The notes below the pieces were generated by a model, which saw nothing but the letters and a program-made list of their open reading frames with translations, had not been told where the DNA came from and did not search any database. A stretch of DNA of 64,000 nucleotides from Streptomyces sp. MMBL 11-1 (GTDB taxonomy: Bacteria > Actinomycetota > Actinomycetes > Streptomycetales > Streptomycetaceae). The stretch covers positions 5,025,001 to 5,089,000 of the forward strand of contig NZ_CP117709.1 of NCBI RefSeq assembly GCF_028622875.1, given 5' to 3'. Below are positions 1-64,000 of the stretch, one piece after another (position 1 is the stretch's first letter; each line of letters opens with the position of its first letter). Position numbers and translations under genes: made by a program.

Positions 1-1
1 G

Positions 2-268
2 GTGGCCGACGTCCACGACCGGCAGCGGGCGCTGTGGTCGGTGACCCGGGACAACCTCGCCCGACTGCGCGAACTCACCGGCCTGCCAGACCTGTTCGGC
101 GATGAGGGCGCCAGCCTTCCGGATCCGTCCGGCGATCCGGGCCCCGGTCTTGCGGGCCCGTCCGGGAGCCGGGGCGCGGGCTCGGGGAGCCGGGACGCGG
201 GCCCTGTGTTCCCCGCGCCCCGGCCCGCCGCAGAGGACCACGTCACCCGCCCCCGGGACCGCGCGTGA
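2..268 (+). CDS. C-terminal fragment of an unidentified protein
   Basis: The frame is open from the left edge and ends at TGA 266-268, so only the last 88 residues of a longer protein are visible. The first part (HDRQRALWSVTRDNLARLRE) looks like a helical end of a globular domain. The rest is a low-complexity Gly/Pro/Ser tail. The next gene overlaps its stop (GTGA), so both are probably one operon in the wall-polymer locus. I do not recognise the family. Confidence 0.6.
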   Translation: MADVHDRQRALWSVTRDNLARLRELTGLPDLFGDEGASLPDPSGDPGPGLAGPSGSRGAGSGSRDAGPVFPAPRPAAEDHVTRPRDRA

Positions 269-1383
269 CGCCCGACCCCGCCCCCGCCCACCCTCTGAGG
301 ACCATGCCGACCACACCCCCAGCCCCCGCCCCGGCGCCGACGGTCCCGGAGACGCCCCGTCCCGTCCGCGAGCACCGCTACGACATCGACCTGATCCGGC
401 TGCTCTGCTCGGTCGGCGTGATCGGCCTCCACGCCGGATCGGCCTTCGTGAACTCCGTGGGCCGCACGGCGTCGCAGGGGCCCGGCACCTACTGGGCCGG
501 GCTGACCGCCGACTCCGTCGGCCGCTTCGCCGTGCCCCTCTTCTTCGCCATCGCCGGCTGGGTGGTCCTGGTCGGGGCCCCGCCGAAGGACGGTGCGCGG
601 CTGCGGCGGCGCATCGTGCGGATCGTGGTGCCCCTCGCCGTCTGGACGGCGCTCTACCTCGCCTGGGGCAGGCTGCGCGGCACCAACGACGACCCGGTGG
701 GCGACCTGGCGCTGGACTCCGTGTTCGCCTCGGTCCGCCCCGCCTACCACCTCTGGTACCTCTACGCCTACCTCCCCGTGATCATGGTCCTGGGTCTGGT
801 GGTGCTGGTCAGGTCGGGGAAGCGGCCGTGGGGTCTCGGCGCGGCGCTGCTGGTCCTGGCGTCCGCGCCGTCGCTCTTCGGCGACCTGGCCGAGGCCACC
901 GGCCGTGAACTGCCCCGCTTCGGCTGGGCGTTCGGTCCCTACCAGCTGATCTACGCGGTGCTCGGGGCGCTGTTGCTCGCCGCCCCGGCCGGTACGTTCG
1001 GCCGACGCCGGCTCCCCTGGCTGCTGCTCGCGGCGGCCGGGCTGGCCGGGGTGATCGCGTACCAGCACGAGGTGCACTACGCGATCCCGTACGCACACGT
1101 CCTGGTGGCCCTGTTCAGCTGCGGCGTCCTGATCTCCCTGCACGGCCTGCGCGTCCCGGAGCGGATGCGCCCCGCCCTGACCCGGCTGGCCGACGCGTCG
1201 TTCGGGGCCTATCTCGTGCACGTACTCGTGCTCGGCGTCCTCACCGACGCCCTCGTCCGGGCGGACCTGGGCGGCCCGGCCGCCGCCGCGCTCGTGGCCG
1301 GGATCACGGTGGCCACGACGGCCCTGTCGTTCGGCGCGGCCATGCTGTGGGGCCGCGCGGGCGCGAGCAAGGTGCTGGGCTGA
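265..1383 (+). CDS. Acyltransferase 3 family membrane protein
   Basis: About 370 residues with roughly ten hydrophobic segments. It opens with the hallmark of acyltransferase-3 (OafA/YrhL-like) enzymes: an early R/YDIDLIRLL-type helix followed by a conserved His (IGLHAG). Such enzymes O-acylate polysaccharides or glycopolymers at the membrane. GTG 265 overlaps the upstream stop; ATG 304 after TGAGGA is an alternative start that would trim 13 residues. Next to nonulosonate and glycosyltransferase genes it probably decorates the same wall polymer. The substrate is an inference. Confidence 0.8.
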   Translation: MTPDPAPAHPLRTMPTTPPAPAPAPTVPETPRPVREHRYDIDLIRLLCSVGVIGLHAGSAFVNSVGRTASQGPGTYWAGLTADSVGRFAVPLFFAIAGWVVLVGAPPKDGARLRRRIVRIVVPLAVWTALYLAWGRLRGTNDDPVGDLALDSVFASVRPAYHLWYLYAYLPVIMVLGLVVLVRSGKRPWGLGAALLVLASAPSLFGDLAEATGRELPRFGWAFGPYQLIYAVLGALLLAAPAGTFGRRRLPWLLLAAAGLAGVIAYQHEVHYAIPYAHVLVALFSCGVLISLHGLRVPERMRPALTRLADASFGAYLVHVLVLGVLTDALVRADLGGPAAAALVAGITVATTALSFGAAMLWGRAGASKVLG

Positions 1384-1519
1384 CCGTCCCGCGCGCCTGC
1401 CGCGCCCCGGGGGACGACACACCAGGAGCCCCCAGGGGCAGCACGGCAGGCGTGCGTGCCCTCGCCCCCCGGGGCAGGGCCCGCCGCGTGTGCGCCCTGC
1501 CCGCCGCCCCGGAGGCTCC

Positions 1520-2998
1520 TCAGCCCCGGCCGCTGCGCAGGGCCTTGGCCCGCCGGGCCACCCGGCGCAGGGCCGGGCTGCTCCGCAGGAACGCCAGCCG
1601 GGCCGGGACCACTCCCGGAAGCGCGAGCGAGGCCAGCCGGCGGCGCTTGAAGTAGCGCCAGGTGCGATCGTCCAGGTGCGCGGAGAGATAGCGCTCGGCG
1701 GCCGGGCGCAGATCGGGGCGGACCTTCGGCCGCATCGCGAAGGCGACGGCCGCGAGCAGACCGTCCAACTCCGCACCGGAGCACGGCGGCTGCACCGCGA
1801 TCGCCTCCGTGCCGCCCGTAGCACCGGAACTCGGCGGCTGCACCGCGACCGTCTCCGTGCCGCCCGCCGCACCGGAGCACGGTGGCTGCACCGCGACCGC
1901 CTCCGTGCCGCCCGTCGCACCGGTGCGGGGCGTCCGCGCGGCCACCGCCTCCGCGTCACCGATCCCCGGCAGCAGGGCGTCGGCGAGCGTCGCCGGTATC
2001 CGCTCGGCGTTCTCGTACGGGGTCAGCCGCTCCAGGAGCAGGCCCGTGCCGACGGCCGCCACCGGGAGGCCGTGGAACCGGGCCGCCCCGAACAGCGCGG
2101 CCGAGGTGCAGCCGACGACCAGCGCGGGCCGCAACCGGTGCAGCAGCACATCGGCCGGCACCGGCACGGGGCTGTCCAGCACGGTCAGTTCGACGTCCAG
2201 CCGGTCCGCCTCGGCGCGCAGCGCCGCCGGGTCCTCCCAGGGGGCGTACGGGTCCGGCGCGAACACCAGCCGGCGGTGGCCGAGGGCCGCCGCCCCGCGC
2301 ACCATCTCCAGCCGCAGCTCCGCCTCCTCGGCGGCCGGGATCAGCCCGGCCCCGGCGAGATCCTGGCCGAGCAGCAGCGCGGGCGCCTCGACGGCCGGCA
2401 GCTCCACGCCCGCGTCCGCCAGTTCACCGAACACCTTGGTGAACGCCTCGGCGGGAACGGCCCGCGGCTCCACCCCGTACTCGCCCAGCAGCAACGGACG
2501 CGCCCCCGGGACCAGATCCGCGTGGAGGAGCCGCCGCACCCGGACCCCGGTCAGCGGGGGGATCTTCTCCCCGGTCGGGCCGTAGCCGCCGGGCCCCTCC
2601 GCGTACACATCGACCGGGGCACCGGCGAAGACCTGGGTGAGCGCCCGGGCGGGACCGGCGTGCGGGGAGTCCACGACGAGCTCCAGCTCCTCGTCGCCGA
2701 GACCCCATGCGCGCCGGAAGTGGCGCTCCCACAACGGGGCGTCGTCACCCCGGGGCGTCCAGCCGGCCGGGTGGAAGGGGAAGATCGCGTCGTTCCACGA
2801 GAGCACCTCGTCGAACCGGGCGCGCAGCCGCTCGAAGCCGGCGGTCTCCGAGACGTCGGCGACGGTCTCCGGAGCCGGCCCCGTCCGGGACAGCAGCAGG
2901 ATCCGCCGGTCGGGCTCGGTGAAGCAGCCCGCGTCGATCGCCGCGGCGAGCAGCACCGTCGCGGCGGGCGAGGAGGCGTGGAAGATCCGGATGGTCAT
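1520..2998 (-). CDS. Polysialyltransferase-like glycosyltransferase with internal repeats
   Basis: 492 residues starting MTIRIFHASSPA at ATG 2998, which overlaps the stop of the GT2 gene upstream (ATGA). The open frame continues to 3205, but only in the shadow of that gene. The N-terminal fold, the ALVVGCTSAALFGAARFHG stretch and the His-containing FHPAGWTP stretch resemble bacterial alpha-2,8-polysialyltransferase-like GT-B enzymes, which polymerise nonulosonic acids from CMP donors. Near residues 360-410 it carries three tandem 16-residue repeats rich in GGTEAVAVQPP, probably a flexible linker, before a basic C-terminal helix region. Family assignment is moderate; the acceptor is unknown. 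Confidence 0.7.
   Translation of the reverse strand: MTIRIFHASSPAATVLLAAAIDAGCFTEPDRRILLLSRTGPAPETVADVSETAGFERLRARFDEVLSWNDAIFPFHPAGWTPRGDDAPLWERHFRRAWGLGDEELELVVDSPHAGPARALTQVFAGAPVDVYAEGPGGYGPTGEKIPPLTGVRVRRLLHADLVPGARPLLLGEYGVEPRAVPAEAFTKVFGELADAGVELPAVEAPALLLGQDLAGAGLIPAAEEAELRLEMVRGAAALGHRRLVFAPDPYAPWEDPAALRAEADRLDVELTVLDSPVPVPADVLLHRLRPALVVGCTSAALFGAARFHGLPVAAVGTGLLLERLTPYENAERIPATLADALLPGIGDAEAVAARTPRTGATGGTEAVAVQPPCSGAAGGTETVAVQPPSSGATGGTEAIAVQPPCSGAELDGLLAAVAFAMRPKVRPDLRPAAERYLSAHLDDRTWRYFKRRRLASLALPGVVPARLAFLRSSPALRRVARRAKALRSGRG
1773..1916. repeat. Three tandem 48-bp repeats inside a coding region
   Basis: Units at 1773-1820, 1821-1868 and 1869-1916 are nearly identical, followed by a partial fourth copy. 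Because 48 is a multiple of three, copy-number changes keep the reading frame of the polysialyltransferase-like gene. Each unit encodes a 16-residue Gly/Thr/Val/Pro-rich block. Confidence 0.9.
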
Positions 2999-3984
2999 GC
3001 GGCCGAGGCCCCCTTCGCGGCGACCGGACGGCGGCGCAGCCTGCGCACCCGGGTCGCCCGTGTCACGTCCATGGCGTCGAGAGCCTCGTCCAGCAGCCGC
3101 TGCGGAAGGCGTCCCAGGGCCGCCGCGCCGCGCGACTTCAGTTCGCGGGCCACGGCCGGTTCGAATGTGTCGAGGGCGCCCAAATGATGGGCGATGACCG
3201 CGCAATAGGTGCGTACGGCCTTCGGCAGCAAAGCGTCCGCGTCACGGTCGGCGGCCGTCTCGGCGATCACCTGGTCGAAAGCGCGCAGGAAATCGAGCTG
3301 ACGCACATCGCGGATCTGCGTCAGCGACGTGGCCACCCCGCGCCGGTAGAAATGGCTGAGCATGCCCAGGACGGCGAACGACCGCGCCTCCCGGTGCAGC
3401 CGCCAGATCCACGGCCGGTCCTCGGCCGTGCGCAGCCCGTCGGTGAAGTGGAGCAGCCCCCGGTCCAGCAGCCGCCGGTGATAGAGGCCCGCCCAGGCGA
3501 ACGCGTAGTCCACGGAGGTGGTGCGGTGGGCGGGCAGGATCGCGGCCCGGGGGTCGCTCACCACCCCGTGCGGCCCGTGCGGCACCCGGCGTACGGTCCG
3601 CGAGCTGCCGCTCGCCCGGACGTGGTCGGTCCGCACGAAGTCGCAACCCAGCGCCTCGGTCCGGGCCACCAGCCGTTCGTAATGCCCGGGGGCCAGCCAG
3701 TCGTCGCCGTCCAGGAAAGCGATGTACTCCCCGCGGGCGGCCTCCAGACCGGTGTTGCGCGCGGTCGCCAGACCGCCGTTCACCTCGTGCCGCAGCAGCA
3801 CGGCCCCCGGGATCTCGTCCGCGGCCCGGCGCAGCAGCCGGGGGGTCTCATCGGTCGAACAGTCGTCGACGAGAAGGAACTCGAAATCCTCGCGGGCGTT
3901 GGCCCGCAGACTTCTGAGGGTGTCGGGCGCGTAGGCCTGCACGTTGAAGAACGGCACGATGACGGAGAGCTTAACCACGCGCAT
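2995..3984 (-). CDS. Family 2 glycosyltransferase
   Basis: About 329 residues. The N-terminal GT-A fold is clear: LSVIVPFFN at the start, the VDDCSTDET loop, and FLDGDDW with the metal-binding DxD. The later ED motif (TAEDRPWIWRL) fits the catalytic region. ATG 3984 is preceded by an in-frame GTG at 3987, so the exact start is uncertain. It overlaps the polysialyltransferase-like gene by ATGA, so the two are co-transcribed. The role is sugar transfer onto a cell-surface polymer from a nucleotide-sugar donor; the exact sugar cannot be read from sequence. Confidence 0.85.
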   Translation of the reverse strand: MRVVKLSVIVPFFNVQAYAPDTLRSLRANAREDFEFLLVDDCSTDETPRLLRRAADEIPGAVLLRHEVNGGLATARNTGLEAARGEYIAFLDGDDWLAPGHYERLVARTEALGCDFVRTDHVRASGSSRTVRRVPHGPHGVVSDPRAAILPAHRTTSVDYAFAWAGLYHRRLLDRGLLHFTDGLRTAEDRPWIWRLHREARSFAVLGMLSHFYRRGVATSLTQIRDVRQLDFLRAFDQVIAETAADRDADALLPKAVRTYCAVIAHHLGALDTFEPAVARELKSRGAAALGRLPQRLLDEALDAMDVTRATRVRRLRRRPVAAKGASAA

Positions 3985-3987
3985 CAC

Positions 3988-4186
3988 GTTAGGAGCGGCT
4001 GTGGCTCTTTCCTTTTCCGCAATGCGCCCAGCAGGTGAACAACACCCGTCACCAAGGTGAATCGCCTTTTCCGGGGCCGGAATTGAGGGTGCGTTCGGGC
4101 CCGGCCCCCAAGCGTCGGCTCGCTGTTAACCATCTGTTGCCATCACGTTGGGCCGCGCATCGGAATGCCTTCCTAACTTCTAGGAC
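3988..4186. promoter_or_regulatory. Divergent intergenic region of the wall-polymer locus
   Basis: About 200 bp separate the leftward glycosyltransferase pair from the rightward nonulosonate genes, so it must hold promoters for both. It is locally less GC-rich (CGCTGTTAACCATCTGTTGC near 4119). CATCACGTT occurs twice in the same orientation (3982-3990 and 4140-4148). No convincing -35/-10 pair could be assigned. Confidence 0.4.
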
Positions 4187-5572
4187 GTGCCCCCACGTAC
4201 CAGCAATGAGGCCGAACCGGCCGAAACCCCCGCCGCGCTCCGACCGGCGCTGCGGGTCGCCGTCCTCGCCGACTCCGACACCCGGTGGAAATGGGGCGCG
4301 CTCACCGCGCGCCGCCTGACCGCCGGGGCGGCGGACGGCCCGGACGCGCGGCCCGTCGAGGTCAGCGGGCTGCTGCTGCGCGGCCGGGCCACCCCGACGC
4401 CCCGCCAGCTCGCGGAGGTCGGCGAGGTCGGGATCGACGCCGGCCGGGTCCGCGAGGTCACCGCCGTCGAGTTCCTGCACACCGTGCGCGACGAGGGGTA
4501 CGACCTCGTCGTCCTCGCCCTCGTCGGCGGCGGCGTCCAGGCCATGCTGCACGGCCTCGCCGCCCTCGGCCTGCCGCGTCGGCCCGTCATCGTCACCGGA
4601 TACGTGGGCGTCGTCTACGAGAAGCTCGCCGACGGGCTCCTCCTCCGCCACGGCGCGGACGTCGTCCTCGCCAACTCGGCCCACGACGCGGAGCGTTTCC
4701 GCGCGGTTTACGAGGGAGTGGGCGCCGACGCCTCCGCCGTCACGGAGGCCGCCCTCCCCTTCCTCGGCGGAGACCCCTACCGCCCCGAAGAGGGCCGCGA
4801 CACGGTGGTGTTCGCCGCCCAGCCCTCCGTGCCGGCCTCGCGCGCCGACCGCACGTACCTGCTCCGCAGGCTCGTCGAGCACGCCCGGCTGCACCCGCGC
4901 CGCGAGGTGCTGCTCAAGCTGCGCTCCAAGCCCGGTGAGCACACCACGCACATCGAGGAGCTGCCCTACCAGAAGCTCGCGCAGCGGCTGCCCGGCGGTC
5001 TGCCGCCCAACTTCCGCCTGGTGTACGGGCACATGGGCGAAGTCCTGGACCGCACCGACCTCCTGGTCACGGTCTCCTCGACGGCCGCGCTGGAGTCCCT
5101 GCACCGCCGCATCCCGACCGCGGTCCTCACCGACCTCGGCGTCCGCGAGACGCTCGGCAACCACCACTTCGTCGGCTCCGGGCTCCTCACCTCCTGGGAC
5201 CGGCTCGACGGCGGTATCCGGCCCCGGCCCGACGGGGCGTGGCTGGCCGGCCAGGGCGTCGCCGCCGACGGCTCGTACGGCACCGCCTACGACACGGCCC
5301 GCGCCAAGGTCACCGCCCTCCTCGACGACGGCCGGCTCCCACCCCTGGCCCCCTACTACACACCGGCCACCGCCCCCGGCTACCTCCCCGGCATCCTCGC
5401 CCGCCACCACCTGGCCCCCGACGGCACGCCCCTGCCCGGCGCGGCCGCACCGCAGGAACCCGGCCGGGTCCGGGGCGCGGTGCGCGAAACCGTCCGCAAC
5501 GCGGCCCGGGGCGCCTACCGCCAGGGCGTCCAGCGCGTCGCCCCCGTGATCCGCCGGATGGGGGAGCTGTGA
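4187..5572 (+). CDS. DUF6716-type putative glycosyltransferase
   Basis: 461 residues from GTG 4187, preceded closely by TAGGA. After a short variable N-terminus, the segment VAVLADSDTRWKWGALTARR starts a Rossmann-like domain. The C-terminal half has TVSSTAALESLHRRIPTA and ETLGNHHFVGSG, patterns of GT-B enzymes that bind nucleotide sugars. From memory this family is annotated as DUF6716 putative glycosyltransferase and travels with CMP-sialate synthetase genes. The stop overlaps the GTG of the next frame (GTGA), supporting an operon. The function is inferred mainly from context. Confidence 0.6.
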   Translation: MPPRTSNEAEPAETPAALRPALRVAVLADSDTRWKWGALTARRLTAGAADGPDARPVEVSGLLLRGRATPTPRQLAEVGEVGIDAGRVREVTAVEFLHTVRDEGYDLVVLALVGGGVQAMLHGLAALGLPRRPVIVTGYVGVVYEKLADGLLLRHGADVVLANSAHDAERFRAVYEGVGADASAVTEAALPFLGGDPYRPEEGRDTVVFAAQPSVPASRADRTYLLRRLVEHARLHPRREVLLKLRSKPGEHTTHIEELPYQKLAQRLPGGLPPNFRLVYGHMGEVLDRTDLLVTVSSTAALESLHRRIPTAVLTDLGVRETLGNHHFVGSGLLTSWDRLDGGIRPRPDGAWLAGQGVAADGSYGTAYDTARAKVTALLDDGRLPPLAPYYTPATAPGYLPGILARHHLAPDGTPLPGAAAPQEPGRVRGAVRETVRNAARGAYRQGVQRVAPVIRRMGEL

Positions 5573-5628
5573 CCACCTCCGCAGGAACCCCCGGGGCCTG
5601 GGGGCCCACGACTCCAGGAGCAGCCACC

Positions 5629-6894
5629 ATGACCCCAGGGACAACGATGCAACCGCCCCCGACCCCGACCGTCCTCGCCGTGATCCCCGCCCGCGGCGGA
5701 TCCAAGGGCGTTCCCGCCAAGAACCTCGCCGAGGTCGGCGGCATCCCCCTGGTCGCCCGCGCCGTCCGCGCCGCGCTCGCCGCACCCGAGGTCACCGACG
5801 TCGCCGTCACCACCGACGACGGGGCGATCGCCGAGGCCGCCCGGACCGCCGCCGCCGACCTCCGGGCCGCCCACCGGCTGCACGTCGTCGAGCGCCCCGC
5901 CGCCATCGCGGGCGACACCGCGACCAGCGAAGCGGCCGTGCTGCACGCCATGGACGTCTACGAGGCCGAGCGGGCCCGGAGCGTCGACGTGGTCCTCCTC
6001 GTCCAGTGCACCAGCCCGTTCGTCTCCCGCGAGGACATCGACGGCGTCGCCCGGGCGGTGGCCCAGGAGGGCGCGGACACGGCCGTCACGGTCGCCCCGT
6101 TCCACGGCTTCGTCTGGCGCGACGGGCACGCGGTCGAGGAGGGAACGTACGGCGTCAACCACGACAAGTCCGTACGCCCCCGCCGCCAGGACCGCCCCCA
6201 GGACCACCTGGAGACCGGCGCCGCCTACGCGATGGACGCGGCGGGCTTCCGTACCCACCGCCACCGCTTCTTCGGCCACACCGCCCTCGTGCCCACAGAC
6301 CCGGCGCGGGTGCTGGAGATCGACGACCCGCACGACCTGGCCCGCGCCCGCGCGCTCGCCCCGCTCCTGGACCCCTCCCCGCTGCCCTCCCTCGCGGACG
6401 TGGACGCGGTCGTCCTGGACTTCGACGGCACCCAGACCGACGACCGGGTCATGATCGACTCCGAGGGCCGCGAGACGGTCGCCGTGCACCGGGGCGACGG
6501 CCTGGGCATCGCCGCGCTGCGCAAGGCGGGAGTCCCCCTCCTGATCCTCTCCACCGAGCAGAACCCGGTCGTCGCGGCCAGGGCCCGCAAGCTCCAGATC
6601 CCGGTCCTGCACGGCATCGACCGCAAGGACGAGGCGCTGAAGCGGTGGTGCGACGAGCAGTCCATCGCCCCCGACCGGGTCCTCTACGTCGGCAACGACG
6701 TCAACGACCTGCCCTGCTTCTCCCTCGCCGGCTGGCCCGTCGCCGTCGCGAGCGCCCACGACTCGGTACGCGCCGCGGCGCGCGCCGTCACGACCACCCC
6801 CGGGGGCTACGGAGCCATCCGCGAGATCGCGGCCTGGCTGCTGGGCCCCACCCTCACCACCACTCCCTCTGTCCCCACAGTCCCCACCACATAA
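5629..6894 (+). CDS. neuA: CMP-nonulosonate (Kdn/sialate) synthetase fused to HAD phosphatase
   Basis: The N-terminal domain is a CMP-sialate/CMP-Kdn cytidylyltransferase: VIPARGGSKGVPAKNL binds CTP, and VVLLVQCTSPF and the LETGAAYAMD region match the family. From about residue 260 a HAD phosphatase follows, with VVLDFDGTQTDD (nucleophile Asp), LILSTE and YVGNDVNDLPCF. Such fusions couple nonulosonate 9-phosphate dephosphorylation with CMP activation. ATG 5629 has AGGAG eight bases upstream; the GTG at 5569 overlapping the previous stop is an alternative adding 20 residues. It lies directly before neuB. Confidence 0.85.
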   Translation: MTPGTTMQPPPTPTVLAVIPARGGSKGVPAKNLAEVGGIPLVARAVRAALAAPEVTDVAVTTDDGAIAEAARTAAADLRAAHRLHVVERPAAIAGDTATSEAAVLHAMDVYEAERARSVDVVLLVQCTSPFVSREDIDGVARAVAQEGADTAVTVAPFHGFVWRDGHAVEEGTYGVNHDKSVRPRRQDRPQDHLETGAAYAMDAAGFRTHRHRFFGHTALVPTDPARVLEIDDPHDLARARALAPLLDPSPLPSLADVDAVVLDFDGTQTDDRVMIDSEGRETVAVHRGDGLGIAALRKAGVPLLILSTEQNPVVAARARKLQIPVLHGIDRKDEALKRWCDEQSIAPDRVLYVGNDVNDLPCFSLAGWPVAVASAHDSVRAAARAVTTTPGGYGAIREIAAWLLGPTLTTTPSVPTVPTT

Positions 6895-6906
6895 GGAAGC
6901 ACCACC

Positions 6907-7839
6907 ATGAGCACCTCCCGCCTGCGCACCTTCGGCACCCGCACCGCCGGCCCCGGCAACCCCGTCTACATCACGGGCGAGATCGGCATCAACCACAACG
7001 GCGACCTCGACAACGCCATCGCGCTGATCGACGCGGCCGCCGAAGCCGGCTGCGACGCCGTGAAGTTCCAGAAGCGCACCCCGGAGATCTGCACCCCGCG
7101 CGACCAGTGGGACATCGAGCGCGACACCCCCTGGGGCCGGATGACGTACATCGACTACCGCCACCGCGTCGAGTTCGGCGAGGCCGAGTACACCGCCATC
7201 GCCGAGCACTGCGCCAAGCGCGGCATCGACTGGTTCGCCTCCCCGTGGGACACCGAGGCCGTCGCCTTCCTGGAGAAGTTCGACGTCCCCGCCCACAAGG
7301 TGGCCTCCGCCTCCCTCACCGACGACGAGCTGCTGCGCGCCCTGCGCGCCACCGGCCGCACGGTGATCCTCTCCACCGGCATGTCGACCCCGAAGCAGAT
7401 CCGCCACGCGGTCGAGGTCCTCGGCTCGGACAACATCCTGCTCTGCCACGCCACTTCGACGTACCCGGCGAAGGCCGAGGAGCTGAACCTCCGGGTCATC
7501 AACACCCTCCAGCAGGAGTACCCGAACGTCCCGATCGGCTACTCCGGCCACGAGACCGGCCTGCAGACCACCCTCGCGGCCGTCGCGCTCGGCGCCACGT
7601 TCGTCGAGCGCCACATCACCCTGGACCGCGCGATGTGGGGCTCCGACCAGGCCGCCTCCGTCGAGCCGCAGGGCCTGACCCGTCTGGTCCGCGACATCCG
7701 CACCATCGAGCAGTCGCTCGGCGACGGCGTCAAGAAGGTGTACGAGTCCGAGCTCGGCCCGATGAAGAAGCTCCGCCGCGTCGCGGGCGTCGTCGCCGAG
7801 ACCGAGAACGCGCCGGCCCCCGAGCCGGTCGCGGTCTGA
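6907..7839 (+). CDS. neuB: NeuB-family nonulosonate synthase
   Basis: 310 residues. It condenses phosphoenolpyruvate with a hexose or its phosphate to make a sialic-acid-like nine-carbon acid. Visible family motifs are YITGEIGINHNGD, VKFQKRTP, FASPWD, the HKVASASL segment, ILSTGMS, CHATSTYP and IGYSGHETG. The C-terminal antifreeze-like (SAF) domain of typical sialate synthases is missing, so this is the short form, as expected for Kdn synthases in streptomycetes. The start ATG is preceded by AAGGAAG. It sits between the cytidylyltransferase and a polysialyltransferase-like gene. Confidence 0.9.
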   Translation: MSTSRLRTFGTRTAGPGNPVYITGEIGINHNGDLDNAIALIDAAAEAGCDAVKFQKRTPEICTPRDQWDIERDTPWGRMTYIDYRHRVEFGEAEYTAIAEHCAKRGIDWFASPWDTEAVAFLEKFDVPAHKVASASLTDDELLRALRATGRTVILSTGMSTPKQIRHAVEVLGSDNILLCHATSTYPAKAEELNLRVINTLQQEYPNVPIGYSGHETGLQTTLAAVALGATFVERHITLDRAMWGSDQAASVEPQGLTRLVRDIRTIEQSLGDGVKKVYESELGPMKKLRRVAGVVAETENAPAPEPVAV

Positions 7840-7849
7840 GCGCCGACCG

Positions 7850-8881
7850 GTGAACCTCGCCTTCGTCGAGAGCCCGGTCCAGCTCCTGAACGTCCTGGAG
7901 TGGGTTCACACCCAGGGGGGAGACGATCCGGCCGCCACCACGGTCGTCGTCCTCCCCCCGGTCGACCCGATGTCGCGCGGTCAGCTGCGCCGGATGGCGG
8001 AGCTGGCCCGCGACGAGGGCATCACGGTCCGCTGGCAGGAGGCGCGCGGCGAGTCCGGCGCCCCCCTGAAGGCCCTGCGCGCCCTGGCCGGCCTGGTCCG
8101 GCGCGCGGACCACATAGTGATCGGCGACCCCTTCTCCCGCTATGTGCAGCTCCTGCTGACCCTGGTCCGCGCCGACCGCCTCACGGTGGTCGACGACGGC
8201 ACGGCCACCATGGAGTTCGTCGCCCAGCTGGCCCGGGGCGAACGCCTCACCCGCTGGCACCGCCGGGGCCGTACGGGACCGCGCGAACTGGTCCTGGCCC
8301 CGGTCACGGCGACGGCCCGCCGCCGCTTCACCCCGACGGCGGACCACACGGTCGAGGTGTTCACCGCGATGCCGGTCGAGGCTCCGCCCGGCATCGCGGT
8401 CACCCCGAACACCTTCGCCTGGACCCGCGCCCGCTTCGGCCCGCCCAGCATCGGCAAGGGCGCGGACCTGGTCGGCACCTCCCTGGTCGAGACGGGCGTC
8501 GTCGACCCCGTCCCGTACCAGGAGGCGGTCACGACCCTGGCCCGCACCCACGGCGCCACCCGCTACTTCGCCCACCGACGCGAGTCCGCCGAGAAGCTCC
8601 GCGCCCTGGAAGCCGCCACCGGCCTGGAGATCGTCCGCCCGGACCTCCCGCTCGAACTCATCGCCCGCCGCGGCCCCATCGGCCGCACGATCGTCAGCTT
8701 CCCCTCCACGGTCGTCCACACCCTCCCGCTGGCCCTGGCCGGCACGGGCGTGAACGTCGCGGTCTGCGACATCGACCCGCAATGGCTCCGCACCACGGCC
8801 TCGCCCCGCGCCCAGGGCTTCCTGAGCGGGGTCACGGAGACGGCGCGGGGGGTGCAGCGGCTTTCGTCGGTGGCGACGTGA
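7850..8881 (+). CDS. Polysialyltransferase-like glycosyltransferase
   Basis: 343 residues from GTG 7850, eleven bases after the neuB stop. The start MNLAFVESPVQLLNVLEW, then LTVVDDGTATMEFVA, the FAHRRES segment and SFPSTVVHTLPLAL near the C-terminus, follow the bacterial polysialyltransferase layout (GT-B, CMP-nonulosonate donor). With two such enzymes in the cluster, one may initiate and one extend the polymer. That division is inference. The gene ends just before an inverted-repeat element. Confidence 0.65.
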   Translation: MNLAFVESPVQLLNVLEWVHTQGGDDPAATTVVVLPPVDPMSRGQLRRMAELARDEGITVRWQEARGESGAPLKALRALAGLVRRADHIVIGDPFSRYVQLLLTLVRADRLTVVDDGTATMEFVAQLARGERLTRWHRRGRTGPRELVLAPVTATARRRFTPTADHTVEVFTAMPVEAPPGIAVTPNTFAWTRARFGPPSIGKGADLVGTSLVETGVVDPVPYQEAVTTLARTHGATRYFAHRRESAEKLRALEAATGLEIVRPDLPLELIARRGPIGRTIVSFPSTVVHTLPLALAGTGVNVAVCDIDPQWLRTTASPRAQGFLSGVTETARGVQRLSSVAT

Positions 8882-8885
8882 GGGC

Positions 8886-9062
8886 TAGGCCCTGTCGTCG
8901 AACTCCCGTCTGCCCCGCGGCGCCGTGCACGCACTCTCGCCGCACCGGGCACCCGCCCGAGTACGTCCAGTACGAGGACGTGCGCCCGGCGCGCCGAGAG
9001 CACGCACCTGACCCCGCAGGGCCGCCCTCCGGGCGACGACGGGAGTTCGACGACAGGACCTA
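8886..9062. repeat. Long inverted-repeat element, copy 1
   Basis: The 25-base arms 8886-8910 and 9038-9062 match at 24 of 25 positions (TAGGCCCTGTCGTCGAACTC start). They flank a GC-rich centre of about 127 bases. The element fills the whole gap between convergent genes, and its right end supplies the TAG stop of the leftward gene at 9060-9062. A second copy lies at 25365-25472. It probably acts as a bidirectional terminator or a MITE-like interspersed element. Confidence 0.85.
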
Positions 9063-10595
9063 CGCCCGTACGGTGCGGGTCAGCATCCGGTCGAAGAGGT
9101 TGCTGGTGGCCGTCTGTATCCGGCTGTCGATGTGGTCCGGGGAGATGAGCGCCAGCGGCCAGAAGAAGGTGCCGGCGACGAAGACCATGGTCCCGTCGCG
9201 GTGCTGGACCAGGCTGGTGTTCTGGATCCGCTCACCACGCCCCATGCTGTCCTGGTAGGGCGAGTGGGACAGCAACTGCTGGGCCGCCTTGCGCGGCAGC
9301 TTGGTCTTGCGGTCACGGCCGTCGGCCTCGATGCCTATGAGGTTCGGTATCTCATCGCCGTCTGCGAGTCCCGTGCCCTTCCACAGCCAGTGGTCGGACC
9401 GACGCACGACGAGCGGTACGGGCTTGGCGAGCATGCCGTTGTACTGCACGCCGAGCAGACGCTGCTCGGCGTGCTTGCGCTTCTTCTCCAGGTCGCGCCA
9501 GCGCACGGTCGGACCGTGCTCGTCCGGAGTGGGATCGGGGTCCTGCTTGTAACAGGCGACGACGCGGTTCTCGGTGCCCGCCGACGACTTCTCCATGCGG
9601 ATGTGGAAGTAGATGTTGTTGGCGCCCAGATAGGCGAGATGGGTGCGCGAGGTGATGGCCTTCTCGGCTACGTCACGCATCTGCCGGGACCAGTACTCGT
9701 CATGGCCGGGAAAGACCATGGCCGCGTACTTCGTGGGATCGACCCGGCCTTCGTGCAGATCGAGGCTGGAGGCGTAGGTGACGTCGTAGCCGGACATCTC
9801 GGCCCACCGGGCGAGACTGCTGTCCATCTCGAACCACAGGGGGTGTCCGCCGTCGGAGTACGGGCGGTCGAACGACACCTTGAAGGCACGCTCCGCGTTC
9901 CCGCCGTTCTTCCCCTGGGCGTTGAACCCCTTGTAGAGGTTCTTACCGGTCCGCCCGTCCTGCGGCCAGGCGTTGTAGGCCTGGTACGTCGTGAAAGGCA
10001 GGACCACCAGGATGTCGGACGCCCGACCGGTCTCCCGGACGACGAACGGCGTACTGCTGCGATGCCCGTCCTTCGTCGTGAACACCGCGAGATAGACACC
10101 GGAGACCCAGTTCTCGGGGATGTCCAGGGTCCAGGAGACGGGCCAGCCGCAGTCGATCATCCCGTGCTCAGGATGGGCTTCCGGAACGTCGTGGGCGACA
10201 CCGCGCAACGCGGGACTCTGCGCCACTTCACGGCCGCCCTGCCCGTCGTAGTACCCGATCCGGTGCACCGTGACCGTGAACTCCTGGGCCGGACGCACCG
10301 ATACGTGGAACGCAACCGAATCCCCGGCCGCGGCCGAGGTCGTGGAGGCGTACCCCTGGATCTGCCCGTCCCGGTCGTTGGCCGCGCGCGTCGCGTCGCC
10401 CTCGATCTGCCAGGTGCGGGTGCCGGCGCGGGCGTTCTCGGTGACCACGGGATTCTTGCCGGTGCGGCTGGCAGCACGGTTGGGCAGGACGTCGGTCGGA
10501 ACGTCATCGTTCACATAGCCGTAGACCAGCCCGGTGGCACCCACCGCCCCGACCCCGAGAATGCCCAGGGCAGTACGACGCGAGACAGAAGACAT
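9060..10595 (-). CDS. Secreted N,N-dimethylformamidase beta subunit-like protein
   Basis: 511 residues from ATG 10595 with GGAAGG seven bases upstream. The N-terminus has a twin-arginine-like SRRTALGILG signal and a hydrophobic stretch, so export by Tat is likely. The body (TVHRIGYYDGQGGREV, YQAYNAWP, VFPGHDEYWSRQMRD, LAYLGANNIYFHIR) matches the large-subunit-like domain of N,N-dimethylformamidase, a widespread secreted actinobacterial family whose substrate is mostly unknown. The stop codon lies in the inverted-repeat element downstream. Confidence 0.75.
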   Translation of the reverse strand: MSSVSRRTALGILGVGAVGATGLVYGYVNDDVPTDVLPNRAASRTGKNPVVTENARAGTRTWQIEGDATRAANDRDGQIQGYASTTSAAAGDSVAFHVSVRPAQEFTVTVHRIGYYDGQGGREVAQSPALRGVAHDVPEAHPEHGMIDCGWPVSWTLDIPENWVSGVYLAVFTTKDGHRSSTPFVVRETGRASDILVVLPFTTYQAYNAWPQDGRTGKNLYKGFNAQGKNGGNAERAFKVSFDRPYSDGGHPLWFEMDSSLARWAEMSGYDVTYASSLDLHEGRVDPTKYAAMVFPGHDEYWSRQMRDVAEKAITSRTHLAYLGANNIYFHIRMEKSSAGTENRVVACYKQDPDPTPDEHGPTVRWRDLEKKRKHAEQRLLGVQYNGMLAKPVPLVVRRSDHWLWKGTGLADGDEIPNLIGIEADGRDRKTKLPRKAAQQLLSHSPYQDSMGRGERIQNTSLVQHRDGTMVFVAGTFFWPLALISPDHIDSRIQTATSNLFDRMLTRTVRA

Positions 10596-10733
10596 GGAAG
10601 AACCTTCCGAGGCCTGGACGCCGGGCCTCGCGCCCCACGCGTCGGTACGTGTGCGACGGGTGGTGCACAAGAGATCTGTGTGATGCCTGTCGCCAATCGC
10701 TCATCGTACGAGTGTGAAGAACACGGGTTACAG

Positions 10734-10773
10734 ATGTGACCACTGTGCGATGGGACACACACAGTGGTCACAT
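10734..10773. promoter_or_regulatory. 14-bp perfect inverted repeat upstream of the secreted protein gene
   Basis: ATGTGACCACTGTG at 10734-10747 is repeated inverted at 10760-10773 with a 12-base spacer. It lies about 140 bases upstream of the leftward gene starting at 10595 and has no T-tract. An operator is more likely than a terminator, but its regulator is unknown. Confidence 0.45.
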
Positions 10774-10842
10774 TTTGGTCTTGCGTCCCCACACGGCGAT
10801 TGAACGCGTCCGGTCAATCAGCTGCCATAGCGCTCCACCACC

Positions 10843-11150
10843 GTGGAGGACCCGGGCAAGGGTGCCTCCGACACGGGTCTGACCCACCTGGGCGCACGCC
10901 AGTACGACCCGGCCACGGGCCGCTTCATCAGCGTGGACCCGATCCTGGACCTCGCCGGCCCGCAGCAGACCCACGGTTACTCGTACGCGAACAACGCCCC
11001 GGTGGCGTTCAGCGACCCCACGGGCTGCCGCCCGGACGGCCCGGTGGGCGGGCCGGACATCAACGACAGCCGCCACCCTAAGTACGGAACCGACAACGGC
11101 CGGGCGGGCAGCGGCTGGTTCCGTGACGTGCAGGCGTGGACCGACCTCGG
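10843..11150 (+). pseudogene. RHS-repeat core fragment
   Basis: The segment TGLTHLGARQYDPATGRF, then ISVDPILDL and GYSYANNAPVAFSDPTG, is the conserved core at the end of the RHS/YD-repeat barrel, normally found in proteins over 1000 residues long. Nothing of the upstream barrel is present, and after PTG the frame continues for only a short variable tail. It is best read as a remnant of a large RHS or tRNA-nuclease-type toxin gene lost by deletion. Confidence 0.75.
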
Positions 11151-11269
11151 AGGCGGGGAACTGAGCCAGTGCGGTTGGGCTGCGACGGACATTCCTCTGC
11201 TCACAACCGCGACCCACAGGTGTTTGACGGCGACGCTGACGGCAACGTCAGCGGACGACGGCTGCGTTG

Positions 11270-11640
11270 GGCGGGGCATCGGGGGCGTCGGCCGGGCCGG
11301 GAACATTGCCGAGGGTGTCGATGGCCTGGGGTTGGAGGTGGAGTCGGACGTGGGCGTAGACGTCGGCCGGTGACGCCGATGTGGGCGTGGTCGAGGAGTT
11401 CCTTGATGACGACGAGGTCGACGTCATGCTCCAGGAGCAGGGTGGCGGTCGAGTGGCGGAGGTCGTGGAAGCGGATGCGGCGGGTGAGGTTGGCCGGGGC
11501 GGGAGGCCCGGTTGGCGTGGTGAAGACGAGGCCGCTGTCTTGCCGGGCTGATCCTGCCGCTTCGCGTTCCCCGTCCTGCCGTACCCGGTGCTCCTCGAGG
11601 GCGTGGAGGCATTCGGTGGGAGGGAGGGGCGGTGCTCGGA
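11270..11640 (-). pseudogene. Tyrosine recombinase C-terminal remnant with frameshift
   Basis: Leftward translation shows GLVFTTPTG, then RFHDLRHSTATLLLEHDVDL and VVIKELLDHAHIGVT, the catalytic C-terminus of a phage-type tyrosine integrase. Directly after HIGVT (about 11375) the family's continuation DVYAHVRLHLQ occurs in a different frame, so one indel has broken the gene. The N-terminal and most of the core-binding region are absent. It lies beside the RHS fragment, marking a decayed integration site. Confidence 0.8.
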
Positions 11641-11840
11641 TGCGTGGGTCCTGGCGGGCAGGTGGGTGAGGCCGCCGGTTCGGGTGCGCTGAGTGAGCGG
11701 CGGATGGTGGTGGAAGGCCGACGGTTATACCCGAAACCACCCTGCGTCACACGTCCCCACGCGGACTTTGTTCGCCTGCACGGCTGAAGTTTTGTTGATC
11801 TGTGGCCAGTTGAGGGGGCAGGGGGCCTACGCTTCATAAG

Positions 11841-13085
11841 GTGAACCAGTTGAAGTCCCGTGCCTCCCGCCCCCACGACCCGGCCGGCCAGCCCGGGGGA
11901 GGTGAGCTGCCCGGCAGACTCTCCGACGATCTCCGTGCCGAGCTGATCGCCTTCCGCCGGGATCTGCACATGCATCCCGAGCTGGGCAACCAGGAGTTCC
12001 GCACCACCGCGGCCATCAAGGACCGGCTGGAGAAGGCCGGGCTGAAGCCGAAGGTTCTCGCCGTCGGGACCGGGATCATGTGCGACGTGGGGGAGTGGGA
12101 CGGGGCGACGCCCATGCTGGCGTTGCGGGCGGACATCGACGCGCTGCCGATCCCGGACACCAAGGCCGGCGTGCCCTACCGGTCCACCGTGCCCGACCGG
12201 GCGCACGCCTGCGGGCACGACGTGCACACCACCGCCGTGCTCGGGGCGGGGCTCGTGCTCGCCGGGCTCGACCGGGAGGGGCTGCTGCCCCACGCCGTGC
12301 GGCTGATCTTCCAGCCCGCCGAGGAGGTCCTGCCCGGGGGTGCCGTCGACGCCATCGAGTCCGGGGTGCTGGAGGGCGTCGGGCGGATCATCGGCGTGCA
12401 CTGCGACCCGAAGGTGGACGTCGGGCGGATCGGGCTGCGGATCGGGGCCATCACCTCGGCCTGCGACCGGCTGGAGGTCACGCTCGACGGGCCCGGCGGG
12501 CACACCGCCCGGCCGCACCTGACCACCGACCTGGTCACCGCCGCCGCCCGGATCGCCGTCGACGTGCCCGCGCTGCTCGCCCGCCGGGTCGACGCCCGCT
12601 CCGGGCTCGCGCTGACCTGGGGGCGGCTGGAGACCGGGCACGCCCCCAACGTCATCCCGCAACACGCCGAGCTCTCCGGCACCGTCCGCTGCCTGGACCT
12701 GGAAGCCTGGCGCGCGGCCCCCGACCTGGTGCACGCCGCCATCGACGAGGTGGCCGGAATGCACCGGGCCAAGACCGTGGTCAACTACGTGCGCGGTGTG
12801 CCGCCCGTGGTGAACGACGCCGAGTCCATCGGCCTGCTGGACGCGGCGATGACCGAACGTCGCGGATCGTACGCGATCGAGGACACCGAGCAGAGCCTGG
12901 GCGGCGAGGACTTCTCCTGGTACCTGGAGCGGGTCCCCGGCGCGATGGCCCGCCTCGGCGTCCGGACCCCGGGCGACACGCGCGGGCTCGACCTGCATCG
13001 CGGCAACTTCGACGTGGACGAGGAAGCCATCACGGTGGGGGTCGAGCTGTTCACCGCCGCGGCGCTGTTCGACGGGAACCGTTAG
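11841..13085 (+). CDS. M20 family amidohydrolase/peptidase
   Basis: 414 residues. Metal-site motifs of the M20D group are present: FRRDLHMHPELGNQEF, LRADIDALPI, HACGHDVHTT and FQPAEE, with GGEDFSWYL near the C-terminus. Such enzymes hydrolyse N-acyl amino acids or similar amides in the cytoplasm. GTG 11841 has no good ribosome-binding site, but TACGCT lies seven bases upstream, so translation from a leaderless mRNA is possible. The next gene starts 174 bases on behind its own promoter region. The substrate is unknown. Confidence 0.85.
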   Translation: MNQLKSRASRPHDPAGQPGGGELPGRLSDDLRAELIAFRRDLHMHPELGNQEFRTTAAIKDRLEKAGLKPKVLAVGTGIMCDVGEWDGATPMLALRADIDALPIPDTKAGVPYRSTVPDRAHACGHDVHTTAVLGAGLVLAGLDREGLLPHAVRLIFQPAEEVLPGGAVDAIESGVLEGVGRIIGVHCDPKVDVGRIGLRIGAITSACDRLEVTLDGPGGHTARPHLTTDLVTAAARIAVDVPALLARRVDARSGLALTWGRLETGHAPNVIPQHAELSGTVRCLDLEAWRAAPDLVHAAIDEVAGMHRAKTVVNYVRGVPPVVNDAESIGLLDAAMTERRGSYAIEDTEQSLGGEDFSWYLERVPGAMARLGVRTPGDTRGLDLHRGNFDVDEEAITVGVELFTAAALFDGNR

Positions 13086-13186
13086 CGGAGCGTTGACGCG
13101 GTCTTCATGGGCCGTTCGTGGACCCGCGGGAGGCCTTCTGTTCACGACGATCCGGTAACGGCTTCCGTACGTGCTCTTATCTGACA

Positions 13187-13203
13187 TCTACGCGCGTTAC
13201 GAT
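13187..13203. promoter_or_regulatory. Candidate nucleoside-regulon operator, site 1
   Basis: TCTACGCGCGTTACGAT lies 57 bases upstream of the BMP lipoprotein start and overlaps a possible -10 (TACGAT, 13198-13203). The core ACGCGCGT is palindromic. Closely related palindromes precede the ABC ATPase gene (14621) and the adenosine deaminase gene (31796). Confidence 0.5.
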
Positions 13204-13259
13204 CGCCGCGAAACCAGCGCCGGAAGAGGCGCTTCGGTCAGGTTTGAAGGAGCCTTCCC

Positions 13260-14309
13260 TTGCGCCGGATCACCAGGATCACCACCGTGGGCATTGCGTC
13301 CGCGGCGCTTGCTCTCAGTGTCACCGCCTGTGGCGGAAAAACGTCGTCGGACGCGGGTTCCGACTCGGGCGGCGAGAAGGCCGCCATCGCGTACGACATC
13401 GGCGGCCGCGGCGACCAGTCGTTCAACGACGCCGCCTACGCCGGACTCGCCAGGGCGGAGAAGGACCTCGACGTCAAGGGCAGCGAGGCCGAGCCCTCCG
13501 ACGGTGAGGGGGACGCGGACAAGGTCCAGCGCCTCACGGAGCTGGCCCGCTCCGGCAACAACCCGGTGATCGGCGTCGGCTTCGCCTACGCCCCGGCCAT
13601 CAAGAAGGTCGCGCCGAAGTTCCCGAAGACCACCTTCGGCATCATCGACGACGCCTCGGTGACCGGCGACAACATCGCCAACATCGTCTTCAACGAGGAG
13701 CAGGGCTCCTACCTCGCCGGCGTCGCCGCCGCCAAGGTCACCAAGACGAAGACGATCGGCTTCATCGGCGGTGTCGAGACCCCGCTGATCAAGAAGTTCG
13801 AGGCGGGCTTCATCCAGGGCGCCAAGGACACCGACCCCGCGGTCAAGGTCCTCCCGCAGTACCTGACCCAGCCGCCGAACTTCGACGGCTTCTCCAAGCC
13901 CGACCTCGGCAAGGCCGCTGCCCAGGGCCAGCTCGACAAGAAGGCCGACGTGATCTACTCGGCCGCAGGTCTGGCCGGTTCCGGTGCCATCGAGGCCGCC
14001 TCCAAGGCCGGCGCGTGGAACATCGGCGTCGACTCCGACCAGTACAAGCAGAAGGGCCTCGCGGCCTACAAGGAGTCCATCCTGACCTCGGTCACCAAGG
14101 ATGTCGAGGACTCGGTGTTCAACCTGATCAAGTCGGTCCAGGACGGCAAGCCGACCACCGGTGAGATCCGCTACGGCCTGGACAAGGACGGCGTCGGCCT
14201 GTCGATGTCCAACCCGGCGTTCACCAAGATGACCGACGTCATCGCGGCCGTCGACAAGGCCAAGCAGGACATCATCGACGGCAAGATCACCGTCAAGACC
14301 GCTCCGTAA
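13260..14309 (+). CDS. BMP family nucleoside-binding lipoprotein
   Basis: 349 residues. TTG 13260 is the start, with AAGGAG seven bases upstream. The N-terminus is a lipoprotein signal with the lipobox cysteine at residue 24 (SVTACGG). The mature part has BMP/PnrA motifs (IAYDIGGRGDQSFNDAAY, VGFAY, YLAGVAAA, IGVDSDQYK). It captures purine or other nucleosides outside the membrane and passes them to the ABC transporter encoded just downstream. A strong terminator follows, so lipoprotein and transporter can be expressed at different levels. Confidence 0.9.
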   Translation: MRRITRITTVGIASAALALSVTACGGKTSSDAGSDSGGEKAAIAYDIGGRGDQSFNDAAYAGLARAEKDLDVKGSEAEPSDGEGDADKVQRLTELARSGNNPVIGVGFAYAPAIKKVAPKFPKTTFGIIDDASVTGDNIANIVFNEEQGSYLAGVAAAKVTKTKTIGFIGGVETPLIKKFEAGFIQGAKDTDPAVKVLPQYLTQPPNFDGFSKPDLGKAAAQGQLDKKADVIYSAAGLAGSGAIEAASKAGAWNIGVDSDQYKQKGLAAYKESILTSVTKDVEDSVFNLIKSVQDGKPTTGEIRYGLDKDGVGLSMSNPAFTKMTDVIAAVDKAKQDIIDGKITVKTAP

Positions 14310-14348
14310 GCAGCTCGGAGCCTCCTGCCGTACAGCTGGTTTCCCGAA

Positions 14349-14395
14349 GGCCCTGTCCGTCCCCGCGCCGCACCGGCCGGTGGACGGACAGGGCC
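14349..14395 (+). terminator. Strong hairpin terminator after the lipoprotein gene
   Basis: GGCCCTGTCCGTCC (14349-14362) pairs perfectly with GGACGGACAGGGCC (14382-14395), 40 bases after the lipoprotein stop. There is no U-tract, as is common in streptomycetes. Confidence 0.75.
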
Positions 14396-14410
14396 GCGGG
14401 CCCATCCCCG

Positions 14411-14470
14411 CCGTACGGACAGGCTCCCCGCCCGTACGGACAGGCTCACCGCCGTACGGACAGGCTCCCC
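14411..14470. repeat. Three tandem 20-bp repeats in an intergenic gap
   Basis: CCGTACGGACAGGCTCCCCG occurs three times with one or two changes per copy. The repeats lie in the 413-base gap between lipoprotein and ATPase genes, right after the terminator. The rest of this gap shows no gene, only the candidate operator at 14621. Confidence 0.8.
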
Positions 14471-14620
14471 GCCGCGGAGCGCGAACGTCGAGCTTGCGCG
14501 GCACCGCCCGAGCTTCCCCGTCCCACCCGAAGAAGATCCGCCTCTCGCAGTGCTCTCCCACCCGGCCCGGACCGTGCGTCCGGACCGTGACGTGCACCTG
14601 TGTTTCACGATTCGGCAGCG

Positions 14621-14632
14621 CTACGCGTGTAG
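14621..14632. promoter_or_regulatory. Candidate nucleoside-regulon operator, site 2
   Basis: CTACGCGTGTAG, a near-perfect 12-bp palindrome, lies about 90 bases upstream of the ABC ATPase start. It differs from the adenosine deaminase site (CTACGCGCGTAG) by one base. Confidence 0.5.
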
Positions 14633-14722
14633 ACAGCCCTCCGGCGCGATAACTTCACCCCCGCCCCCCAGAGCCCCTCAGCCCCTCCGCCCCCGCTCCT
14701 GTCCGGCCAAGGAGAGTGCGTC

Positions 14723-16282
14723 ATCAACGCGTCCAGCAGTCCCCCTGCCGTAGAACTGCACGGCATCACCAAGCGCTTCCCCGGCGTCGTCGCCAACCAC
14801 GACATCGACATCACGATCGGCAAGGGCACGGTCCATGCCCTCGTCGGTGAGAACGGTGCCGGCAAGTCCACCCTGATGAAGATCCTCTACGGCATGCAGA
14901 AGCCGGACGAGGGCACCATCGCGATCAACGGCGAGCAGGTCTCGTTCGCCAACCCGGGCGACGCCATCGAGCGGGGCATCGGCATGGTGCACCAGCACTT
15001 CATGCTCGCCGACAACCTCACCGTCCTGGAGAACGTCGTCCTGGGCGGCGAGAAGCTGTACGGCATCGGCTCCGGCGCCCGGAAGAAGATCAAGGAGATC
15101 TCCGACGCGTACGGCCTGGGCATCCGGCCCGACGCGCTCGTGGAGGACCTCGGGGTCGCCGACCGGCAGCGCGTGGAGATCCTCAAGGTCCTCTACCGGG
15201 GCGCCCGCATCCTGATCCTGGACGAGCCGACCGCGGTCCTCGTACCGCAGGAGGTCGACGCGCTCTTCGCCAACCTGCGCGAGCTCAAGTCCGAGGGCCT
15301 GACCGTCATCTTCATCTCGCACAAGCTGGGCGAGGTGCTCTCCGTCGCCGACGAGATCACCGTCATCCGCCGCGGTACGACCGTGGGAACCGCCGACCCG
15401 GCGTCCACCACGACCAAGCAACTCGCCGAGCTGATGGTCGGCAGCGAGCTGCCCTCGCCGGAGACCCGCGAGTCCACCGTCACCGACGTGCCGATGCTGC
15501 GCGTGCGGGACCTGGCGCTCACGGTCACCGACCCCGACGGCACCGTCCGCGACGTGCTCGCCGGCATCGACTTCACCATCCACCAGGGCGAGGTCCTCGG
15601 CATCGCCGGGGTCGAGGGCAACGGGCAGACCGAGCTGATCGAGGCCCTGATCGGCATGCGCGACCCGGACGGCGGGGTGATCACCCTCGACCAGGACGAC
15701 ATCAGCCACGTCCCCACCCGCAAGCGGCGCGAGTCAGGCATCGGCTACATCCCCGAGGACCGCCACCGCCACGGCGTCCTCCTGGAGGCCCCGCTCTGGG
15801 AGAACCGCATCCTCGGCCACGTCACCGAGAAGCCCAACAGCCGCGGCTGGCTGCTGGACAACAAGGCGGCCCGCACCGACACCGAGCGCATCGTGCGCGA
15901 GTACGACGTGCGCACCCCCGGCATCGAGGTCACCGCGGCCTCCCTCTCCGGCGGCAACCAGCAGAAGCTGATCGTCGGCCGCGAGATGAGCCACGCACCG
16001 AAGCTCCTGATCGCCGCCCACCCCACCCGTGGCGTGGACGTCGGCGCGCAGGCGCAGATCTGGGACCAGATCCGCGAGGCCCGCCGGGAAGGGCTGGCCG
16101 TCCTGCTGATCTCGGCCGACCTGGACGAGCTGATCGGCCTCTCCGACACCCTGCGCGTCATGTACCGAGGCCGACTGGTCGCCGACGCCGACCCGGCCAC
16201 CATCACCCCGGAGGAACTGGGCTCGGCCATGACCGGCGCCGCCACCGGTCACCTCGAAAGCCCGGAGGACGAGGCCCGATGA
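14723..16282 (+). CDS. Nucleoside ABC transporter ATP-binding protein (two NBDs), nonstandard start
   Basis: About 519 residues with two fused ATPase domains, as in BMP/PnrA-type and sugar importers. NBD1 has Walker A GENGAGKST (encoded about 14850-14876) and Walker B LILDEPTA. NBD2 has the degenerate GVEGNGQTEL loop and signature LSGGNQQK. The first ATG (14876) falls inside or after Walker A, so it cannot be the start. No ATG, GTG or TTG occurs in frame between the stop at 14630 and there. GGAGAG at 14711-14716 points to ATC 14723 or GTC 14720. The stop overlaps the permease ATG (ATGA). Confidence 0.85.
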   Translation: MNASSSPPAVELHGITKRFPGVVANHDIDITIGKGTVHALVGENGAGKSTLMKILYGMQKPDEGTIAINGEQVSFANPGDAIERGIGMVHQHFMLADNLTVLENVVLGGEKLYGIGSGARKKIKEISDAYGLGIRPDALVEDLGVADRQRVEILKVLYRGARILILDEPTAVLVPQEVDALFANLRELKSEGLTVIFISHKLGEVLSVADEITVIRRGTTVGTADPASTTTKQLAELMVGSELPSPETRESTVTDVPMLRVRDLALTVTDPDGTVRDVLAGIDFTIHQGEVLGIAGVEGNGQTELIEALIGMRDPDGGVITLDQDDISHVPTRKRRESGIGYIPEDRHRHGVLLEAPLWENRILGHVTEKPNSRGWLLDNKAARTDTERIVREYDVRTPGIEVTAASLSGGNQQKLIVGREMSHAPKLLIAAHPTRGVDVGAQAQIWDQIREARREGLAVLLISADLDELIGLSDTLRVMYRGRLVADADPATITPEELGSAMTGAATGHLESPEDEAR

Positions 16283-17397
16283 AGAAATTCGACAAGGACC
16301 GGCTGATCCTGGGCTTCGCCGGCCCGGTGCTCGCCCTGGTCGTCGCCCTCGCGCTGACCACCGTGGTGCTGCTCGCCTCCGGCCGCAACCCCTTCGAGCC
16401 GTACCGGATCATGTTCGAGTCGGCCGGCTACGTCGACGTCCAGGTCCTGATCGTCAACCAGGCCGGTACGTACTACCTCGCCGCACTCGCCGTGGCCATC
16501 GGCTTCCGGATGAACCTCTTCAACATCGGCGTCGACGGGCAGTACCGCCTCGCCGCCATGATGGCCGCCCTGGTCGGCGCGAGCGTCAGCCTGCCGGGGC
16601 CGCTGCACATCGCGCTGATCGTGATCGTCGCGATGCTGGTCGGCGCGTTCTGGTCGGGCATCGCGGGCTTCCTCAAGACCACCCGCGGGGTGAGCGAGGT
16701 CGTCTCGACGATCATGCTCAACTCGATCGCCACCGCCCTGGTCGCCTGGATGATCCTGCCGAAGAACTTCGGCGAGCAGCCCGCCGGGTCCAACAACCTG
16801 ACCACCGGTGAGATCCCGGAGTCCGGCTGGTTCCCGGGGCTGCCGATGGGCGACCAGGCAGGCGAGATCTACGGCTTCACCTTCGTCGCCGCGGGCTGCG
16901 GTCTCCTGTACTGGTTCGTGCTCAACCGCACCCGCTTCGGCTTCGACCTGCGCGCCACCGGCGCCAGCGCGAGCGCCGCCCAGGCCTCCGGCGTGGACGC
17001 CAAGAAGATGATCCTCACCTCGATGCTGATCTCCGGTGCGGTCGCGGGCCTGGCCGGAATGCCGACGCTGCTCGGCGACACCCACACCTACAGCCTCGAC
17101 TTCCCCACCGGTGTCGGCTTCACCGGCATCACCATCGCGCTGCTGGGCCGCAACAACCCGCTCGGCATCGCCTTCAGCGCCCTGCTGATCGCCTTCCTGG
17201 ACAAGTCGTCGGCCTCGCTCGACCAGTACGGGTACGAGAAGGAGATCGCCACGATCATGCAGGGTCTGATCGTGATCTCGGTCGTCGTCTCCTACGAGCT
17301 GGTCCGCCGGTACGGCATCCGCCGCCAGCAGCAGAAGGTCGGCGAGGAGCTCGCCGCCGGCCATGCCCTCAAGACCGAGAAGGAGGCGGCCCTGTGA
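16279..17397 (+). CDS. Nucleoside ABC transporter permease 1
   Basis: 372 residues with about nine or ten membrane segments of the BPD_transp_2 family. LAVAIGFRMNLFNIGVDGQYRL is the conserved cytoplasmic-facing segment of this importer class, and the EAA-like region is around AAQASGVDAKKM. It forms the channel with the second permease. Start and stop overlap both neighbours by 4 bases, so translation is coupled. Confidence 0.9.
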   Translation: MKKFDKDRLILGFAGPVLALVVALALTTVVLLASGRNPFEPYRIMFESAGYVDVQVLIVNQAGTYYLAALAVAIGFRMNLFNIGVDGQYRLAAMMAALVGASVSLPGPLHIALIVIVAMLVGAFWSGIAGFLKTTRGVSEVVSTIMLNSIATALVAWMILPKNFGEQPAGSNNLTTGEIPESGWFPGLPMGDQAGEIYGFTFVAAGCGLLYWFVLNRTRFGFDLRATGASASAAQASGVDAKKMILTSMLISGAVAGLAGMPTLLGDTHTYSLDFPTGVGFTGITIALLGRNNPLGIAFSALLIAFLDKSSASLDQYGYEKEIATIMQGLIVISVVVSYELVRRYGIRRQQQKVGEELAAGHALKTEKEAAL

Positions 17398-18656
17398 GCA
17401 CGAGCAAAGCCACCGCCGCACGCCTCGCCCCCGCCAAGGGCGGGCGCCGCAAGCTCTCCCTGCCCGTCGTCCTCCTGATCATCGCGGGCGCCCTCGCCCT
17501 GATCTCCCTGGTGCGCCTCATCAGCGGCGCGAACGACATCACCTCGGTCGGCCAGGTCCGCGGCGCCCTGTCACTCGCCGTCCCGATCGGCCTCGCCGGC
17601 CTCGGCGGTCTGTGGGCCGAGCGCGCGGGCGTCGTCAACATCGGCCTCGAAGGCATGATGGTCCTGGGCACCTGGTTCGGCGCCTGGGCCGGGTTCCAGT
17701 GGGGCCCGTGGGTGGGCGTCCTCTTCGGCGTCCTCGGCGGCTGCCTCGGCGGCCTGCTGCACGCGGTCATCACCGTCACCTTCGGTGTGAACCACATCGT
17801 CTCCGGCGTGGCCATCAACATCCTCGCCGTCGGCGTCACCCGCTACCTCTCCAACTTCGCCTTCGACGGCATCGAGGGCGGCTCCTCCAAGCAGTCCCCG
17901 CGCATCGATCCGATCGACAGGATCACCGTTCCAGGGCTTTCGGACTGGATGCAGGACCTGCAACAACAACACTGGTTCCTGATCTCCGACATCGCCGGCA
18001 TCATCGGCGGGCTCGTCACCGGGCTCTCCCTGCTCACCGTCGTCGCCCTGTTGCTGATCCCCGCCACCTGGTGGATCCTGTGGCGCACGCCGTTCGGACT
18101 GCGGCTGCGCTCCTGCGGCGAGAGCCCCGTGGCCGCCGAGACCCTCGGCGTCAACGTCTACAAGTACAAGTACATCGCCGTCACGGTCTCCGGCGGTCTG
18201 GCGGGTCTGGGCGGCGCGTTCCTCGCGATCGTCGCCACCGGCATCTACCAGGAGGGCCAGACCGGCGGCCGCGGCTACATCGGTCTCGCCGCGATGATCT
18301 TCGGCAACTGGATGCCGGGCGGTATGGCGCTGGGCGCCGGGCTCTTCGGCTTCACCGACAGCCTCAAGCTGCGCGGTGGCGCGGAGAACGTCCACGCGAT
18401 GCTGCTCCTGCTGGCGATCCTGCTGGTCGTCGCGGTGTTCTGGCAGCTGTACCGGAAGAAGTACGTCGCCGCGGTGATCTCGGCGGCCGTCTCGGCGCTG
18501 CTGTTCACCTGGTACTTCCTGACCGACCAGGTGCCGAGCCAGTTCGTCGACGCCGCCCCGTACGTCACGACGCTGCTGGTCCTCTCGCTCTCCGCGCAAC
18601 GGCTGCGGATGCCCAAGGCCAACGGCATCCCGTACCGCAAGGGCGAGGGCAAGTGA
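17394..18656 (+). CDS. Nucleoside ABC transporter permease 2
   Basis: 420 residues from GTG 17394, overlapping permease 1. It has about ten hydrophobic helices and the family motif LWAERAGVVNIGLEGMMVLG. A hydrophilic loop (GGSSKQSPRIDPIDR) in the middle and an AETLGVNVYKYKY coupling region towards the ATPase are visible. It pairs with permease 1 to form the membrane pore. The cytidine deaminase start codon overlaps its stop. Confidence 0.9.
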   Translation: MSTSKATAARLAPAKGGRRKLSLPVVLLIIAGALALISLVRLISGANDITSVGQVRGALSLAVPIGLAGLGGLWAERAGVVNIGLEGMMVLGTWFGAWAGFQWGPWVGVLFGVLGGCLGGLLHAVITVTFGVNHIVSGVAINILAVGVTRYLSNFAFDGIEGGSSKQSPRIDPIDRITVPGLSDWMQDLQQQHWFLISDIAGIIGGLVTGLSLLTVVALLLIPATWWILWRTPFGLRLRSCGESPVAAETLGVNVYKYKYIAVTVSGGLAGLGGAFLAIVATGIYQEGQTGGRGYIGLAAMIFGNWMPGGMALGAGLFGFTDSLKLRGGAENVHAMLLLLAILLVVAVFWQLYRKKYVAAVISAAVSALLFTWYFLTDQVPSQFVDAAPYVTTLLVLSLSAQRLRMPKANGIPYRKGEGK

Positions 18657-19081
18657 CGCCGCCCGCCGCCGGATCCCCGCCCGCCACGGCTTTCGGCGAG
18701 GCCGACTGGGACGCCCTGCGGGAGGCGGCCCGGGACGCCATGTCCCGCGCGTACGTCCCCTACTCGCGCTACCCGGTCGGCGTCGCCGCCCGGGTGGACG
18801 ACGGGCGCACGATCACCGGCTGCAACGTGGAGAACGCCAGCTACGGCCTGTCGCTCTGCGCGGAGTGCGGTCTGGTCTCCGCGCTCCACGCCACCGGCGG
18901 CGGTCGGCTGACCCACTTCACCTGCGTGGACGGCACCGGGGCGGTTCTGGTGCCGTGCGGCCGGTGCCGGCAGCTGCTGTACGAGTTCGGCGGCCCGGAA
19001 CTCCTCCTGGAGACGCCCGACGGGCGGCGCACGCTGGACGAGATGCTGCCCCAGGCCTTCGGCCCGCAGCACCTCGGCTGA
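18653..19081 (+). CDS. cdd: Cytidine deaminase
   Basis: 142 residues from GTG 18653 (GTGA overlap with permease 2). It converts cytidine/deoxycytidine to uridine/deoxyuridine. The catalytic set of the tetrameric family is complete: GCNVENASYGLSLCAE (Cys zinc ligand and catalytic Glu) and VPCGRCRQ (two more Cys ligands). Location as the last gene of a nucleoside importer operon places it directly in salvage of imported nucleosides. A perfect 12-bp hairpin terminator follows. Confidence 0.93.
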   Translation: MTPPAAGSPPATAFGEADWDALREAARDAMSRAYVPYSRYPVGVAARVDDGRTITGCNVENASYGLSLCAECGLVSALHATGGGRLTHFTCVDGTGAVLVPCGRCRQLLYEFGGPELLLETPDGRRTLDEMLPQAFGPQHLG

Positions 19082-19098
19082 ACCCCGTATCCCCTGGC

Positions 19099-19129
19099 GG
19101 TGGCCCTTCCCTCTCTCGGAAGGGCCACC
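19099..19129 (+). terminator. Terminator after the importer-cdd operon
   Basis: GGTGGCCCTTCC (19099-19110) and GGAAGGGCCACC (19118-19129) form a perfect 12-bp stem with a 7-base loop, 18 bases after the cdd stop. Confidence 0.85.
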
Positions 19130-19150
19130 GCTCTTCCCCCTCTTCTATCC

Positions 19151-19178
19151 ACGCAAAAGTCAGTCCGGACTCTTGCGT
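19151..19178. promoter_or_regulatory. Imperfect palindrome upstream of thymidine phosphorylase
   Basis: ACGCAAAAGTC (19151-19161) and GACTCTTGCGT (19168-19178) are inverted repeats matching at 10 of 11 positions, centred about 38 bases before the deoA start. An operator or promoter-embedded palindrome is plausible. It is unlike the CTACGCG palindrome of the neighbouring transport genes. Confidence 0.45.
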
Positions 19179-19202
19179 ACGCACCCGGCCGGAAGGATTC
19201 CC

Positions 19203-20480
19203 ATGGACGCCATCTCCGTCATCCGCACCAAGCGGGACCGAGGCGAGCTGACCCCCGAGCAGATCGACTGGGTCATCGACGCCTACACCCGCGGCGAGGT
19301 CGCCGACGAGCAGATGTCCGCCCTCGCCATGGCGATCCTGCTCAACGGGATGAACCGCACCGAGATCGCCCGCTGGACCGCCGCGATGATCGCCTCCGGC
19401 GAGCGGATGAGCTTTGACGGGCTGTCCCGCCCCACCACCGACAAGCACTCCACCGGCGGCGTCGGCGACAAGATCACCCTGCCGCTCGCCCCGCTGGTCG
19501 CCGCCTGCGGCGCGGCCGTGCCGCAGCTCAGCGGCCGGGGCCTCGGCCACACCGGCGGCACCCTGGACAAGCTGGAGTCCATCCCCGGGTGGCGGGCCCG
19601 CATCTCCAACGAGGAGCTGCGACACGTCCTCGACACCACCGGCGCGGTCATCTGCGCCGCCGGTGACGGCCTCGCCCCCGCCGACAAGAAGCTGTACGCG
19701 CTGCGCGACGTCACCGGCACCGTCGAGGCGATCCCGCTCATCGCCAGCTCCATCATGTCCAAGAAGATCGCCGAGGGCACCGGGGCACTCGTCCTGGACG
19801 TCAAGGTCGGCTCCGGCGCCTTCATGAAGACCATCGAGGACGCCCGCGAACTGGCCTCCACCATGGTCGCGCTCGGCACCGACAGCGGGGTCCGCACGGT
19901 CGCGCTGCTCACCGACATGTCGACCCCGCTCGGCCTCACCGCGGGCAACGCGCTGGAGGTCCGCGAGTCGGTCGAGGTGCTGGCCGGCGGTGGCCCGCGG
20001 GACGTCGTCGACCTGACCCTCGCCCTCGCCCGCGAGATGCTGGACGCCGCCGGGCTCAAGGACGCCGACCCGGAGAAGGCCCTCGCCGACGGCTCGGCGA
20101 TGGACGTCTGGCGCCGGATGATCTCCGCCCAGGGCGGCGACCCGGACGCCACGCTCCCGACCGCCCGCGAGCAGCACGTCGTCACCGCACCCTCCTCCGG
20201 CGTGCTGACCCGCCTGGACGCCTACGACGTCGGCGTCGCCGCCTGGCGCCTCGGCGCGGGCCGCGCCCGCAAGGAGGACCCGGTGCAGGCGGGCGCCGGC
20301 GTCGAGCTGCACGCCAAGCCCGGCGACACCGTCACCGAGGGCCAGCCCCTGATGACGCTGCACACGGACACCCCGGAGAAGTTCGACTACGCGCTGAAGG
20401 CACTGCCCGGGGCGTACGACATCGCCCCGGCCGGCACGTCGTTCGCACCGCTGCCGGTGGTGCGGGAGCGTATCGCCTGA
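19203..20480 (+). CDS. deoA: Thymidine phosphorylase
   Basis: 425 residues from ATG 19203, which has GGAAGG six bases upstream; the frame is open from 19173. It cleaves thymidine to thymine and deoxyribose 1-phosphate. Family motifs include the phosphate-binding KHSTGGVGDKITLPLAPL, LSGRGLGHTGGTLDKL and KKIAEGTGALVLDVKVG. Its place behind the nucleoside importer and cytidine deaminase builds a pyrimidine salvage set, though a terminator and its own upstream palindrome separate it from that operon. Confidence 0.95.
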   Translation: MDAISVIRTKRDRGELTPEQIDWVIDAYTRGEVADEQMSALAMAILLNGMNRTEIARWTAAMIASGERMSFDGLSRPTTDKHSTGGVGDKITLPLAPLVAACGAAVPQLSGRGLGHTGGTLDKLESIPGWRARISNEELRHVLDTTGAVICAAGDGLAPADKKLYALRDVTGTVEAIPLIASSIMSKKIAEGTGALVLDVKVGSGAFMKTIEDARELASTMVALGTDSGVRTVALLTDMSTPLGLTAGNALEVRESVEVLAGGGPRDVVDLTLALAREMLDAAGLKDADPEKALADGSAMDVWRRMISAQGGDPDATLPTAREQHVVTAPSSGVLTRLDAYDVGVAAWRLGAGRARKEDPVQAGAGVELHAKPGDTVTEGQPLMTLHTDTPEKFDYALKALPGAYDIAPAGTSFAPLPVVRERIA

Positions 20481-20503
20481 CCTGCGGTTTCCCCATACGG
20501 GTG

Positions 20504-20535
20504 AACGGGATCGGTGGACTGCCACCGGTCCCGTT
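20504..20535 (+). terminator. Hairpin terminator after deoA
   Basis: AACGGGATCGGTGG and CCACCGGTCCCGTT pair around a 4-base loop with one mismatch or bulge, 24 bases after the deoA stop. Confidence 0.65.
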
Positions 20536-20592
20536 CGGCATGCTGGACTCCGAGGCGAGGCCCCAGGTGACGTACCGATAGAGGAGACCGCC

Positions 20593-21189
20593 GTGAGCGC
20601 ACTCACCGTCGAACCCGTGCCGGACCAGGGGCAGGACCAGGACTGGGACGACCTCGTCCGGATCTGGGAGGAGACGGACGCACCCAAGGGCTGCAGGGTG
20701 GAGATCATCGAGGAGATCGTCACCGTGTCGCCACCGCCGTCCAAGGACCACCACACCACCGCTGCCCTGCTCCAGCGCAGGCTCTACACCGTCATTCCGG
20801 AGGACTGGGGGATCTACCAGACCCTCGGCCTCTCGCTGCCCGGACGGGGCGGGATCTACATCCCCGACCTTGTGGTCGTGGACCGCGCCACGGCCTCCGG
20901 GCCGGGCCTCACCGTGCCCGCCGAGGAAGCCCGCCTCGTCGTCGAGATCACCTCCCGTGCCAACGCCAACCACGACCGCGTCAGCAAGGTGAACGGCTAT
21001 GCCAGGGCCGGGGTGGAGCTGTTCCTGCTCCTCGACCCCCGGCACTCCGGCCATCCGACCGCGACGCTGTACGGGGAGCCGGAGGGTGGTACGTACCGCG
21101 TGCTGGAAACGGTCGAGTACGGGCGGAAACTGACCCTTCCCGAGCCGTTCGGGCTGGTCCTGGACACCAGCGTCTTCCCGGTCAGCTGA
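20593..21189 (+). CDS. Uma2 family (DUF820) restriction-endonuclease-fold protein
   Basis: 198 residues from GTG 20593 with GAGGAG upstream. The Uma2 fold is recognisable: GCRVEIIEEIVTVSPPPS near residue 35, YIPDLVVVD, and ARLVVEITSRANANHDR with the D...ExT/ExK-like nuclease core. These proteins are very numerous in streptomycetes and cyanobacteria. Nuclease activity is expected from the fold, but their biological role is not settled. It is a monocistronic gene ending at a strong shared terminator. Confidence 0.85.
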   Translation: MSALTVEPVPDQGQDQDWDDLVRIWEETDAPKGCRVEIIEEIVTVSPPPSKDHHTTAALLQRRLYTVIPEDWGIYQTLGLSLPGRGGIYIPDLVVVDRATASGPGLTVPAEEARLVVEITSRANANHDRVSKVNGYARAGVELFLLLDPRHSGHPTATLYGEPEGGTYRVLETVEYGRKLTLPEPFGLVLDTSVFPVS

Positions 21190-21197
21190 CACGCGGA

Positions 21198-21234
21198 CGG
21201 CCCGCCGCACGGAGAGGATCCGTGCGGCGGGCCG
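21198..21234. terminator. Bidirectional terminator between convergent genes
   Basis: CGGCCCGCCGCACGGA (21198-21213) pairs perfectly over 16 bases with 21219-21234 around a 5-base loop. It serves the rightward Uma2 gene and the leftward protease gene. Confidence 0.85.
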
Positions 21235-21270
21235 CCGTCATACGTGCGGTGAACTACCCGCGAGCGCCCG

Positions 21271-24200
21271 TCACTTGCCCAGGTACGCGCTGTAGATCTT
21301 CACCGACGAGGTGTTGCCCTTCTTGTCGGTGACCTTGGCGGAGAAGGAGATCGCCTTGCCCTTGGCCGGGTTCTTGACCGTGATCCTGCCCTTCTTGACG
21401 GTGACCTTTTTCCAGGTCTTTCCGCCGTTGTAACTGACGTACGTCTTCAGCGACTTCAGGTTCTTGCCCGCGGCGGCGCCGTGCACCTTCACCGGCACCG
21501 AGACCGTCTTGCCGGCCTTGGCCCGGCCGTCGGTGCCCACGGCCGGGGTGAACCGGACGGTGGAGACGGGCAGCATCGTGAACGCGGTCTTCTTCGAGCG
21601 GAACGTCCAGGCCGCGTCCACCCGGGTGGAGAGCGGGCTGACCTTCGCGCTGTGCCTGACCGTGGTCGTCAGCCGGTAGTCGGCCGCGCCCGCCGGGACC
21701 TGGAAGGGCTTGCCGCCGCCGCCCACCGGGTCGCTGTTCTGGCCGAGCTTCTTGCCGTTGCGGTACAGGACGGTCTTGGCCGACGTGAACAGCATCCCGC
21801 CCGCGTTGCCCCGGCCGTCGGCCAGCAGCGGGAGAGTGCCGGTGATCTCGTTGCCCTCACGGACGACGCCGTAGTCCTTGTTCACCAGCGGGCCGAACAC
21901 CGCGGTGTTCACGGCCTTCGTGTACGTCCTGCCCGCCTTGTACGTCGCCTCCTTGCCGACCTGGTAGTTGGCCTCGTACGTCGGCCAGCCGTCCGCGTCG
22001 ACCGGGCCCTGCTGGTCGAAGTCGAAGGTCCAGGCCACCTTGTCCGCGGTGGAGACGTACAGCGTGCGGGTGCCGGGCAGCTTCTGATCGATCGAGGTCG
22101 CCCAGCCCCCGCCCTGCGTGGGCAGGAAGGGGAAGGCGGTGATCGAACCCTTCTTCTTCGGCGCGGCGGCGCCCATGGCGATCTTCACCTTGGCCAGCTG
22201 CGCCGTGCTGAACTTCCGGTCGAAGCCGGTGGCGAGCTGCTTGACCGTGCCGCCGACCGCGATGTCGTACTCGGTCGACGCGCCCTTGCTCCACGTGCCG
22301 ATCCAGTGCTGGGCGAGCGAACCGTCGGTGATCTTCGGTCCGGCGTGGAGGGTACGCATGCCGGCCGGCGACTCCGCCAGCCAGCCGAAGGAGACCGCGT
22401 CGTTCGCCGCCTCCACCACGTAGTCCGGGGAGAAGAGCTCAGCCTTCGCCTTCGCGTCCGGCACCGTGACCTTCACCGGCTTCGCCTTGCGGGCGTCGAA
22501 CGTCAGCGAGGTGTTCTTGGTGACCGCGATCTTCGGCTGGGCGATCCAGTCGGCGCCCTTGGTGACGTCGTCCGGGTCGTTGTAGACCGTGGAGTTGACC
22601 ACGTACGTGCCCTTGGGAACCCGGATCTTCGCGGTGCCGTCGACGACCCGCGGACTCAGGAACGGGTTGCCGGACTCGGCATTGAAGCGGAAGAGCGTGG
22701 TGTCCGCGTGGGCGGCCGGACGGCCGTCCCGCCCGAGGTGCTTGACCGTGACGTCGTAGCTCTCCACCTCACGCTCGACCGCGGCGGCCGTGCGCACGCT
22801 CTGCCCGCCGCCGGTGGCCACCACGTACGCGGAGTACGTGCCGTCGGTGGTGGAGCCGAGCCGGGTGTCGGCGGTCAGCGTCGCCTCCGCCGTGCCGCCC
22901 GCCGGGACGGTGACCTTGTCCGTGCCGAGCGTGAAGAAGCCGGCCGGAGCGGGCTTCCCCGTCGGGCCGGTGCCCGTCACCTTCAGATCGAGGGTGACGT
23001 CGCTCGTGCCGAGGTTGCGGTAGGTGACCTTCTCGGTGACCGGCTCGTCGTCGGTGTGCGGCCACTGCTGCACCCCGAAGCTCACCGAGACCGGGTCGGC
23101 GACGACGGTCTGGGCGATCGCCCGGTCCACCGCGATCCGGCCGGAGCCCTGCTGGAACGGGTTGTACGCGCCGGGCTTCGCGGACGCGGTCAGCGCGCCC
23201 TTCAGCTCGGCGTACGTCCAGTCGGGGTGCTGCTGCTTGAGCAGGGCGGCCGCGCCCGCCACGTGCGGGGTGGCCATCGACGTACCCGAGATCGTCGCGT
23301 AGCCGGCGGGGTTCTCCCCCACCTCCTTCGCGATCTGCGAGCCGGACGGGATGGCCGCCGTGGTGTCCACTCCGGGGGCCGTCACGTCGGGCTTGACCGC
23401 CCCGTCCCCGACCCGGGGGCCCCGGCTGGAGAAGTCCGCCAGCTTGTCCCGGTCGTCGACCGCGCCCACGGTCAGCGCCGCGGTCGCGCTGCCCGGCGAG
23501 CCCACCGTGCCCGCGCCGTCGCCCTCGTTGCCCGCGGCGATGGCGAACAGGACGCCCTTCTCGGCCGACAGCTTGTCGACCGCGGCCTCCAGCGGGTCCA
23601 CCTCCGGGGTGTCGAGCCCGCCGAGGCTCAGGTTGACGATGTCGGCGCCCTGGGCGACCGCCCACTCCATTCCGGCCAGGATGCCGGAGTCGTCGCCGTA
23701 CCCGTCGTCGTCGAGCACCTTGCCCGCGAGCAGCTTGGCGTCCGGGGCCACGCCCTTGAACTTCCCGCCCGACCTGGCGCCGGTGCCCGCCGCGATCGAG
23801 GCGACGTGTGTGCCGTGGCCGACCCGGTCCTTGGTGTCCTTGGCGGCGCTGAAGTTCTTCTCCGCGAGGATCTGGCCCTTGAGGTCGGGGTGGGTGGTGT
23901 CCGTCCCGGTGTCCAGGACCGCGATCTTGACGCCCTTGCCGGTGAACCCGGCCTTCCACGCCGCCGGGGCGCCGATCTGCGGGACGCTCCTGTCGAGGCT
24001 CGCCCGGCGCACCCCGTCCAGCCAGACCCGGTCGATGCCGGGTGCGGTGGTGACCCGCTCACCGCCCGCGCGCCGGTCGGTGAGCGCCTTCCAGATGGCC
24101 GGCGCGTCGGCGGTCGGTGTGGTCACCGACTCGGCGTTCAGCGATGTCAGGCTCCGGCCGACCTCGGTGGAGCCCGCGTCGCGGACCTGTGCCCTCGCGG

Positions 24201-24636
24201 TGGCGGCCTGCTTGCCCCGGTAGCCGACGATCAGCTTCAGACCGTCCCGCTGGGCCCGGAGGTTCTCCGGACGGCTCAGCTCGGTGACGTCGAACAGCCG
24301 CCGGTCGAGCTTGCCGGAGGCGATCAGCCGGTGGGCGTCGGCCGGGACGACGAGCGTGTGCCCCTTGTTGCTCATCCGCTGCACCGGGATGTTCTCCCGG
24401 CCCTTCGCGGGCCGGAAGGCGACCGGCTTGCCCTGCGCGTCGACGCTGACCCGGTCGCCGGTGACGAGGGTCAGCTGACGCAGCTCCCTGTCCTGGGCGC
24501 GGTCCTGGGCCCGGGCGCCGGACGCCCCCCTCGGATCCGGCTGGGCGACGGCGGACGTGGTCATGCCCGCCGCCAGTGCCACGGCCACGGCGGTGGCGAC
24601 CGCCGGTATGCACGCGTTTCTCACGTGTCTGCGCAA
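21271..24636 (-). CDS. Large secreted subtilisin-like (S8) serine protease
   Basis: About 1120 residues. A Sec signal peptide (AVATAVAVALAAGMTTSAVA) is followed by a propeptide and a complete S8 domain: Asp in VAVLDTGTDTTHPDL-like context near residue 240, His in GHGTHVAS near 276, Ser in GTSMATPHVAGAA near 450. The last 600 residues are beta-rich with Lys-rich, Ig-like ends and no membrane anchor, so the enzyme is probably released. The start is uncertain: TTG 24636 (after GGGGGAGAG) or GTG 24624 fit the signal peptide better than GTG 24720. Confidence 0.9.
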   Translation of the reverse strand: MRRHVRNACIPAVATAVAVALAAGMTTSAVAQPDPRGASGARAQDRAQDRELRQLTLVTGDRVSVDAQGKPVAFRPAKGRENIPVQRMSNKGHTLVVPADAHRLIASGKLDRRLFDVTELSRPENLRAQRDGLKLIVGYRGKQAATARAQVRDAGSTEVGRSLTSLNAESVTTPTADAPAIWKALTDRRAGGERVTTAPGIDRVWLDGVRRASLDRSVPQIGAPAAWKAGFTGKGVKIAVLDTGTDTTHPDLKGQILAEKNFSAAKDTKDRVGHGTHVASIAAGTGARSGGKFKGVAPDAKLLAGKVLDDDGYGDDSGILAGMEWAVAQGADIVNLSLGGLDTPEVDPLEAAVDKLSAEKGVLFAIAAGNEGDGAGTVGSPGSATAALTVGAVDDRDKLADFSSRGPRVGDGAVKPDVTAPGVDTTAAIPSGSQIAKEVGENPAGYATISGTSMATPHVAGAAALLKQQHPDWTYAELKGALTASAKPGAYNPFQQGSGRIAVDRAIAQTVVADPVSVSFGVQQWPHTDDEPVTEKVTYRNLGTSDVTLDLKVTGTGPTGKPAPAGFFTLGTDKVTVPAGGTAEATLTADTRLGSTTDGTYSAYVVATGGGQSVRTAAAVEREVESYDVTVKHLGRDGRPAAHADTTLFRFNAESGNPFLSPRVVDGTAKIRVPKGTYVVNSTVYNDPDDVTKGADWIAQPKIAVTKNTSLTFDARKAKPVKVTVPDAKAKAELFSPDYVVEAANDAVSFGWLAESPAGMRTLHAGPKITDGSLAQHWIGTWSKGASTEYDIAVGGTVKQLATGFDRKFSTAQLAKVKIAMGAAAPKKKGSITAFPFLPTQGGGWATSIDQKLPGTRTLYVSTADKVAWTFDFDQQGPVDADGWPTYEANYQVGKEATYKAGRTYTKAVNTAVFGPLVNKDYGVVREGNEITGTLPLLADGRGNAGGMLFTSAKTVLYRNGKKLGQNSDPVGGGGKPFQVPAGAADYRLTTTVRHSAKVSPLSTRVDAAWTFRSKKTAFTMLPVSTVRFTPAVGTDGRAKAGKTVSVPVKVHGAAAGKNLKSLKTYVSYNGGKTWKKVTVKKGRITVKNPAKGKAISFSAKVTDKKGNTSSVKIYSAYLGK

Positions 24637-24825
24637 CTCTCCCCCTGGAGAACTCGGTGGTTTCTCGGTCCCGCCGGTCCGCAGAGACGCAGAAAGGACG
24701 GCCGCGGCCCGTCGGTTCACGGAACTAGAGGGGACAGCGGGGGAGTTGGTTCACGAGAGGGGCACCAGAGGGGCACAGTTGTCGCAAAATGCCCCTCCGC
24801 GACGGAGGTCGCGCGGAAGGGGCCG

Positions 24826-25212
24826 ATGAATTTCGCCCGCCGGTCCGGTCTCCCTGGTGTGGATGCCGAGAATCCGATCGCCCTGACTGTGACCGGCCGG
24901 GTCAGCCGTGCCGCCGTACCCGACCTCTGCGCCGAGCTGGAGCGTGCTCTCGCCGGCCCTCGTGGAGGGGCCCTCGCCCCGGGCGCGGCGGTGGACTGCG
25001 ATGTGGGCGGGGTGACCGGGCCGGATCTGACGCTGGTCGAGGCGGTGGCCCGGCTGGGGCTCGTCGCCCGCCGGTCCGGACGCACCCTGCGGCTGCGCCG
25101 CGTACCCCCCGAACTCCGGTCACTGCTGGACCTGGTGGGGCTGGCCGACGTGGTGGCCCTGGAGGAGACCCCGGAGGAGGCCCCGGACGAACGGGTGCCG
25201 GGCCCGTACTGA
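24826..25212 (+). CDS. STAS domain protein (anti-sigma factor antagonist-like)
   Basis: 128 residues from ATG 24826. The pattern ALTVTGRVSRAAVPDLCAELE, AAVDCDVGGVTGPDLTLVEAVARL and LRLRRVPPELRSLLDLVGL is a STAS fold of the SpoIIAA/MlaB group. The usual phosphorylated Ser region (D-x-S/T) reads GGVTGPD, so phosphorylation cannot be confirmed. It may take part in partner switching with an anti-sigma factor. The ribosome-binding site GGAAGGGG lies in a hairpin with GCCCCTCCGCG (24790-24800), which could limit translation. Confidence 0.75.
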   Translation: MNFARRSGLPGVDAENPIALTVTGRVSRAAVPDLCAELERALAGPRGGALAPGAAVDCDVGGVTGPDLTLVEAVARLGLVARRSGRTLRLRRVPPELRSLLDLVGLADVVALEETPEEAPDERVPGPY

Positions 25213-25364
25213 CGCCGGGCGGACGGACGCCGGGCGGACGGGTGCCGGGCCCACACCCGCGCTGGGCGGAACGGGCGTCGGGCCCGCACCGGCGTGCGTG
25301 CGGCCCGCGACCGGCCCGGCGCCCCGGTGGTGTGCCCCGGGGCGCCGGCCCGTCCGGTGACCGC

Positions 25365-25472
25365 TAGGTCCTGTCGTCAGGCTGCCGTCTGCCGCGCGAC
25401 GCCCGGCACGCACGCTCGCGACGCCGCGCGGCCGCCCTACGGGCGACGACGGCAGTTTGACGACAGCCCTTA
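25365..25472. repeat. Long inverted-repeat element, copy 2
   Basis: The arms 25365-25389 and 25448-25472 (GACGGCAGTTTGACGACAGC start of the right arm) match at 20 of 25 positions. They share sequence with copy 1 at 8886-9062, including the inner stretch GCCGCCCT(A/C)CGGGCGACGAC. It again lies between convergent genes, and its right end contains the TAA stop (25470-25472) of the leftward sigma factor gene. Confidence 0.85.
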
Positions 25473-26495
25473 GGCGTCGGCCGGGAGCCGGTCCGACAGA
25501 CCGAACAGCGGGAACCAGCGCGGGACGTCCAGGAAGCAGTGCATCCCGGTGATCGCCCCGTCCCGGATGTCGATGACCTGGACCGCCCACGGCACGAACC
25601 CGTCCCCGTCCTCGGCGGGCTTGTAGTGCGCGAAGCCGGGGGACCCGTTGGCCGAGACGGGCACCAGCCTGGAGCCCGCGCACGCCGCGCCGATGGAGGT
25701 CATGAAGCCCGTGATGTCCCCGGTGCCCCGCAGCCACAGGTCGAACGGCGGCATCGTCATCACCGCGTCCTCGTGGAGCAGCGCGGTCAGGGCGGCCATG
25801 TCATATCCCTCGAACGCCTTCACATAGCGCTCCAGGAGCTTCTGCTGCTCCTCGTCGAGGGGGTCCGCAGCATCGCCCGCCCGGTCCTCCGTCTCGGTCA
25901 GTGTGGCGCGGGCCCGCTGCAGGGCGCTGTTGACCGAGGCGACGGAGGTCTCCAGCAGCTCGGCCACCTCCGCGGCCTTCCAGGCGAGGACCTCGCGCAG
26001 GATCAGCACGGCGCGCTGCTTGGGCGGCAGGTGCTGGAGGGCGGCGACGAACGCGAGGCGCACCGACTCGCGCGCCACGGCCGCCTCCGCCGGATCCTGG
26101 ACCGAGGGCAGGACCCGGCCGTCGGGCATCGGCTCCAGCCAGACGTTCTCCGGGCGGGGGCTCAGCGCGGCCTGGGCGAGCGGAGTCGGGCCCGTCAGAT
26201 CGACCGGGCGGGCCCGCTTGTTGCCCGCGTTCAGCATGTCCAGGCAGACGTTGGTGGCGATCCGGTAGAGCCAGGAGCGCAGCGAGGAGCGGCCCTCGAA
26301 CTTGTCGAAGTTGCGCCAGGCCCGCACCAGGGTGTCCTGCACCGCGTCCTCGGCCTCGAAGGCGGATCCGAGCATCCGGTAGCAGTACCCCGTCAGCTCG
26401 ATCCGGTGCCCTTCCAGGCGGCTGTCGATCCCGGCGGCTTCGCCCCCGGCGCCCGCCGCCGCTCCTGTGGCCGTCGTCGTGGTCAGATCGCTCAT
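25470..26495 (-). CDS. ECF sigma factor with C-terminal SnoaL-like domain
   Basis: 341 residues from ATG 26495. Region 2 is LTGYCYRMLGSAFEAEDAVQ with DTLVRAWRNF following. Region 4 is LPPKQRAVLILREVLAWKAA with the helix-turn-helix ELLETSVASVNSALQRA. After residue 215 an NTF2/SnoaL-like domain follows (YVKAFEGYDMAALTALLHED). This fits ECF groups such as SigG/SigJ-type factors, in which the extra domain modulates sigma activity instead of a separate anti-sigma factor. No anti-sigma gene is adjacent. Confidence 0.88.
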   Translation of the reverse strand: MSDLTTTTATGAAAGAGGEAAGIDSRLEGHRIELTGYCYRMLGSAFEAEDAVQDTLVRAWRNFDKFEGRSSLRSWLYRIATNVCLDMLNAGNKRARPVDLTGPTPLAQAALSPRPENVWLEPMPDGRVLPSVQDPAEAAVARESVRLAFVAALQHLPPKQRAVLILREVLAWKAAEVAELLETSVASVNSALQRARATLTETEDRAGDAADPLDEEQQKLLERYVKAFEGYDMAALTALLHEDAVMTMPPFDLWLRGTGDITGFMTSIGAACAGSRLVPVSANGSPGFAHYKPAEDGDGFVPWAVQVIDIRDGAITGMHCFLDVPRWFPLFGLSDRLPADA

Positions 26496-26593
26496 CGCTC
26501 CACCCCTGTCGCGCGCAGCCGCGCTGTGGCATCCGTCACCCGGTACGTCGGAAGCTACCGCAGGCCACTGACAGTCGGGGCGGAAAGAGGACA

Positions 26594-26642
26594 AGGGGTG
26601 CCCGGCGGCCGTGGCCGGGGCCACGATCAGCCCGGCACCCCT
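26594..26642 (-). terminator. Hairpin terminator after the L,D-transpeptidase gene
   Basis: AGGGGTGCC (26594-26602) pairs with GGCACCCCT (26634-26642) over 9 bp around an internally structured loop, 27 bases beyond the stop of the leftward gene at 26669. Confidence 0.55.
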
Positions 26643-26668
26643 CGAGGTGTCCGTACCGGGCGCGTCGG

Positions 26669-27385
26669 TCAGGTCCCGGGCTTGCGCCCGTACACGTACA
26701 CGTCGTCGCCGTTCTTCAGCAGTTTCCAGTATGCCTTCGCGTCGGCGGGGCGCATGTTGACGCAGCCGCCGGAGCCCGGCGGGTTGTACATGGACTTGGT
26801 GACCGAGTGGAACGCCTGGCCGCCGTCGAAGAACTGGGAGTGCGGCATCCAGACCTTGTAGATGGTCGACCAGTGCTTGATGTTGCGCCAGTAGATCTTC
26901 TTGGACCCGGTCCGGGTCTCGACGCCGTTCCGGCCGGTCCGGACCGGCACCGGCCCGTACTTCAGCTTCTTGCCGTCCTGGATCCAGCTCAGTTGCCGCG
27001 TCAGGTCGACGCAGGCGATGCGCCCCTTGTTGGTGGGGCACTTCTTCGCCTTGTTGGGGTTCTTCCCGGCCGCCTTCTGGGCAAGCATCGTGTTCATCGT
27101 GCGCCAGGTCAGCGGACCGGCGTAGCCGATGGTGGGGGTGATCCCGTGCTTCTTCTGGAACTTCTGGGTCGCCTTGCAGTCGGCCGTCGACTGCTTGCCG
27201 TCCACGGGCCGCTTCAGGAACTTCTCGACCTGCTTCTGGTGCGGTCCCGCCGACTTGGTGCAGGACGCCGCGTGGGCGGTGGTGCCGGTGCCCAGGACCA
27301 GGGCCGGAGCGGCCACCAGTCCGGCGACGGACAGTGCCACCCCTCGCCGCAGCGGTCTTCCGGATATCTTCGCCGTCACTCCCAT
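26669..27385 (-). CDS. L,D-transpeptidase (YkuD) with peptidoglycan-binding domain
   Basis: 238 residues from ATG 27385 with GGGGAG nine bases upstream. A Sec signal (GVALSVAGLVAAPALVLG) is followed by a peptidoglycan-binding-like helical segment (KFLKRPVDGKQSTADCKATQ) and the YkuD domain. The catalytic region is HSVTKSMYNPPGSGGCVNM, with His, Ser-Gly-Gly-Cys and Asn. It would make 3-3 crosslinks in peptidoglycan outside the membrane. The Cys pairs near residues 46, 79 and 125-135 may form disulfides. Confidence 0.88.
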   Translation of the reverse strand: MGVTAKISGRPLRRGVALSVAGLVAAPALVLGTGTTAHAASCTKSAGPHQKQVEKFLKRPVDGKQSTADCKATQKFQKKHGITPTIGYAGPLTWRTMNTMLAQKAAGKNPNKAKKCPTNKGRIACVDLTRQLSWIQDGKKLKYGPVPVRTGRNGVETRTGSKKIYWRNIKHWSTIYKVWMPHSQFFDGGQAFHSVTKSMYNPPGSGGCVNMRPADAKAYWKLLKNGDDVYVYGRKPGT

Positions 27386-27683
27386 GCGCGCCAACTCCCC
27401 TTCGCCCACAGTGCGTTGTTGGTTACGCATGGTAGACGCCCGAAGGCGGGCGGCGGTTGCGCGCGACGAGCCGGGAAAACCGTGGAGCCGCCGCCGGGAC
27501 GGCCGTATGGTCGCCGGGTTCCCGGTCCCCGCGCTCACGACGAGGTGTTCTCGATGACGGTCCGAGCGACGGCGGCCGCCTCCGGTCGGCCGCCCGCTCC
27601 CGGGCCGCCGGACCCGCCGCCCGGACCTGCGCCGACCCGTCGCCTGGACCCGCGCCCGGACCCGGCCCGTTCGCCCGGGCGGT

Positions 27684-28994
27684 TCAGCGCGTGGCGGGGA
27701 CGAGCGCCCGCCGGTTCGCACGCGCCACCCGGGTCCCGTACAGGGTGATCGAGACGACCCCGAGGACGGCGAGCAGGCCGAGTGCCACCGTCGCCGTCCA
27801 GCCCCCGGCGTGGAAGGCGACCGCGCCCAGCGTGCCACCCGCGCTGGAGCCCAGGTAGTACGCCGACTGGTAGAGCGCCGACGCCTGCGCCCGGCCCGTC
27901 GTCGCGGTGCGGCTCACCGAGGACGAGGCGACCGCGTGGCCGGCGAAGAAGCCGGCCGTGATCAGCACCAGGCCCAGCAGCACCAGCCCCAGCCGGTCGG
28001 CCAGCGAGAGCAGCAGCCCGGCCGCCGTGGTGGAGACCGCCAGATAGAGCGCGCCCCGGCGGCCGAGGCGGGCCACCAGACGTCCGGCGGCGGCGGAGGA
28101 GACCGTACCGACCAGGTAGACCAGGAAGATCGAGCCGATGACGCCCTGCGGCAGGCTGAACGGCTCCTCGACGAGCCGGTAGCCGATCACCGTGTAGACC
28201 GCGCCGAACACCGTCATGAACAGCGCGCCGATCGCGTACAGCCGGACCAGCAGCGGGTCGGCCAGGTGCGTGGCGACGGTCTTCGCCAGGGCCTTCGGGT
28301 TCAGCGAACCGGGACGGAAGTTGCGGGCCTTCGGGATGAGGAAGTGGAAGGCGACGGCGCACGCCAGCGCGAGCAGCCCGACCGCCGCGAGCGCGGCGCG
28401 CCAGCCCCAGGCCTGGGCGACCCACCCGGTGAGGATGCGCCCGCTCATACCGCCGATGCTGTTGCCCGCGACGAACAGCCCGATCGCGGCGATCAGCGCC
28501 TTGGGCCGTACCTCCTCCGCGAGATACGCCATCGCGGAGGCCGGAAGTCCGGCGAGCGCCGCACCCTGGACGGCGCGCAGCGCGATCAGCGCGCCCATCG
28601 ACGGGGCGAAGGGCACCAGCAGCCCGACGAGCACCGCGATCGCCAGCGACGCCGTCATCAGCTGCCGCCGCCCGAACCGCTCCGAGAGCGCGCTCAGCGG
28701 CAGCACGAACAGGGCCAGCGCCCCGGTCGCCGCCGAGACCGTCCAGCTCGCCTGCCCGGCACTCGCGTCGAAGGACGCGGAGAGCGCGGGCAGCAGCGCC
28801 TGGGTGGAGTAGAGGAGGGCGAAGGCCGCGACACCGGCGGCGAAGAGGGCGAAGCTCATCCGGCGGTAGCCGGGGCGGCCGGGCTCCAGGCGGCCGTGGG
28901 TGGCGGCGGCCGGCGCGGCGGTGGTGGTGACGGGGGACTGCGGGGCAGAGGCATCCACGACGATGGTGGATGCCCCGGTACTGGCGGGAGGCAT
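27684..28994 (-). CDS. MFS transporter, YnfM-like
   Basis: 436 residues with twelve predicted membrane helices. The major facilitator loop motif is SERFGRRQLM between helices 2 and 3, and a second RLVARLGRRGALY follows helix 8. Related proteins are arabinose- or drug-efflux-like exporters; the substrate is unknown. ATG 28994 lies six bases after a -10 (TACTTT on the minus strand), so the mRNA is probably leaderless. It is divergent from a LysR regulator, the usual arrangement for a regulator and its target. About 300 bases downstream hold no gene. Confidence 0.88.
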   Translation of the reverse strand: MPPASTGASTIVVDASAPQSPVTTTAAPAAATHGRLEPGRPGYRRMSFALFAAGVAAFALLYSTQALLPALSASFDASAGQASWTVSAATGALALFVLPLSALSERFGRRQLMTASLAIAVLVGLLVPFAPSMGALIALRAVQGAALAGLPASAMAYLAEEVRPKALIAAIGLFVAGNSIGGMSGRILTGWVAQAWGWRAALAAVGLLALACAVAFHFLIPKARNFRPGSLNPKALAKTVATHLADPLLVRLYAIGALFMTVFGAVYTVIGYRLVEEPFSLPQGVIGSIFLVYLVGTVSSAAAGRLVARLGRRGALYLAVSTTAAGLLLSLADRLGLVLLGLVLITAGFFAGHAVASSSVSRTATTGRAQASALYQSAYYLGSSAGGTLGAVAFHAGGWTATVALGLLAVLGVVSITLYGTRVARANRRALVPATR

Positions 28995-29000
28995 AAGTCG

Positions 29001-29049
29001 AAAGTAGAGCGGGACGTTTCATGCGTCCAATGCACGAAACTGCGATAAT
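29001..29049. promoter_or_regulatory. Overlapping divergent promoters and LysR operator
   Basis: On the minus strand TTGGAC (29025-29030) and TACTTT (29001-29006) with an 18-base spacer form a good sigma-70-type promoter for the MFS gene. On the plus strand GATAAT (29044-29049) is seven bases before the LysR ATG. Between them GTTTCATGC and GCACGAAAC (29016-29040) make an inverted repeat (8 of 9 positions) overlapping the MFS -35, a likely LysR binding site. Confidence 0.65.
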
Positions 29050-29056
29050 CAATCCC

Positions 29057-30010
29057 ATGGTGCATGAACGCAGCTCAGGGCCTCGGCTGTCACCCAGTAG
29101 TTACGAAGAAGACATCCGGGCCGTGCTCGCGCCCCGCCTCGCGTACTTCGAGGCGGTCGCCCGGCACGAGCATGTGACCCGTGCCGCACACGAGCTGGGC
29201 GTCCCGCAGTCCACGCTCTCGCGGGCCATGGTCCGGCTCGAAGCGGACCTGGGCGTCGCCCTGTTCGCCCGCAAGGGCCGCACCGTCTCGCTCACCCCGG
29301 CGGGCCGCACCTTCCTCGGCTCGGCGGAACGGGCCCTGGCCGAGGTGGAGAAGGCCGCCGACTCGGTCCGGGCGGACGCCGACCCGACGACGGGCCGGGT
29401 CTCCTTCGGCTTCCTGCACACCATGGGCTCGGAGACCGTACCCGCCCTGATCCGCGCCTTCCGGGCCGACCACCCCAAGGTCCGCTTCCAGCTCGTGCAG
29501 AACTACGGCGAGGCGATGATCGAACGGCTGCGCGCGGGCGGCCTCGACCTCTGCCTCACCTCTCCCGTGCCCGACGCCCCCGACCTGGTCGCCCGCCGCC
29601 TCGACGAACAGCGGCTGCGCCTCGTGGTCCCCGACGACCACCGCCTCGCGTCCCGCCGCCGCATCCGTCTCGCGGAGGCCGCCGACGAAACGTTCGTCAC
29701 CCTGGAGCCCGGTTACGGGCTGCGCCGGATCACCGACGACCTCTGCGCGGAAGCGGGCTTCACGCCCCGGGTCGCCTTCGAGGGCGAGGAGGCGGAGACC
29801 CTGCGCGGACTGGTCGCCGCCGGGCTCGGGGTGGCCCTGCTGCCGCCGCCCGCGGTCGCCCGCCCCGGCGTCGTCGAGCTGACGGTCACCGCACCGCGCG
29901 CCGCCCGTGAGATCGGGGTCGCCTGGCTGGACGGCCACCCCGACACCCCGCCGGTCGCCGCCTTCAAACGCTTCCTGCTCTCGCGCCGGGGCCACCTGCT
30001 GCCGGACTGA
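29057..30010 (+). CDS. LysR family transcriptional regulator
   Basis: 317 residues from ATG 29057. The N-terminal winged helix is typical: YFEAVARHEHVTRAAHELGV, then PQSTLSRAMVRLEADLGVAL and LFARKGRTVSLTPAG. The C-terminal effector-binding domain has the HTMGSETVPALI start and GLDLCLTSP of the family. It probably controls the divergent MFS exporter through the shared operator; the ligand is unknown. An upstream in-frame ATG at 29021 lies inside the promoter and is unlikely to be used. Confidence 0.88.
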   Translation: MVHERSSGPRLSPSSYEEDIRAVLAPRLAYFEAVARHEHVTRAAHELGVPQSTLSRAMVRLEADLGVALFARKGRTVSLTPAGRTFLGSAERALAEVEKAADSVRADADPTTGRVSFGFLHTMGSETVPALIRAFRADHPKVRFQLVQNYGEAMIERLRAGGLDLCLTSPVPDAPDLVARRLDEQRLRLVVPDDHRLASRRRIRLAEAADETFVTLEPGYGLRRITDDLCAEAGFTPRVAFEGEEAETLRGLVAAGLGVALLPPPAVARPGVVELTVTAPRAAREIGVAWLDGHPDTPPVAAFKRFLLSRRGHLLPD

Positions 30011-30038
30011 GCGGGCACGCGACGGGCGCACGCTGCCC

Positions 30039-30093
30039 GGTGCGCGGTCGGTGCGCGGTCGGCACGCGGTCGGTGCGGGTTCGGTGCGTGGTC
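30039..30093. repeat. Five tandem 11-bp repeats
   Basis: The unit GGTGCGCGGTC is repeated five times with small changes between the LysR gene and the next gene. No coding frame or terminator is associated with it. Confidence 0.85.
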
Positions 30094-30145
30094 GGTGGCC
30101 CGAGGGCCCGCTCGCCCCGCTGGCCGGGACAGCGAGAATGTCCCG

Positions 30146-30931
30146 GTGACCCGTGACCGTGCGACCTCCGCCGGGCCCCCCTGGCCCGCCCCGTCCGCCC
30201 TGCCCCCGCACCCGTCCGCGTCCGCCGGTCTGAAGGGCGTCGTACTCGCCGCCGTGGTCGGCTCGGTGATGCTGCTGGCCTCGGCGGTGCTCTTCGCGCT
30301 GCTGCCCGGACAGCTCTCCGAGGCCCGCGACTTCCGGGCCGCGCGGCCGTGCGCGGAGCTGGAGGGCTCCGCGGCGGCGAACGGCGACTGTCTCGCCGAG
30401 TGGCCCGCCACGGTGCTCGGCACGGAGGCCCGCCGCCAGGGCAAGGGCCACGCCCGCTGGGTCACCCTCGACCCGGGCGGGGACGGAGAGCCGTTCCGTG
30501 TCCGGCTGCGGGGCGAGCGGCCGGTGTGGGAGAAGCTCGCGCCGGGCGACCGGGTCACCGTCTCCTCCTGGCGCGGCCGGACGGTCCAGGTGGTGGCGGG
30601 GGAGGCGCGCCAGGACGCGATCGACCGGCCGGGGCCCGGTGCGATCGTCCGGCTGGCCGTGGCGCTGGCCCTGCTGATCGTCGGAGGCGTCTTCGTGCGG
30701 TCGGCGTTCTGGTGGAACGGCCGCCGCGCGCCGGGCACCCCGGTCGTCCGCGCCGCGCAGGTCATGGTGCCGATGGCCGCGACGGCGACGGCGGTGGGCG
30801 TCGCGGTCACGGCCGCGGTCACCGTCGAGAGCCTGCCGCTCGCCCTCCTCGCCACCGCCGCCGCCTGCGCGGCCCTGTGGGCGGCCTCCCTGTGGCTGCT
30901 CCGCCGGCCGGCACGCGGACGCACCGGCTGA
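30146..30931 (+). CDS. Membrane protein of unknown function
   Basis: 261 residues from GTG 30146. It has one hydrophobic segment after a Pro-rich N-terminus (VVLAAVVGSVMLLASAVLFA), then an extracytoplasmic beta-type domain of about 100 residues, and three more helices near the C-terminus ending in RRPARGRTG. GAGAAT lies six bases before the GTG, so a leaderless mRNA is possible. The layout resembles actinobacterial proteins with an OB- or DUF3592-like loop (VTLDPGGDGEPFRVRL), but I cannot assign the family firmly. Confidence 0.65.
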   Translation: MTRDRATSAGPPWPAPSALPPHPSASAGLKGVVLAAVVGSVMLLASAVLFALLPGQLSEARDFRAARPCAELEGSAAANGDCLAEWPATVLGTEARRQGKGHARWVTLDPGGDGEPFRVRLRGERPVWEKLAPGDRVTVSSWRGRTVQVVAGEARQDAIDRPGPGAIVRLAVALALLIVGGVFVRSAFWWNGRRAPGTPVVRAAQVMVPMAATATAVGVAVTAAVTVESLPLALLATAAACAALWAASLWLLRRPARGRTG

Positions 30932-30958
30932 GGTACGGGCTCCGCCCCCGTAAGGCGT

Positions 30959-31720
30959 TCAGTGCCGCAGCGACCGGCCGAACCCGGCGGCCAGCGGCAT
31001 CCGCAGCCCCAGCGGCGGCGGGGCGGCGAGCGCGTCCGCGACCGGGCGGGCGTAGGACCGGGCGAAGAGCGAGCCGCGTACGAAGTCGGCGGCCAGCGCC
31101 ACCACTTCGGAGCGGTGCTGGCGCAACGCGTGGCCGTCGGAGTGGACTTCGAAGCGGCAGGTGTCCCGGTTGGCCTTCTTCGCACGCTCGGCCAGCCGGT
31201 AGGACAGCTCCGGATCGGTGCGCTCGTCGTTGGTGCCGTGCACGATGAGCACCCGCCGCCCCGCCAGTTGCTTCACGGGCTCCGGTTCGGCCGCCGCCCG
31301 CTCGGGCAGCCACGGGGCCATCGCCAGGACGGAGGTGACCGCGCCGTGCCCGGCGGCCCGCAGCGCGGCGCGCCCGCCCATCCCGTGGCCGGCCAGGCAG
31401 ACCGGCACGTCGCCGTACCGGCGCTGGACCTCGTCGGCCGCCCACGCGGCGTCCTCGGCGGGGTGCGCGTCGTCCGCGTTCCAGCCCCGGCAGCGGTAGC
31501 GCAGCACATGCACCGCGAGCCCGTCGCCCACCCCGGCACGGGCCAGGGAACGGGCGAACGGCAGCTGCGCCGCGTACGAAAGGGTGGAGGGGCGACGGTG
31601 CGAGTCGGCCCGGCCGTCCGGAAGCAGCAGAACCACGCCGCTGACCTCGTCCATTGCTCCGGCCGTCTGAACGGCCCGTCCCAGCCTCGGGGGTGCCGGG
31701 GGGAGTGCGCGCTGTCCCAT
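30959..31720 (-). CDS. Alpha/beta hydrolase
   Basis: 253 residues from ATG 31720, or 231 from ATG 31654. The nucleophile elbow is atypical: CLAGHGMGGRAAL places Gly where Ser is usual (GHSMGG in most relatives), so catalytic competence is doubtful. The Asp (VHGTNDERT) and His (HSDGHALRQHR) of the fold are present. It is convergent with the upstream membrane protein gene and monocistronic. Confidence 0.8.
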   Translation of the reverse strand: MGQRALPPAPPRLGRAVQTAGAMDEVSGVVLLLPDGRADSHRRPSTLSYAAQLPFARSLARAGVGDGLAVHVLRYRCRGWNADDAHPAEDAAWAADEVQRRYGDVPVCLAGHGMGGRAALRAAGHGAVTSVLAMAPWLPERAAAEPEPVKQLAGRRVLIVHGTNDERTDPELSYRLAERAKKANRDTCRFEVHSDGHALRQHRSEVVALAADFVRGSLFARSYARPVADALAAPPPLGLRMPLAAGFGRSLRH

Positions 31721-31795
31721 GACAGAACAGTGTCAGAAGGAGAGGTGTACTCCACCCGACTTCGCGGTCACTGTTACGCATCGACACCAGGCGCT

Positions 31796-31817
31796 CTACG
31801 CGCGTAGGCGCTAGAGT
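31796..31817 (+). promoter_or_regulatory. Adenosine deaminase promoter with operator, site 3
   Basis: CTACGCGCGTAG (31796-31807) is a perfect 12-bp palindrome. Five bases further TAGAGT (31812-31817) could be a -10 box six bases before the ATG, giving a leaderless transcript. A protein bound to the palindrome would block RNA polymerase. It matches sites upstream of the nucleoside importer genes. Confidence 0.55.
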
Positions 31818-31823
31818 GCCAAG

Positions 31824-33092
31824 ATGACGAGCCAGACCCCGAATGTCCCTGATTCCGACCAGATCCGGCGCGCCCCCAAGGTGCTGCTCCACGACCACCT
31901 CGACGGCGGCCTGCGGCCAGGCACCATCGTCGAGCTGGCCCGCGCGCAGGGTTACGACTCCCTCCCCGAGACCGACGCCGACAAGCTCGGCATCTGGTTC
32001 CGCGAGGCCGCCGACTCCGGTTCGCTGGAGCGCTACCTGGAGACGTTCGCCCACACCTGCGCCGTCATGCAGACCCGTGACGCGCTGTTCCGGGTGGCCG
32101 CCGAGTGCGCCGAGGACCTCGCCCAGGACGGCGTCGTCTACGCCGAGATCCGCTACGCCCCCGAGCAGCACCTGGAGGGCGGCCTGACCCTCGAAGAGGT
32201 CGTCGAGGCCGTCAACGAGGGCTTCCGCGAGGGCGAGCGCAACGCCCGCGCGAACGGCCACCGCATCCGCGTCGGCGCCCTCCTCACCGCGATGCGGCAC
32301 GCGGCCCGCGCACTGGAGATCGCCGAACTCGCCAACAGCTACCGCGACCAGGGCGTCGTCGGCTTCGACATCGCGGGCGCCGAGGCCGGGTTCCCGCCCA
32401 CCCGCCACCTCGACGCGTTCGAGTACCTCAAGCGCGAGAACAACCACTTCACGATCCACGCGGGCGAGGCCTTCGGACTGCCGTCGATCTGGCAGGCCCT
32501 CCAGTGGTGCGGCGCCGACCGCCTCGGGCACGGGGTGCGGATCATCGACGACATCGAGGTCGCCGAGGACGGCTCGGTCTCCCTCGGCCGCCTCGCCTCC
32601 TACGTACGGGACAAGCGCGTCCCGCTGGAGATGTGCCCGACCTCCAACCTCCAGACCGGCGCGGCCGCCTCGTACGCCGAGCACCCGATCGGACTGCTGC
32701 GCAGGCTGCACTTCCGGGTCACCGTGAACACGGACAACCGGCTGATGAGCGGCACGAGCATGAGCGGGGAATTCGAGCGGCTGACCGAGGCCTTCGGATA
32801 CACGCTCGACGACATGCAGTGGTTCACCGTCAACACGGAACAGACAGGTTCGCATTGGTCTGGCTGGCCTAGCCAGGCAGCTCATACGACGGACCTGCTG
32901 CATCACTCCACGCAGACGGGGGGACGGTCACCGTGTACCGAAACCCCGCGAGGAGAACCATGGCGAAGAAGAGGGCCGCCAAACTGCACCCGCTCAGGGC
33001 CCTACGACGCGTTTTCATTTACATCCGCGTCAGCATGGAACGCGACATCATGTTCTCGGACAAGTCGCAGCTCGACCATGGAACAGCCGTAG
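31824..33092 (+). CDS. add: Adenosine deaminase, 3' end replaced by prophage
   Basis: Residues 1-337 are a normal adenosine deaminase: HDHLDGG (metal His pair), [23 protein letters not shown] and NTDNRLMSG are all present. At QWFTVN (codon ends 32834) homology stops. The family usually continues with NAMKSAF and about 50 further residues. Here an 85-residue phage-encoded tail follows, ending at TGA 33090-33092 inside the integrase gene. All metal and catalytic motifs are retained, but the C-terminal helices are lost, so activity is uncertain. Excision would restore the gene. Confidence 0.85.
32825..32885. other. Attachment site junction (one att hybrid site)
   Basis: Homology to adenosine deaminase ends at about 32834 (TTCACCGTCAAC). 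The following phage side has an imperfect palindrome, CTGGCT-GGCCT-AGCCAG, near 32860-32876, the kind of inverted arm found in serine-integrase att sites. The crossover dinucleotide cannot be fixed without the other junction. Confidence 0.65.
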
Positions 33093-34633
33093 CCGACCGA
33101 CTTGGCTGCGAAGTCGTGGAAGTCATCTATGACATCGACGAGACCGGTACAACCTTCGATAACCGTCCCATCATCGACCTCATCGAGCGCGTAGGCCACG
33201 ATGAGGCGGACGGAATCATTGTCCTCCACACCAACCGGTGGGGGCGCAACTCCGAAGAATCCCAGGCGCACGAGCGACTCCTGCGCCAAGTCGGCGGCGT
33301 ACTCATCGCCGGTGGCCAGATCATCGACACCACCACCGCCGCAGGCCGAATGGCCTTTCAGTTCTCCACCGCAGTGGATGAGAACCAGTCCATCGTCATC
33401 GGGGAAAACTGGCGACGCGCCCACGAGAACCGCTACAAGCGCAAGCTCCCGCATCACGGCAAGCCGAACTTCGGCTACAAACGCTGCCCGGACTGCAAGC
33501 GCAACCCCGTCAACATGCGGTCGTACATCTACTGCACGACGTGCCACGGCGTTTTCCAGCCGAACGAGGACGACGAGTACAGCAAGTTCAAGGCACTCGC
33601 CGACGCGGTACGTCGGTACGTCTACGACGACGACAACTTCGAGACCATCGCCAAGGATGCAGCAGCAAGAGGCATCCGTTCCAACCCCTCGAAGAAATAC
33701 CCTAACGGCTGCCGAATGAGCGCAACCTCCTGGCGCAACGTCCTGGACACGGGGTTCTGGGCAGGTCTTCTTCGCATCGATGTGGACCACGAGAACCCGG
33801 GCCCGTGGAACTGGGAAGAGTGGCCGGCAGGCTTGCACAAGCCCATCGTGAATGACGACTTGGCCACCTGGAAGCTCTACGTAGCAAAAAGAGAGGCGCA
33901 GGCGGACCCGAACCGTCGCCAGCAGAAGCCAAAGTATTTTTGCTCGACAATGATCCGTTGCTACGGAAAGCGCGAGAACGGGGAAACATGCCTGGCGTCC
34001 ATGTCGGCAGGATGGGCAAACGGGTTCCCCCGATTCAACTGTCCCGTGCGAACCAAGCTGGGTAAGGACGCGTGCGAGGGCACCGCTGTCCGACTGCGGG
34101 TCACCGAGCGCACGTTCCTCAAGTGGGTTGACGCCAACGCAAAAGGCGAAGAGGAAGGCGCTCGGGCATTCGAGCGGGCCGCGAGTGCGACGGACCAGAC
34201 GAAACTACTCCTGCAACTTGAGAAACAGAAGGCAGACTTGGAGCGCAGACTAGACGCGGTCGCGGATCTCGTGCTCGACGAGGTGATCACCAGAGAGGCC
34301 GGCAAGCGCAAGACGGCTGAGCATAAGAGTGACCTTGCGATCCTGAAGAAGCGCATCAGCATCGTCTCGGCCTCCGTGCGGCGCTCGACGCCCCCGCCGG
34401 CCGAAGCCTTCGGTAGGTTCCAAAAGATTTGGTCGGAAATGCTTCCAGAGAAGCAGCGGAAGGCCATGCAGCAGGTTGTTGACCACATCGCCGTCTACCC
34501 GCGTCCCGAGGGCGCACGCGAATGCGTGCTGAAGATCGTGCCAGCTTGGGCTCCGCTGGAGCAGCAGATCAAGCGGAGGAACGATTGGGACCGGCTGAGT
34601 AGCGAGCGCGCAGAACTCGGCAAGGCCGCCTAG
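32960..34633 (+). CDS. int: Large serine recombinase (phage integrase)
   Basis: 557 residues from ATG 32960 with GAGGAG upstream. The resolvase domain has FIYIRVS with catalytic Ser25 and the [17 protein letters not shown] active-site segment. A recombinase domain follows (KPNFGYK to FWAGLL), with an inserted CPDC...CTTC ribbon near residues 173-195. Then come the canonical zinc ribbon (FCSTMIRC...C...C, about 330-365) and a coiled coil (about 410-490). It catalyses attP x attB integration and, with a directionality factor, excision. Position beside the junction fits integration into the adenosine deaminase gene. Confidence 0.93.
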
Positions 34634-34770
34634 TCGGCGGCCTGCTTGGCGGCCTGCTTGGTCGCCCAGATACGGTAAGCCTCTTCGCCGATGATGCGCC
34701 AGAAGTCCGCCCAGCACTCCTCTTCGGAGCGGGGGTCGGAAGTACCCGGGGAACGGTCATACGTCAACAT
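34630..34770 (-). CDS. Small phage protein, convergent with integrase
   Basis: 46 residues from ATG 34770, chosen because GGGAGGG lies eight bases upstream; the frame is open to 34881. It is acidic in the middle (RSEEECWADFWRII) with a C-terminal AAKQAAD tail, and its stop overlaps the integrase stop. Small genes next to serine integrases can encode directionality factors or regulators, but nothing in the sequence shows this. Confidence 0.55.
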   Translation of the reverse strand: MLTYDRSPGTSDPRSEEECWADFWRIIGEEAYRIWATKQAAKQAAD

Positions 34771-34810
34771 GACGTCGACCCTCCCTGGGTATTTTCGTTT
34801 TTTCCAGCGA

Positions 34811-34828
34811 CCATACGAGTGACGCATT
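34811..34828 (-). promoter_or_regulatory. Phage 18-bp box, copy 1
   Basis: CCATACGAGTGACGCATT lies in the AT-rich gap between the divergent 46-residue gene and the lipoprotein gene. On the minus strand TTCACA (34834-34839) and TATGGT (34810-34815) flank it with an 18-base spacer. Similar boxes are at 54077-54094 and 58832-58849. Confidence 0.5.
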
Positions 34829-34864
34829 ATTTTTGTGAAATAGTGCCCCCAGGAGGTGAGCAAC

Positions 34865-35161
34865 GTGAACCGTCGAGTCAATCGAATGGTGGGAATCCTG
34901 CTGGGGGTGGTCGTGCTGGCGGCGTGCGGATCATCAGAGGAGGGTGTCGAGGACTTGGACAGGTCGAGCTACGAAGCTGGCTTCGAAGCACTGGGTGGTG
35001 CGTACCTGCCGCCCAGCGACGAGGATCGCGCCACCGTCGAGGCGCGGTGTGAAGAAATGTTCGGCGGCGTTCCAGACGCCGACGATTACGTGCGGCACGA
35101 CTGGGTCGCTGGTTGTGCCGACTTTGTGGAAAACAAGGACTCCCGGTTCTCGCCCAATTGA
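34865..35161 (+). CDS. Prophage lipoprotein
   Basis: 98 residues from GTG 34865 with AGGAGG eight bases upstream. The N-terminus is a lipoprotein signal with lipobox LAAC (Cys21). The mature part is short, acidic and holds two Cys residues (RCEEMFGG, AGCADFV). It lies next to the integrase and is followed by its own terminator, the usual position of lysogenic-conversion genes. It could act in superinfection exclusion at the membrane; this is inference from location and export only. Confidence 0.75.
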   Translation: MNRRVNRMVGILLGVVVLAACGSSEEGVEDLDRSSYEAGFEALGGAYLPPSDEDRATVEARCEEMFGGVPDADDYVRHDWVAGCADFVENKDSRFSPN

Positions 35162-35175
35162 ACAGTGAGACCGGG

Positions 35176-35210
35176 AAGGCCCCCTGATTCCTTCGGGAGG
35201 CGGGGGCCTT
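35176..35210 (+). terminator. Terminator after the lipoprotein gene
   Basis: AAGGCCCCC (35176-35184) pairs with GGGGGCCTT (35202-35210), 14 bases after the lipoprotein stop. Confidence 0.8.
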
Positions 35211-35259
35211 GTCAGTAGCGGCGCCTACGCTGTCCGCTACCCAGTAGGTGAGGGAGAAC

Positions 35260-35721
35260 ATGGCTGAACCGGGATTCGTGCTTCTCGGAAAGAACTGGAC
35301 CTTCGACACAGTGGCGGAAAAGGGGTGTCGAGTAGTCACTGAGCCCGACCATCAGGGCTGCTTCCTGGCCGTGGACAGCAGCGGCGTGCAGTGTGAGTTC
35401 ACCACCAACATGGTGCAGAACGCGCGGCGCCCGGAGTACCTCGTTGCGGCCCGCTTGGTGATCGACGGAGCCGAGTTGGGGGTTACCCATGAGGCAGCGG
35501 TGGCGTTCAGCTCGGCGGCCGACGCGGTGAACAAGTTGGACCCGAAGTCGAGTGAGATGTTCGCGGTGTGGGCGGCTGGGGATGTTGAGCCCTCCAAGGA
35601 GTCGGTCGAAGTGCTGACGCAGGGGACGCTGCCGCAGCAGGTGCATGTCTACGCTGGGGGCCGACTGTGGCTGCTGGACGACATGCACGTGGGCGACACA
35701 CGGGGGGACTGCCGTGGCTGA
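35260..35721 (+). CDS. Phage protein of unknown function
   Basis: 153 residues from ATG 35260, preceded by GAGGGAG. It is a compact mixed alpha/beta sequence without membrane segments or recognised motifs. It starts the rightward small-gene block and overlaps the following mini-gene by 8 bases. No function can be proposed. Confidence 0.65.
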   Translation: MAEPGFVLLGKNWTFDTVAEKGCRVVTEPDHQGCFLAVDSSGVQCEFTTNMVQNARRPEYLVAARLVIDGAELGVTHEAAVAFSSAADAVNKLDPKSSEMFAVWAAGDVEPSKESVEVLTQGTLPQQVHVYAGGRLWLLDDMHVGDTRGDCRG

Positions 35722-35785
35722 ACTCCGAGACAGCCGTGAGAGCGCCGAGGTGGAGAAGCTGAGCGCGCGGGACAAGGTGGGGTAA
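35714..35785 (+). CDS. Possible 23-residue leader-like peptide
   Basis: GTG 35714 overlaps the previous stop, and TAA 35783-35785 overlaps the next ATG (TAATG). The highly charged sequence MAELRDSRESAEVEKLSARD is helix-forming. The perfect coupling to both neighbours supports translation, at least as a coupling device. It could also be only a spacer. Confidence 0.35.
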   Translation: MAELRDSRESAEVEKLSARDKVG

Positions 35786-36093
35786 TGAACAAGATTGCGT
35801 GGGGACCGGCGCCGGCCCGTGACCGGAAGGTCGGGCTGGTGGGGAAGAGGCGGCTATTCCTGGTGGCGCCCGGCAACAAACTGGGCGATGAGCCTGGTGA
35901 TTTCAGGCTTTACCTCTACTTCCCCGCCGACTCGATCCCTGTGGGTGGGGATGGCCTGCGGGTGCGTTCCGAGGCGGCGGCTATGGAACTGGCGGAGGAG
36001 TTGCTGAGGGACTTCTACCGTGAGATGAAGCGCCACATGGAGCCGGCCAAGCCGAGGAAGGCGACCGCCGCCAAGGAGGCTGGAAGTGGCTGA
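35785..36093 (+). CDS. Phage protein of unknown function
   Basis: 102 residues from ATG 35785. It has an N-terminal beta-type region (FLVAPGNKLGDEPGDFRLYL), a helix (AAAMELAEELLRDFYREMKR) and a basic Lys/Ala-rich tail, which might contact nucleic acid. It is translationally coupled on both sides. No family recognised. Confidence 0.6.
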   Translation: MNKIAWGPAPARDRKVGLVGKRRLFLVAPGNKLGDEPGDFRLYLYFPADSIPVGGDGLRVRSEAAAMELAEELLRDFYREMKRHMEPAKPRKATAAKEAGSG

Positions 36094-36334
36094 CGGGCTG
36101 CCGGACTTCGAGGTCGTGACGACGGAGGACGTCACCCCGGAGATCATCACGTTGATCAAAAGTCTCGTCACGAGCCACTACGAGGACGAGCCCATCGACT
36201 GGGAAGACATCTGGGATCGGGCCGAGAAGAGGCGGCTCGACGACGGGCGAGGCATCGACATGGGCACGGATCTGGGGTCGCCGGCCATCGTGCAGATCAA
36301 GAAGGAGATCAGGACATGGCGGAGGACGGGGTGA
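36086..36334 (+). CDS. Small acidic phage protein
   Basis: 82 residues from GTG 36086, overlapping both neighbours (8 and 19 bases). The sequence is rich in Asp/Glu and Trp (EDEPIDWEDIWDRAEKRRLD) and predicted largely helical. No family recognised. Confidence 0.6.
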   Translation: MADGLPDFEVVTTEDVTPEIITLIKSLVTSHYEDEPIDWEDIWDRAEKRRLDDGRGIDMGTDLGSPAIVQIKKEIRTWRRTG

Positions 36335-37152
36335 GGGGGAGCGACAGGCCCCTGCGGGTGCCGCTCGTGGTACAGGTGGACTTGCCGCACCCGGAGCAGT
36401 GGACGACGACGTTCGGCGTCAGCGGGCGGTCGGAGATCGCCACGGACGTGGGGAACTACGTCCAGACCGAGTTGCTGCCGAACTCAGTCTTCGGCAACGG
36501 AGAGGTGTCGGCGGACTTCAAGCTGGAGAAGGTTCCCTTCGTCCAGAAAGCCCTGGCGCACCACTTCTTCCCGGACAAGGACTTCTCGACGACGCCGACG
36601 GTGACGGTGTTCCTGCACCTGGTGGTCACGCTGCTGCGTCCCTCGGAATGGACGCGAGCACACGGCGAGGATGTGCGGGCTGAGATCGCTGATGCGGTGC
36701 GGGCCCACGTGGCTGAGACTCTCGTGCCGGCCGGTGTCTTCTCGTCGGGGGGCGTCGAGGCGGTGATCGTGCTGCGGGACACGCCTTTCGTGAGGAAGGT
36801 GCTGTCCTGGCGGGAGTGGCCGGATGGCATTCTGCACGTGCGGATGCCGGCCGAGTTCCGGGAGTACACCCGGCTGCGCCTGCGGAGCGACCTGTTGGCG
36901 CGTCTCAAGGAGAGGGCGGGGTTGGAGGTTCCCGCGCCGCAGATTGTCGAGCTGGCGCACCTGGTGGGCGAGGCTCTGCGGCGGGAGATCCGGGACGTGG
37001 ACCCGGAGCTGCGTTGGCACAAGGAGAAGGGTGTGCTGTCGGCGGCCGACGAGCCGGAGCTGACCGACGCCGAGGCCGTGGCGCGGTTGTGGGACCAGGT
37101 GATCGATCGGTATGTGGACACGGCGGTCAAGGCCCTGGCCAGTCGTGCGTAA
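36316..37152 (+). CDS. Phage protein with internal duplication
   Basis: 278 residues. The first 150 hold two related units: LVVQVDLPHPEQWTTTFG to PFVQK and LVVTLLRPSEWTRAHG to PFVRK share the order of a hydrophobic strand, a PxEWT turn, an E-I-A-D/A helix, the LxPxxVFxxGxVxA segment and PFV(Q/R)K. A C-terminal helical part follows. It looks like a gene that arose by domain duplication. The function is unknown. It is the last gene before a terminator. Confidence 0.65.
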   Translation: MAEDGVRGSDRPLRVPLVVQVDLPHPEQWTTTFGVSGRSEIATDVGNYVQTELLPNSVFGNGEVSADFKLEKVPFVQKALAHHFFPDKDFSTTPTVTVFLHLVVTLLRPSEWTRAHGEDVRAEIADAVRAHVAETLVPAGVFSSGGVEAVIVLRDTPFVRKVLSWREWPDGILHVRMPAEFREYTRLRLRSDLLARLKERAGLEVPAPQIVELAHLVGEALRREIRDVDPELRWHKEKGVLSAADEPELTDAEAVARLWDQVIDRYVDTAVKALASRA

Positions 37153-37171
37153 GTAATCAGGTGGCTCGCTG

Positions 37172-37205
37172 AAGCCCCTCGTTCCTTTGGGAGCGGGGGG
37201 CTTTT
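37172..37205 (+). terminator. Terminator of the rightward small-gene operon
   Basis: AAGCCCC and GGGGCTT pair across a 16-20 base loop and are followed by TTTT, about 20 bases after the preceding stop. Confidence 0.75.
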
Positions 37206-37232
37206 GCGTGCCCGGAACAGAAGGAGGGCGGC

Positions 37233-37631
37233 ATGGCCGCAGAAGAGGTGAAGAGAGTCGCGCACGGGGACCTCGGCTTCGCGACGTGTCTGCCGGACAC
37301 GCGGTGGGACGCGAACGAGTTCGTTCAGAGCGCGGGGCACGCCTTGGTTGGGCTGGTTCCGCTGCGGTTCTGGGAGCTGCGGGAGAAAACCTTCGAGGAG
37401 CTGCTGCCGATGGCGCTCGGTGCCAGTCGGATCATCGGTGAGAAGGGGGACATCTTCCAGTTCCACAAGGGCCAGCAGAGGAAGGGCTGGCGACCGAGTG
37501 GGGTGTTGGCCGAGCTGGTCACCGCGTACGCAGTCCTGGCGCTGAACACCCCGGATACGGGCGTGACGCGCTTCGCGTTCCACGCCTGCTTTTGGGTGCA
37601 CGAGGGATGCCCGAAGAACGCTGACGGCTGA
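37233..37631 (+). CDS. Phage protein of unknown function
   Basis: 132 residues from ATG 37233 with AGGAGGG upstream. It is soluble, with Trp- and His-rich stretches (GDIFQFHKGQQRKGWRP, FAFHACFWVHEG) but no recognisable domain. It is flanked by terminators on both sides, so it is a single-gene unit. Confidence 0.6.
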   Translation: MAAEEVKRVAHGDLGFATCLPDTRWDANEFVQSAGHALVGLVPLRFWELREKTFEELLPMALGASRIIGEKGDIFQFHKGQQRKGWRPSGVLAELVTAYAVLALNTPDTGVTRFAFHACFWVHEGCPKNADG

Positions 37632-37649
37632 CCTCGGCCCGCTCATCAT

Positions 37650-37675
37650 GCCCCTGCCCAATTTCGGGTGGGGGC
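37650..37675 (+). terminator. Hairpin terminator
   Basis: GCCCCTGCCC and GGGTGGGGGC pair around AATTTC shortly after the stop at 37631, with one mismatch. Confidence 0.65.
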
Positions 37676-37698
37676 TTCGCCATGTCTGGAGGTACGTG

Positions 37699-37848
37699 AT
37701 GGAGTTGATGGCGTGGCTCTTTGAGACGCGGCTGCGTTCGGTCGGTGTCACGAGTGCGCTTACGGTCGCGGGGTTCGCCATGGTGGCCTGGCTGGGGCGG
37801 GAGCCTCGACCGCCGCGAGGGCAGCATCGGCGTGGCCGGCCGAGGTGA
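37699..37848 (+). CDS. Small single-TM phage protein
   Basis: 49 residues from ATG 37699 with GGAGG upstream (spacing 6). One hydrophobic segment (VGVTSALTVAGFAMVAWLG) is followed by a Pro/Arg-rich cytoplasmic tail. Size and topology would fit a holin-like or membrane-sensing peptide, but this is not demonstrated. Confidence 0.5.
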   Translation: MELMAWLFETRLRSVGVTSALTVAGFAMVAWLGREPRPPRGQHRRGRPR

Positions 37849-37870
37849 CAGGGTCTCTTCGAATGTGTTC

Positions 37871-37896
37871 GATGCGGTCGCAGGTGCGACCGCATC
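37871..37896. promoter_or_regulatory. Perfect 12-bp inverted repeat, candidate phage operator
   Basis: GATGCGGTCGCA and TGCGACCGCATC are separated by only two bases (GG). They lie 34 bases upstream of the gene at 37930, whose Shine-Dalgarno GGAGGGAGG is downstream of the repeat. The tight spacing is more typical of a dimer-binding site than of a terminator loop. Confidence 0.5.
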
Positions 37897-37929
37897 GTGC
37901 CAGTCTGTGCAGGCGGAGGGAGGCCGTTT

Positions 37930-38157
37930 ATGGCGAAGTGGGAGCCGTCGGTGGAGGTGCTTGCGATGCTGCCGTGCCCCTGGGCGGAACTGTCTGAGGC
38001 GGAGCGGGCGTTCGTGGAGGCGGTGTGCGCTCCTGGCGGGCTGGGGGGTGTGCTCGCGGCGGCGGCCGAGTCGATGGAGGGCGCAGTTCCTCCCGGGGAG
38101 GGCTCGGAGGGAGCTACTCCTTCCGGATTGGCTCCTCGACGACTTCCGCGTCCATGA
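37930..38157 (+). CDS. Small phage protein
   Basis: 75 residues from ATG 37930. The N-terminal half is helical (EVLAMLPCPWAELSEAERAF) and the C-terminal half is low-complexity Gly/Pro/Ser. Its 3' end overlaps the end of the leftward gene by 44 bases. The operator-like repeat just upstream hints at regulated expression. Confidence 0.5.
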   Translation: MAKWEPSVEVLAMLPCPWAELSEAERAFVEAVCAPGGLGGVLAAAAESMEGAVPPGEGSEGATPSGLAPRRLPRP

Positions 38158-39613
38158 TGCCCATTTGATCGAAGGCGGTTTCGGCTGACACTGTCCCGGC
38201 GGGGGAGAGGGCGGGGGGCCCCTCGGACTTTGGTCCGAAGAGGCGGCTGATCAGGCCGACCTCGGCGGTCCCCTTGCTCTCCATCCGCATGCTGAAGGTG
38301 AAGCCCGCCTCTTCGATCTCGGCCTTGATTTTGACGTACTTTGCGAGGCGGTCCATCTCTGCGGACAGGTTCGGGTCGGCGTACCCGCCTTCTACCTCCT
38401 CGGACATGCGCATGGAGAAGACTCGCATCGCTTGCATGGTGATCATCGAGTCGAGCAGTGCGATGTACTGCTCCTTGGTCTTCACCCTGATGGGCATTTC
38501 GTACGCGCAGGATTCCCCGGGCTGGTATTCGGGGCACTTCTTGGCGAGGAAGCATCCGTCGCAGGTGCGCACATTGGCGTCCACGACGTTGATGCGGCGC
38601 TCGGTGCGCTGTTTCCTTTCTCCGGTCTCAGGGTCGTTGTAGCGGTGGGTGAACTCCTCGGTCTCGATGCCTGGCAGGAGTTTCTTCACCCTTTCAGAGG
38701 AGGGCCGAGTTGCCCCCTCGTTCCCGAGGTTTTCAGACTTCACCGCAACTGTCCCTGGCGGGTTTTCCGCGTTTGCGGGTTCACCCGTTTCCGCCGTGCC
38801 AGTTACTCCCTTTCCGTGGCGCTGCGTAATGTGGTCGATCTGGTGGCGCCACGACCACAGAGAGAGGCGCAGGTTTTCGGAGGCGTCGTCCGCGTCGATG
38901 AGATCAGTATCGAATCCGGCGCCGGCGATGAGGGTGCGGTGCCGCTTGCGTGCCTGCCCTTTGTAGCGGGCAGGGTATCGCTTCATTTCGGTGCCAGCCC
39001 AGATGAACGTCTCTCCGTGCTGGGCGGCCGACAGCCACGTGGTGGAGGAGACGGAGTACCAGTCGGCGCTCAGCATGAGTGGTGGGGACGAGAAGCCCAT
39101 GCCGTGGAGCCTGACCGTGCGGCTGATTGTGCGGAGCAGGGGGATGATGTCCCGGTCGCCGCAGGTGCCTTGGCCGACAGCGATGTAGGGGTACTGGTCG
39201 GCCATCCGTTTGAGAGTGTCCACACCCCATTCTTCGTGCCAGACGACGATGGCCTTTTCCGGGTCGAGGTGTTGCCGGCGGGCCTCGATCCAGTCGCGTC
39301 CCATGGTGAGGGCGTCGAACTCGACGTATGCCTGGATACGGTCGACGTTCTCCTCTACGAACTGGTCGTAGTGGTCGGCGATGGCCTGAATTTCCTCGGT
39401 GGTCACCTCGACCCCGGGCCGGTTCAGCGTGTGGCAGCCACTGTCCAGGAAGACTGACTGCTCCGGGGGGTAGTGGGCTTCTACTGTCCAGGGCTTGGAG
39501 AACTTCACGCGTCGGCGGAGCCCCATGTAGGACAAGCCGACGTGGGACACGTGCTGCTCGGCGCACAGGGTGCGGTGGGAGGGGATCTCGGTCCCGGCGT
39601 AATAGAAGATCAC
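38114..39613 (-). CDS. TGT-like TIM-barrel protein with Cys-rich C-terminal domain
   Basis: 499 residues. The first 240 look like a tRNA-guanine transglycosylase-type barrel: VFLDSGCHTL (where DpdA/TGT have the catalytic DSG), VEFDALTMGRDW, IAVGQGT, RLHGMG and WYSVSSTTWLSAAQHGE. In phages such barrels (DpdA) insert 7-deazaguanines into DNA. No preQ0 synthesis gene is in the window. After a linker comes CDGCFLAKKCPEYQPGESCA, probably zinc-binding, and a helical tail. The barrel assignment is from pattern recognition only and the fusion is unusual. Confidence 0.5.
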   Translation of the reverse strand: MIFYYAGTEIPSHRTLCAEQHVSHVGLSYMGLRRRVKFSKPWTVEAHYPPEQSVFLDSGCHTLNRPGVEVTTEEIQAIADHYDQFVEENVDRIQAYVEFDALTMGRDWIEARRQHLDPEKAIVVWHEEWGVDTLKRMADQYPYIAVGQGTCGDRDIIPLLRTISRTVRLHGMGFSSPPLMLSADWYSVSSTTWLSAAQHGETFIWAGTEMKRYPARYKGQARKRHRTLIAGAGFDTDLIDADDASENLRLSLWSWRHQIDHITQRHGKGVTGTAETGEPANAENPPGTVAVKSENLGNEGATRPSSERVKKLLPGIETEEFTHRYNDPETGERKQRTERRINVVDANVRTCDGCFLAKKCPEYQPGESCAYEMPIRVKTKEQYIALLDSMITMQAMRVFSMRMSEEVEGGYADPNLSAEMDRLAKYVKIKAEIEEAGFTFSMRMESKGTAEVGLISRLFGPKSEGPPALSPAGTVSAETAFDQMGIMDAEVVEEPIRKE

Positions 39614-39807
39614 CTGGTGTCCTCGAAGACCGCGTCGATGAAGGTGGTTCGCCGGAAGCGGGGGTTGTCTCGGGCGAAGAGGCCGGCGAGACCGTCGGCG
39701 ATTTCGCGGACCGTCTTGGTGCGGGTGGGCTGCCGCTTGCCCTCGGGGGGCAGAGCGGACCGCAGAACGGCGGCTGCCTCGCGGTAGTGCTTCCTGGACA
39801 TGGTCAT
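39610..39807 (-). CDS. Small phage protein
   Basis: 65 residues from ATG 39807 (a second ATG at 39801). It is basic, with a TREIADGLAGLF-like helix. The start overlaps the upstream stop (ATGA) and the stop overlaps the next start. No family recognised. Confidence 0.6.
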   Translation of the reverse strand: MTMSRKHYREAAAVLRSALPPEGKRQPTRTKTVREIADGLAGLFARDNPRFRRTTFIDAVFEDTR

Positions 39808-40052
39808 GTGACGTCGTCGATCAGGGTGACCACCGTGGCGCCGTTGTGCCCGTGGATCGTCAGGACGTCGTCGATGGAGCCGTAGACGGCTGTGGAGGAG
39901 AGGCCGGTCATCCAGCGCATGGCCACGGTCCCGTCGTGAAAAATGACGCCGGCCGCGACGGTGCCGGTCCCCGAGACGCCGGTGGCGTCTTCGTGGCGGT
40001 CGAGGTGGAACCGACGCAGGGGGGTGTCGCTGAGGACGAGGTTCTCGTTCAT
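39804..40052 (-). CDS. Small phage protein, related in layout to its neighbour
   Basis: 82 residues from ATG 40052 with GGAGG seven bases upstream. The beta-rich pattern GVIFHDGTVAMRWM, then DVLTIHGHNG, resembles GVVWGDRTAAIRRI, then DIDYALDTHC, in the gene just upstream. The two may be distant paralogues of a small beta domain. Function unknown. Confidence 0.6.
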   Translation of the reverse strand: MNENLVLSDTPLRRFHLDRHEDATGVSGTGTVAAGVIFHDGTVAMRWMTGLSSTAVYGSIDDVLTIHGHNGATVVTLIDDVT

Positions 40053-40315
40053 GCCGTTACCTCCGCCGTGTAGGCCGTGGTGCTCAGGGGGTCTTCGCCA
40101 AGGGCGGGTTCCGGGTCGCCGAGGGCGTGGAAGTGGATGTCCGTGCCCGGTGGGCAGTGGGTGTCGAGGGCGTAGTCGATGTCGTCCCACGTGGTGTCGC
40201 CCGGGTCGTCGCCGATGCGCCTGATCGCTGCGGTCCGGTCGCCCCAGACGACTCCGTGGGCGACGGGCTCGGGACCTTCGGCGAGCGTGAATCTGGTGTA
40301 CGGGGTCAGGGTCAC
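40049..40315 (-). CDS. Small phage protein
   Basis: 88 residues from GTG 40315 with AGGAG five bases upstream. It overlaps both neighbours by 4 bases. It shares the G-V-V/I-x-x-D-x-T-x-A-x-R strand pattern with the following gene. Function unknown. Confidence 0.6.
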   Translation of the reverse strand: MTLTPYTRFTLAEGPEPVAHGVVWGDRTAAIRRIGDDPGDTTWDDIDYALDTHCPPGTDIHFHALGDPEPALGEDPLSTTAYTAEVTA

Positions 40316-40782
40316 GGCTGCTCCTGGGTGCGTTGGTCTGTCATGCGGAGCGCGGCCTGGTGCTCGATGGCGTCGGCGAGCTGGTCCCAGGGGCGGGGGG
40401 CGCCGGTGTAGTCGGGGCGCCAGCGGGGCTGGGTGTAGGCCGCGTGCGTGATGAGCGCGGAGTTCCATCCGGCTGCCAGCTCTGCGGCGGCGCAGGAGGG
40501 GTCCGGTTCGAGGACCAGGCCGATGCGCCAGCTTCGGACGCGTTCCAGAACTTCGAGGCGGCCGGCGGGGCCGGGCTCGGGTTGGTGGAGGTAGCCGAGG
40601 TGGCCGGTGAGGCTGCGCTTGGCGAGCCAAAGGGTGCTGTCCTGCTCGGTCCAAGTGTGGGAGAGCAGGTACAGGCGGGAGTTCTTGGCGAGGGCTTGGT
40701 AGAGACCCCAGCCGGTGTCGAAGTGGCCTTCGCCGTTGGGTGTGCGCAGGATGCCTTCGACGACCATGACTGCGGCGAGCAC
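40312..40782 (-). CDS. Phage protein, possibly HAD-like
   Basis: 156 residues from GTG 40782 (ATG 40767 is an alternative). The pattern VVEGILRTPNGEG near the start, LYLLSHTWTEQD in the middle and GLVLEPDP then WNSALITHAAYTQP later recalls a reduced HAD-type Rossmann fold, but the catalytic DxD is absent. Conserved Trp and Pro-rich segments suggest a structured protein. The function is not assignable. Confidence 0.5.
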   Translation of the reverse strand: MLAAVMVVEGILRTPNGEGHFDTGWGLYQALAKNSRLYLLSHTWTEQDSTLWLAKRSLTGHLGYLHQPEPGPAGRLEVLERVRSWRIGLVLEPDPSCAAAELAAGWNSALITHAAYTQPRWRPDYTGAPRPWDQLADAIEHQAALRMTDQRTQEQP

Positions 40783-40793
40783 GGTGTGGGGCC

Positions 40794-41072
40794 TTACAGC
40801 TTGAGCTGGCCGGCGAGGGCTTCGTGGGCGGCGGCCTGCTGCATCTGGGTCGTCATCGCCATGAGCTGGTGGGCTGTGATGGCGGACTGCTTGCTGGCCT
40901 CGATGTCGGAAACGACTTCGCTCGCGCCGAACTTCATCTCGATGACCGTGGCCGGGTGCTCGGCCTCGACGGGCTTGCTGAGGTCGGTGAGGGCCTCCCA
41001 CTCGCCGTTGGTGTGCTGGACGACCATGAATGCCGTACGGACCTGGAGGGGTGCGGGGGTTTCGAGAGGCAT
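40794..41072 (-). CDS. Phage protein of unknown function
   Basis: 92 residues from ATG 41072 with AGGAG seven bases upstream. The N-terminal part is beta-type (TAFMVVQHTNGEWEALTD), and a long C-terminal helix rich in Gln/Ala/Met may oligomerise. No family recognised. Confidence 0.6.
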   Translation of the reverse strand: MPLETPAPLQVRTAFMVVQHTNGEWEALTDLSKPVEAEHPATVIEMKFGASEVVSDIEASKQSAITAHQLMAMTTQMQQAAAHEALAGQLKL

Positions 41073-41082
41073 TGCGGGACTC

Positions 41083-41562
41083 CTAGTCGATTTCGTAGCC
41101 GTCTTCTTTTTCCGCGCGTTTCGCTATTCGCCGCTCGCGGTCGCGAGCACGGACGCAGGTGACGCATTCGCGTCGGCCTGAGTGCCACCGAATGTTTTCT
41201 TCGGTGTACTCGTGGCCTTTGGGGCAGTGTGTTTTGCGGGCGTTTCGCGCGGAGAATGATTCGCCGCGCTCGACGTTCTCGGCGGCGGGTACGGGTTCAA
41301 GGTGGTCGGCGTTGCAGCAGGACCGGATTCGGCAGAGGTGGTCTACGTGCCATCCCGGGGGTACCGTTCTTTGGTTTGCCAGTTCCCAGGCGATGATGTG
41401 GGTGCCCTTGGTGCGGCCGTTGGGGAGGCGGAATTTCCCGTAGCCGTAGTCGTCCTTGGCGCCGAGCCAGATGTGGCAGTCGTCGAATTCTGTTCCCTTG
41501 TCGACCTTGTCGAAGAACCGCTTGGTCCAGTCGTCAGGGTTACGGCGGCGCTGCGCTTTCAC
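41083..41562 (-). CDS. HNH endonuclease
   Basis: 159 residues from GTG 41562, overlapping the upstream stop. The HNH core is GWHVDHLCRIRSCCNADHLEP, preceded by CHIWLGAKDDYGYGKF. A zinc-binding tail follows (HCPKGHEYTEEN and CVTCVRARDRER). Free-standing HNH enzymes of this type occur in many actinophages, as homing nucleases or as packaging or defence helpers. No terminase gene is adjacent here, so the role stays open. Confidence 0.85.
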   Translation of the reverse strand: MKAQRRRNPDDWTKRFFDKVDKGTEFDDCHIWLGAKDDYGYGKFRLPNGRTKGTHIIAWELANQRTVPPGWHVDHLCRIRSCCNADHLEPVPAAENVERGESFSARNARKTHCPKGHEYTEENIRWHSGRRECVTCVRARDRERRIAKRAEKEDGYEID

Positions 41563-42074
41563 TTGTAGAGCCCGAGCTTGTGCCGCACCTTCTGCTCGTT
41601 GACGGAGCGGATAGGGCAGTAGTCGCAGAGGTAGCGCTGGCCGGCGGGGTTGTGCTTGTCCCACTTCGGCAGGCCCTCGGCCTTGCGGTCGGCAGCGGTG
41701 GGGGGCGCGAGCCGCTTCTTCTCCGAATGGAAATCGGAGCAGGTCTCGGGTCGGTTCCGGCTGCGCCAGCACTGCATGGCGTCGTCCTTGAGTGTGTCGA
41801 CCGCCTGGTAGACCCAGGGCTCCATTCCGGTCGCGCCCTCCTCCTGCCAGACGCGGCGGAGAATCTCTTCACGGGCGCTGCTGTCGGAATGCCAGCGGTC
41901 CTCGTCTACGCCTTCTACGGGGTAGAGCCGGCCGAAGTGTCGCTCACCATTCGGGTACTGGTGCTTGGCTGCCGCGTATTCGAGGACCGTGTCTCTGCGC
42001 GGGTCTCCCTGATAGGCGGGGAGGACTTCTGTGGACTTGCAGTCCTTGCAGAGGAGTAGGCGAATCTGGGTCAT
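41559..42074 (-). CDS. Phage protein with two zinc-finger-like Cys pairs
   Basis: 171 residues from ATG 42074. CKDC near the N-terminus and CDYC near the C-terminus, plus TCSDFH in the middle, suggest metal binding. The middle part is helical and acidic. It is encoded just upstream of the HNH gene with a 4-base overlap, so the two may work together. No family recognised. Confidence 0.6.
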   Translation of the reverse strand: MTQIRLLLCKDCKSTEVLPAYQGDPRRDTVLEYAAAKHQYPNGERHFGRLYPVEGVDEDRWHSDSSAREEILRRVWQEEGATGMEPWVYQAVDTLKDDAMQCWRSRNRPETCSDFHSEKKRLAPPTAADRKAEGLPKWDKHNPAGQRYLCDYCPIRSVNEQKVRHKLGLYK

Positions 42075-42083
42075 GTCTGGACG

Positions 42084-42794
42084 CTAATACCACCGATTTT
42101 TCTGCCAGAAATTCCAGGCTCCGCAGGGGCTTCCGTAGCGGTTGGAGATATAGCTCAGACCCCAGCGAATCTGGGTGACCGGGTTGGTTCGCCAGTCGGC
42201 GCCGGCCGAGGACATCTTGGAGGCGGGGAGGGCCTGCATCAGTCCGTATGCGCCGGAGGACGGGTTGGTCGCGCGGTGGTTCCATCCGCTTTCGCGGTGG
42301 ATGAGGCTGTCCAGGCACGAATACTGGGTGCTGGAAAGTCGGGCGCGGGCGTAGGACCGGGCGCCGGAGACGCTGGGGGTCTCCATGGTGCGGGTGGCGG
42401 AGCGGGCGGCTCGCTGCTGGGTGTGTTCGCGGGCGGCCTGGGTTTGGCGCTCGGCGCGGGCCGCGCGGCGAGCTGCGACTGCTGCCTCGGCCTGTCGTCG
42501 CGCTTCGGCTTCGGCCTTGCGCTTCGCGGCGGCTGCTGCCTCGGCCTTGCGGTGCGCGGCGGCCTGCGCGGCGGCTTGGGCCTGGAGCGCGCCGACGGTG
42601 GCGTTGTGGCCGTCGTCCAGGGCGCGGTCGATGTGGAGCGTGGGCAGCGGGAGGGCTGACGTCCGGGCCGGCTTGTCGGGCTTGGCGTCGGCGGGGTAGG
42701 TCAGCAGGGCTGCGGTCAGGAGTGCCACGAGGGCGGCTGCTGCGGTGATGCGGCAGGTGCGCCAGGAAACGTGGGGGAGCTTGGGGCGGGACAC
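42084..42794 (-). CDS. Secreted transglycosylase-like protein
   Basis: 236 residues from GTG 42794. The N-terminal signal (ITAAAALVALLTAALLTYPADA) is followed by an 80-residue Ala/Lys/Arg-rich coiled coil and a C-terminal transglycosylase fold (CLDSLIHRESGWNHRATNPS, then SGAYGLMQALP). Glu in HRESGW is the expected catalytic acid. The domain resembles host resuscitation or lysozyme-like proteins of streptomycetes. In the lysis region it may assist peptidoglycan degradation from outside the membrane. Confidence 0.82.
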   Translation of the reverse strand: MSRPKLPHVSWRTCRITAAAALVALLTAALLTYPADAKPDKPARTSALPLPTLHIDRALDDGHNATVGALQAQAAAQAAAHRKAEAAAAAKRKAEAEARRQAEAAVAARRAARAERQTQAAREHTQQRAARSATRTMETPSVSGARSYARARLSSTQYSCLDSLIHRESGWNHRATNPSSGAYGLMQALPASKMSSAGADWRTNPVTQIRWGLSYISNRYGSPCGAWNFWQKNRWY

Positions 42795-42887
42795 AGAGGG
42801 CCTTTCACAGGGGATGTGACCCCGGCTCTCCCGCAGGCAGTCCGGCGTCGGTCACCCTAGGGGCCGCAGAATTGTGTCGGGTAGCCG

Positions 42888-43160
42888 CTAAACGGGGGGC
42901 TGTCCGATCGGGGTGGTGGGTCGGGCGGGGTAGGCGGGCGGCTTGGCCAGGCCCAGGAACCAGCCGAAGGCGGGGCTTACCTTGGCTTCCAGGAGGCGGA
43001 AGAGGCCGTAGTAGAGCACGCCGAAGATGCCGACGAGGGCCTGCGAGAGCGCCACTTCATCGACGTCGACATAGATGTGCGCGAGGAGCGCCGCGACCCA
43101 CCCGACGACGATGGGGACGGCGGTCCGCCACAGTGAGACGACTACGTCGTAGACGGTCAT
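42888..43160 (-). CDS. Holin
   Basis: 90 residues with two hydrophobic segments (AVPIVVGWVAALLAHIYV and ALVGIFGVLYYGLFRLL) and a Pro-rich C-terminus. It lies two bases downstream of the amidase gene. Size, topology and place next to the endolysin are the evidence. It would make membrane lesions that let the amidase reach the wall at the end of infection. Confidence 0.75.
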   Translation of the reverse strand: MTVYDVVVSLWRTAVPIVVGWVAALLAHIYVDVDEVALSQALVGIFGVLYYGLFRLLEAKVSPAFGWFLGLAKPPAYPARPTTPIGQPPV

Positions 43161-43162
43161 GC

Positions 43163-43903
43163 CTACCCTGCTTTCTTTTCCAGGGCGACGATGCGTGCGC
43201 CCTGCGCTTTGACGAGTTTTTCAAGGGCGGCGACCCTCGTCTCGATGGTGGACACGGGGGGCGGCGTGGGCGTCGTGGGGTTCCAGCTCGCCGAGTGCTT
43301 GAGCCGCTCGGCGATGCGGTCGCGGATGGAGGGCATGGTGAAACCCCGGGGGTCGACCTTGTCGCTGGACCATTCGGCGTGGCCGATGGTCGACTTGGCG
43401 CTCCATCCGTGTGCGCGGCAGATGGCTGCGGAGGCGCGGACGATGGCCTCGATCTGCTTCGCGGGCCACGGGTCCTTTCCGTCGCCGAGGTTTTCGCATT
43501 CGAAACCGTAGAACCGCGCATTGCCGTCCACGCCGGTCTTGTTGCCCTTGGTGGGCTTCGTCGGCGCGGTTCCGTAGTTCTCCGCGATGACCTGGTTGAG
43601 GACGGTGCCGTCGCCGCCGCCGGCGTGGTTGGCTCGGCCCAGGCCGACGAGGTAGACCACGCCGTCCTTGCCGATGACGCCGTGGCACAGTGGGCCGGGC
43701 AGTCCCGAGTAGCCGGTGCGGCAGATGTTGACCGTGTTCTGCGTGCCCTTGGTGACGGTGTGGTGGATGAGGACGCCGTTGACCGGCCCCCACTTTCCGA
43801 CGGAGTTGCGGTTGTGCGTGCGCCAGGAGCCGACTTCGACGACGGTGACTCCTTCGGCACGTAGTGCCGCTACAAGAGGGTTGGCGGTGAGGGGAGTTGC
43901 CAC
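43163..43903 (-). CDS. N-acetylmuramoyl-L-alanine amidase (PGRP endolysin)
   Basis: 246 residues from GTG 43903, with GGAGGTGA upstream. The PGRP/amidase-2 fold shows zinc ligands in VLIHHTVTKGT and in IGHAEWSSDKVDPRG, and the ANHAGGGDG loop. A short coiled coil (ETRVAALEKLVKAQGARIVA) closes the protein and may multimerise it. No signal peptide is present, so release depends on the holin encoded next. It cleaves the amide bond between MurNAc and the stem peptide. Confidence 0.9.
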   Translation of the reverse strand: MATPLTANPLVAALRAEGVTVVEVGSWRTHNRNSVGKWGPVNGVLIHHTVTKGTQNTVNICRTGYSGLPGPLCHGVIGKDGVVYLVGLGRANHAGGGDGTVLNQVIAENYGTAPTKPTKGNKTGVDGNARFYGFECENLGDGKDPWPAKQIEAIVRASAAICRAHGWSAKSTIGHAEWSSDKVDPRGFTMPSIRDRIAERLKHSASWNPTTPTPPPVSTIETRVAALEKLVKAQGARIVALEKKAG

Positions 43904-44208
43904 TACTTCACCTCCGGCCAGGCCCACTGGCCTACGTCGTCGCCTTCGAGGCGGGAGGTGGCCCAGTAGGTGTCGTTTCCGTCCAGATGGACGGCCAGGT
44001 TGACGGCGGGGGGTTCGTGGTCCCAGACGCGGACGACGACAGCCGGGTAGACGGCGCCTTCGACTGCTTCGTTGCCGACGTGGGCGATGAACCCGGTGCG
44101 CGTCGACTTGGCGCTCGTTGCGTAGTCGTTTCGGCGCTGGTTGATGACCTGTGCGTCGTGGTCGCTGAGCCGGTAGAGGACGGTGCGGCCAGGGGTGGGT
44201 GAGGGCAC
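43903..44208 (-). CDS. Phage protein, possibly virion-associated
   Basis: 101 residues from GTG 44208 with AGGAGG nine bases upstream. The pattern GRTVLYRLSDHDAQVINQRR, then AVVVRVWDHEPPAVNLAVHL and GNDTYWATSRLEGD, is common in small actinophage proteins encoded near the tail-fibre and lysis genes. It overlaps the amidase start by one base. The structural role is an inference from location. Confidence 0.6.
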   Translation of the reverse strand: MPSPTPGRTVLYRLSDHDAQVINQRRNDYATSAKSTRTGFIAHVGNEAVEGAVYPAVVVRVWDHEPPAVNLAVHLDGNDTYWATSRLEGDDVGQWAWPEVK

Positions 44209-44222
44209 TGTCTTCTGCCTCC

Positions 44223-45728
44223 TTACGTGGCGGGGGTGGTGCCGGTGACGGCCGGGGAGGACTTGGAGCCTTCGCCGGTGCCGTTCACGGCGGCGACCTG
44301 GATGGAGTACGCGGTTTCCGCGCTGTATCCGGTCAGGTTGGTGGTGGCGGCGGGTGCGGTGACCGTCGCCTTGACGGTCGAGCCGTCGTAGACCTTGTAG
44401 GAGGTCACGGGGGGGTTTGCACCGGCGGGTGCGGCCCAGTTGACCGTCATGCCGGTGGTGGTGACGTTCGTGACGGCGACTGCGGTGGGTGCGCCCGGGA
44501 CGGCCGGGGTGGGCACGGTGCCCGTGAGAGCGCTGGAGGGGGCGCTGACGCCGGAGCTGTTGCCTGCGGCGACGGTGAAGGAGTAGGTCTGCGCGGCGGT
44601 GTACTGGAGCGTGACGTGAGGGGCCGCGCCGAGGGGGGAGTTGACCACGGCGACCTGGCGGGTGCCGTCGTAGACCGCGTAATACTCCGGTGCCCCGTTG
44701 GACCCGTTGATCGTCGGGGGGCTGATGGTGAGCTGCACCTGGCCGCCGACGACCGGGGACACGGTCAGGCTCGGGGCGCCGGGCGTACCGGGGGCGACGG
44801 TGGAGGCCGGCAGAGCGCCGCGCAGGGGCGGGGAGAACTCGCTGTAGGCGGTGCCGTAGGAGTTGGTGCGTACTGCGCGGACCTTCAGCGCGAACCGTCG
44901 TCGGGGTGTCGTGTAGGCGGGTGTGGTGAAGGTGACAGTGGGGGTGCCGGCCGAGGGCTGGTTGACTTCGCCGAGCTTGACGTCTCGGCTGCTGAGTCCG
45001 GGGCGGGAGGAGTCCATGCCGTCGGTGGTCCCCGGGGTGGGGTTGTCGAAGATTTCGTACTTGGTGACGTTGGGGACTGTCGTCCAGCGGAGCTGGATTC
45101 CGCCGCCGCCCGCTGTGGTGATGACCGGTAGCGGGGCGGCGAAGTCGAGGTCGTTGGGCGGACGGGGCGGGAGCGTGAGCTGCTGGCGGTCGTACCCGAC
45201 GGCGGGCGTGGTGACGGTCAGTTCATCGCTCTCCGGTCCGAACTCGCCCGCCTGGTTGTGTGCGGCGACGGTGACGGTGTACGCGGTCTCCGGCTCGATG
45301 GGGGTCCACACCGGGTCCTCGGGGTCGCTCTTGTCCCAGAACCCGCTGATGGTGGCCGAGGACTCCCCGCCGGGCTGGTGCACTTCTCCGGTGGTGTTGA
45401 TGGTGACGCGGTGCCCGGCCACGCCGACGCCCTGGAGGCCGGTGACGCCCATGTAGTAGCTGTCGTCGAGGTCGGCGGCCATGTCGCCTACGTTGGAGCG
45501 CCAGAACAGCAGGAACTGGTGCGGCTCGTTGACGCCGAGGGAGTGGGGTTCGCCGGCCTTGTCGAGGTACCACAGGGGCTTGGGCGGGACGACCTGCTCT
45601 CCGTAGTCGGAGGGCCGGTCGGCGAGGTGCTGGGCTGCGGTGCGGGGCTGGTTGACCAGGCCGACCGGGGTGCCGGGCTCGGCTGTGAGGTCGCTGGTGG
45701 TGTTGAGGTTCCATCGCTCGTTCGCCAT
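44223..45728 (-). CDS. Fibronectin type III repeat phage protein
   Basis: 501 residues from ATG 45728. The C-terminal half has two or three FN3 modules (PGAPTAVAVTNVTTTGMTVN, then SYKVYDGSTVKATV and the ETAYSIQVAAVNGTGEGS strand). Earlier segments with AYTVTVAAHNQAGEFG and KYEIFDNPTP suggest further beta modules. FN3 proteins decorate phage tails or capsids and can bind surface polysaccharides. Place between membrane and lysis genes suits a minor tail or receptor-binding protein. The N-terminal 150 residues are unassigned. Confidence 0.75.
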   Translation of the reverse strand: MANERWNLNTTSDLTAEPGTPVGLVNQPRTAAQHLADRPSDYGEQVVPPKPLWYLDKAGEPHSLGVNEPHQFLLFWRSNVGDMAADLDDSYYMGVTGLQGVGVAGHRVTINTTGEVHQPGGESSATISGFWDKSDPEDPVWTPIEPETAYTVTVAAHNQAGEFGPESDELTVTTPAVGYDRQQLTLPPRPPNDLDFAAPLPVITTAGGGGIQLRWTTVPNVTKYEIFDNPTPGTTDGMDSSRPGLSSRDVKLGEVNQPSAGTPTVTFTTPAYTTPRRRFALKVRAVRTNSYGTAYSEFSPPLRGALPASTVAPGTPGAPSLTVSPVVGGQVQLTISPPTINGSNGAPEYYAVYDGTRQVAVVNSPLGAAPHVTLQYTAAQTYSFTVAAGNSSGVSAPSSALTGTVPTPAVPGAPTAVAVTNVTTTGMTVNWAAPAGANPPVTSYKVYDGSTVKATVTAPAATTNLTGYSAETAYSIQVAAVNGTGEGSKSSPAVTGTTPAT

Positions 45729-45874
45729 CAAGAGGGCCTTTCTGCGTCGGGGGGCGGGGAGGGTGGCGGGTCGCAGGGGCATGGGCGGTGACGGGTGCTG
45801 AGCCAGGCGATGACCATGCCGGTGGCGGCGACGACGATGGAGGCCACCTGTGCGACGAGGTCACTGGTGTGCAC
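45728..45874 (-). CDS. Small membrane protein (1-TM), copy B
   Basis: 48 residues from GTG 45874, with GGGAG seven bases upstream. TSDLVAQVASIVVAATGMVI is a membrane segment, followed by a Cys/Pro-rich tail (PCPCDPPPSPPP). The stop shares a base with the next ATG (TGATG). It resembles the 57-residue protein at 46249-46422 (SDVAAQIVSIFVSALGLVIF), pointing to gene duplication. Confidence 0.65.
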   Translation of the reverse strand: MHTSDLVAQVASIVVAATGMVIAWLSTRHRPCPCDPPPSPPPDAERPS

Positions 45875-46286
45875 GGCTGGTCTCCCTCACCTCGTAGAGC
45901 CACGCGGCCGTGGCGACGGCGGCGACCGCCAGGTAGCGCAAGGCGTTGGTGAAGTTGGCCGCGAAGGTGGTCTCGACTCGCAGGAGTGCCATGGTGGCGA
46001 AGATCAGGATGTAGGCGGCGATGTAGGCCATGGGGCGCAGGCTGTCGCGGATGACGACGTAGGCCATGGCGGTGAGGCCGAGGCATACGCCGGTCACGGT
46101 GAGTCCGATGGCGATGATCTGGGCGGCGCCGTGGGTGGCGGTGATGGAGAGAGCCCCTTCGCGGCCCATGCCCCGGTACAGGGCCAGGGAGATGACGTAG
46201 GCCGACAGGCCGATGCCCAGGATGTGGGCCGGTTCCCAGTGGCTGCGGTCAGAGAGCGCGATCGTCTTCGCTGCGGGTGTCGTCAT
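45861..46286 (-). CDS. Four-TM membrane protein, copy B
   Basis: 141 residues with about four membrane helices. The third, SLRPMAYIAAYILIFATMAL, aligns with SLRMMGYLAAYLLAFAAISL in the protein at 46419-46823, and both end with a WL(Y/R)-x-x-RE tail. It overlaps both flanking genes. Holin-like or tail-associated membrane roles are possible, but the family is not recognised. Confidence 0.65.
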   Translation of the reverse strand: MTTPAAKTIALSDRSHWEPAHILGIGLSAYVISLALYRGMGREGALSITATHGAAQIIAIGLTVTGVCLGLTAMAYVVIRDSLRPMAYIAAYILIFATMALLRVETTFAANFTNALRYLAVAAVATAAWLYEVRETSRAHQ

Positions 46287-46422
46287 GGGGGTGCCTTCTG
46301 CGAGGGCGGGGGACCGGGTCGGGGTCCTCCGGGAGGTATTTCGCGATGAGTCGGAAGATGACGAGGCCGAGTGCGCTGACGAATATGCTGACGATCTGCG
46401 CGGCGACGTCGGACATCGTCAT
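46249..46422 (-). CDS. Small membrane protein (1-TM), copy A
   Basis: 57 residues from ATG 46422, after GGGAGGG; a second ATG at 46416 is possible. One membrane helix (DVAAQIVSIFVSALGLVIFR) precedes a charged tail (PRPRRRHPHDDTRSEDD). It overlaps the genes on either side. It is the paralogue of the 48-residue protein at 45728-45874. Confidence 0.65.
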   Translation of the reverse strand: MTMSDVAAQIVSIFVSALGLVIFRLIAKYLPEDPDPVPRPRRRHPHDDTRSEDDRAL

Positions 46423-46823
46423 GTGCCCTCCCGCAGGTACCGCAGCCAGGCGGAGAACGCAGCCAGGGAAACGCCGATGAAACTGATGACGTTGGCGAGC
46501 TGCATCCACACCGTGGCCGGGGAGTTGAAGAGTGAAATCGCGGCGAATGCCAGCAGGTATGCCGCGAGGTATCCCATCATTCGGAGGCTGGACGTCTTGA
46601 TGGAATAGGCCGCAGAGGCGATACCCAGCACAATTCCGAGCGTGGTGTACACCAGGGCGATGTAGTACGCCGGAGTGTCCCCTGGCGCGTCGACCACGGA
46701 GAAGGGGGTGCTGCCGAGAGCTTTTTGCAGCGACGCGGCGGCGGTGAACACACCCAGTCCGATGCCGAGAACCTTCTTTGTGAAGGCCGGCGGATAGATG
46801 AGTCCGTCGTAGTCGGTCCTCAC
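46419..46823 (-). CDS. Four-TM membrane protein, copy A
   Basis: 134 residues from GTG 46823. About four hydrophobic helices (VLGIGLGVFTAAASL, IALVYTTLGIVLGIASAAYS, MMGYLAAYLLAFAAISL, NVISFIGVSLAAFSAWL) are visible. It is related to copy B and is translationally coupled to the 1-TM copy A. The function is unknown. Confidence 0.65.
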   Translation of the reverse strand: MRTDYDGLIYPPAFTKKVLGIGLGVFTAAASLQKALGSTPFSVVDAPGDTPAYYIALVYTTLGIVLGIASAAYSIKTSSLRMMGYLAAYLLAFAAISLFNSPATVWMQLANVISFIGVSLAAFSAWLRYLREGT

Positions 46824-46824
46824 G

Positions 46825-47073
46825 TCACATCCCGAGGTAAAGGTGCGCGGGCGGGTTGGGCACGTAGCCCGGAGTGCGGACTACCAGTCCGTCGGGCCGC
46901 GCCTTGGTGTTCGCCTCGTGCAGGCCGTAGGTGATGTCGTTGAGCTGGTTGCGGGCGGCGTAGGTGGCCGGGTCGACGGAGCCGCCCCGGTCGCGGTTGA
47001 TCTTCTTGTAGCCCCCGTCGGTCAGGCCCTCGTTCATCTCGCCGCCGAGGGGGCGGCTGGTCGCGTAGCTCAC
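46825..47073 (-). CDS. Small phage protein
   Basis: 82 residues from GTG 47073 with AAAGGAG upstream. It is hydrophilic, with a helical middle (YAARNQLNDITYGLHEANTK) and a Pro-rich end. It may be virion-associated, by analogy with neighbouring small proteins. No family recognised. The 100 bases to its right hold no gene. Confidence 0.6.
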   Translation of the reverse strand: MSYATSRPLGGEMNEGLTDGGYKKINRDRGGSVDPATYAARNQLNDITYGLHEANTKARPDGLVVRTPGYVPNPPAHLYLGM

Positions 47074-47173
47074 GGGGACTCCTTTCTGCGGCATGCGTGC
47101 CGATTGACGCGAATGCGGGCAGCCTTTCCCCGGAGCCGGCGAAGGGCGCCCATCAACCGAGTGAGGAGCAGGG

Positions 47174-47425
47174 TCACTTCTTCTCTCCGATCTTCTTCAC
47201 GGCCGGGGCGGCACGCTTCTTCGAGGAGCCCGGCGAGACCCCGGCGCCCATGGTTCGGCCCACGGAAATCCCAGCCGAGAACTCCGAGTTGGCCGACGGA
47301 GCCTTCGGCCCGTACGCGCCCTTGGTGCGCTGATCCTGAAGGTTCGACTTTCCCTGGGTGACTCCGGTGACGTTGTCGCCCCGGCCGGTGCGCCGGCGGT
47401 CGGTGGTGCGGGTGGCCTTGGGCAT
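47174..47425 (-). CDS. Small basic phage protein
   Basis: 83 residues, rich in Lys/Arg/Gly/Ser with no hydrophobic core (PKATRTTDRRRTGRGDN at the start, SSKKRAAPAVKKIGEKK at the end). It is probably disordered and could bind nucleic acid. It starts one base after the upstream stop. Confidence 0.55.
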   Translation of the reverse strand: MPKATRTTDRRRTGRGDNVTGVTQGKSNLQDQRTKGAYGPKAPSANSEFSAGISVGRTMGAGVSPGSSKKRAAPAVKKIGEKK

Positions 47426-47719
47426 TTAGATCACTCCCAGAGCGGGGTACGAGGTGGCGGAAAAGCCGGACTGGCGCTGGCTGTAGTCGACGCGGCTGCC
47501 GGGATACACGTCGTCCAGGCGGGCAATGTCATCGATTCCGGGAATGTGCTGCCGGTATCCGAAACGCGGCGGGGTGCGGCCGATATTCGGAATGGGCGGC
47601 TTCATCTGGCGTGCCGTGTCCGCCGGGATATCGGTCCACTCGCGCAGGTAGTTGGTGACCTGTTGCTCCTGGAGCGAGGACCACGGGCGTCGGGCGTACA
47701 TGGAGTCCTGGGGCTGCAT
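47426..47719 (-). CDS. Small phage protein
   Basis: 97 residues from ATG 47719 with GGAGG eight bases upstream. It is Pro/Arg/Tyr-rich (PRFGYRQHIPGIDDIARLDD) and probably extended. No family recognised. It is part of a run of seven short coupled genes with similar composition. Confidence 0.6.
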   Translation of the reverse strand: MQPQDSMYARRPWSSLQEQQVTNYLREWTDIPADTARQMKPPIPNIGRTPPRFGYRQHIPGIDDIARLDDVYPGSRVDYSQRQSGFSATSYPALGVI

Positions 47720-47724
47720 GCTGC

Positions 47725-48294
47725 TCACCTCCACGCAGGCCGAAGGCGCTGGAGCTGCTGCCTCCGCTGCTCGTTGACGGCGGTGAAGGCCGGCGTGACC
47801 TCCTGGGTGTAGACCCTCTGGGCGGTCGCGAAGCGTGCCTGGGTGGACACCAGCGTTTCGCTCTTGCCGTCATTGACGAGGGGGCTGCCGATCATGGAGC
47901 CGCGCTGGGTCCACCGCTCGCCGCGCGCTTGGGCCTGGAGGCCGGCGAACGGGTGGACGTCGTCGGTCCAGTAGTAGTCGGCGGGGTCGATCCGCTCCCC
48001 CTTGTGGACACCGCGCTCGTAGGACTTCTGGGTGGCGCGGTTCCCGATGCTGTTGAGCAGACGGTCCTGGCGGCGGGTGCCGGCGCCGATGGTGCCCAGA
48101 TAGCCGTCGGGGTACTGGGCGCTGGGCACATGCCCGGTGTCCATGAGACGGCGGGCGTCGAGGATGTCGCGGGCTCCGGACATGAGCGTGCCGCCGGAGC
48201 CGCCGGTGTACGTCATCGCCCCGCCGACAGGCGCCTGGTAGGGCGGGTTGAACATCACGTTGCTGTTCGCGCCAGCACGGTTGGGATAGCTCAT
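47725..48294 (-). CDS. Phage protein of unknown function
   Basis: 189 residues from ATG 48294 (ATGA overlap upstream). Gly/Tyr/Asn-rich N-terminus (NRAGANSNVMFNPPYQAPVG), then a charged, helical C-terminal part (TAVNEQRRQQLQRLRPAWR). Composition suggests a structural or scaffold-like role, but there is no diagnostic motif. Confidence 0.6.
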   Translation of the reverse strand: MSYPNRAGANSNVMFNPPYQAPVGGAMTYTGGSGGTLMSGARDILDARRLMDTGHVPSAQYPDGYLGTIGAGTRRQDRLLNSIGNRATQKSYERGVHKGERIDPADYYWTDDVHPFAGLQAQARGERWTQRGSMIGSPLVNDGKSETLVSTQARFATAQRVYTQEVTPAFTAVNEQRRQQLQRLRPAWR

Positions 48295-49058
48295 GCCTTG
48301 TTCCACCCTCGGCTCGTCTTGTAGAGGGGATTACCGGACCGCTTCGGATCGGTCGCGATCTTGGTGATGCCTTGCAGCGATCTGCCGGCGAGCGTGACGG
48401 CCGTACCGGCGAGGGGCAGGGCGCGGCTGCCACGGCCTGGCGGGCGGGCGGCCAGGCGGGGGCCTGCGGTGGGCGGTGCCGAGGGCCTCGGCGGTGTGGC
48501 GGGCGCGCGGGACGGGGCGGCGGCCGGGGCAGCCGCAGCCGGCCTGGAGGGGCCGGCGTTGCGGTAGGCGCCCGCGTTGATCGTCACCGTCCGTCCGGGA
48601 CCTGACGGGGCGGGAGTGGAGGGCGCAGGTGTCGGGGAGGGCCAGCGCGTGGGGGTGGGGCCGGCCGCGCCAGGTGCACTCGGGGAACTGGGGGAGGGGC
48701 CGAGCATGCTGATCTGGGGCTGCGACCAGCCAGGTCCGGAAGTCACCGAAGGTGTGGCAGGGGCGGAGGCAGGGGGTGCGGGCGCGGGAGTGCTGCGCTG
48801 ACCGCGCATGGCGGCGTTGCTCATGCCGGGCAGCGCGTACTGCGCGCGGCGGAACTGGGCGGGGTTGAACGTCGGGGGCGGAGTCTGGCCCTGGACTTCG
48901 GCCGCCTGGAACAGCGACTCCTGGTGGCCTGCGGAGGGTGCCTGTGGGGTGGCCGGTGCGGGCTGCGGGGCAGCCGGGGTGACCCGGTGGCGGCGCATGG
49001 CCTGGTCGCCGAACCCTCGGAAGGCGGGCTGGCGGAACTGGTCGGTGTTGAAGTCCAT
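48291..49058 (-). CDS. Pro/Ala-rich phage protein with a repeated FN-QFR-AMR motif
   Basis: 255 residues, mostly low-complexity Pro/Ala/Ser. Two short motifs are alike: FNTDQFRQPAFRGFGDQAMR (residues 3-22) and FNPAQFRRAQYALPGMSNAAMR (about 64-85). They may be binding peptides presented on a disordered chain. The C-terminal end is basic (KIATDPKRSGNPLYKTSRG). Function unknown. Confidence 0.6.
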   Translation of the reverse strand: MDFNTDQFRQPAFRGFGDQAMRRHRVTPAAPQPAPATPQAPSAGHQESLFQAAEVQGQTPPPTFNPAQFRRAQYALPGMSNAAMRGQRSTPAPAPPASAPATPSVTSGPGWSQPQISMLGPSPSSPSAPGAAGPTPTRWPSPTPAPSTPAPSGPGRTVTINAGAYRNAGPSRPAAAAPAAAPSRAPATPPRPSAPPTAGPRLAARPPGRGSRALPLAGTAVTLAGRSLQGITKIATDPKRSGNPLYKTSRGWNKA

Positions 49059-49064
49059 GGTGGT

Positions 49065-49256
49065 TCACCTCCCGCTGGAGAGTCCGTGTCGAAATTCGTT
49101 CAGTGCGCCCGCGCGTGCGCTGTCCGTGCCCACGGCCGGTGCCTGGCCGGGCACCGTGGCGGCCGGTGCCGGGGCGAGGGAGCCTCGGTCGGCGGAGCCC
49201 GTGGTGCGCAGCGAGCTGAGCGCGGGTGGGCTGGGTGAGGTGACGGCGGTGCTCAT
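49065..49256 (-). CDS. Small phage protein
   Basis: 63 residues from ATG 49256, overlapping the upstream stop (ATGA). Ala/Ser/Pro-rich, ending in NEFRHGLSSGR. No domain recognised. Confidence 0.55.
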   Translation of the reverse strand: MSTAVTSPSPPALSSLRTTGSADRGSLAPAPAATVPGQAPAVGTDSARAGALNEFRHGLSSGR

Positions 49257-49537
49257 GAGCGAGCCCACCCCAGTCCGTCTCCTGCGGCGGGCGCCGTTCC
49301 TGCGGGAGGTGCGGTCTGGGTGACGGTGCGGTCGCCTCGCGCGGTGTTGTACGCGGACGCGCCGAACTGGGCGGCGCTGAGCATGCGGCTGCCGGTGGTG
49401 CCGGTGGCCGTACCCGCGCTGATGGTTCCGCTGCTGGCAGCAGCCTGTACGGAGGTGCGTGCCGAGTTGGTGGCCGCGCCCCTGCCGAGGGTCGACAGTC
49501 CCGCTCGGGCGGCGATGCCGGCGATGGCGGGCAGCAT
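49253..49537 (-). CDS. Small Ala/Gly/Thr-rich phage protein
   Basis: 94 residues. The moderately hydrophobic N-terminus (LPAIAGIAARAGLSTLGRG) may form an amphipathic helix or weak membrane anchor. The rest is Ala/Gly/Thr-rich. It is two bases downstream of the gene at 49540 and coupled to the next one. No family recognised. Confidence 0.55.
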   Translation of the reverse strand: MLPAIAGIAARAGLSTLGRGAATNSARTSVQAAASSGTISAGTATGTTGSRMLSAAQFGASAYNTARGDRTVTQTAPPAGTAPAAGDGLGWARS

Positions 49538-49539
49538 GG

Positions 49540-49917
49540 TCAGCCCTTCTTGCCCGTGTCGGCGCCGGCACGGAAGTTGTCCTGGTCTCCGAACGCGGAC
49601 GGCATGCGGTAGCGGCTGGTGGTGGCGCAGTCGGGGCAGCCGGGGCCGTGAAGGGCCCGCTTGATGCGGGTGACGCCGGTGGGCCCGTAGGTGTCTGCGG
49701 TCGAGGCCAGGCGCTGGGAGCGGCGGGCGGACGTGGAGCCGGTCTCGTTGCCGCCGGATTTCGACATTCCGGAGCGGCTGGCGGTCTGCCCGGTCTGGGG
49801 GCGAATCCAGCGCACGTTGTGCAGCTCATCGCCCATGACGGGGAACTGACCGGCGCTCAGGGAGCCGGTCGACGTCGAGGTCTTGCCCCGGTTCGGGGGC
49901 GTCCAGTGGGTGCTCAT
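49540..49917 (-). CDS. Small phage protein with CPDC motif
   Basis: 125 residues. Polar Ser/Thr/Arg-rich chain with a single CPDC pair (GPGCPDCATTSRYRMPSAF). It is the first gene of the leftward small-protein run, preceded by an AT-richer gap with a possible promoter. No function assignable. Confidence 0.55.
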   Translation of the reverse strand: MSTHWTPPNRGKTSTSTGSLSAGQFPVMGDELHNVRWIRPQTGQTASRSGMSKSGGNETGSTSARRSQRLASTADTYGPTGVTRIKRALHGPGCPDCATTSRYRMPSAFGDQDNFRAGADTGKKG

Positions 49918-49964
49918 GTCTTCCTCCGCGCGGCGCTGGTCGGCCCTCGGGAGTCAGAACGTGA

Positions 49965-49982
49965 TTCATATACGAGTCAGGA
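49965..49982 (-). promoter_or_regulatory. Possible phage promoter with ACTCGTATA core
   Basis: On the minus strand CTGACTCGTATATGAATC lies about 50 bases upstream of the gene starting at 49917. TATATG could be a -10. The ACTCGTAT core is shared with the 18-bp box at 34811, but the outer part is not. The 119-base gap has no gene. Confidence 0.35.
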
Positions 49983-50036
49983 AACGGTTGGGCCTGCTGG
50001 GGGGAGTTTAGGTCTCCCTGGTTTTCTTTCGGTATT

Positions 50037-50324
50037 TCACGAGCCCATGACGCGGATCGCGATGCCGAGGATCTCCCCCTCCGGTGTCTTGCTGCGGAAG
50101 AAAGTGATCTCCTCGGTGAGTCGTGTTCCGAAGCTGCTCACGAAGGACTGGGCGATCGGGATTGCTTTCACCGCTTGATTGATGGCGCCGGCACCCACTG
50201 CCTTAAGGACTACCTGGTGGCCGGACTTCACAGCATGGGCGATAGCAGATCCCAGTTCAGGAGGTGGCGTCACACTCTTGACGCGGAACTCCTTCTCGGG
50301 CACATCTGTGGTCTGAGTCTGCAC
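50037..50324 (-). CDS. SpoVS-like (Alba-fold) protein
   Basis: 95 residues from GTG 50324. The core KAVGAGAINQAVKAIPIAQSF aligns almost residue for residue with the SpoVS signature (xAIGAGALNQAVKAVAIARGF), and the N-terminal FRVKSVTPPPELGSAIAHAV and C-terminal GEILGIAIRV complete the fold. SpoVS modulates sporulation in bacilli, and the Alba-like fold usually binds nucleic acid. A phage copy could alter host development or regulate phage RNA. The start lies behind a hairpin covering its ribosome-binding site. Confidence 0.85.
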   Translation of the reverse strand: MQTQTTDVPEKEFRVKSVTPPPELGSAIAHAVKSGHQVVLKAVGAGAINQAVKAIPIAQSFVSSFGTRLTEEITFFRSKTPEGEILGIAIRVMGS

Positions 50325-50379
50325 GACAATTAGCTCCCTGCATTTGAACTGATGCAGGGAGCGTATGGCCGGACAATTA
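50325..50379 (-). promoter_or_regulatory. Hairpin over the SpoVS-like gene ribosome-binding site, flanked by repeats
   Basis: GCTCCCTGCAT (50333-50343) and ATGCAGGGAGC (50352-50362) form a perfect 11-bp stem with an 8-base loop. On the transcript the Shine-Dalgarno GGGAG is inside the stem. The direct repeat GACAATTA flanks it at 50325-50332 and 50372-50379. It could be a translational switch, an attenuator, or a terminator after the resolvase gene. Confidence 0.6.
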
Positions 50380-50386
50380 TCGGCTG

Positions 50387-50965
50387 TTATGCCGCCGCTT
50401 TCGTGCGGGTCTTCTTCGGCGGGTTGCGGATCGTGGCGAGCACTTCCTGCTGGTATCTCAGCTCCGGTGGCTCCGGGGTGGCCAGGGCGTCGGCGATGCG
50501 GGCGAGGGCGTAGGCATCCGCCGCGTCGTGGCTGCTGGCCTCGTACTTCCAGCGCATGTAGACCGCCAGCAGCATCTTGTCCTTGTCGGCCTGTCCCGAG
50601 CCGGTGACGAACTTCTTGACGGTGGTCGGGGCGACCGCGTGGATGCGGCGCTCTACGTGCTCGGGGAACACCTCGGCCAGGGCCAGCTTCATCGCGGCGC
50701 CCAGCTCGCCCAGCTCCTCGCGCCGGTAGCGGGCGCCGTAGGCGTAGCCCTCGTAACAGATGTGCGTGGTCTGTCCGAGAACGCTGTTCCGCTCGAAATG
50801 CACGAAGAGTGTCTGGTGAACGTGCTGGATGCGCTGCATGCCGGAGCCGACGGACTTGGGGGAGAAGTCGAATACGGTCTCCTGCGCGGTGCCGGCCGTC
50901 GCGTTGTAGTGGACGACGGCACAGCCGCTGTAGGACTGGTCGATACCGATAGCGATGCGAGGCAT
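50387..50965 (-). CDS. RuvC-like Holliday junction resolvase
   Basis: 192 residues from ATG 50965 (TGATG overlap). RNase H-fold landmarks are RIAIGIDQSYSG (first Asp), ICYEGYAYG (Glu) and SSHDAADAYALARIAD (final acidic pair). Phage enzymes of this type resolve branched DNA before packaging or during recombination. It lies with RecA-like, Cas4-like and polymerase genes. The basic tail (NPPKKTRTKAAA) may bind DNA. Confidence 0.82.
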   Translation of the reverse strand: MPRIAIGIDQSYSGCAVVHYNATAGTAQETVFDFSPKSVGSGMQRIQHVHQTLFVHFERNSVLGQTTHICYEGYAYGARYRREELGELGAAMKLALAEVFPEHVERRIHAVAPTTVKKFVTGSGQADKDKMLLAVYMRWKYEASSHDAADAYALARIADALATPEPPELRYQQEVLATIRNPPKKTRTKAAA

Positions 50966-51432
50966 CAGACCCCCCACTTGCTGTAGCGGTTGTCGGCGGG
51001 AGAGTTCTGTCTGCGGGAGAGATCGCGGCTACAGAACTGGGCTCGTGCCTCCGAGTTCTTGTGCACCATGTCGAGGGCCTCGGCCAGCGACTGCGCGGTG
51101 AGGTACCGCATCTCGTCCTCCTGGACCTGGTGGTCGGCTGCGGCGGCGGCCTTGCGGCCGGCCACCGTCTTCTCGGTCGACGCGGCGAGAGCGGCGCGGG
51201 CCGAGGAGACGTCCAGGCACTGCTTGGCCGAGCGCACGTTGGCGCGGGCCTCGACCAGGCGCATGGCCGCGTACGCGGTCCAGGAGACGTACTCGCCGTA
51301 GAGCGCCATGAGCTGCCGGTCGTCCAGACCGGTGATGTCTGCGGGGAGCTGGGGGAGGAAGCCGTCGGGCTTCTCTTCTTTGTCGAAGCCGAGTTTGTTC
51401 AGGTGGTCCCACATGGCGTCGGCAGCGCTCAC
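50965..51432 (-). CDS. Helical phage protein between nuclease genes
   Basis: 155 residues from GTG 51432 with AGGAG five bases upstream. Almost entirely helical, with a central coiled-coil-like part (ARANVRSAKQCLDVSSARA). It overlaps the resolvase and Cas4-like genes, so it is probably an accessory recombination or replication factor. No family recognised. Confidence 0.6.
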   Translation of the reverse strand: MSAADAMWDHLNKLGFDKEEKPDGFLPQLPADITGLDDRQLMALYGEYVSWTAYAAMRLVEARANVRSAKQCLDVSSARAALAASTEKTVAGRKAAAAADHQVQEDEMRYLTAQSLAEALDMVHKNSEARAQFCSRDLSRRQNSPADNRYSKWGV

Positions 51433-52334
51433 GTCGTCTCCTTGAATTCGATGCAGCTCGCGCAGCCGGCGCGGCCGTTCAGATTGCAGTGCGGGGGAGT
51501 GTCGGCGGCCACGCAGTCGACGATGGCTGCGGCGGCTTCGATCAGGGGTTCCGAGAATCGCTCGTCGTACTGGACGGTGAAGCACTTTGTTTCCTGCGTG
51601 CTCTTGAAGTCGTAGAAGAACACGCACCGTTCGCACGGCAGGTCCTCAAAGTGTGTCGCGAGGTACATGTACAACTGGGTCTGCCGGATGGCGCTGGGCA
51701 GTGGGCGGCGGAAATCGCGCCACAGTCGGTTGACGTCGTGTACTTTCCCGTGGTCCGTTTCGACCTCGTACCGGGCGAGGAAGTCGGGGCGTTCGAACCG
51801 CAGGCTTCCCAGGCCGAGAGTTTTGATTTCGATGAGAGCGCACTCTTCCGGGTCGTACCCGTCCGCCTTGCCGCCGATTCGCAGAGCGGTGGAGTTCAGG
51901 GGAACTTCGGCGTATGTCAGGCAGGACGGCGGGGCGCCGCATTCATGGCAGAAACCGGGAGTTGTGTCGAGCCAGAAGTAGGCGTCGCAGTACAAGCAGT
52001 GCCAGTCACCGGCAAGCCGGCCCATCTGGGCAAGCCACCGCTGCCACTTTGTGTGGGTCTCGTGTCCCTCCTGGAAGATGTTCTCGCGGACGAAAGTCGT
52101 CCTCTTGCGGTCCGGTGGCTCGGCCTCCAGCTTGAGCCGGTACCAGGCCGCGAGGTGGCACCAGTCCGGCTTCACCATCTCGGAGGGGTGCATGACGTCC
52201 TGGCGACGGCCGGAGGGCTGGGCTGCCCGGTCCAGGACGTGCTTCTGCACGTCACCCCAGATGGGCTCGGCGGCCTTCGAGGCGTTGAGGTACTCGGTCA
52301 GGCGGGGACCGCCCTTTACGACGCGGCTGGCCAC
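51429..52334 (-). CDS. Cas4-like PD-(D/E)XK nuclease
   Basis: 301 residues. The nuclease core is LRIGGKADGYDPEECALIEIKT (Asp and E-x-K) with QTQLYMYLA as the later Gln motif. A Cys at residue 59 (DWCHLAAW) and the C-terminal CNLNGRAGCASC could ligate an iron-sulfur cluster as in Cas4/RecB-type nucleases. An extra ribbon (CLYCDAYF...CHEC, about 112-133) is inserted. Phage members process DNA ends for recombination. No CRISPR array or other cas gene is present. Confidence 0.82.
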   Translation of the reverse strand: MASRVVKGGPRLTEYLNASKAAEPIWGDVQKHVLDRAAQPSGRRQDVMHPSEMVKPDWCHLAAWYRLKLEAEPPDRKRTTFVRENIFQEGHETHTKWQRWLAQMGRLAGDWHCLYCDAYFWLDTTPGFCHECGAPPSCLTYAEVPLNSTALRIGGKADGYDPEECALIEIKTLGLGSLRFERPDFLARYEVETDHGKVHDVNRLWRDFRRPLPSAIRQTQLYMYLATHFEDLPCERCVFFYDFKSTQETKCFTVQYDERFSEPLIEAAAAIVDCVAADTPPHCNLNGRAGCASCIEFKETT

Positions 52335-52681
52335 TGCGACTCCTGGAAGTTGGTGGTGATCGCTTCGCTCGGCGGGTGCCAGGTCCAGCGCTCGGGCGTC
52401 CCGGGATTGCGCATGCGCAGAGCGAGGCGGTCACGTGCCGTCATCCCGCCCCAGATGCCGTAGCCCTCCCGGTTGACCATGGCGACGTGCAGGCAGTCAG
52501 CCCGGCGGGGGCACACGACGCCGTCGTAGATGCCGTTGCAGATGTCCATCGCGAGGGCTTCGTCGTTGAAGAAGACGTCGTTGTCGCGGGTGGGCGTAAG
52601 CCGGTGATCGCGGCATTTCGCTTCTCCCCGGTGGTGAGCGGGGGACCAATCCGGTGCGTTGATTACGGCGCGGATTCCCAT
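52316..52681 (-). CDS. Phage WhiB-like iron-sulfur regulator
   Basis: 121 residues from ATG 52681. All WhiB hallmarks are present: Cys in AKCRDH, then FFNDEALAMDICNGIYDG and VVCPRRADCLHVAM give four Cys for a 4Fe-4S cluster, and YGIWGGMTARDR is the turn motif contacting sigma factor. Actinophage WhiB proteins (as in mycobacteriophage TM4) can act as dominant interferers with host WhiB functions. It overlaps both flanking genes, so it is expressed with the recombination operon. Confidence 0.92.
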   Translation of the reverse strand: MGIRAVINAPDWSPAHHRGEAKCRDHRLTPTRDNDVFFNDEALAMDICNGIYDGVVCPRRADCLHVAMVNREGYGIWGGMTARDRLALRMRNPGTPERWTWHPPSEAITTNFQESQWPAAS

Positions 52682-52995
52682 GAGGCGTCCTCCTCGTTCT
52701 CAATGAGGCGCAGAAAGGTTTCCTCCGAGACGACCACCCACCTGCGCCCGCACATCTCGATCGCGAAAGCCATGTCACGCAGGTCGAGAATCGCGTTCTT
52801 CTCTGCGTTGATCAGGTCTCTGTGGGTCAGGCTGAAGCGTGAACTTCCGGTCGTCTTGCACTCCACGGACCACGCCTTGTTCCGGACGTCGTTTTTAACC
52901 GCCCAACCGTTCCCGGACCCGGCTGTCGTGGTGCCTCCGAGCTTCTGGGCAAGACGCTTCTCCTGATCGCGGGACGTCTTGATCCGCCGGTCCAT
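52663..52995 (-). CDS. Hjc-like PD-(D/E)XK nuclease
   Basis: 110 residues from ATG 52995 (TGATG with the RecA-like gene). GSGNGWAVKNDVRNKAWSVE then CKTTGSSRFSLT gives a G-x-G, D and E-x-K core like archaeal Hjc resolvases and small phage nucleases. It probably cuts branched DNA, a second such enzyme besides the RuvC-like one. The family is inferred from the motif order. Confidence 0.65.
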   Translation of the reverse strand: MDRRIKTSRDQEKRLAQKLGGTTTAGSGNGWAVKNDVRNKAWSVECKTTGSSRFSLTHRDLINAEKNAILDLRDMAFAIEMCGRRWVVVSEETFLRLIENEEDASWESAP

Positions 52996-54038
52996 CACGC
53001 CGCTCCGGGGCGGACGCGGTCCAACACGTCCTCGCTGAGTTGTTCCTGGAGAGTGATGTCGTGGCGGATAGCGGCGTTCATCTTGTCCTTGCCGTGCCAC
53101 TGGTTCTCGCGGTAGCGGTACCACCCGCCCGAAAGGTCGATCACGCCGTGGAAAATCCCCATGGTGACCATCTCGGCGGTCGTGTCGTACTCGCCCTTGA
53201 GGATTCCCGTGACGCTGTCCGCGAAATAGAACTTGATGGTGGCGACCTGCTGCGGTGCGGCTGACTTCGACTTGATGGTCTTCAACTTGATGACCTGGCC
53301 GACCCGCATCGCGCCCCCTCCCGGACGCTTCTCATCGATCCACTCGGTACGGGAGGCTTCGATCCGTGTGTAGTAGGCGTAATTCTTCGCCTTCCCACCG
53401 GGCGAGGTTTTCGGTGTCATTCCGGACGGGGACCAGCCGCCGATCTGGTCGCGCCACTGATTGATGATGAGCGCCAGCAGAGGGCGCTCTGCGTCGATCA
53501 GGGATCGGCGGGTCACACTGCCGACCTTCCGGAAAAACTTTCCGGTGACCCGCGCGCCGGCGGAGATGGTCGCCTGGTCCATCTCTTTGGCGTCCTCGTC
53601 GGCCGCGACCAGGGCCGGGTAGGAGTCGAGTACCACAGCGTCGAAAGCGCGGGATTCCGCAGCCTTCAGCATGGCCGTGTACGCGTCTTCCATCGCGTTC
53701 GTGGAATAGACCGCGACGCGGTCGACATCGACACCGAGGGAGGTGGCCCACTCCGCGTCGTAGTGCTCGGCTGCAACCCAGAAGGTCTGGAACTCCGGGT
53801 CACGAGCCTGGTTCGCAGCGATGGTCTTGTGCACGATGGTCGATTTGCCGCTGCTCTCCGCACCGACAATCTCGTTCCACTGATTTCCCGGCCATCCCCC
53901 GGCGAGCATCACGTCCAGAGACAGCGATCCCGTGGTGAAGCGGGGGACAACGGGCATTGTCGAGGCGACGATTACTGAACCTGGATGCTGTTTGTTGATC
54001 CGCGCCATGATCGCGCGGGCCTCATCATCGAGCGGCAT
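52995..54038 (-). CDS. RecA-like recombinase
   Basis: 347 residues from ATG 54038. Walker A is VGAESSGKST and Walker B lies in DAVVLDSYPALV. The FTTGSLSLDVMLAGG entry segment, LALIINQWRDQIG and the NYAYYTRIEASR region follow the RecA core. The N-terminal oligomerisation helix is short, and the C-terminal part differs from bacterial RecA. It would promote strand exchange during phage replication and repair. TACGGT lies six bases before the ATG, so a leaderless transcript is possible. A phage box is at 54077. Confidence 0.88.
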   Translation of the reverse strand: MPLDDEARAIMARINKQHPGSVIVASTMPVVPRFTTGSLSLDVMLAGGWPGNQWNEIVGAESSGKSTIVHKTIAANQARDPEFQTFWVAAEHYDAEWATSLGVDVDRVAVYSTNAMEDAYTAMLKAAESRAFDAVVLDSYPALVAADEDAKEMDQATISAGARVTGKFFRKVGSVTRRSLIDAERPLLALIINQWRDQIGGWSPSGMTPKTSPGGKAKNYAYYTRIEASRTEWIDEKRPGGGAMRVGQVIKLKTIKSKSAAPQQVATIKFYFADSVTGILKGEYDTTAEMVTMGIFHGVIDLSGGWYRYRENQWHGKDKMNAAIRHDITLQEQLSEDVLDRVRPGAA

Positions 54039-54076
54039 GCCCCGACCGTAGGGAAGGCGAAAAATACCGCACAGCG

Positions 54077-54094
54077 CCAAAAGAGTGACGCATT
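54077..54094 (-). promoter_or_regulatory. Phage 18-bp box, copy 2
   Basis: CCAAAAGAGTGACGCATT in the AT-rich gap upstream of the RecA-like gene shares 16 of 18 positions with the box at 34811-34828. Confidence 0.5.
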
Positions 54095-54102
54095 TTAAAT
54101 TT

Positions 54103-54273
54103 TTATTCACACCAGTCGGGGTCGCTCACCATTCCCAGGCACACGTGCGTCCAGGCCGGCTCACCCGGGGACGGTGAGTCCGCAGTGCGGTGGGCGCTGC
54201 TCGGCACCACGGCCATGAAGACCGCGACAGCGCCGACAGAAATGGTCGTGAGCAGGGTGACCAGACGCGTCAC
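54103..54273 (-). CDS. Small exported or membrane-anchored phage protein
   Basis: 56 residues from GTG 54273 (GTGA overlap). One N-terminal hydrophobic segment (LVTLLTTISVGAVAVFMAVV) is followed by a short polar domain with two Cys (VCLGMVSDPDWCE). The segment could be a signal peptide or an anchor. Function unknown. Confidence 0.55.
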   Translation of the reverse strand: MTRLVTLLTTISVGAVAVFMAVVPSSAHRTADSPSPGEPAWTHVCLGMVSDPDWCE

Positions 54274-54689
54274 AGCCGCCCCACGATCACGTTCGGCTGG
54301 TACCCAGATCCCTTCGCCTGGTGCACGGACTGCCGCGTCGGCGCCGAGGAGTTGTTGGAGATCGCGACACCCTGCGTCGAGTTCTGCACGGGCCACCCGC
54401 AGTCGTAACACATGGGGGTCGTGTTGGGGGTCGGCCTCCAGTAGTGCTCACTGCGGCAACTCGGGCAGAGATCCGTCTGCTTGGCCGACTGCGCCTTCTC
54501 GGTCTGGTAGGCCCGCTGGAGCGCCTCCGGGGGCTGCTGCGGCTGCACAGGCTGCTGCGGCTGGGTGTAGGTCGGATGGGCCCACCACGGGGCGCCCGTG
54601 GGGGTCAGCCCGCCCTGGGGGGCTGCCGGCGGGGGCGGCGGGGCACCGCCGGACTGCCGGAGTTTGTCCAGCCAAAAGGAATCAGACAT
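54270..54689 (-). CDS. Phage protein with Pro/Gln linker and zinc ribbon
   Basis: 139 residues from ATG 54689. A Pro/Gln-rich segment (QPQQPVQPQQPPEALQ) precedes a CPSC...CYDC zinc ribbon with an interposed His/Trp and a polar tail. Zinc ribbons of this type often bind nucleic acid. It overlaps the next two genes. No family recognised. Confidence 0.6.
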   Translation of the reverse strand: MSDSFWLDKLRQSGGAPPPPPAAPQGGLTPTGAPWWAHPTYTQPQQPVQPQQPPEALQRAYQTEKAQSAKQTDLCPSCRSEHYWRPTPNTTPMCYDCGWPVQNSTQGVAISNNSSAPTRQSVHQAKGSGYQPNVIVGRL

Positions 54690-55050
54690 CACAGACTCCC
54701 AGTCGTCCCTTTTCGAGTAGGTGTGCCACGACGGTAGCCACGGCTGTGCGGCTAATGGCCTGGAACATCTGCCGCTCCACTTCAGAGTCGGCGTCGTCTT
54801 CGTCGTGAATGCGTGAAAGCCGGTAGAGCACCAGAGCCGCGACATCGGCATGCCTGAATGCGTCGGTGGCGAGTCGGTTGAACTCTTCGATGCGGGTGTG
54901 CGACAGCAGGTGCTCGATGCGGTCCACGTCGGGGCTGGCCGGCACGAGGCCCAGCTTTCGGCACACCTCTTGGTAGTCGCTGCACGCGACAATGTCGCGC
55001 AGCATTCCACGGAAGAGGGCGGGTGCTTCTTCGAGTTCGATGTCGGGCAT
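54682..55050 (-). CDS. Helical phage protein
   Basis: 122 residues from ATG 55050. It is acidic and helical throughout (LFRGMLRDIVACSDYQEVCR at the start; EEFNRLATDAFRHADVAALV in the middle). It follows the DNA polymerase gene after 22 bases. It may be a replication accessory, but this is only from position. Confidence 0.6.
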   Translation of the reverse strand: MPDIELEEAPALFRGMLRDIVACSDYQEVCRKLGLVPASPDVDRIEHLLSHTRIEEFNRLATDAFRHADVAALVLYRLSRIHDEDDADSEVERQMFQAISRTAVATVVAHLLEKGRLGVCDV

Positions 55051-55072
55051 GCCTCAAGCGTAGAGGTAAACG

Positions 55073-56953
55073 TTATTTCGCCTCACTCCAGCGACGGCAG
55101 ATTTTTACGTCTGTGGTGACCGGGACGGAGAGGAGTTGCATTTCGGGGCCGGCCATCGCATCGTGCAGCACCTTGGCCCCTTCCTCGGCGATGCCCGCAG
55201 GGCACATGACCGCGATCTCGTCGTGCACCGTGAGAAGGATCTGCATTCCCGGCAGCAGGTTCTTGTGAAGCCGCACCATCGCGAGCTTGGTGATGTCTGC
55301 GTTGGAGCCCTGCATGTGCGAATTGACCACCTGACGCTCGGCCTTCGCGCGGCGGGAGTTGTCGTGAGACAGCAGATCAGGCAGCCGACGCTTGCGGCCG
55401 AGAAGCGTGCGCAGGTATGGCTCCGGACGGCGTGAGCGGACCGTGCGCAGCAGCTTCGCCTTGTATCGATATACCTCGGGGAACTCTCGCTCGTGTGTGG
55501 AGAGAATCTGCTTGGCCCGGCGCAGAGTGGTGTGCGACATGTCGGCCACCTTCTGAGGGCCGGCGCCGTAGGCGATGGCGAAAGCGATGGCCTTCGCCAC
55601 TTGCCTCATCTGCTTGGTGACGTCCTCGGGCGCGACCCCGAATACGGCTGCGGCAGTCGCGGTGTGTGCGTCCACCCCATCCCAGAACCCCTGCCACAAG
55701 GCACCCTTCCCCGCGAAATGCGCCAGGATTCGCTGTTCGATCTGGGCATAGTCGGCGACGAGGAGCACGAAACCGGGGATGGGGTCCACGAGGTCGCGGA
55801 TGGCCTTGCCCCACTCCGTTTCCGCGCGGGGCCAGTTCTGAATGTTGGGTGCCGAACAGCTAAAACGTCCCGTCACCGTCCCGTACTGCTTGAGCATGGG
55901 GTGGATGCGGCCGTTGAAAATCTGGGTCGGCTTTCCCTCTTCGGGGTTTCCGAGATAGCCCTCCACGTAGGTGCCCAGGATTTTAGAGGTTTCCTGGTAG
56001 GCCAGAATGGCGTCGACCACCGCGTTGCGCCCCTGGTACGGGGCCAGAGCTTCTGCATCCGTACTGGGAGCACCCTTGGGGGTGCGCTTCCGGGGGCGCA
56101 GCCCTTGCTCCTCGTAGAGCACCTTCTGCTTCTGCGGGGTGGAGCCGATGTTGAAGACCCTGCCGGCGGCCTTGTAGACGTCGGCCTCGCATCCGGTCAT
56201 GCGCTGGCGTAGGTCTGTTCTTAGCCGCTGGAGAGCTTCAATGTCGATGGGCACGCCGGCGCCCATGTGCAGCAGGCAGTGCAGGACGTCCATTTCGAGG
56301 GCCCACATGTCCTCCAGGCCCTCGACGGTGATGCGCGGACGCATGCTGCGCCAGTGGAGCCAGGTGGTTTTGGCGTCCATGTAGGAGTAGTCGGCGACGG
56401 CCCCGAAAGGGTGCCGCTCGATGCATTTGCCGACCTCCTCGGTGTCGTAGACGAGGCCCCAGCGCTCTTTGTCCAGTGCCTTCAGACCAAGGGGCCTGTT
56501 TTCGTTGAGCATCCATGCCGCGACGATTGTGTCCCCGTACGGCGGCGGGGGGAATTTTCCGCCGTAATATTTCGCGACGCTCAACAGGTCGAAGGGGGCG
56601 TTGTGTGCGACTTTGCGCCGGTCGGAGAAGAGGAGTTCTTCCAGGGCGTCGAACACGACGCTGGGGCGCAGTTGCTTCGGTGGGGGCTCCCACTGTTCGG
56701 TGATCTGCTCCCACTCGCCGGTGTTCTTGTTCTTCCGCCGGGATGCCTTTCGCAGCCGGTTATTTCCGTTGGGGTGCCCCATGGGGATGACGAAGCACTC
56801 GCCTTGTGCGGCGAGTGAAATCCAAGCGGTCTCGTTGACCGCCGGTACCCCTCGGTACTCACCCACGGTCTCGACGTCGAAAGCGAATTCGTTGTGGCCA
56901 CGGAGACTGGCGACAGCTTGTTCGAGCTGACGCGTTTCGGTGATGAGCTGCAC
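55073..56953 (-). CDS. Family A DNA polymerase with 3'-5' exonuclease
   Basis: 626 residues. The exonuclease domain starts with FAFDVETVGEY (Asp/Glu pair) and has KVAHNAPFDLLS and YSYMDAKTTW. The polymerase domain has motif A VADYAQIEQRILAHF near residue 400, motif B RQVAKAIAFAIAYGAG near 450, and motif C TVHDEI near 577. There is no 5'-3' exonuclease domain, so it is the Klenow-like form usual in phages. It replicates phage DNA with the primase and helicases upstream. A hairpin terminator separates it from the gene to the right. Confidence 0.95.
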   Translation of the reverse strand: MQLITETRQLEQAVASLRGHNEFAFDVETVGEYRGVPAVNETAWISLAAQGECFVIPMGHPNGNNRLRKASRRKNKNTGEWEQITEQWEPPPKQLRPSVVFDALEELLFSDRRKVAHNAPFDLLSVAKYYGGKFPPPPYGDTIVAAWMLNENRPLGLKALDKERWGLVYDTEEVGKCIERHPFGAVADYSYMDAKTTWLHWRSMRPRITVEGLEDMWALEMDVLHCLLHMGAGVPIDIEALQRLRTDLRQRMTGCEADVYKAAGRVFNIGSTPQKQKVLYEEQGLRPRKRTPKGAPSTDAEALAPYQGRNAVVDAILAYQETSKILGTYVEGYLGNPEEGKPTQIFNGRIHPMLKQYGTVTGRFSCSAPNIQNWPRAETEWGKAIRDLVDPIPGFVLLVADYAQIEQRILAHFAGKGALWQGFWDGVDAHTATAAAVFGVAPEDVTKQMRQVAKAIAFAIAYGAGPQKVADMSHTTLRRAKQILSTHEREFPEVYRYKAKLLRTVRSRRPEPYLRTLLGRKRRLPDLLSHDNSRRAKAERQVVNSHMQGSNADITKLAMVRLHKNLLPGMQILLTVHDEIAVMCPAGIAEEGAKVLHDAMAGPEMQLLSVPVTTDVKICRRWSEAK

Positions 56954-56984
56954 GGAGGACCCCTCGCCGTGATAGGAAATGGCA

Positions 56985-57030
56985 AGGGCCCGCGCCGGCG
57001 GTTCTGACTCGTTGAGCCGGCGCGGGCCCT
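56985..57030 (-). terminator. Strong terminator before the polymerase gene
   Basis: AGGGCCCGCGCCGGC (56985-56999) and its perfect complement (57016-57030) form a 15-bp stem. It would stop or limit transcription from the ssDNA-binding gene into the polymerase gene. Confidence 0.85.
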
Positions 57031-57050
57031 GCCTCGCGATGCAGTGCCTG

Positions 57051-57806
57051 TCAGGCGTCTTCCATCAGCAGGCTGACCACGTCCTCCATGGCCTCCTGGT
57101 CGAGAGGTTCCTTGACCTGGGTGCCGTACTCGTGGCGCTGGGAGACGAACGCCGCCAGCTCCTCGTCGGTGAGCGGCGGGACGTTGTACTCCTCTTCCAG
57201 GTCGCGCTCCTTCACCCGCTCCAGCGTGTACTCGACACTCTTCTTCTTCGTCTCCTTGCGGATCGTGAAGTACAGGTCGGGCCGGTCGAGGGGCCCCCGC
57301 TTGGAGTCGGTGGCGATGTCCTTGAGCTGGCGTGCGATCTTGATTCCGGCTTCCCAGACCTTCATGGACGGACTGTCCGGGTCCTCCAGGGACACGACGT
57401 CGAAGCAGGCGGAGAAGCGCTTCGCCTTGTCCCCGAGCGCGCACAGCGGGCAGTCGGAATTGGCCCAGCAGCGCACGCTCTTGGAGCCGTCCTCGATCTC
57501 ATCGATCCAGTGGGACGCGTACACATCAAACGGCCCGTCGGACAGGATCTTGATGACAGTGCGGCTCTCGCCGACCTTCAGGTAGAAGTCGCCGCTGGCG
57601 GCGGATGCGATCTTGTCGACGTCGTCCCAGCCCGCCATCGCGGTCTGGCCGGCGCCCGTTGCGACCACACGCCCGGAGATCGCCTCGCGCGGGGCTGCGT
57701 CACGTCGGGCGGGGGCGGCCTCGCCCCGTCCCTTCCGGGAGTTGCTCTCTTCGGCAGGGCGTGCGGGGAGCGATCGACGTCGGCCGTACGTGCGGGGTTC
57801 GGACAT
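57051..57806 (-). CDS. Probable phage single-stranded DNA-binding protein
   Basis: 251 residues from ATG 57806. The basic N-terminus precedes an OB-like region (SGDFYLKVGESRTVIKILSD) containing CWANSDCPLC, a zinc-type Cys cluster seen in gp32-like phage SSBs. The acidic C-terminus (EPLDQEAMEDVVSLLMEDA) is the typical partner-binding tail of SSBs. Location between polymerase and helicase genes supports this. The assignment is by motif and position. Confidence 0.7.
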   Translation of the reverse strand: MSEPRTYGRRRSLPARPAEESNSRKGRGEAAPARRDAAPREAISGRVVATGAGQTAMAGWDDVDKIASAASGDFYLKVGESRTVIKILSDGPFDVYASHWIDEIEDGSKSVRCWANSDCPLCALGDKAKRFSACFDVVSLEDPDSPSMKVWEAGIKIARQLKDIATDSKRGPLDRPDLYFTIRKETKKKSVEYTLERVKERDLEEEYNVPPLTDEELAAFVSQRHEYGTQVKEPLDQEAMEDVVSLLMEDA

Positions 57807-57809
57807 GAT

Positions 57810-58277
57810 TCAGCTCCAGTTATGGATGGGGTCGGGCATGACGGCGCGCGTCTGCTGGAACAGTTCGATGCAGCGAGCCGGAAATTCTGTGTGGGAGACG
57901 AATCGCTTCGTCCCGGACAGGACGCCCTCTTCGTAAGCGATGACCAGAACGCCTTCGATCTGACGCCGTGTGTACAGGCGACGGCGGCCGTTCTTGGATT
58001 CGCCGTTGTAGATCCAGGTCGCCCGGGGGAAAAGCGGCGGGGTAGCTGCTTCCCATTTGTAGAGCGTTTTCGTGGATCGGCCGAGGGCGTTGGCCAGATG
58101 CGAGATGGCGAAGAATTCGCGGTAGAACCCGCTGATCTTCTTGTACACCGGCTTGTCGTCCCACCGGACGGTGTCGCCAGCGCCGACGTGTGCCTGCACC
58201 GGGTGCGGGACGCCGATGGGGCGAGAGGTCCCGGGGTAGACGTCCAGGGGCTGGCGCGGGGGGTGGATCGGGCTCAT
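57810..58277 (-). CDS. MerR-like helix-turn-helix phage protein
   Basis: 155 residues from ATG 58277. The DNA-binding segment is FAISHLANALGRSTKTLYKW, continuing to RRRLYTRRQIEGVLV, a winged-helix of the MerR/excisionase type with its GRRR-x-Y wing. It may be an origin-binding or regulatory protein for early genes. It lies four bases upstream of the SSB gene start. The N-terminal 50 residues are Pro-rich and unassigned. Confidence 0.65.
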   Translation of the reverse strand: MSPIHPPRQPLDVYPGTSRPIGVPHPVQAHVGAGDTVRWDDKPVYKKISGFYREFFAISHLANALGRSTKTLYKWEAATPPLFPRATWIYNGESKNGRRRLYTRRQIEGVLVIAYEEGVLSGTKRFVSHTEFPARCIELFQQTRAVMPDPIHNWS

Positions 58278-58744
58278 GTCGCCAGTCCCCGGAAGGCGAA
58301 GGTCTCTCGCTGGACGAGGATTTCGTCCATCTCGGCCTCGGTGAGGACTCCTTCCTGGAGGAGTACGAAAAGCTCGTCCGCGTCCAGGCTGGGGACCGGG
58401 GGGAACGCCCGCCGGTAGATGGCATCGCCCTTCGCCCGGGTGATGCGCTCGGCGGCCTCGGGGTCGGCCGTGATGGAGACGCGGCGCTCCCGCTTGATGC
58501 GGGTGTACTCGGTGTCGCCGGCCGGGACGGGGAAAGGCAGGTCCAGATACTGGCTGCCCTTGTGGTCGGTATAGCCGCGCTGCTCGACCGCAGCCGCGAC
58601 CCGGTCGCGCAGTTTGTTCAGGCGAGTCGTGCGCTCAGTTACTTCGGCCTTGAGGGTCGCCCATTCCCGGAACACGGGAATGATTGGGTCGAACGGAATG
58701 CGTTGGGGTTCCGGGGCGGCCGTGGTGTGGGGTTCGTCAGGCAC
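58274..58744 (-). CDS. Phage protein with coiled coil
   Basis: 156 residues from GTG 58744. An N-terminal Pro-rich stretch is followed by a coiled coil (FREWATLKAEVTERTTRLNK) and an acidic end (EGVLTEAEMDEILVQRE). It overlaps the HTH gene by 4 bases. About 90 bases upstream lie noncoding, with the third phage box. Function unknown. Confidence 0.6.
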   Translation of the reverse strand: MPDEPHTTAAPEPQRIPFDPIIPVFREWATLKAEVTERTTRLNKLRDRVAAAVEQRGYTDHKGSQYLDLPFPVPAGDTEYTRIKRERRVSITADPEAAERITRAKGDAIYRRAFPPVPSLDADELFVLLQEGVLTEAEMDEILVQRETFAFRGLAT

Positions 58745-58831
58745 GCTGTGCTCCCGTAGGTGGTGCGAAGGAGCTACTCGGAAAGCTCCATGCCCGAAAC
58801 CCTACGAGTCGATAAAATTACCGCCAATCGG

Positions 58832-58849
58832 CCAGACGAGTGCCTCAAA
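58832..58849 (-). promoter_or_regulatory. Phage 18-bp box, copy 3
   Basis: CCAGACGAGTGCCTCAAA resembles the boxes at 34811 and 54077 (13 of 16 leading positions with the first). It partly overlaps the end of the helicase gene and lies 88-105 bases upstream of the next leftward gene. A second ACTCGTAGG sits nearer that gene. Confidence 0.4.
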
Positions 58850-60428
58850 ATGTTCTGGAGATGTTTTCTGACAGGGACTCCACGTCCATGTCCAGTTCTC
58901 CGGCCCCTGTGCCATCGATCACTGCCAGGGAGAGGGACTGGCGGAGCCTCAGGGTGGCTTGCACGCGCTCCTCGATGGTGGATTCGACCACGAGGTTGGT
59001 GACGTGGACCCGGTCGTAGTGCGACGAGGCGCGGACATGCCGTGTGTTGCGCTGGGCCAGCACCCCATTTGAATACGGGAGGTCGTAGTTGATCAGGTAC
59101 TGAGCCTCGGGCAGATCCAGGCCGTACCCTCCGGCATTTGTTGAGATGAATAGCTTGCAGTCGGGGTCCGTCTTGAACTTGGCGACGGCGCTGGCTTTCT
59201 GGTCGGCATTGAGCTGGCCGTGGAACTGCACGAGGTCGCCGTGCTTCTCCAGGCGCTCGACGAGGTACGGCAGCAGGCGCCGGTAGTCGGTGAAGACGGC
59301 GATTTTCGCACCTTCGGCGACCATCGTGGCCACCAGCTCGTCCAGAGCGATGAGCTTGGGAGAGCTGTTCAGGTCCGGCAGGTCTGTGCGGGAGGCGGCG
59401 AAGTCGGCCGCGTACCTCGACCCGTGTCCCTTGCCCTCGTGGTAGGCGACGGCGCTGTCCATCAAGAGCTGCGGGTGGTCCAGCAGCATCCGGGCGGCCT
59501 GGATGCGCGCCATGACCTTGCCTTGTGCCCCCTTGCCCTCCGACTTCACGCCGGCGTAGTACGCGGCAACGTCAAAGTCGTCGCCGGCTTCGGTCAGCTC
59601 ACGCATGGCGTCCTGGAGGTCGACCAGGATGGCCTTGTAGATGGCGCGGGTCGTCTTGTCGAGTTGGACCAGGCGCGTGGTCTCCGACACTTCAGGAAGG
59701 TACTGGGCCACTTCGGGGTCCATCCGTGATTTCCGGATCATGGATCGCCGGAGATTACGGTTCAGCAGGTCCAAGTTCTTGTAGCCGATGACCGCACCGA
59801 ACCAGTTCCGCTGGATGAAGGACTTGTCGAACAGATCCCAGCGGCCGAGGATCTTCGAGTTCACCCACTCCATGATGGAAAAGACTTCCTCGGGCAGGTT
59901 CTCAACTGGAGTGCCTGTGAGGGCAATTCGCACCGGGGGCTTCAGTTTCTTGATGCGTTTCGTCGTCATGGCGGCGAAGTTCTTGATGGCCGTTGCTTCG
60001 TCGAGTACGAGTGCGTCCGCCGGTACCGCGCAGAGCTGACTCCAGTCGTGCAGGACGGAGCCGTAGGAAGCAACGATGTACTCCGAGTGTTGGGCCGTCT
60101 GCCATTGCTTCTGGCGCTGGGCCTTGGAGCCGTTGATGACCACGCAGACTTCTTCGACCGGGACGACCAGCTTCATGCCGCGCAGCTTCACGGTACGCCT
60201 GGGGGCGTCGGTGAACTGTGCGATGGCCTGAGCCCACTGCCATTTGAGGGAGGACGGGACCAGGATGACGCAGCGGCGCACGTCGCCTTCCCCGAACATC
60301 TCCTCCATGGCGGCAATGGTGAGCACGGTCTTTCCGGTGCCCATCGAGTAGGCCACCAGAAGTCGGCGGTCGGACAGGATGCGGGCAACGCCCTCGTGCT
60401 GGTAGGGAAATAGCTTGCCGGTGAACAT
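58845..60428 (-). CDS. SNF2-family DNA helicase
   Basis: 527 residues from ATG 60428, placed five bases after AGGAGG; ATG 60431 precedes it directly. Helicase motifs: LFPYQHEG (Q-like), VAYSMGTGKT (Walker A), LVLDEATAIKN (DEAT in place of DEAH), ALTGTPVEN (motif III), VQFHGQLNADQKA and FISTNAGGYGLDL (motif V), and AQRNTRHVRAS (motif VI). Such phage enzymes remodel DNA during replication or repair. It overlaps the primase stop. Confidence 0.93.
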   Translation of the reverse strand: MFTGKLFPYQHEGVARILSDRRLLVAYSMGTGKTVLTIAAMEEMFGEGDVRRCVILVPSSLKWQWAQAIAQFTDAPRRTVKLRGMKLVVPVEEVCVVINGSKAQRQKQWQTAQHSEYIVASYGSVLHDWSQLCAVPADALVLDEATAIKNFAAMTTKRIKKLKPPVRIALTGTPVENLPEEVFSIMEWVNSKILGRWDLFDKSFIQRNWFGAVIGYKNLDLLNRNLRRSMIRKSRMDPEVAQYLPEVSETTRLVQLDKTTRAIYKAILVDLQDAMRELTEAGDDFDVAAYYAGVKSEGKGAQGKVMARIQAARMLLDHPQLLMDSAVAYHEGKGHGSRYAADFAASRTDLPDLNSSPKLIALDELVATMVAEGAKIAVFTDYRRLLPYLVERLEKHGDLVQFHGQLNADQKASAVAKFKTDPDCKLFISTNAGGYGLDLPEAQYLINYDLPYSNGVLAQRNTRHVRASSHYDRVHVTNLVVESTIEERVQATLRLRQSLSLAVIDGTGAGELDMDVESLSENISRTF

Positions 60429-61396
60429 CATCGCCTCCTGCGCCACGGGTGACAGGCGGAGGCGTAGGCCGCCTGGGCGGCCTCGTCGTCCATGTCGCCC
60501 AGATCCTTCGCTCGGGTGTGGGTGTAGTCGAGGAACCGCATGGGGAGGCCGCGCGGACGCCAGCGTGCGTAGATCCGGTCACGCGAGGTGTTGCCGGCCT
60601 CGTCGTTGTCCAGGCCGAGGACGAGGATGGTGCAGCGCGTTTTGAGCAGGCGCATCTGTGCCTCCGAGACGTGGGCGCCGAACGCCGCGAACGCGCCGGG
60701 TATGCCGAGGGAATGGGCGCGCACTGTGTCCAGGGGGGATTCCAGCAGGAGCGCTCTAGATCCCCGCCAGGAGAGGTCGCCGAAAAGGGTGCGCGACTTG
60801 AAAATTCCAGCCGGGTAGTTTCGGAAGAAGCGTTTCCCCTTCTCCTGCCAGCCCCACAGCTCCCCCGTCTCGGGGTCGCGGATCGGAAGAATCCAGTGCC
60901 TTTTGACCGGACACCACAGAACGCCAAGCGCCGCGCACGACTCGGCAGTCAGGCCGCGAGATTCCAGGGCCTTGGCCGGCGGCGGCTCGAAAAGTGCAAG
61001 GGCTGCTTCTGTGATCCGGTCTTCTGGCTCTTTGCGGGGGGTGTGCTGCTGATCGTCCTGAGTGCGGTATACCCCGTGGCGTGCCACCCAGCGGAACGCG
61101 TCGATCCGGGAGTACCCCAGCCCGTCCTCCACCAGTTGCACGAAAGGCCCGGAGTAACCACACGAGAAGCAGTGAAAGAGCCCGGTGGACGAGTTCACCG
61201 AGAAGGAGGGCCTGCGGTCCGCGCGCCCGGTGAGAGCCAGGTGGGCGGGGCAGCGGGCAAGAAGTTCCGTTGACTCTTCCCCGTTCACCTCGCGCAGGAC
61301 GTCGATTCCCAGCCGGTGCAGGGCGCCGGCGACATCTTGCGGGACGGGGTTGGAGAACGCGGCCAAGTTCTCCCAGAAGTCAGTACGGGAGTTCAT
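60428..61396 (-). CDS. DnaG-like primase
   Basis: 322 residues from ATG 61396. The N-terminal zinc finger is CPAHLALTGRADRRPSFSVN with FHCFSCG completing the C-H-C-C set. The TOPRIM domain has LLLESPLDTVRA and VLGLDNDEAGN for the two acidic motifs. The RNA polymerase core between them is reduced compared with bacterial DnaG. It overlaps the DnaB-like gene by 17 bases. It makes RNA primers at the phage fork. Confidence 0.92.
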   Translation of the reverse strand: MNSRTDFWENLAAFSNPVPQDVAGALHRLGIDVLREVNGEESTELLARCPAHLALTGRADRRPSFSVNSSTGLFHCFSCGYSGPFVQLVEDGLGYSRIDAFRWVARHGVYRTQDDQQHTPRKEPEDRITEAALALFEPPPAKALESRGLTAESCAALGVLWCPVKRHWILPIRDPETGELWGWQEKGKRFFRNYPAGIFKSRTLFGDLSWRGSRALLLESPLDTVRAHSLGIPGAFAAFGAHVSEAQMRLLKTRCTILVLGLDNDEAGNTSRDRIYARWRPRGLPMRFLDYTHTRAKDLGDMDDEAAQAAYASACHPWRRRR

Positions 61397-62612
61397 CTTC
61401 GACCTCCGCCTCCTCGAAGGCAGGCGGGTCCCACGAGATGGAGATGAGGTGTTCCTGCGGGGGCGCGTTTCTACTGGCGAGCACTTTCATCCGGTAGAAG
61501 AAGTCCTCGTCGGTGGCCTCCATCCCCACCACGAGGTCAGCGTCCTGGACCCACGCGGACGTGTAGCCGAGAGATGACGCGGTAAGCCCTTTGGCACCCA
61601 CCTTGTGGGACAGGGACTGGGTGGTGACGACAAGCGGAATGTCGTTGTTGAGCGCCAGTTTCTTGATGCCCCGGCTGATGTTTGTCAGGGCAAGCGGCGT
61701 CTGCGACTCGCGGCTGATCTCGTCGTAAAGGAAATACGCTCCGTCAATGAAAACGACGGAGGGGTCCAGTTGGTCGATCTTCGACTGGATGCCCGTAAGC
61801 GTCATCGCGCCGGCGCGGTCTTCCGTCACCACGTACGGCTGGTCACCCAGCGGGCTGGCCAACGCCTCTTCGAGGGCTCGCCACTCCTTCGGTGAAAGCT
61901 CCCCCGTCTGGAGCTTCTTCGGGTTCACCTGGGCCAGGAATCCGTCGAGACGCCGGGCGATTTCGAGGTAGGGCATCTCGAAGGAGATCAGCAGGGGTTT
62001 TGCCCCGTAGTCGTACGCGGAGCGGGTCATTCCCAGCATGACCGTCGTCTTGCAGCTTTTGGCGAGCCCGGTGAGCACGATCATCTGCTGCGGCTGAATG
62101 CCCAGCGTCAACTTGTCGAGAAAGGCGAAACCCGTTGGAATGCCCAGGAGTTGTCCGGGATTGTCACGGGCCTGGCGGTACACCTCCAGGCGCTGCTCGC
62201 CGGTGGCTGCGTAGTCGATCTCCCGGGAGGTCGCGGTTGCCGTCGTGGCGTGCGCGAGCATCATCCGCAGGAGCGGCAGCGCTGAGTCCGAGCCTCCCTT
62301 GTCGAGCGCTTCGGCGACCGCGTCCAGGCCCAGATCGATGATCGTCCTGCGCCGGGCCTCGTGCAGTTCGCGGATGAGGTAGTCGACGGGGCCCGAGCCG
62401 GCCTCGGTGAGCTGGAACCCGGGGTGGTCGCGCTGGATGACCTCCGGGGTGGGCGGCTCCCCGAAGTCGGCCCGGAATTCGAGGATCTCCGCGAAGACTT
62501 GCCGGTTCTTCGGGTCGAGGAAGTGCTCTGCGGTGATGCGTCCGTTGACGACCGTCTCCAGGTCGCCGGTGAGCGCGATGTAGCTGATCACGTCCTCTTC
62601 GATGCTGCTCAC
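61380..62612 (-). CDS. DnaB-like replicative helicase
   Basis: 410 residues from GTG 62612 (GTGA overlap). The N-terminal helical domain (SSIEEDVISYIALTGDLETV) leads to a RecA-like core: IPTGFAFLDKLTLG, then Walker A TGLAKSCKTT, where a Cys replaces the usual Gly before Lys. SVVFIDGAYFL is the Walker B region, and TTQSL provides the sensor Gln. It would unwind DNA 5'-3' with the neighbouring primase and the loader upstream. Confidence 0.9.
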   Translation of the reverse strand: MSSIEEDVISYIALTGDLETVVNGRITAEHFLDPKNRQVFAEILEFRADFGEPPTPEVIQRDHPGFQLTEAGSGPVDYLIRELHEARRRTIIDLGLDAVAEALDKGGSDSALPLLRMMLAHATTATATSREIDYAATGEQRLEVYRQARDNPGQLLGIPTGFAFLDKLTLGIQPQQMIVLTGLAKSCKTTVMLGMTRSAYDYGAKPLLISFEMPYLEIARRLDGFLAQVNPKKLQTGELSPKEWRALEEALASPLGDQPYVVTEDRAGAMTLTGIQSKIDQLDPSVVFIDGAYFLYDEISRESQTPLALTNISRGIKKLALNNDIPLVVTTQSLSHKVGAKGLTASSLGYTSAWVQDADLVVGMEATDEDFFYRMKVLASRNAPPQEHLISISWDPPAFEEAEVEDELPY

Positions 62613-62884
62613 AGGATCTCCAGCAGCGTCAGCGGACCGAGTTCCTCTTCGAGGTCCCCCAGGGCGATAGAGCCATGGCAGTCGTCCTCCACCACCGGCT
62701 CGACCGTGATGCGGGGAAGCGTGTCGTCTTCGAAGGTGGCGACGACGGCCCAGCCGATGAGCGGCATCGACTCGTACCCCTCCAGCGTCAACTCGGAGCG
62801 GAAGTGCGCCGTCTTGCCGACCGTGTCGGGGATGAGTTGGACGGTCTCGCGGCGGCACGCGCCCTGGGGCCGGTAGCCGGGCAT
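62609..62884 (-). CDS. Small phage protein in the replication operon
   Basis: 91 residues from ATG 62884 (TGATG). A beta-rich middle (WAVVATFEDDTLPRITVEPV) and an acidic C-terminus (DLEEELGPLTLLEIL). Translationally coupled to the helicase gene. No family recognised. Confidence 0.6.
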   Translation of the reverse strand: MPGYRPQGACRRETVQLIPDTVGKTAHFRSELTLEGYESMPLIGWAVVATFEDDTLPRITVEPVVEDDCHGSIALGDLEEELGPLTLLEIL

Positions 62885-63336
62885 CAGATCACCTTCCGCA
62901 TGATCTCGGGGTTGCGCGGGTGGACGTAGAGACCTCGCGGCCCGTACCGCAGGACGTGCTCGGGCAGTGCGTGCACGATGTGCGTCGGGTCGAGCAAGCC
63001 GATGAGCCGTGCCATGTCGGTGGGTGTGGTGACCACCAGCCGCGTGCAGGGGATGGACTCCGCGTCGATCCGGGACGCAAGGGCGCTGGCCACGGCTGGG
63101 GGGAGAAACGTGGTGATGGCGACGGGCTGGTCCTGTTCCCACAGGCGCCACAGCTCCGCGACGACGGCCCCGTTGCTCTCTTCGAAAAGGTCCAGGGCGC
63201 GGGCGGGCTGATGCCAGCGAAGACGCCTACCGAATCGTTTCTCCGTGTAGCGGGGGCCCGGGAGCCCGACCAGGTGCTCCCAGACGACGTAGACCTCGGG
63301 GCGAGGCGTGGCGTCCTGGTCTGCGCGGGCCGTCAC
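62884..63336 (-). CDS. Phage protein in the replication operon, HAD-like pattern
   Basis: 150 residues from GTG 63336 (GTGA with the loader gene). Alternating strands and helices (NGAVVAELWRLWEQDQPVAI, then TRLVVTTPTDMARLIGLL and HIVHALPEHVLRYGP) suggest a Rossmann-like or HAD-like fold, but the acidic motifs are missing. Its position between loader and helicase suggests a replication-linked role. Confidence 0.5.
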   Translation of the reverse strand: MTARADQDATPRPEVYVVWEHLVGLPGPRYTEKRFGRRLRWHQPARALDLFEESNGAVVAELWRLWEQDQPVAITTFLPPAVASALASRIDAESIPCTRLVVTTPTDMARLIGLLDPTHIVHALPEHVLRYGPRGLYVHPRNPEIMRKVI

Positions 63337-63995
63337 CTGTCGGCCTTGCGCAGGGACTCGCCGACGAAGATGCTCCGCCGTGTGCACTGGTCCATGAAAG
63401 AGCGCAGGGCCTTCGAGTAGCGGGCGGCCCAGTCGTCACCGGAGAGGTTTGTGGTGATCAGAGTGGGCCGGCCTTCGTCGTAGCGCTGCCGCAGCAGTTG
63501 CTCCAGGACGTCCTCGGCGAAATTCGAGCCCGTGGAATGCTCGTGGCCGGCGTCGTCCAGAAGCACTACGTCGGCCCACTGGACGCGTTCGACGGCGTAC
63601 TGGATACGCGACAGCTCCTCGGCCGCTACGGATTGATCCGCACGGATCAGCCGTCGCTCGCGGTCGATGTGGTCGCTGACGCGGGAGTAGTAGACGGTGG
63701 TGCCGTACCGGCGGCGCAGTTCGCTGAGGATCGCGGCGGCGAGGGTTGTCTTCCCGGTTCCGGGCTGGCCGGCGAACAGCAACCCAAGGCCGTAGAGGTG
63801 CGGGTTGACCGGCAGCCCGCGCCAGTTCCTGGACTGCTGGGCGCGGTAGCCGTCTACGTAGAAGCGGGCCTTGGCCAGTGCCTCGGGCTGGGCGCCCATC
63901 GCTTCCACGTCGTTCAGGGTGATGCCGCGCAGCCGGGGAGGGATGCCTGTGCCGATCCAGCGGGCGCGCTCGGGGTCCATGGGGCTGGTGATCAC
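63333..63995 (-). CDS. DnaC/IstB-like helicase loader ATPase
   Basis: 220 residues from GTG 63995, or 215 from ATG 63980; the start is at the window edge, so a longer form cannot be excluded. Walker A is FAGQPGTGKTT, Walker B VVLLDDAGHE, and the sensor region is PTLITTNLSGD. This is the AAA+ type that loads DnaB-like helicase. Its gene leads the block with helicase and primase, so it probably recruits that helicase to the phage origin. Confidence 0.85.
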   Translation of the reverse strand: MITSPMDPERARWIGTGIPPRLRGITLNDVEAMGAQPEALAKARFYVDGYRAQQSRNWRGLPVNPHLYGLGLLFAGQPGTGKTTLAAAILSELRRRYGTTVYYSRVSDHIDRERRLIRADQSVAAEELSRIQYAVERVQWADVVLLDDAGHEHSTGSNFAEDVLEQLLRQRYDEGRPTLITTNLSGDDWAARYSKALRSFMDQCTRRSIFVGESLRKADR

Positions 63996-64000
63996 GCGGT

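What the first reader, a model, noticed from the sequence alone, without database searches (positions are those of the whole stretch)
31824..33092. Prophage integrated inside the adenosine deaminase gene by a serine integrase
The host gene is intact up to codon 337 (QWFTVN) and then turns into phage sequence; a large serine recombinase gene begins 125 bases on. Characterised Streptomyces serine integrases that I know use other targets, so this attachment site may be undescribed. All catalytic motifs of the deaminase remain on the host side and an 85-residue phage tail is added, so lysogeny might modify the enzyme instead of abolishing it, and excision would restore it.
Basis: partly seen in the sequence, partly recalled or inferred. 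Interest (0 to 1): 0.8.

Follow-up and report, generated by a model that had tools for sequence, protein, structure and literature searches.

The report
Phage carrying spare adenosine deaminase gene
A large Streptomyces phage inserts its DNA into the bacterium's adenosine deaminase gene, cutting it in two, and carries its own complete spare copy of that gene, altered in the stretch where the phage's own insertion enzyme would be expected to cut.

Summary
The deaminase gene (ada) reads normally to codon 337, then crosses attL (core CGTCAA, window 32828-32833) into a 108.3-kb myovirus-like prophage whose large serine integrase starts at 32960. The missing 3' end lies at attR on the same contig; the joined empty site reads as normal ada.

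The main point lies outside the window: the prophage carries a complete second ada, 27-28 kb inside attR, on the opposite strand. A prophage of the same species (IMG/VR) has the same attR joint and spare gene. A third phage, with an integrase 31% identical, splits ada 105 bp upstream and also carries a spare. A fourth (CBMA29) uses that upstream site without a spare.

Copy B is host-like up to 25 nt left of the crossover, then phage-specific. The attB stretch averages 92% identity between hosts but only 64% between copy B and its host.

Best reading: the spare replaces the split gene and is altered so that the integrase spares it, a protein-gene counterpart of tRNA-dependent lysogeny. Replacement and avoidance are inferred. 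The 'modified enzyme' idea is not supported.

The parts
31796..31807 (+). 12-bp palindrome CTACGCGCGTAG upstream of host ada; kept unchanged before copy B and the IMG/VR phage copy, with one change before the G091 phage copy
   Evidence: present in 10 of 10 host genes printed (4 of 14 asked for gave no start)
31824..32833 (+). 5' part of the host adenosine deaminase gene (337 codons)
   Evidence: joined with the attR side it reads as a full ada
32828..32833 (.). attL core CGTCAA, shared with attR at genome C1:5166177-5166182 (outside the window)
32851..32859 (.). CGCATTGGT, one arm of the 9-bp inverted repeat of the rebuilt attP; the other arm ACCAATGCG is at attR
32834..33092 (+). phage-encoded 85-codon extension of the truncated ada frame, plus stop; overlaps the integrase gene start in another frame
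32960..34633 (+). large serine integrase, 557 aa
   Evidence: phrog_95 4.3e-51; Pfam Resolvase; homologues 92, 89 and 81% identical in the protein database
32834..64000 (.). the part of the 108.3-kb prophage that lies in the window. Outside it: complete spare ada (copy B) at genome C1:5138131-5139252, minus strand; attR at C1:5166177
38114..39613 (-). prophage gene, queuine tRNA-ribosyltransferase-like
   Evidence: phrog_887 6.7e-69
52995..54110 (-). prophage gene, UvsX-like recombinase
   Evidence: phrog_97 8.9e-49
55073..56953 (-). prophage gene, DNA polymerase
   Evidence: phrog_17 3.7e-123
58845..60428 (-). prophage gene, DNA helicase
   Evidence: phrog_62 1.6e-82
60428..61396 (-). prophage gene, DNA primase
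   Evidence: phrog_47 7.3e-36
61380..62612 (-). prophage gene, DnaB-like replicative helicase
   Evidence: phrog_19 1.6e-48

Best explanation
A temperate relative of the BRock-type Streptomyces myoviruses integrates, by a large serine integrase, into the chromosomal adenosine deaminase gene at the codons for VN|AMKSAF. The shared core is only 6 bp, so integration does not rebuild the gene. The phage instead carries a complete ada with the short conserved element upstream of it, which supplies the enzyme in the lysogen. The attB-equivalent stretch of that spare gene is changed, largely by synonymous substitutions, so that the integrase should not attack the phage's own copy, while the 5' part of the spare gene is repeatedly exchanged with host ada genes. 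Shown by sequence: the split gene and both joints, an intact spare gene in three prophages, the altered attB stretch, and the conflict between 5' and 3' trees. Inferred: expression, replacement, and avoidance by the integrase.
For: Intact copy B inside the element; it is the only intact gene of this type found in the genome, other matches being 30% identical. Same spare gene and same attR joint in a second prophage of the species. G091: another integrase (31% identical), another site in ada, spare gene at the corresponding place, about 30 kb from attR and opposite to host ada. dN/dS between copy B and the IMG/VR copy 0.013/0.197. attB stretch: 92.3% mean over 2850 host pairs, 64.0% for copy B against its host; lowest value 92% among 104 host pairs of similar body identity. 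Host-like to phage-like switch 25 nt left of the crossover centre in copy B. 5' tree rejects one phage clade (p-AU 6e-5); tail tree groups the phage copies (support 78, 140 columns). Upstream element kept.
Against: CBMA29 has a related prophage in ada and no second ada at E 1e-60, so a spare is not obligatory. Seven of 16 genomes examined show only a 63-71% paralogue as best full-length match (one of them 79% complete), so this ada may be dispensable. The predicted central AA is unchanged in the spare copies, and the core variant of the G091 copy (GTCAATAC) also occurs in 2 of 78 hosts. For the G091 copy the excess divergence at its own attB is modest (33 of 777 host pairs as low). Geography of recombination could leave the 3' end unlike hosts without selection. 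No expression, activity or integrase data.
Confidence: 0.7

Rival explanations
1. The phage ada is ordinary cargo serving lytic growth (purine salvage, or countering a nucleotide-based defence); its match with the integration target is coincidence or a by-product of capturing a gene that lies next to the prophage.
For: The spare gene lies among phage genes, 27-30 kb from attR, and keeps a lineage-specific 3' end. CBMA29 shows that insertion in ada can go without it.
Against: The three prophages found with ada all sit in ada. No second ada at 80% or more in the other 11 of 12 genomes with a related capsid (their insertion sites not mapped), none in 18 related IMG/VR records, many of them fragments, and no Streptomyces-named phage among the 10 of 50,697 phage records that match ada.
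Confidence: 0.18
2. The unlike 3' end of the spare gene is a matter of recombination geography, not of selection to escape the integrase: in a lysogen only the 5' part of host ada is a long uninterrupted partner for exchange.
For: Everything from the attB left edge to the stop is phage-like, not the attB alone; the body clearly recombines with hosts.
Against: In copy B and the IMG/VR copy the switch lies 25 nt before the crossover, at the expected edge of attB, not at the crossover where the host partner ends; the 3' stretch of the host gene at attR was also available as a partner.
Confidence: 0.3
3. One reading: the truncated gene with the 85-residue phage extension makes a working, modified deaminase.
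For: The frame is open and the listed active-site motifs lie on the host side (the catalytic roles are recalled).
Against: 47 codons are lost, including a motif that aligns with solved adenosine deaminases; the two related insertions break the frame right after VNTD; an intact copy is supplied.
Confidence: 0.06
4. Copy B is a host gene duplicate or an assembly artefact, not part of the phage.
For: Its body is up to 97.7% identical to chromosomal genes of other species.
Against: It lies between attL and attR, colinear with the same gene in an independent prophage and beside the same DUF7873 gene in G091; its tail groups with the other phage copies.
Confidence: 0.02

Closest known systems
tRNA-dependent lysogeny (Guerrero-Bustamante and Hatfull 2024, PMC10865867; abstract, passages and discussion read)
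   Same: The integrase splits a host gene, the shared core is too short to rebuild it, and the phage encodes a replacement of the split gene elsewhere in its genome.
   Different: There the gene is an essential tRNA and the enzyme a tyrosine integrase, with the requirement shown by experiment. Here the gene codes for an enzyme, the integrase is a serine integrase, the spare is altered over attB, and nothing has been tested at the bench.
BRock-type Streptomyces myoviruses (Borockvirus; PMC7453282, whole text read)
   Same: Major capsid protein 61-62% identical to BRock, LuckySocke, Alone3, pSt2308 and GiJojo; similar genome size; queuine tRNA-ribosyltransferase, exonuclease, DNA polymerase, helicase and primase genes in both.
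   Different: BRock is described as virulent with none of its genes predicted for lysogeny and with 29 tRNAs; this prophage has a serine integrase and ada, and ARAGORN finds no tRNA.
Helper-embedded PICI satellites (PMC10111431; passages read)
   Same: The authors suggest that a captured late gene gives a backup intact copy for an interrupted prophage gene.
   Different: There the split gene belongs to a helper prophage, not to core host metabolism.
Characterised Streptomyces serine-integrase systems (phiC31, R4, SV1, phiBT1, phiJoe, Samy; PMC12924846 and PMC5311408, passages read)
   Same: Serine integrase, short core, attB inside a conserved coding gene.
   Different: Their targets are other genes; the term adenosine deaminase does not occur in PMC12924846 nor deaminase in PMC5311408.

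Membership tests
Large-serine-integrase prophage | serine recombinase gene of about 500-600 aa with resolvase domain beside one att site | tested here: met
Large-serine-integrase prophage | attL and attR with a short common core that rejoin to an intact attB | tested here: met
   CGTCAA; joined ada frame normal
Large-serine-integrase prophage | phage structural and replication genes between the joints | tested here: met
Large-serine-integrase prophage | active integration and excision | not testable with these tools
   needs the strain; a homologue of the protein annotated RDF in BRock was not found
tRNA-dependent lysogeny | integration disrupts the host gene without rebuilding it | tested here: met
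   6-bp core, frame leaves ada at codon 337
tRNA-dependent lysogeny | phage encodes an intact replacement of the disrupted gene | tested here: met
   copy B intact, PF00962 profile 1-329 of 330
tRNA-dependent lysogeny | disrupted gene is a tRNA gene and the enzyme a tyrosine integrase | tested here: not met
   protein-coding gene, serine integrase: works like it by analogy, not filed as a member
tRNA-dependent lysogeny | replacement gene is required for lysogeny | not testable with these tools
   needs a deletion mutant; CBMA29 suggests it is not absolute
Adenosine deaminase family (PF00962) | full-length A_deaminase domain in the spare gene | tested here: met
   copy B 8.3e-106; G091 phage copy 6.1e-106, both profile 1-329 of 330
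BRock-type myovirus | homologous capsid and contractile-tail genes | tested here: met
   capsid 61-62%; tail tube and baseplate wedge matches

The most novel reading that the evidence does not exclude
A protein-coding counterpart of tRNA-dependent lysogeny: a phage lineage that keeps an integrase-proof replacement of a core metabolic gene, refreshes the rest of it from its hosts by recombination, and, because the gene is covered, can evolve or swap integrases that hit different points of that same gene (here two, 31% identical, 105 bp apart, both centred on the AA of a Val-Asn codon pair).
Probability: 0.5. Interest if true: 0.85.

Novelty: new variant of a known kind. Interest (0 to 1): 0.76.

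Why it matters
Integrating elements are known to limit damage by rebuilding the end of the target gene or by using dispensable sites (established knowledge). This phage appears instead to bring a whole replacement protein gene whose target stretch is disguised, which would explain how a phage can use a highly conserved coding sequence as attB. It gives a simple rule for finding further cases (a second copy of the split gene inside the element, altered at attB) and offers two attB sites in ada that could be tested as Streptomyces integration sites.

Tried and rejected
Led nowhere: an AlphaFold run on the chimera from a two-sequence alignment gave mean pLDDT 34.3 and says nothing. ARAGORN found no tRNA in the window or in the five neighbouring stretches; Rfam gave one tRNA-like match below threshold. 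Pattern scans for the integrase in viral contigs and genome contigs confirmed no relative, although the protein database holds homologues at 92, 89, 81 and 53%, so those scans are no evidence of rarity. A related integrase (53% to that of G091) in IMGVR_UViG_2751185739_000006 has no ada beside it in the 11.9 kb read. A second search for phage-borne ada returned only the IMG/VR record already known. A BRock protein annotated as RDF had no tblastn match here. Megablast of one 20-kb stretch against phages gave nothing; the integrase matched plasmids only at 29% over a third of its length. A Fisher test (p 0.011) used 10 other genomes; the proper count is 11, insertion sites there were not mapped, and two of the four positives are one phage species, so I do not rely on it.

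Considered and rejected: host duplication or assembly error as the source of copy B; a working chimera as the main explanation; the idea that the central dinucleotide is what is changed in the spare genes (the predicted AA is kept, the flanks differ).

Full report
Observation. The frame 31824-33092 is host ada up to codon 337 and phage sequence after it. The window is C1:5025001-5089000 of an 8.5-Mb genome in 5 contigs. The missing 3' end (VNAMKSAFIPFDERL...) begins at C1:5166177 on the same strand, 108,349 bp from the attL core. The shared core is CGTCAA. The attP rebuilt from the outer halves has a 9-bp inverted repeat, ACCAATGCG/CGCATTGGT, and its best symmetry centre is the AA of the core, with 13 of 22 arm positions paired. 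The joined empty site reads as a normal ada.

The element. My own gene finder called 123 genes between the joints. Thirty proteins were scanned against PHROGs, one of them copy B and one a 32-residue cut piece; matches include terminase, portal, major head protein, tail tube, baseplate wedge, DNA polymerase, primase and DnaB-like helicase. GC is 65.5% against 72% in the flanks. The capsid protein is 61-62% identical to those of BRock, LuckySocke, Alone3, pSt2308 and GiJojo. BRock is described as virulent, with no genes predicted for lysogeny (PMC7453282, whole text read), although its GenBank record names one protein an RDF (first 50 kb seen).

The spare gene. The ada product finds a second, complete ada at C1:5138131-5139252, minus strand; 947 of 1013 aligned nucleotides are identical (93%), and the similarity begins 29 bp before the start codon, at the palindrome CTACGCGCGTAG. 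The other three matches in the genome at E 0.001 are 30% identical.

Second case, same phage species. IMGVR_UViG_2934748790_000001 (108,057 bp) is colinear with our prophage, 88-95% identical in the main blocks, with one 358-nt block at 73% and some unaligned gaps. It contains the same attR joint with the host 3' end, ends 645 bp short of the integrase gene, and carries an ada whose product is 97-98% identical to that of copy B. Its host is not known to me.

Third and fourth cases, other integrases. Its integrase is 31% identical to ours. A complete ada lies inside it, about 30 kb from attR, opposite to host ada and beside the same DUF7873 gene. In Streptomyces sp. CBMA29 a related prophage of about 109.5 kb (capsid 80%), with an integrase 69% identical to that of G091, splits ada at the same place (core GTCAACAC); a genome search at E 1e-60 shows no second ada. 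The attP symmetry centre is again AA within GTCAAC in both. Of 392 genomes drawn from the genus, 4 hold a relative of our integrase at E 1e-60: our own, and three at 33-35%. Of these, our own and G091 have the gene beside a split ada; the regions around the other two show none (the one of G048 was read as G421, with the same coordinates). Split ada was not screened for directly in the 392, because the match list was capped.

The altered attB stretch. I aligned by codon 78 host ada genes (75 from fetched genomes, 3 joined empty sites) and 3 phage copies (start trimming failed for 13 rows, which were kept). The statistics use the 76 hosts with fewer than 30 gap positions. The 50 nt around our crossover average 92.3% identity over 2850 host pairs, the body 88.2%. 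Copy B against its host: body 95.3%, attB stretch 64.0%, tail 75.6%. IMG/VR copy against the same host gene: 97.2, 64.0 and 74.4%. Among 104 host pairs with body identity 93.5-96.5%, the bin that holds copy B, the lowest attB identity is 92%; among 124 pairs at 91.5-94.5% it is 86%; the IMG/VR value for the body lies above both bins. G091 phage copy against its host: body 87.9%, own attB stretch 75.0% (33 of 777 pairs with body 83-87% are as low), downstream stretch 74.0% (5 of 777), tail 70.7% (0 of 777); its body lies just above that bin. Against the host gene in L023, copy B has no difference over 110 nt and then 18 in 50 nt, starting 25 nt left of the AA. In the G091 copy the best identity to any host drops from 0.93 to 0.80 some 15-30 nt left of its own AA, less sharply. 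At our core, hosts have GTCAA in 77 of 78, copy B and the IMG/VR copy GTGAA; at the upstream core the G091 copy has GTCAATAC, which 2 of 78 hosts also have. The AA itself is kept, so avoidance would have to rest on the flanks.

Trees. The 5' tree scatters the phage copies among hosts (one clade rejected, p-AU 6e-5): copy B is nearest to L025, the IMG/VR copy to L029, the G091 copy to L257 and then its own host. The tail tree unites them with support 78, on 140 columns, which is weak. The simplest history is an old phage ada whose 5' part has been replaced from hosts more than once while the part over attB persisted. dN/dS between copy B and the IMG/VR copy is 0.013/0.197, as for a working gene.

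Controls. Of 13 loci found by capsid in genome contigs, 12 genomes were searched. Apart from CBMA29, none of the 11 shows a second ada at 80% identity or more: two have a 68-70% paralogue, one has no match and one a partial match. Their insertion sites were not mapped. None of 18 related IMG/VR records, many of them fragments, matches ada. Of 50,697 phage records 10 match, none named Streptomyces; two unverified faecal fragments match at 68-75% and were not followed beyond their empty annotation. Seven of the 16 genomes examined have only a 63-71% paralogue as their best full-length match, so this ada is probably not essential; that fits a fitness role better than an absolute need.

Literature. 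Closest is tRNA-dependent lysogeny (PMC10865867: abstract, passages, discussion read). PMC10111431 suggests a backup copy for an interrupted prophage gene (passages). The term adenosine deaminase is absent from the main text of PMC12924846, and deaminase from PMC5311408 and PMC10083194 (term searches and passages); supplements, where target lists may stand, could not be opened. Ten searches of the open-access library (listings seen) showed no report of this site or of a phage carrying an altered replacement of a split protein gene. Subscription papers are not covered.

Verdict. The idea of a modified enzyme gives way to a better one: the phage brings its own enzyme gene, with the target stretch changed. 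The anatomy is near certain (about 0.97); replacement is likely; avoidance by the integrase is plausible and directly testable.

Noticed in passing
L007:16179-17204 (+), genome C1:5124178-5125203: A tyrosine-integrase-like gene (phrog_216 1.4e-14; Pfam Phage_integrase 7.1e-08) lies next to the terminase gene in the middle of the prophage, with tblastn matches in G091 (67%) and CBMA29 (34%). Its role beside the serine integrase is unknown.
   Followed up: partly
L008:9819-9954 (+): A tRNA-like sequence stretched to 136 nt lies just downstream of the spare ada; Rfam tRNA score 24.8, below the gathering score of 29. ARAGORN reports no tRNA there.
   Followed up: partly
31796-31807: Palindrome CTACGCGCGTAG stands before ada in 10 of 10 host genes printed and may be an operator or part of the promoter.
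   Followed up: partly
L218:1-1875: A related serine integrase (53% to that of G091) lies beside the start of another host-like gene, by eye ADP-ribosylglycohydrolase-like (not tested), so this integrase group seems to use several conserved genes.
   Followed up: no
G285 C1:3112565-3113679 and G375 C1:4614870-4615982: In these two genomes ada is split into overlapping pieces in different frames without a large insertion: frameshift mutations or sequencing errors.
   Followed up: no
38114-39613: The prophage and BRock both carry a queuine tRNA-ribosyltransferase-like gene, perhaps for modification of phage DNA; not examined.
   Followed up: no
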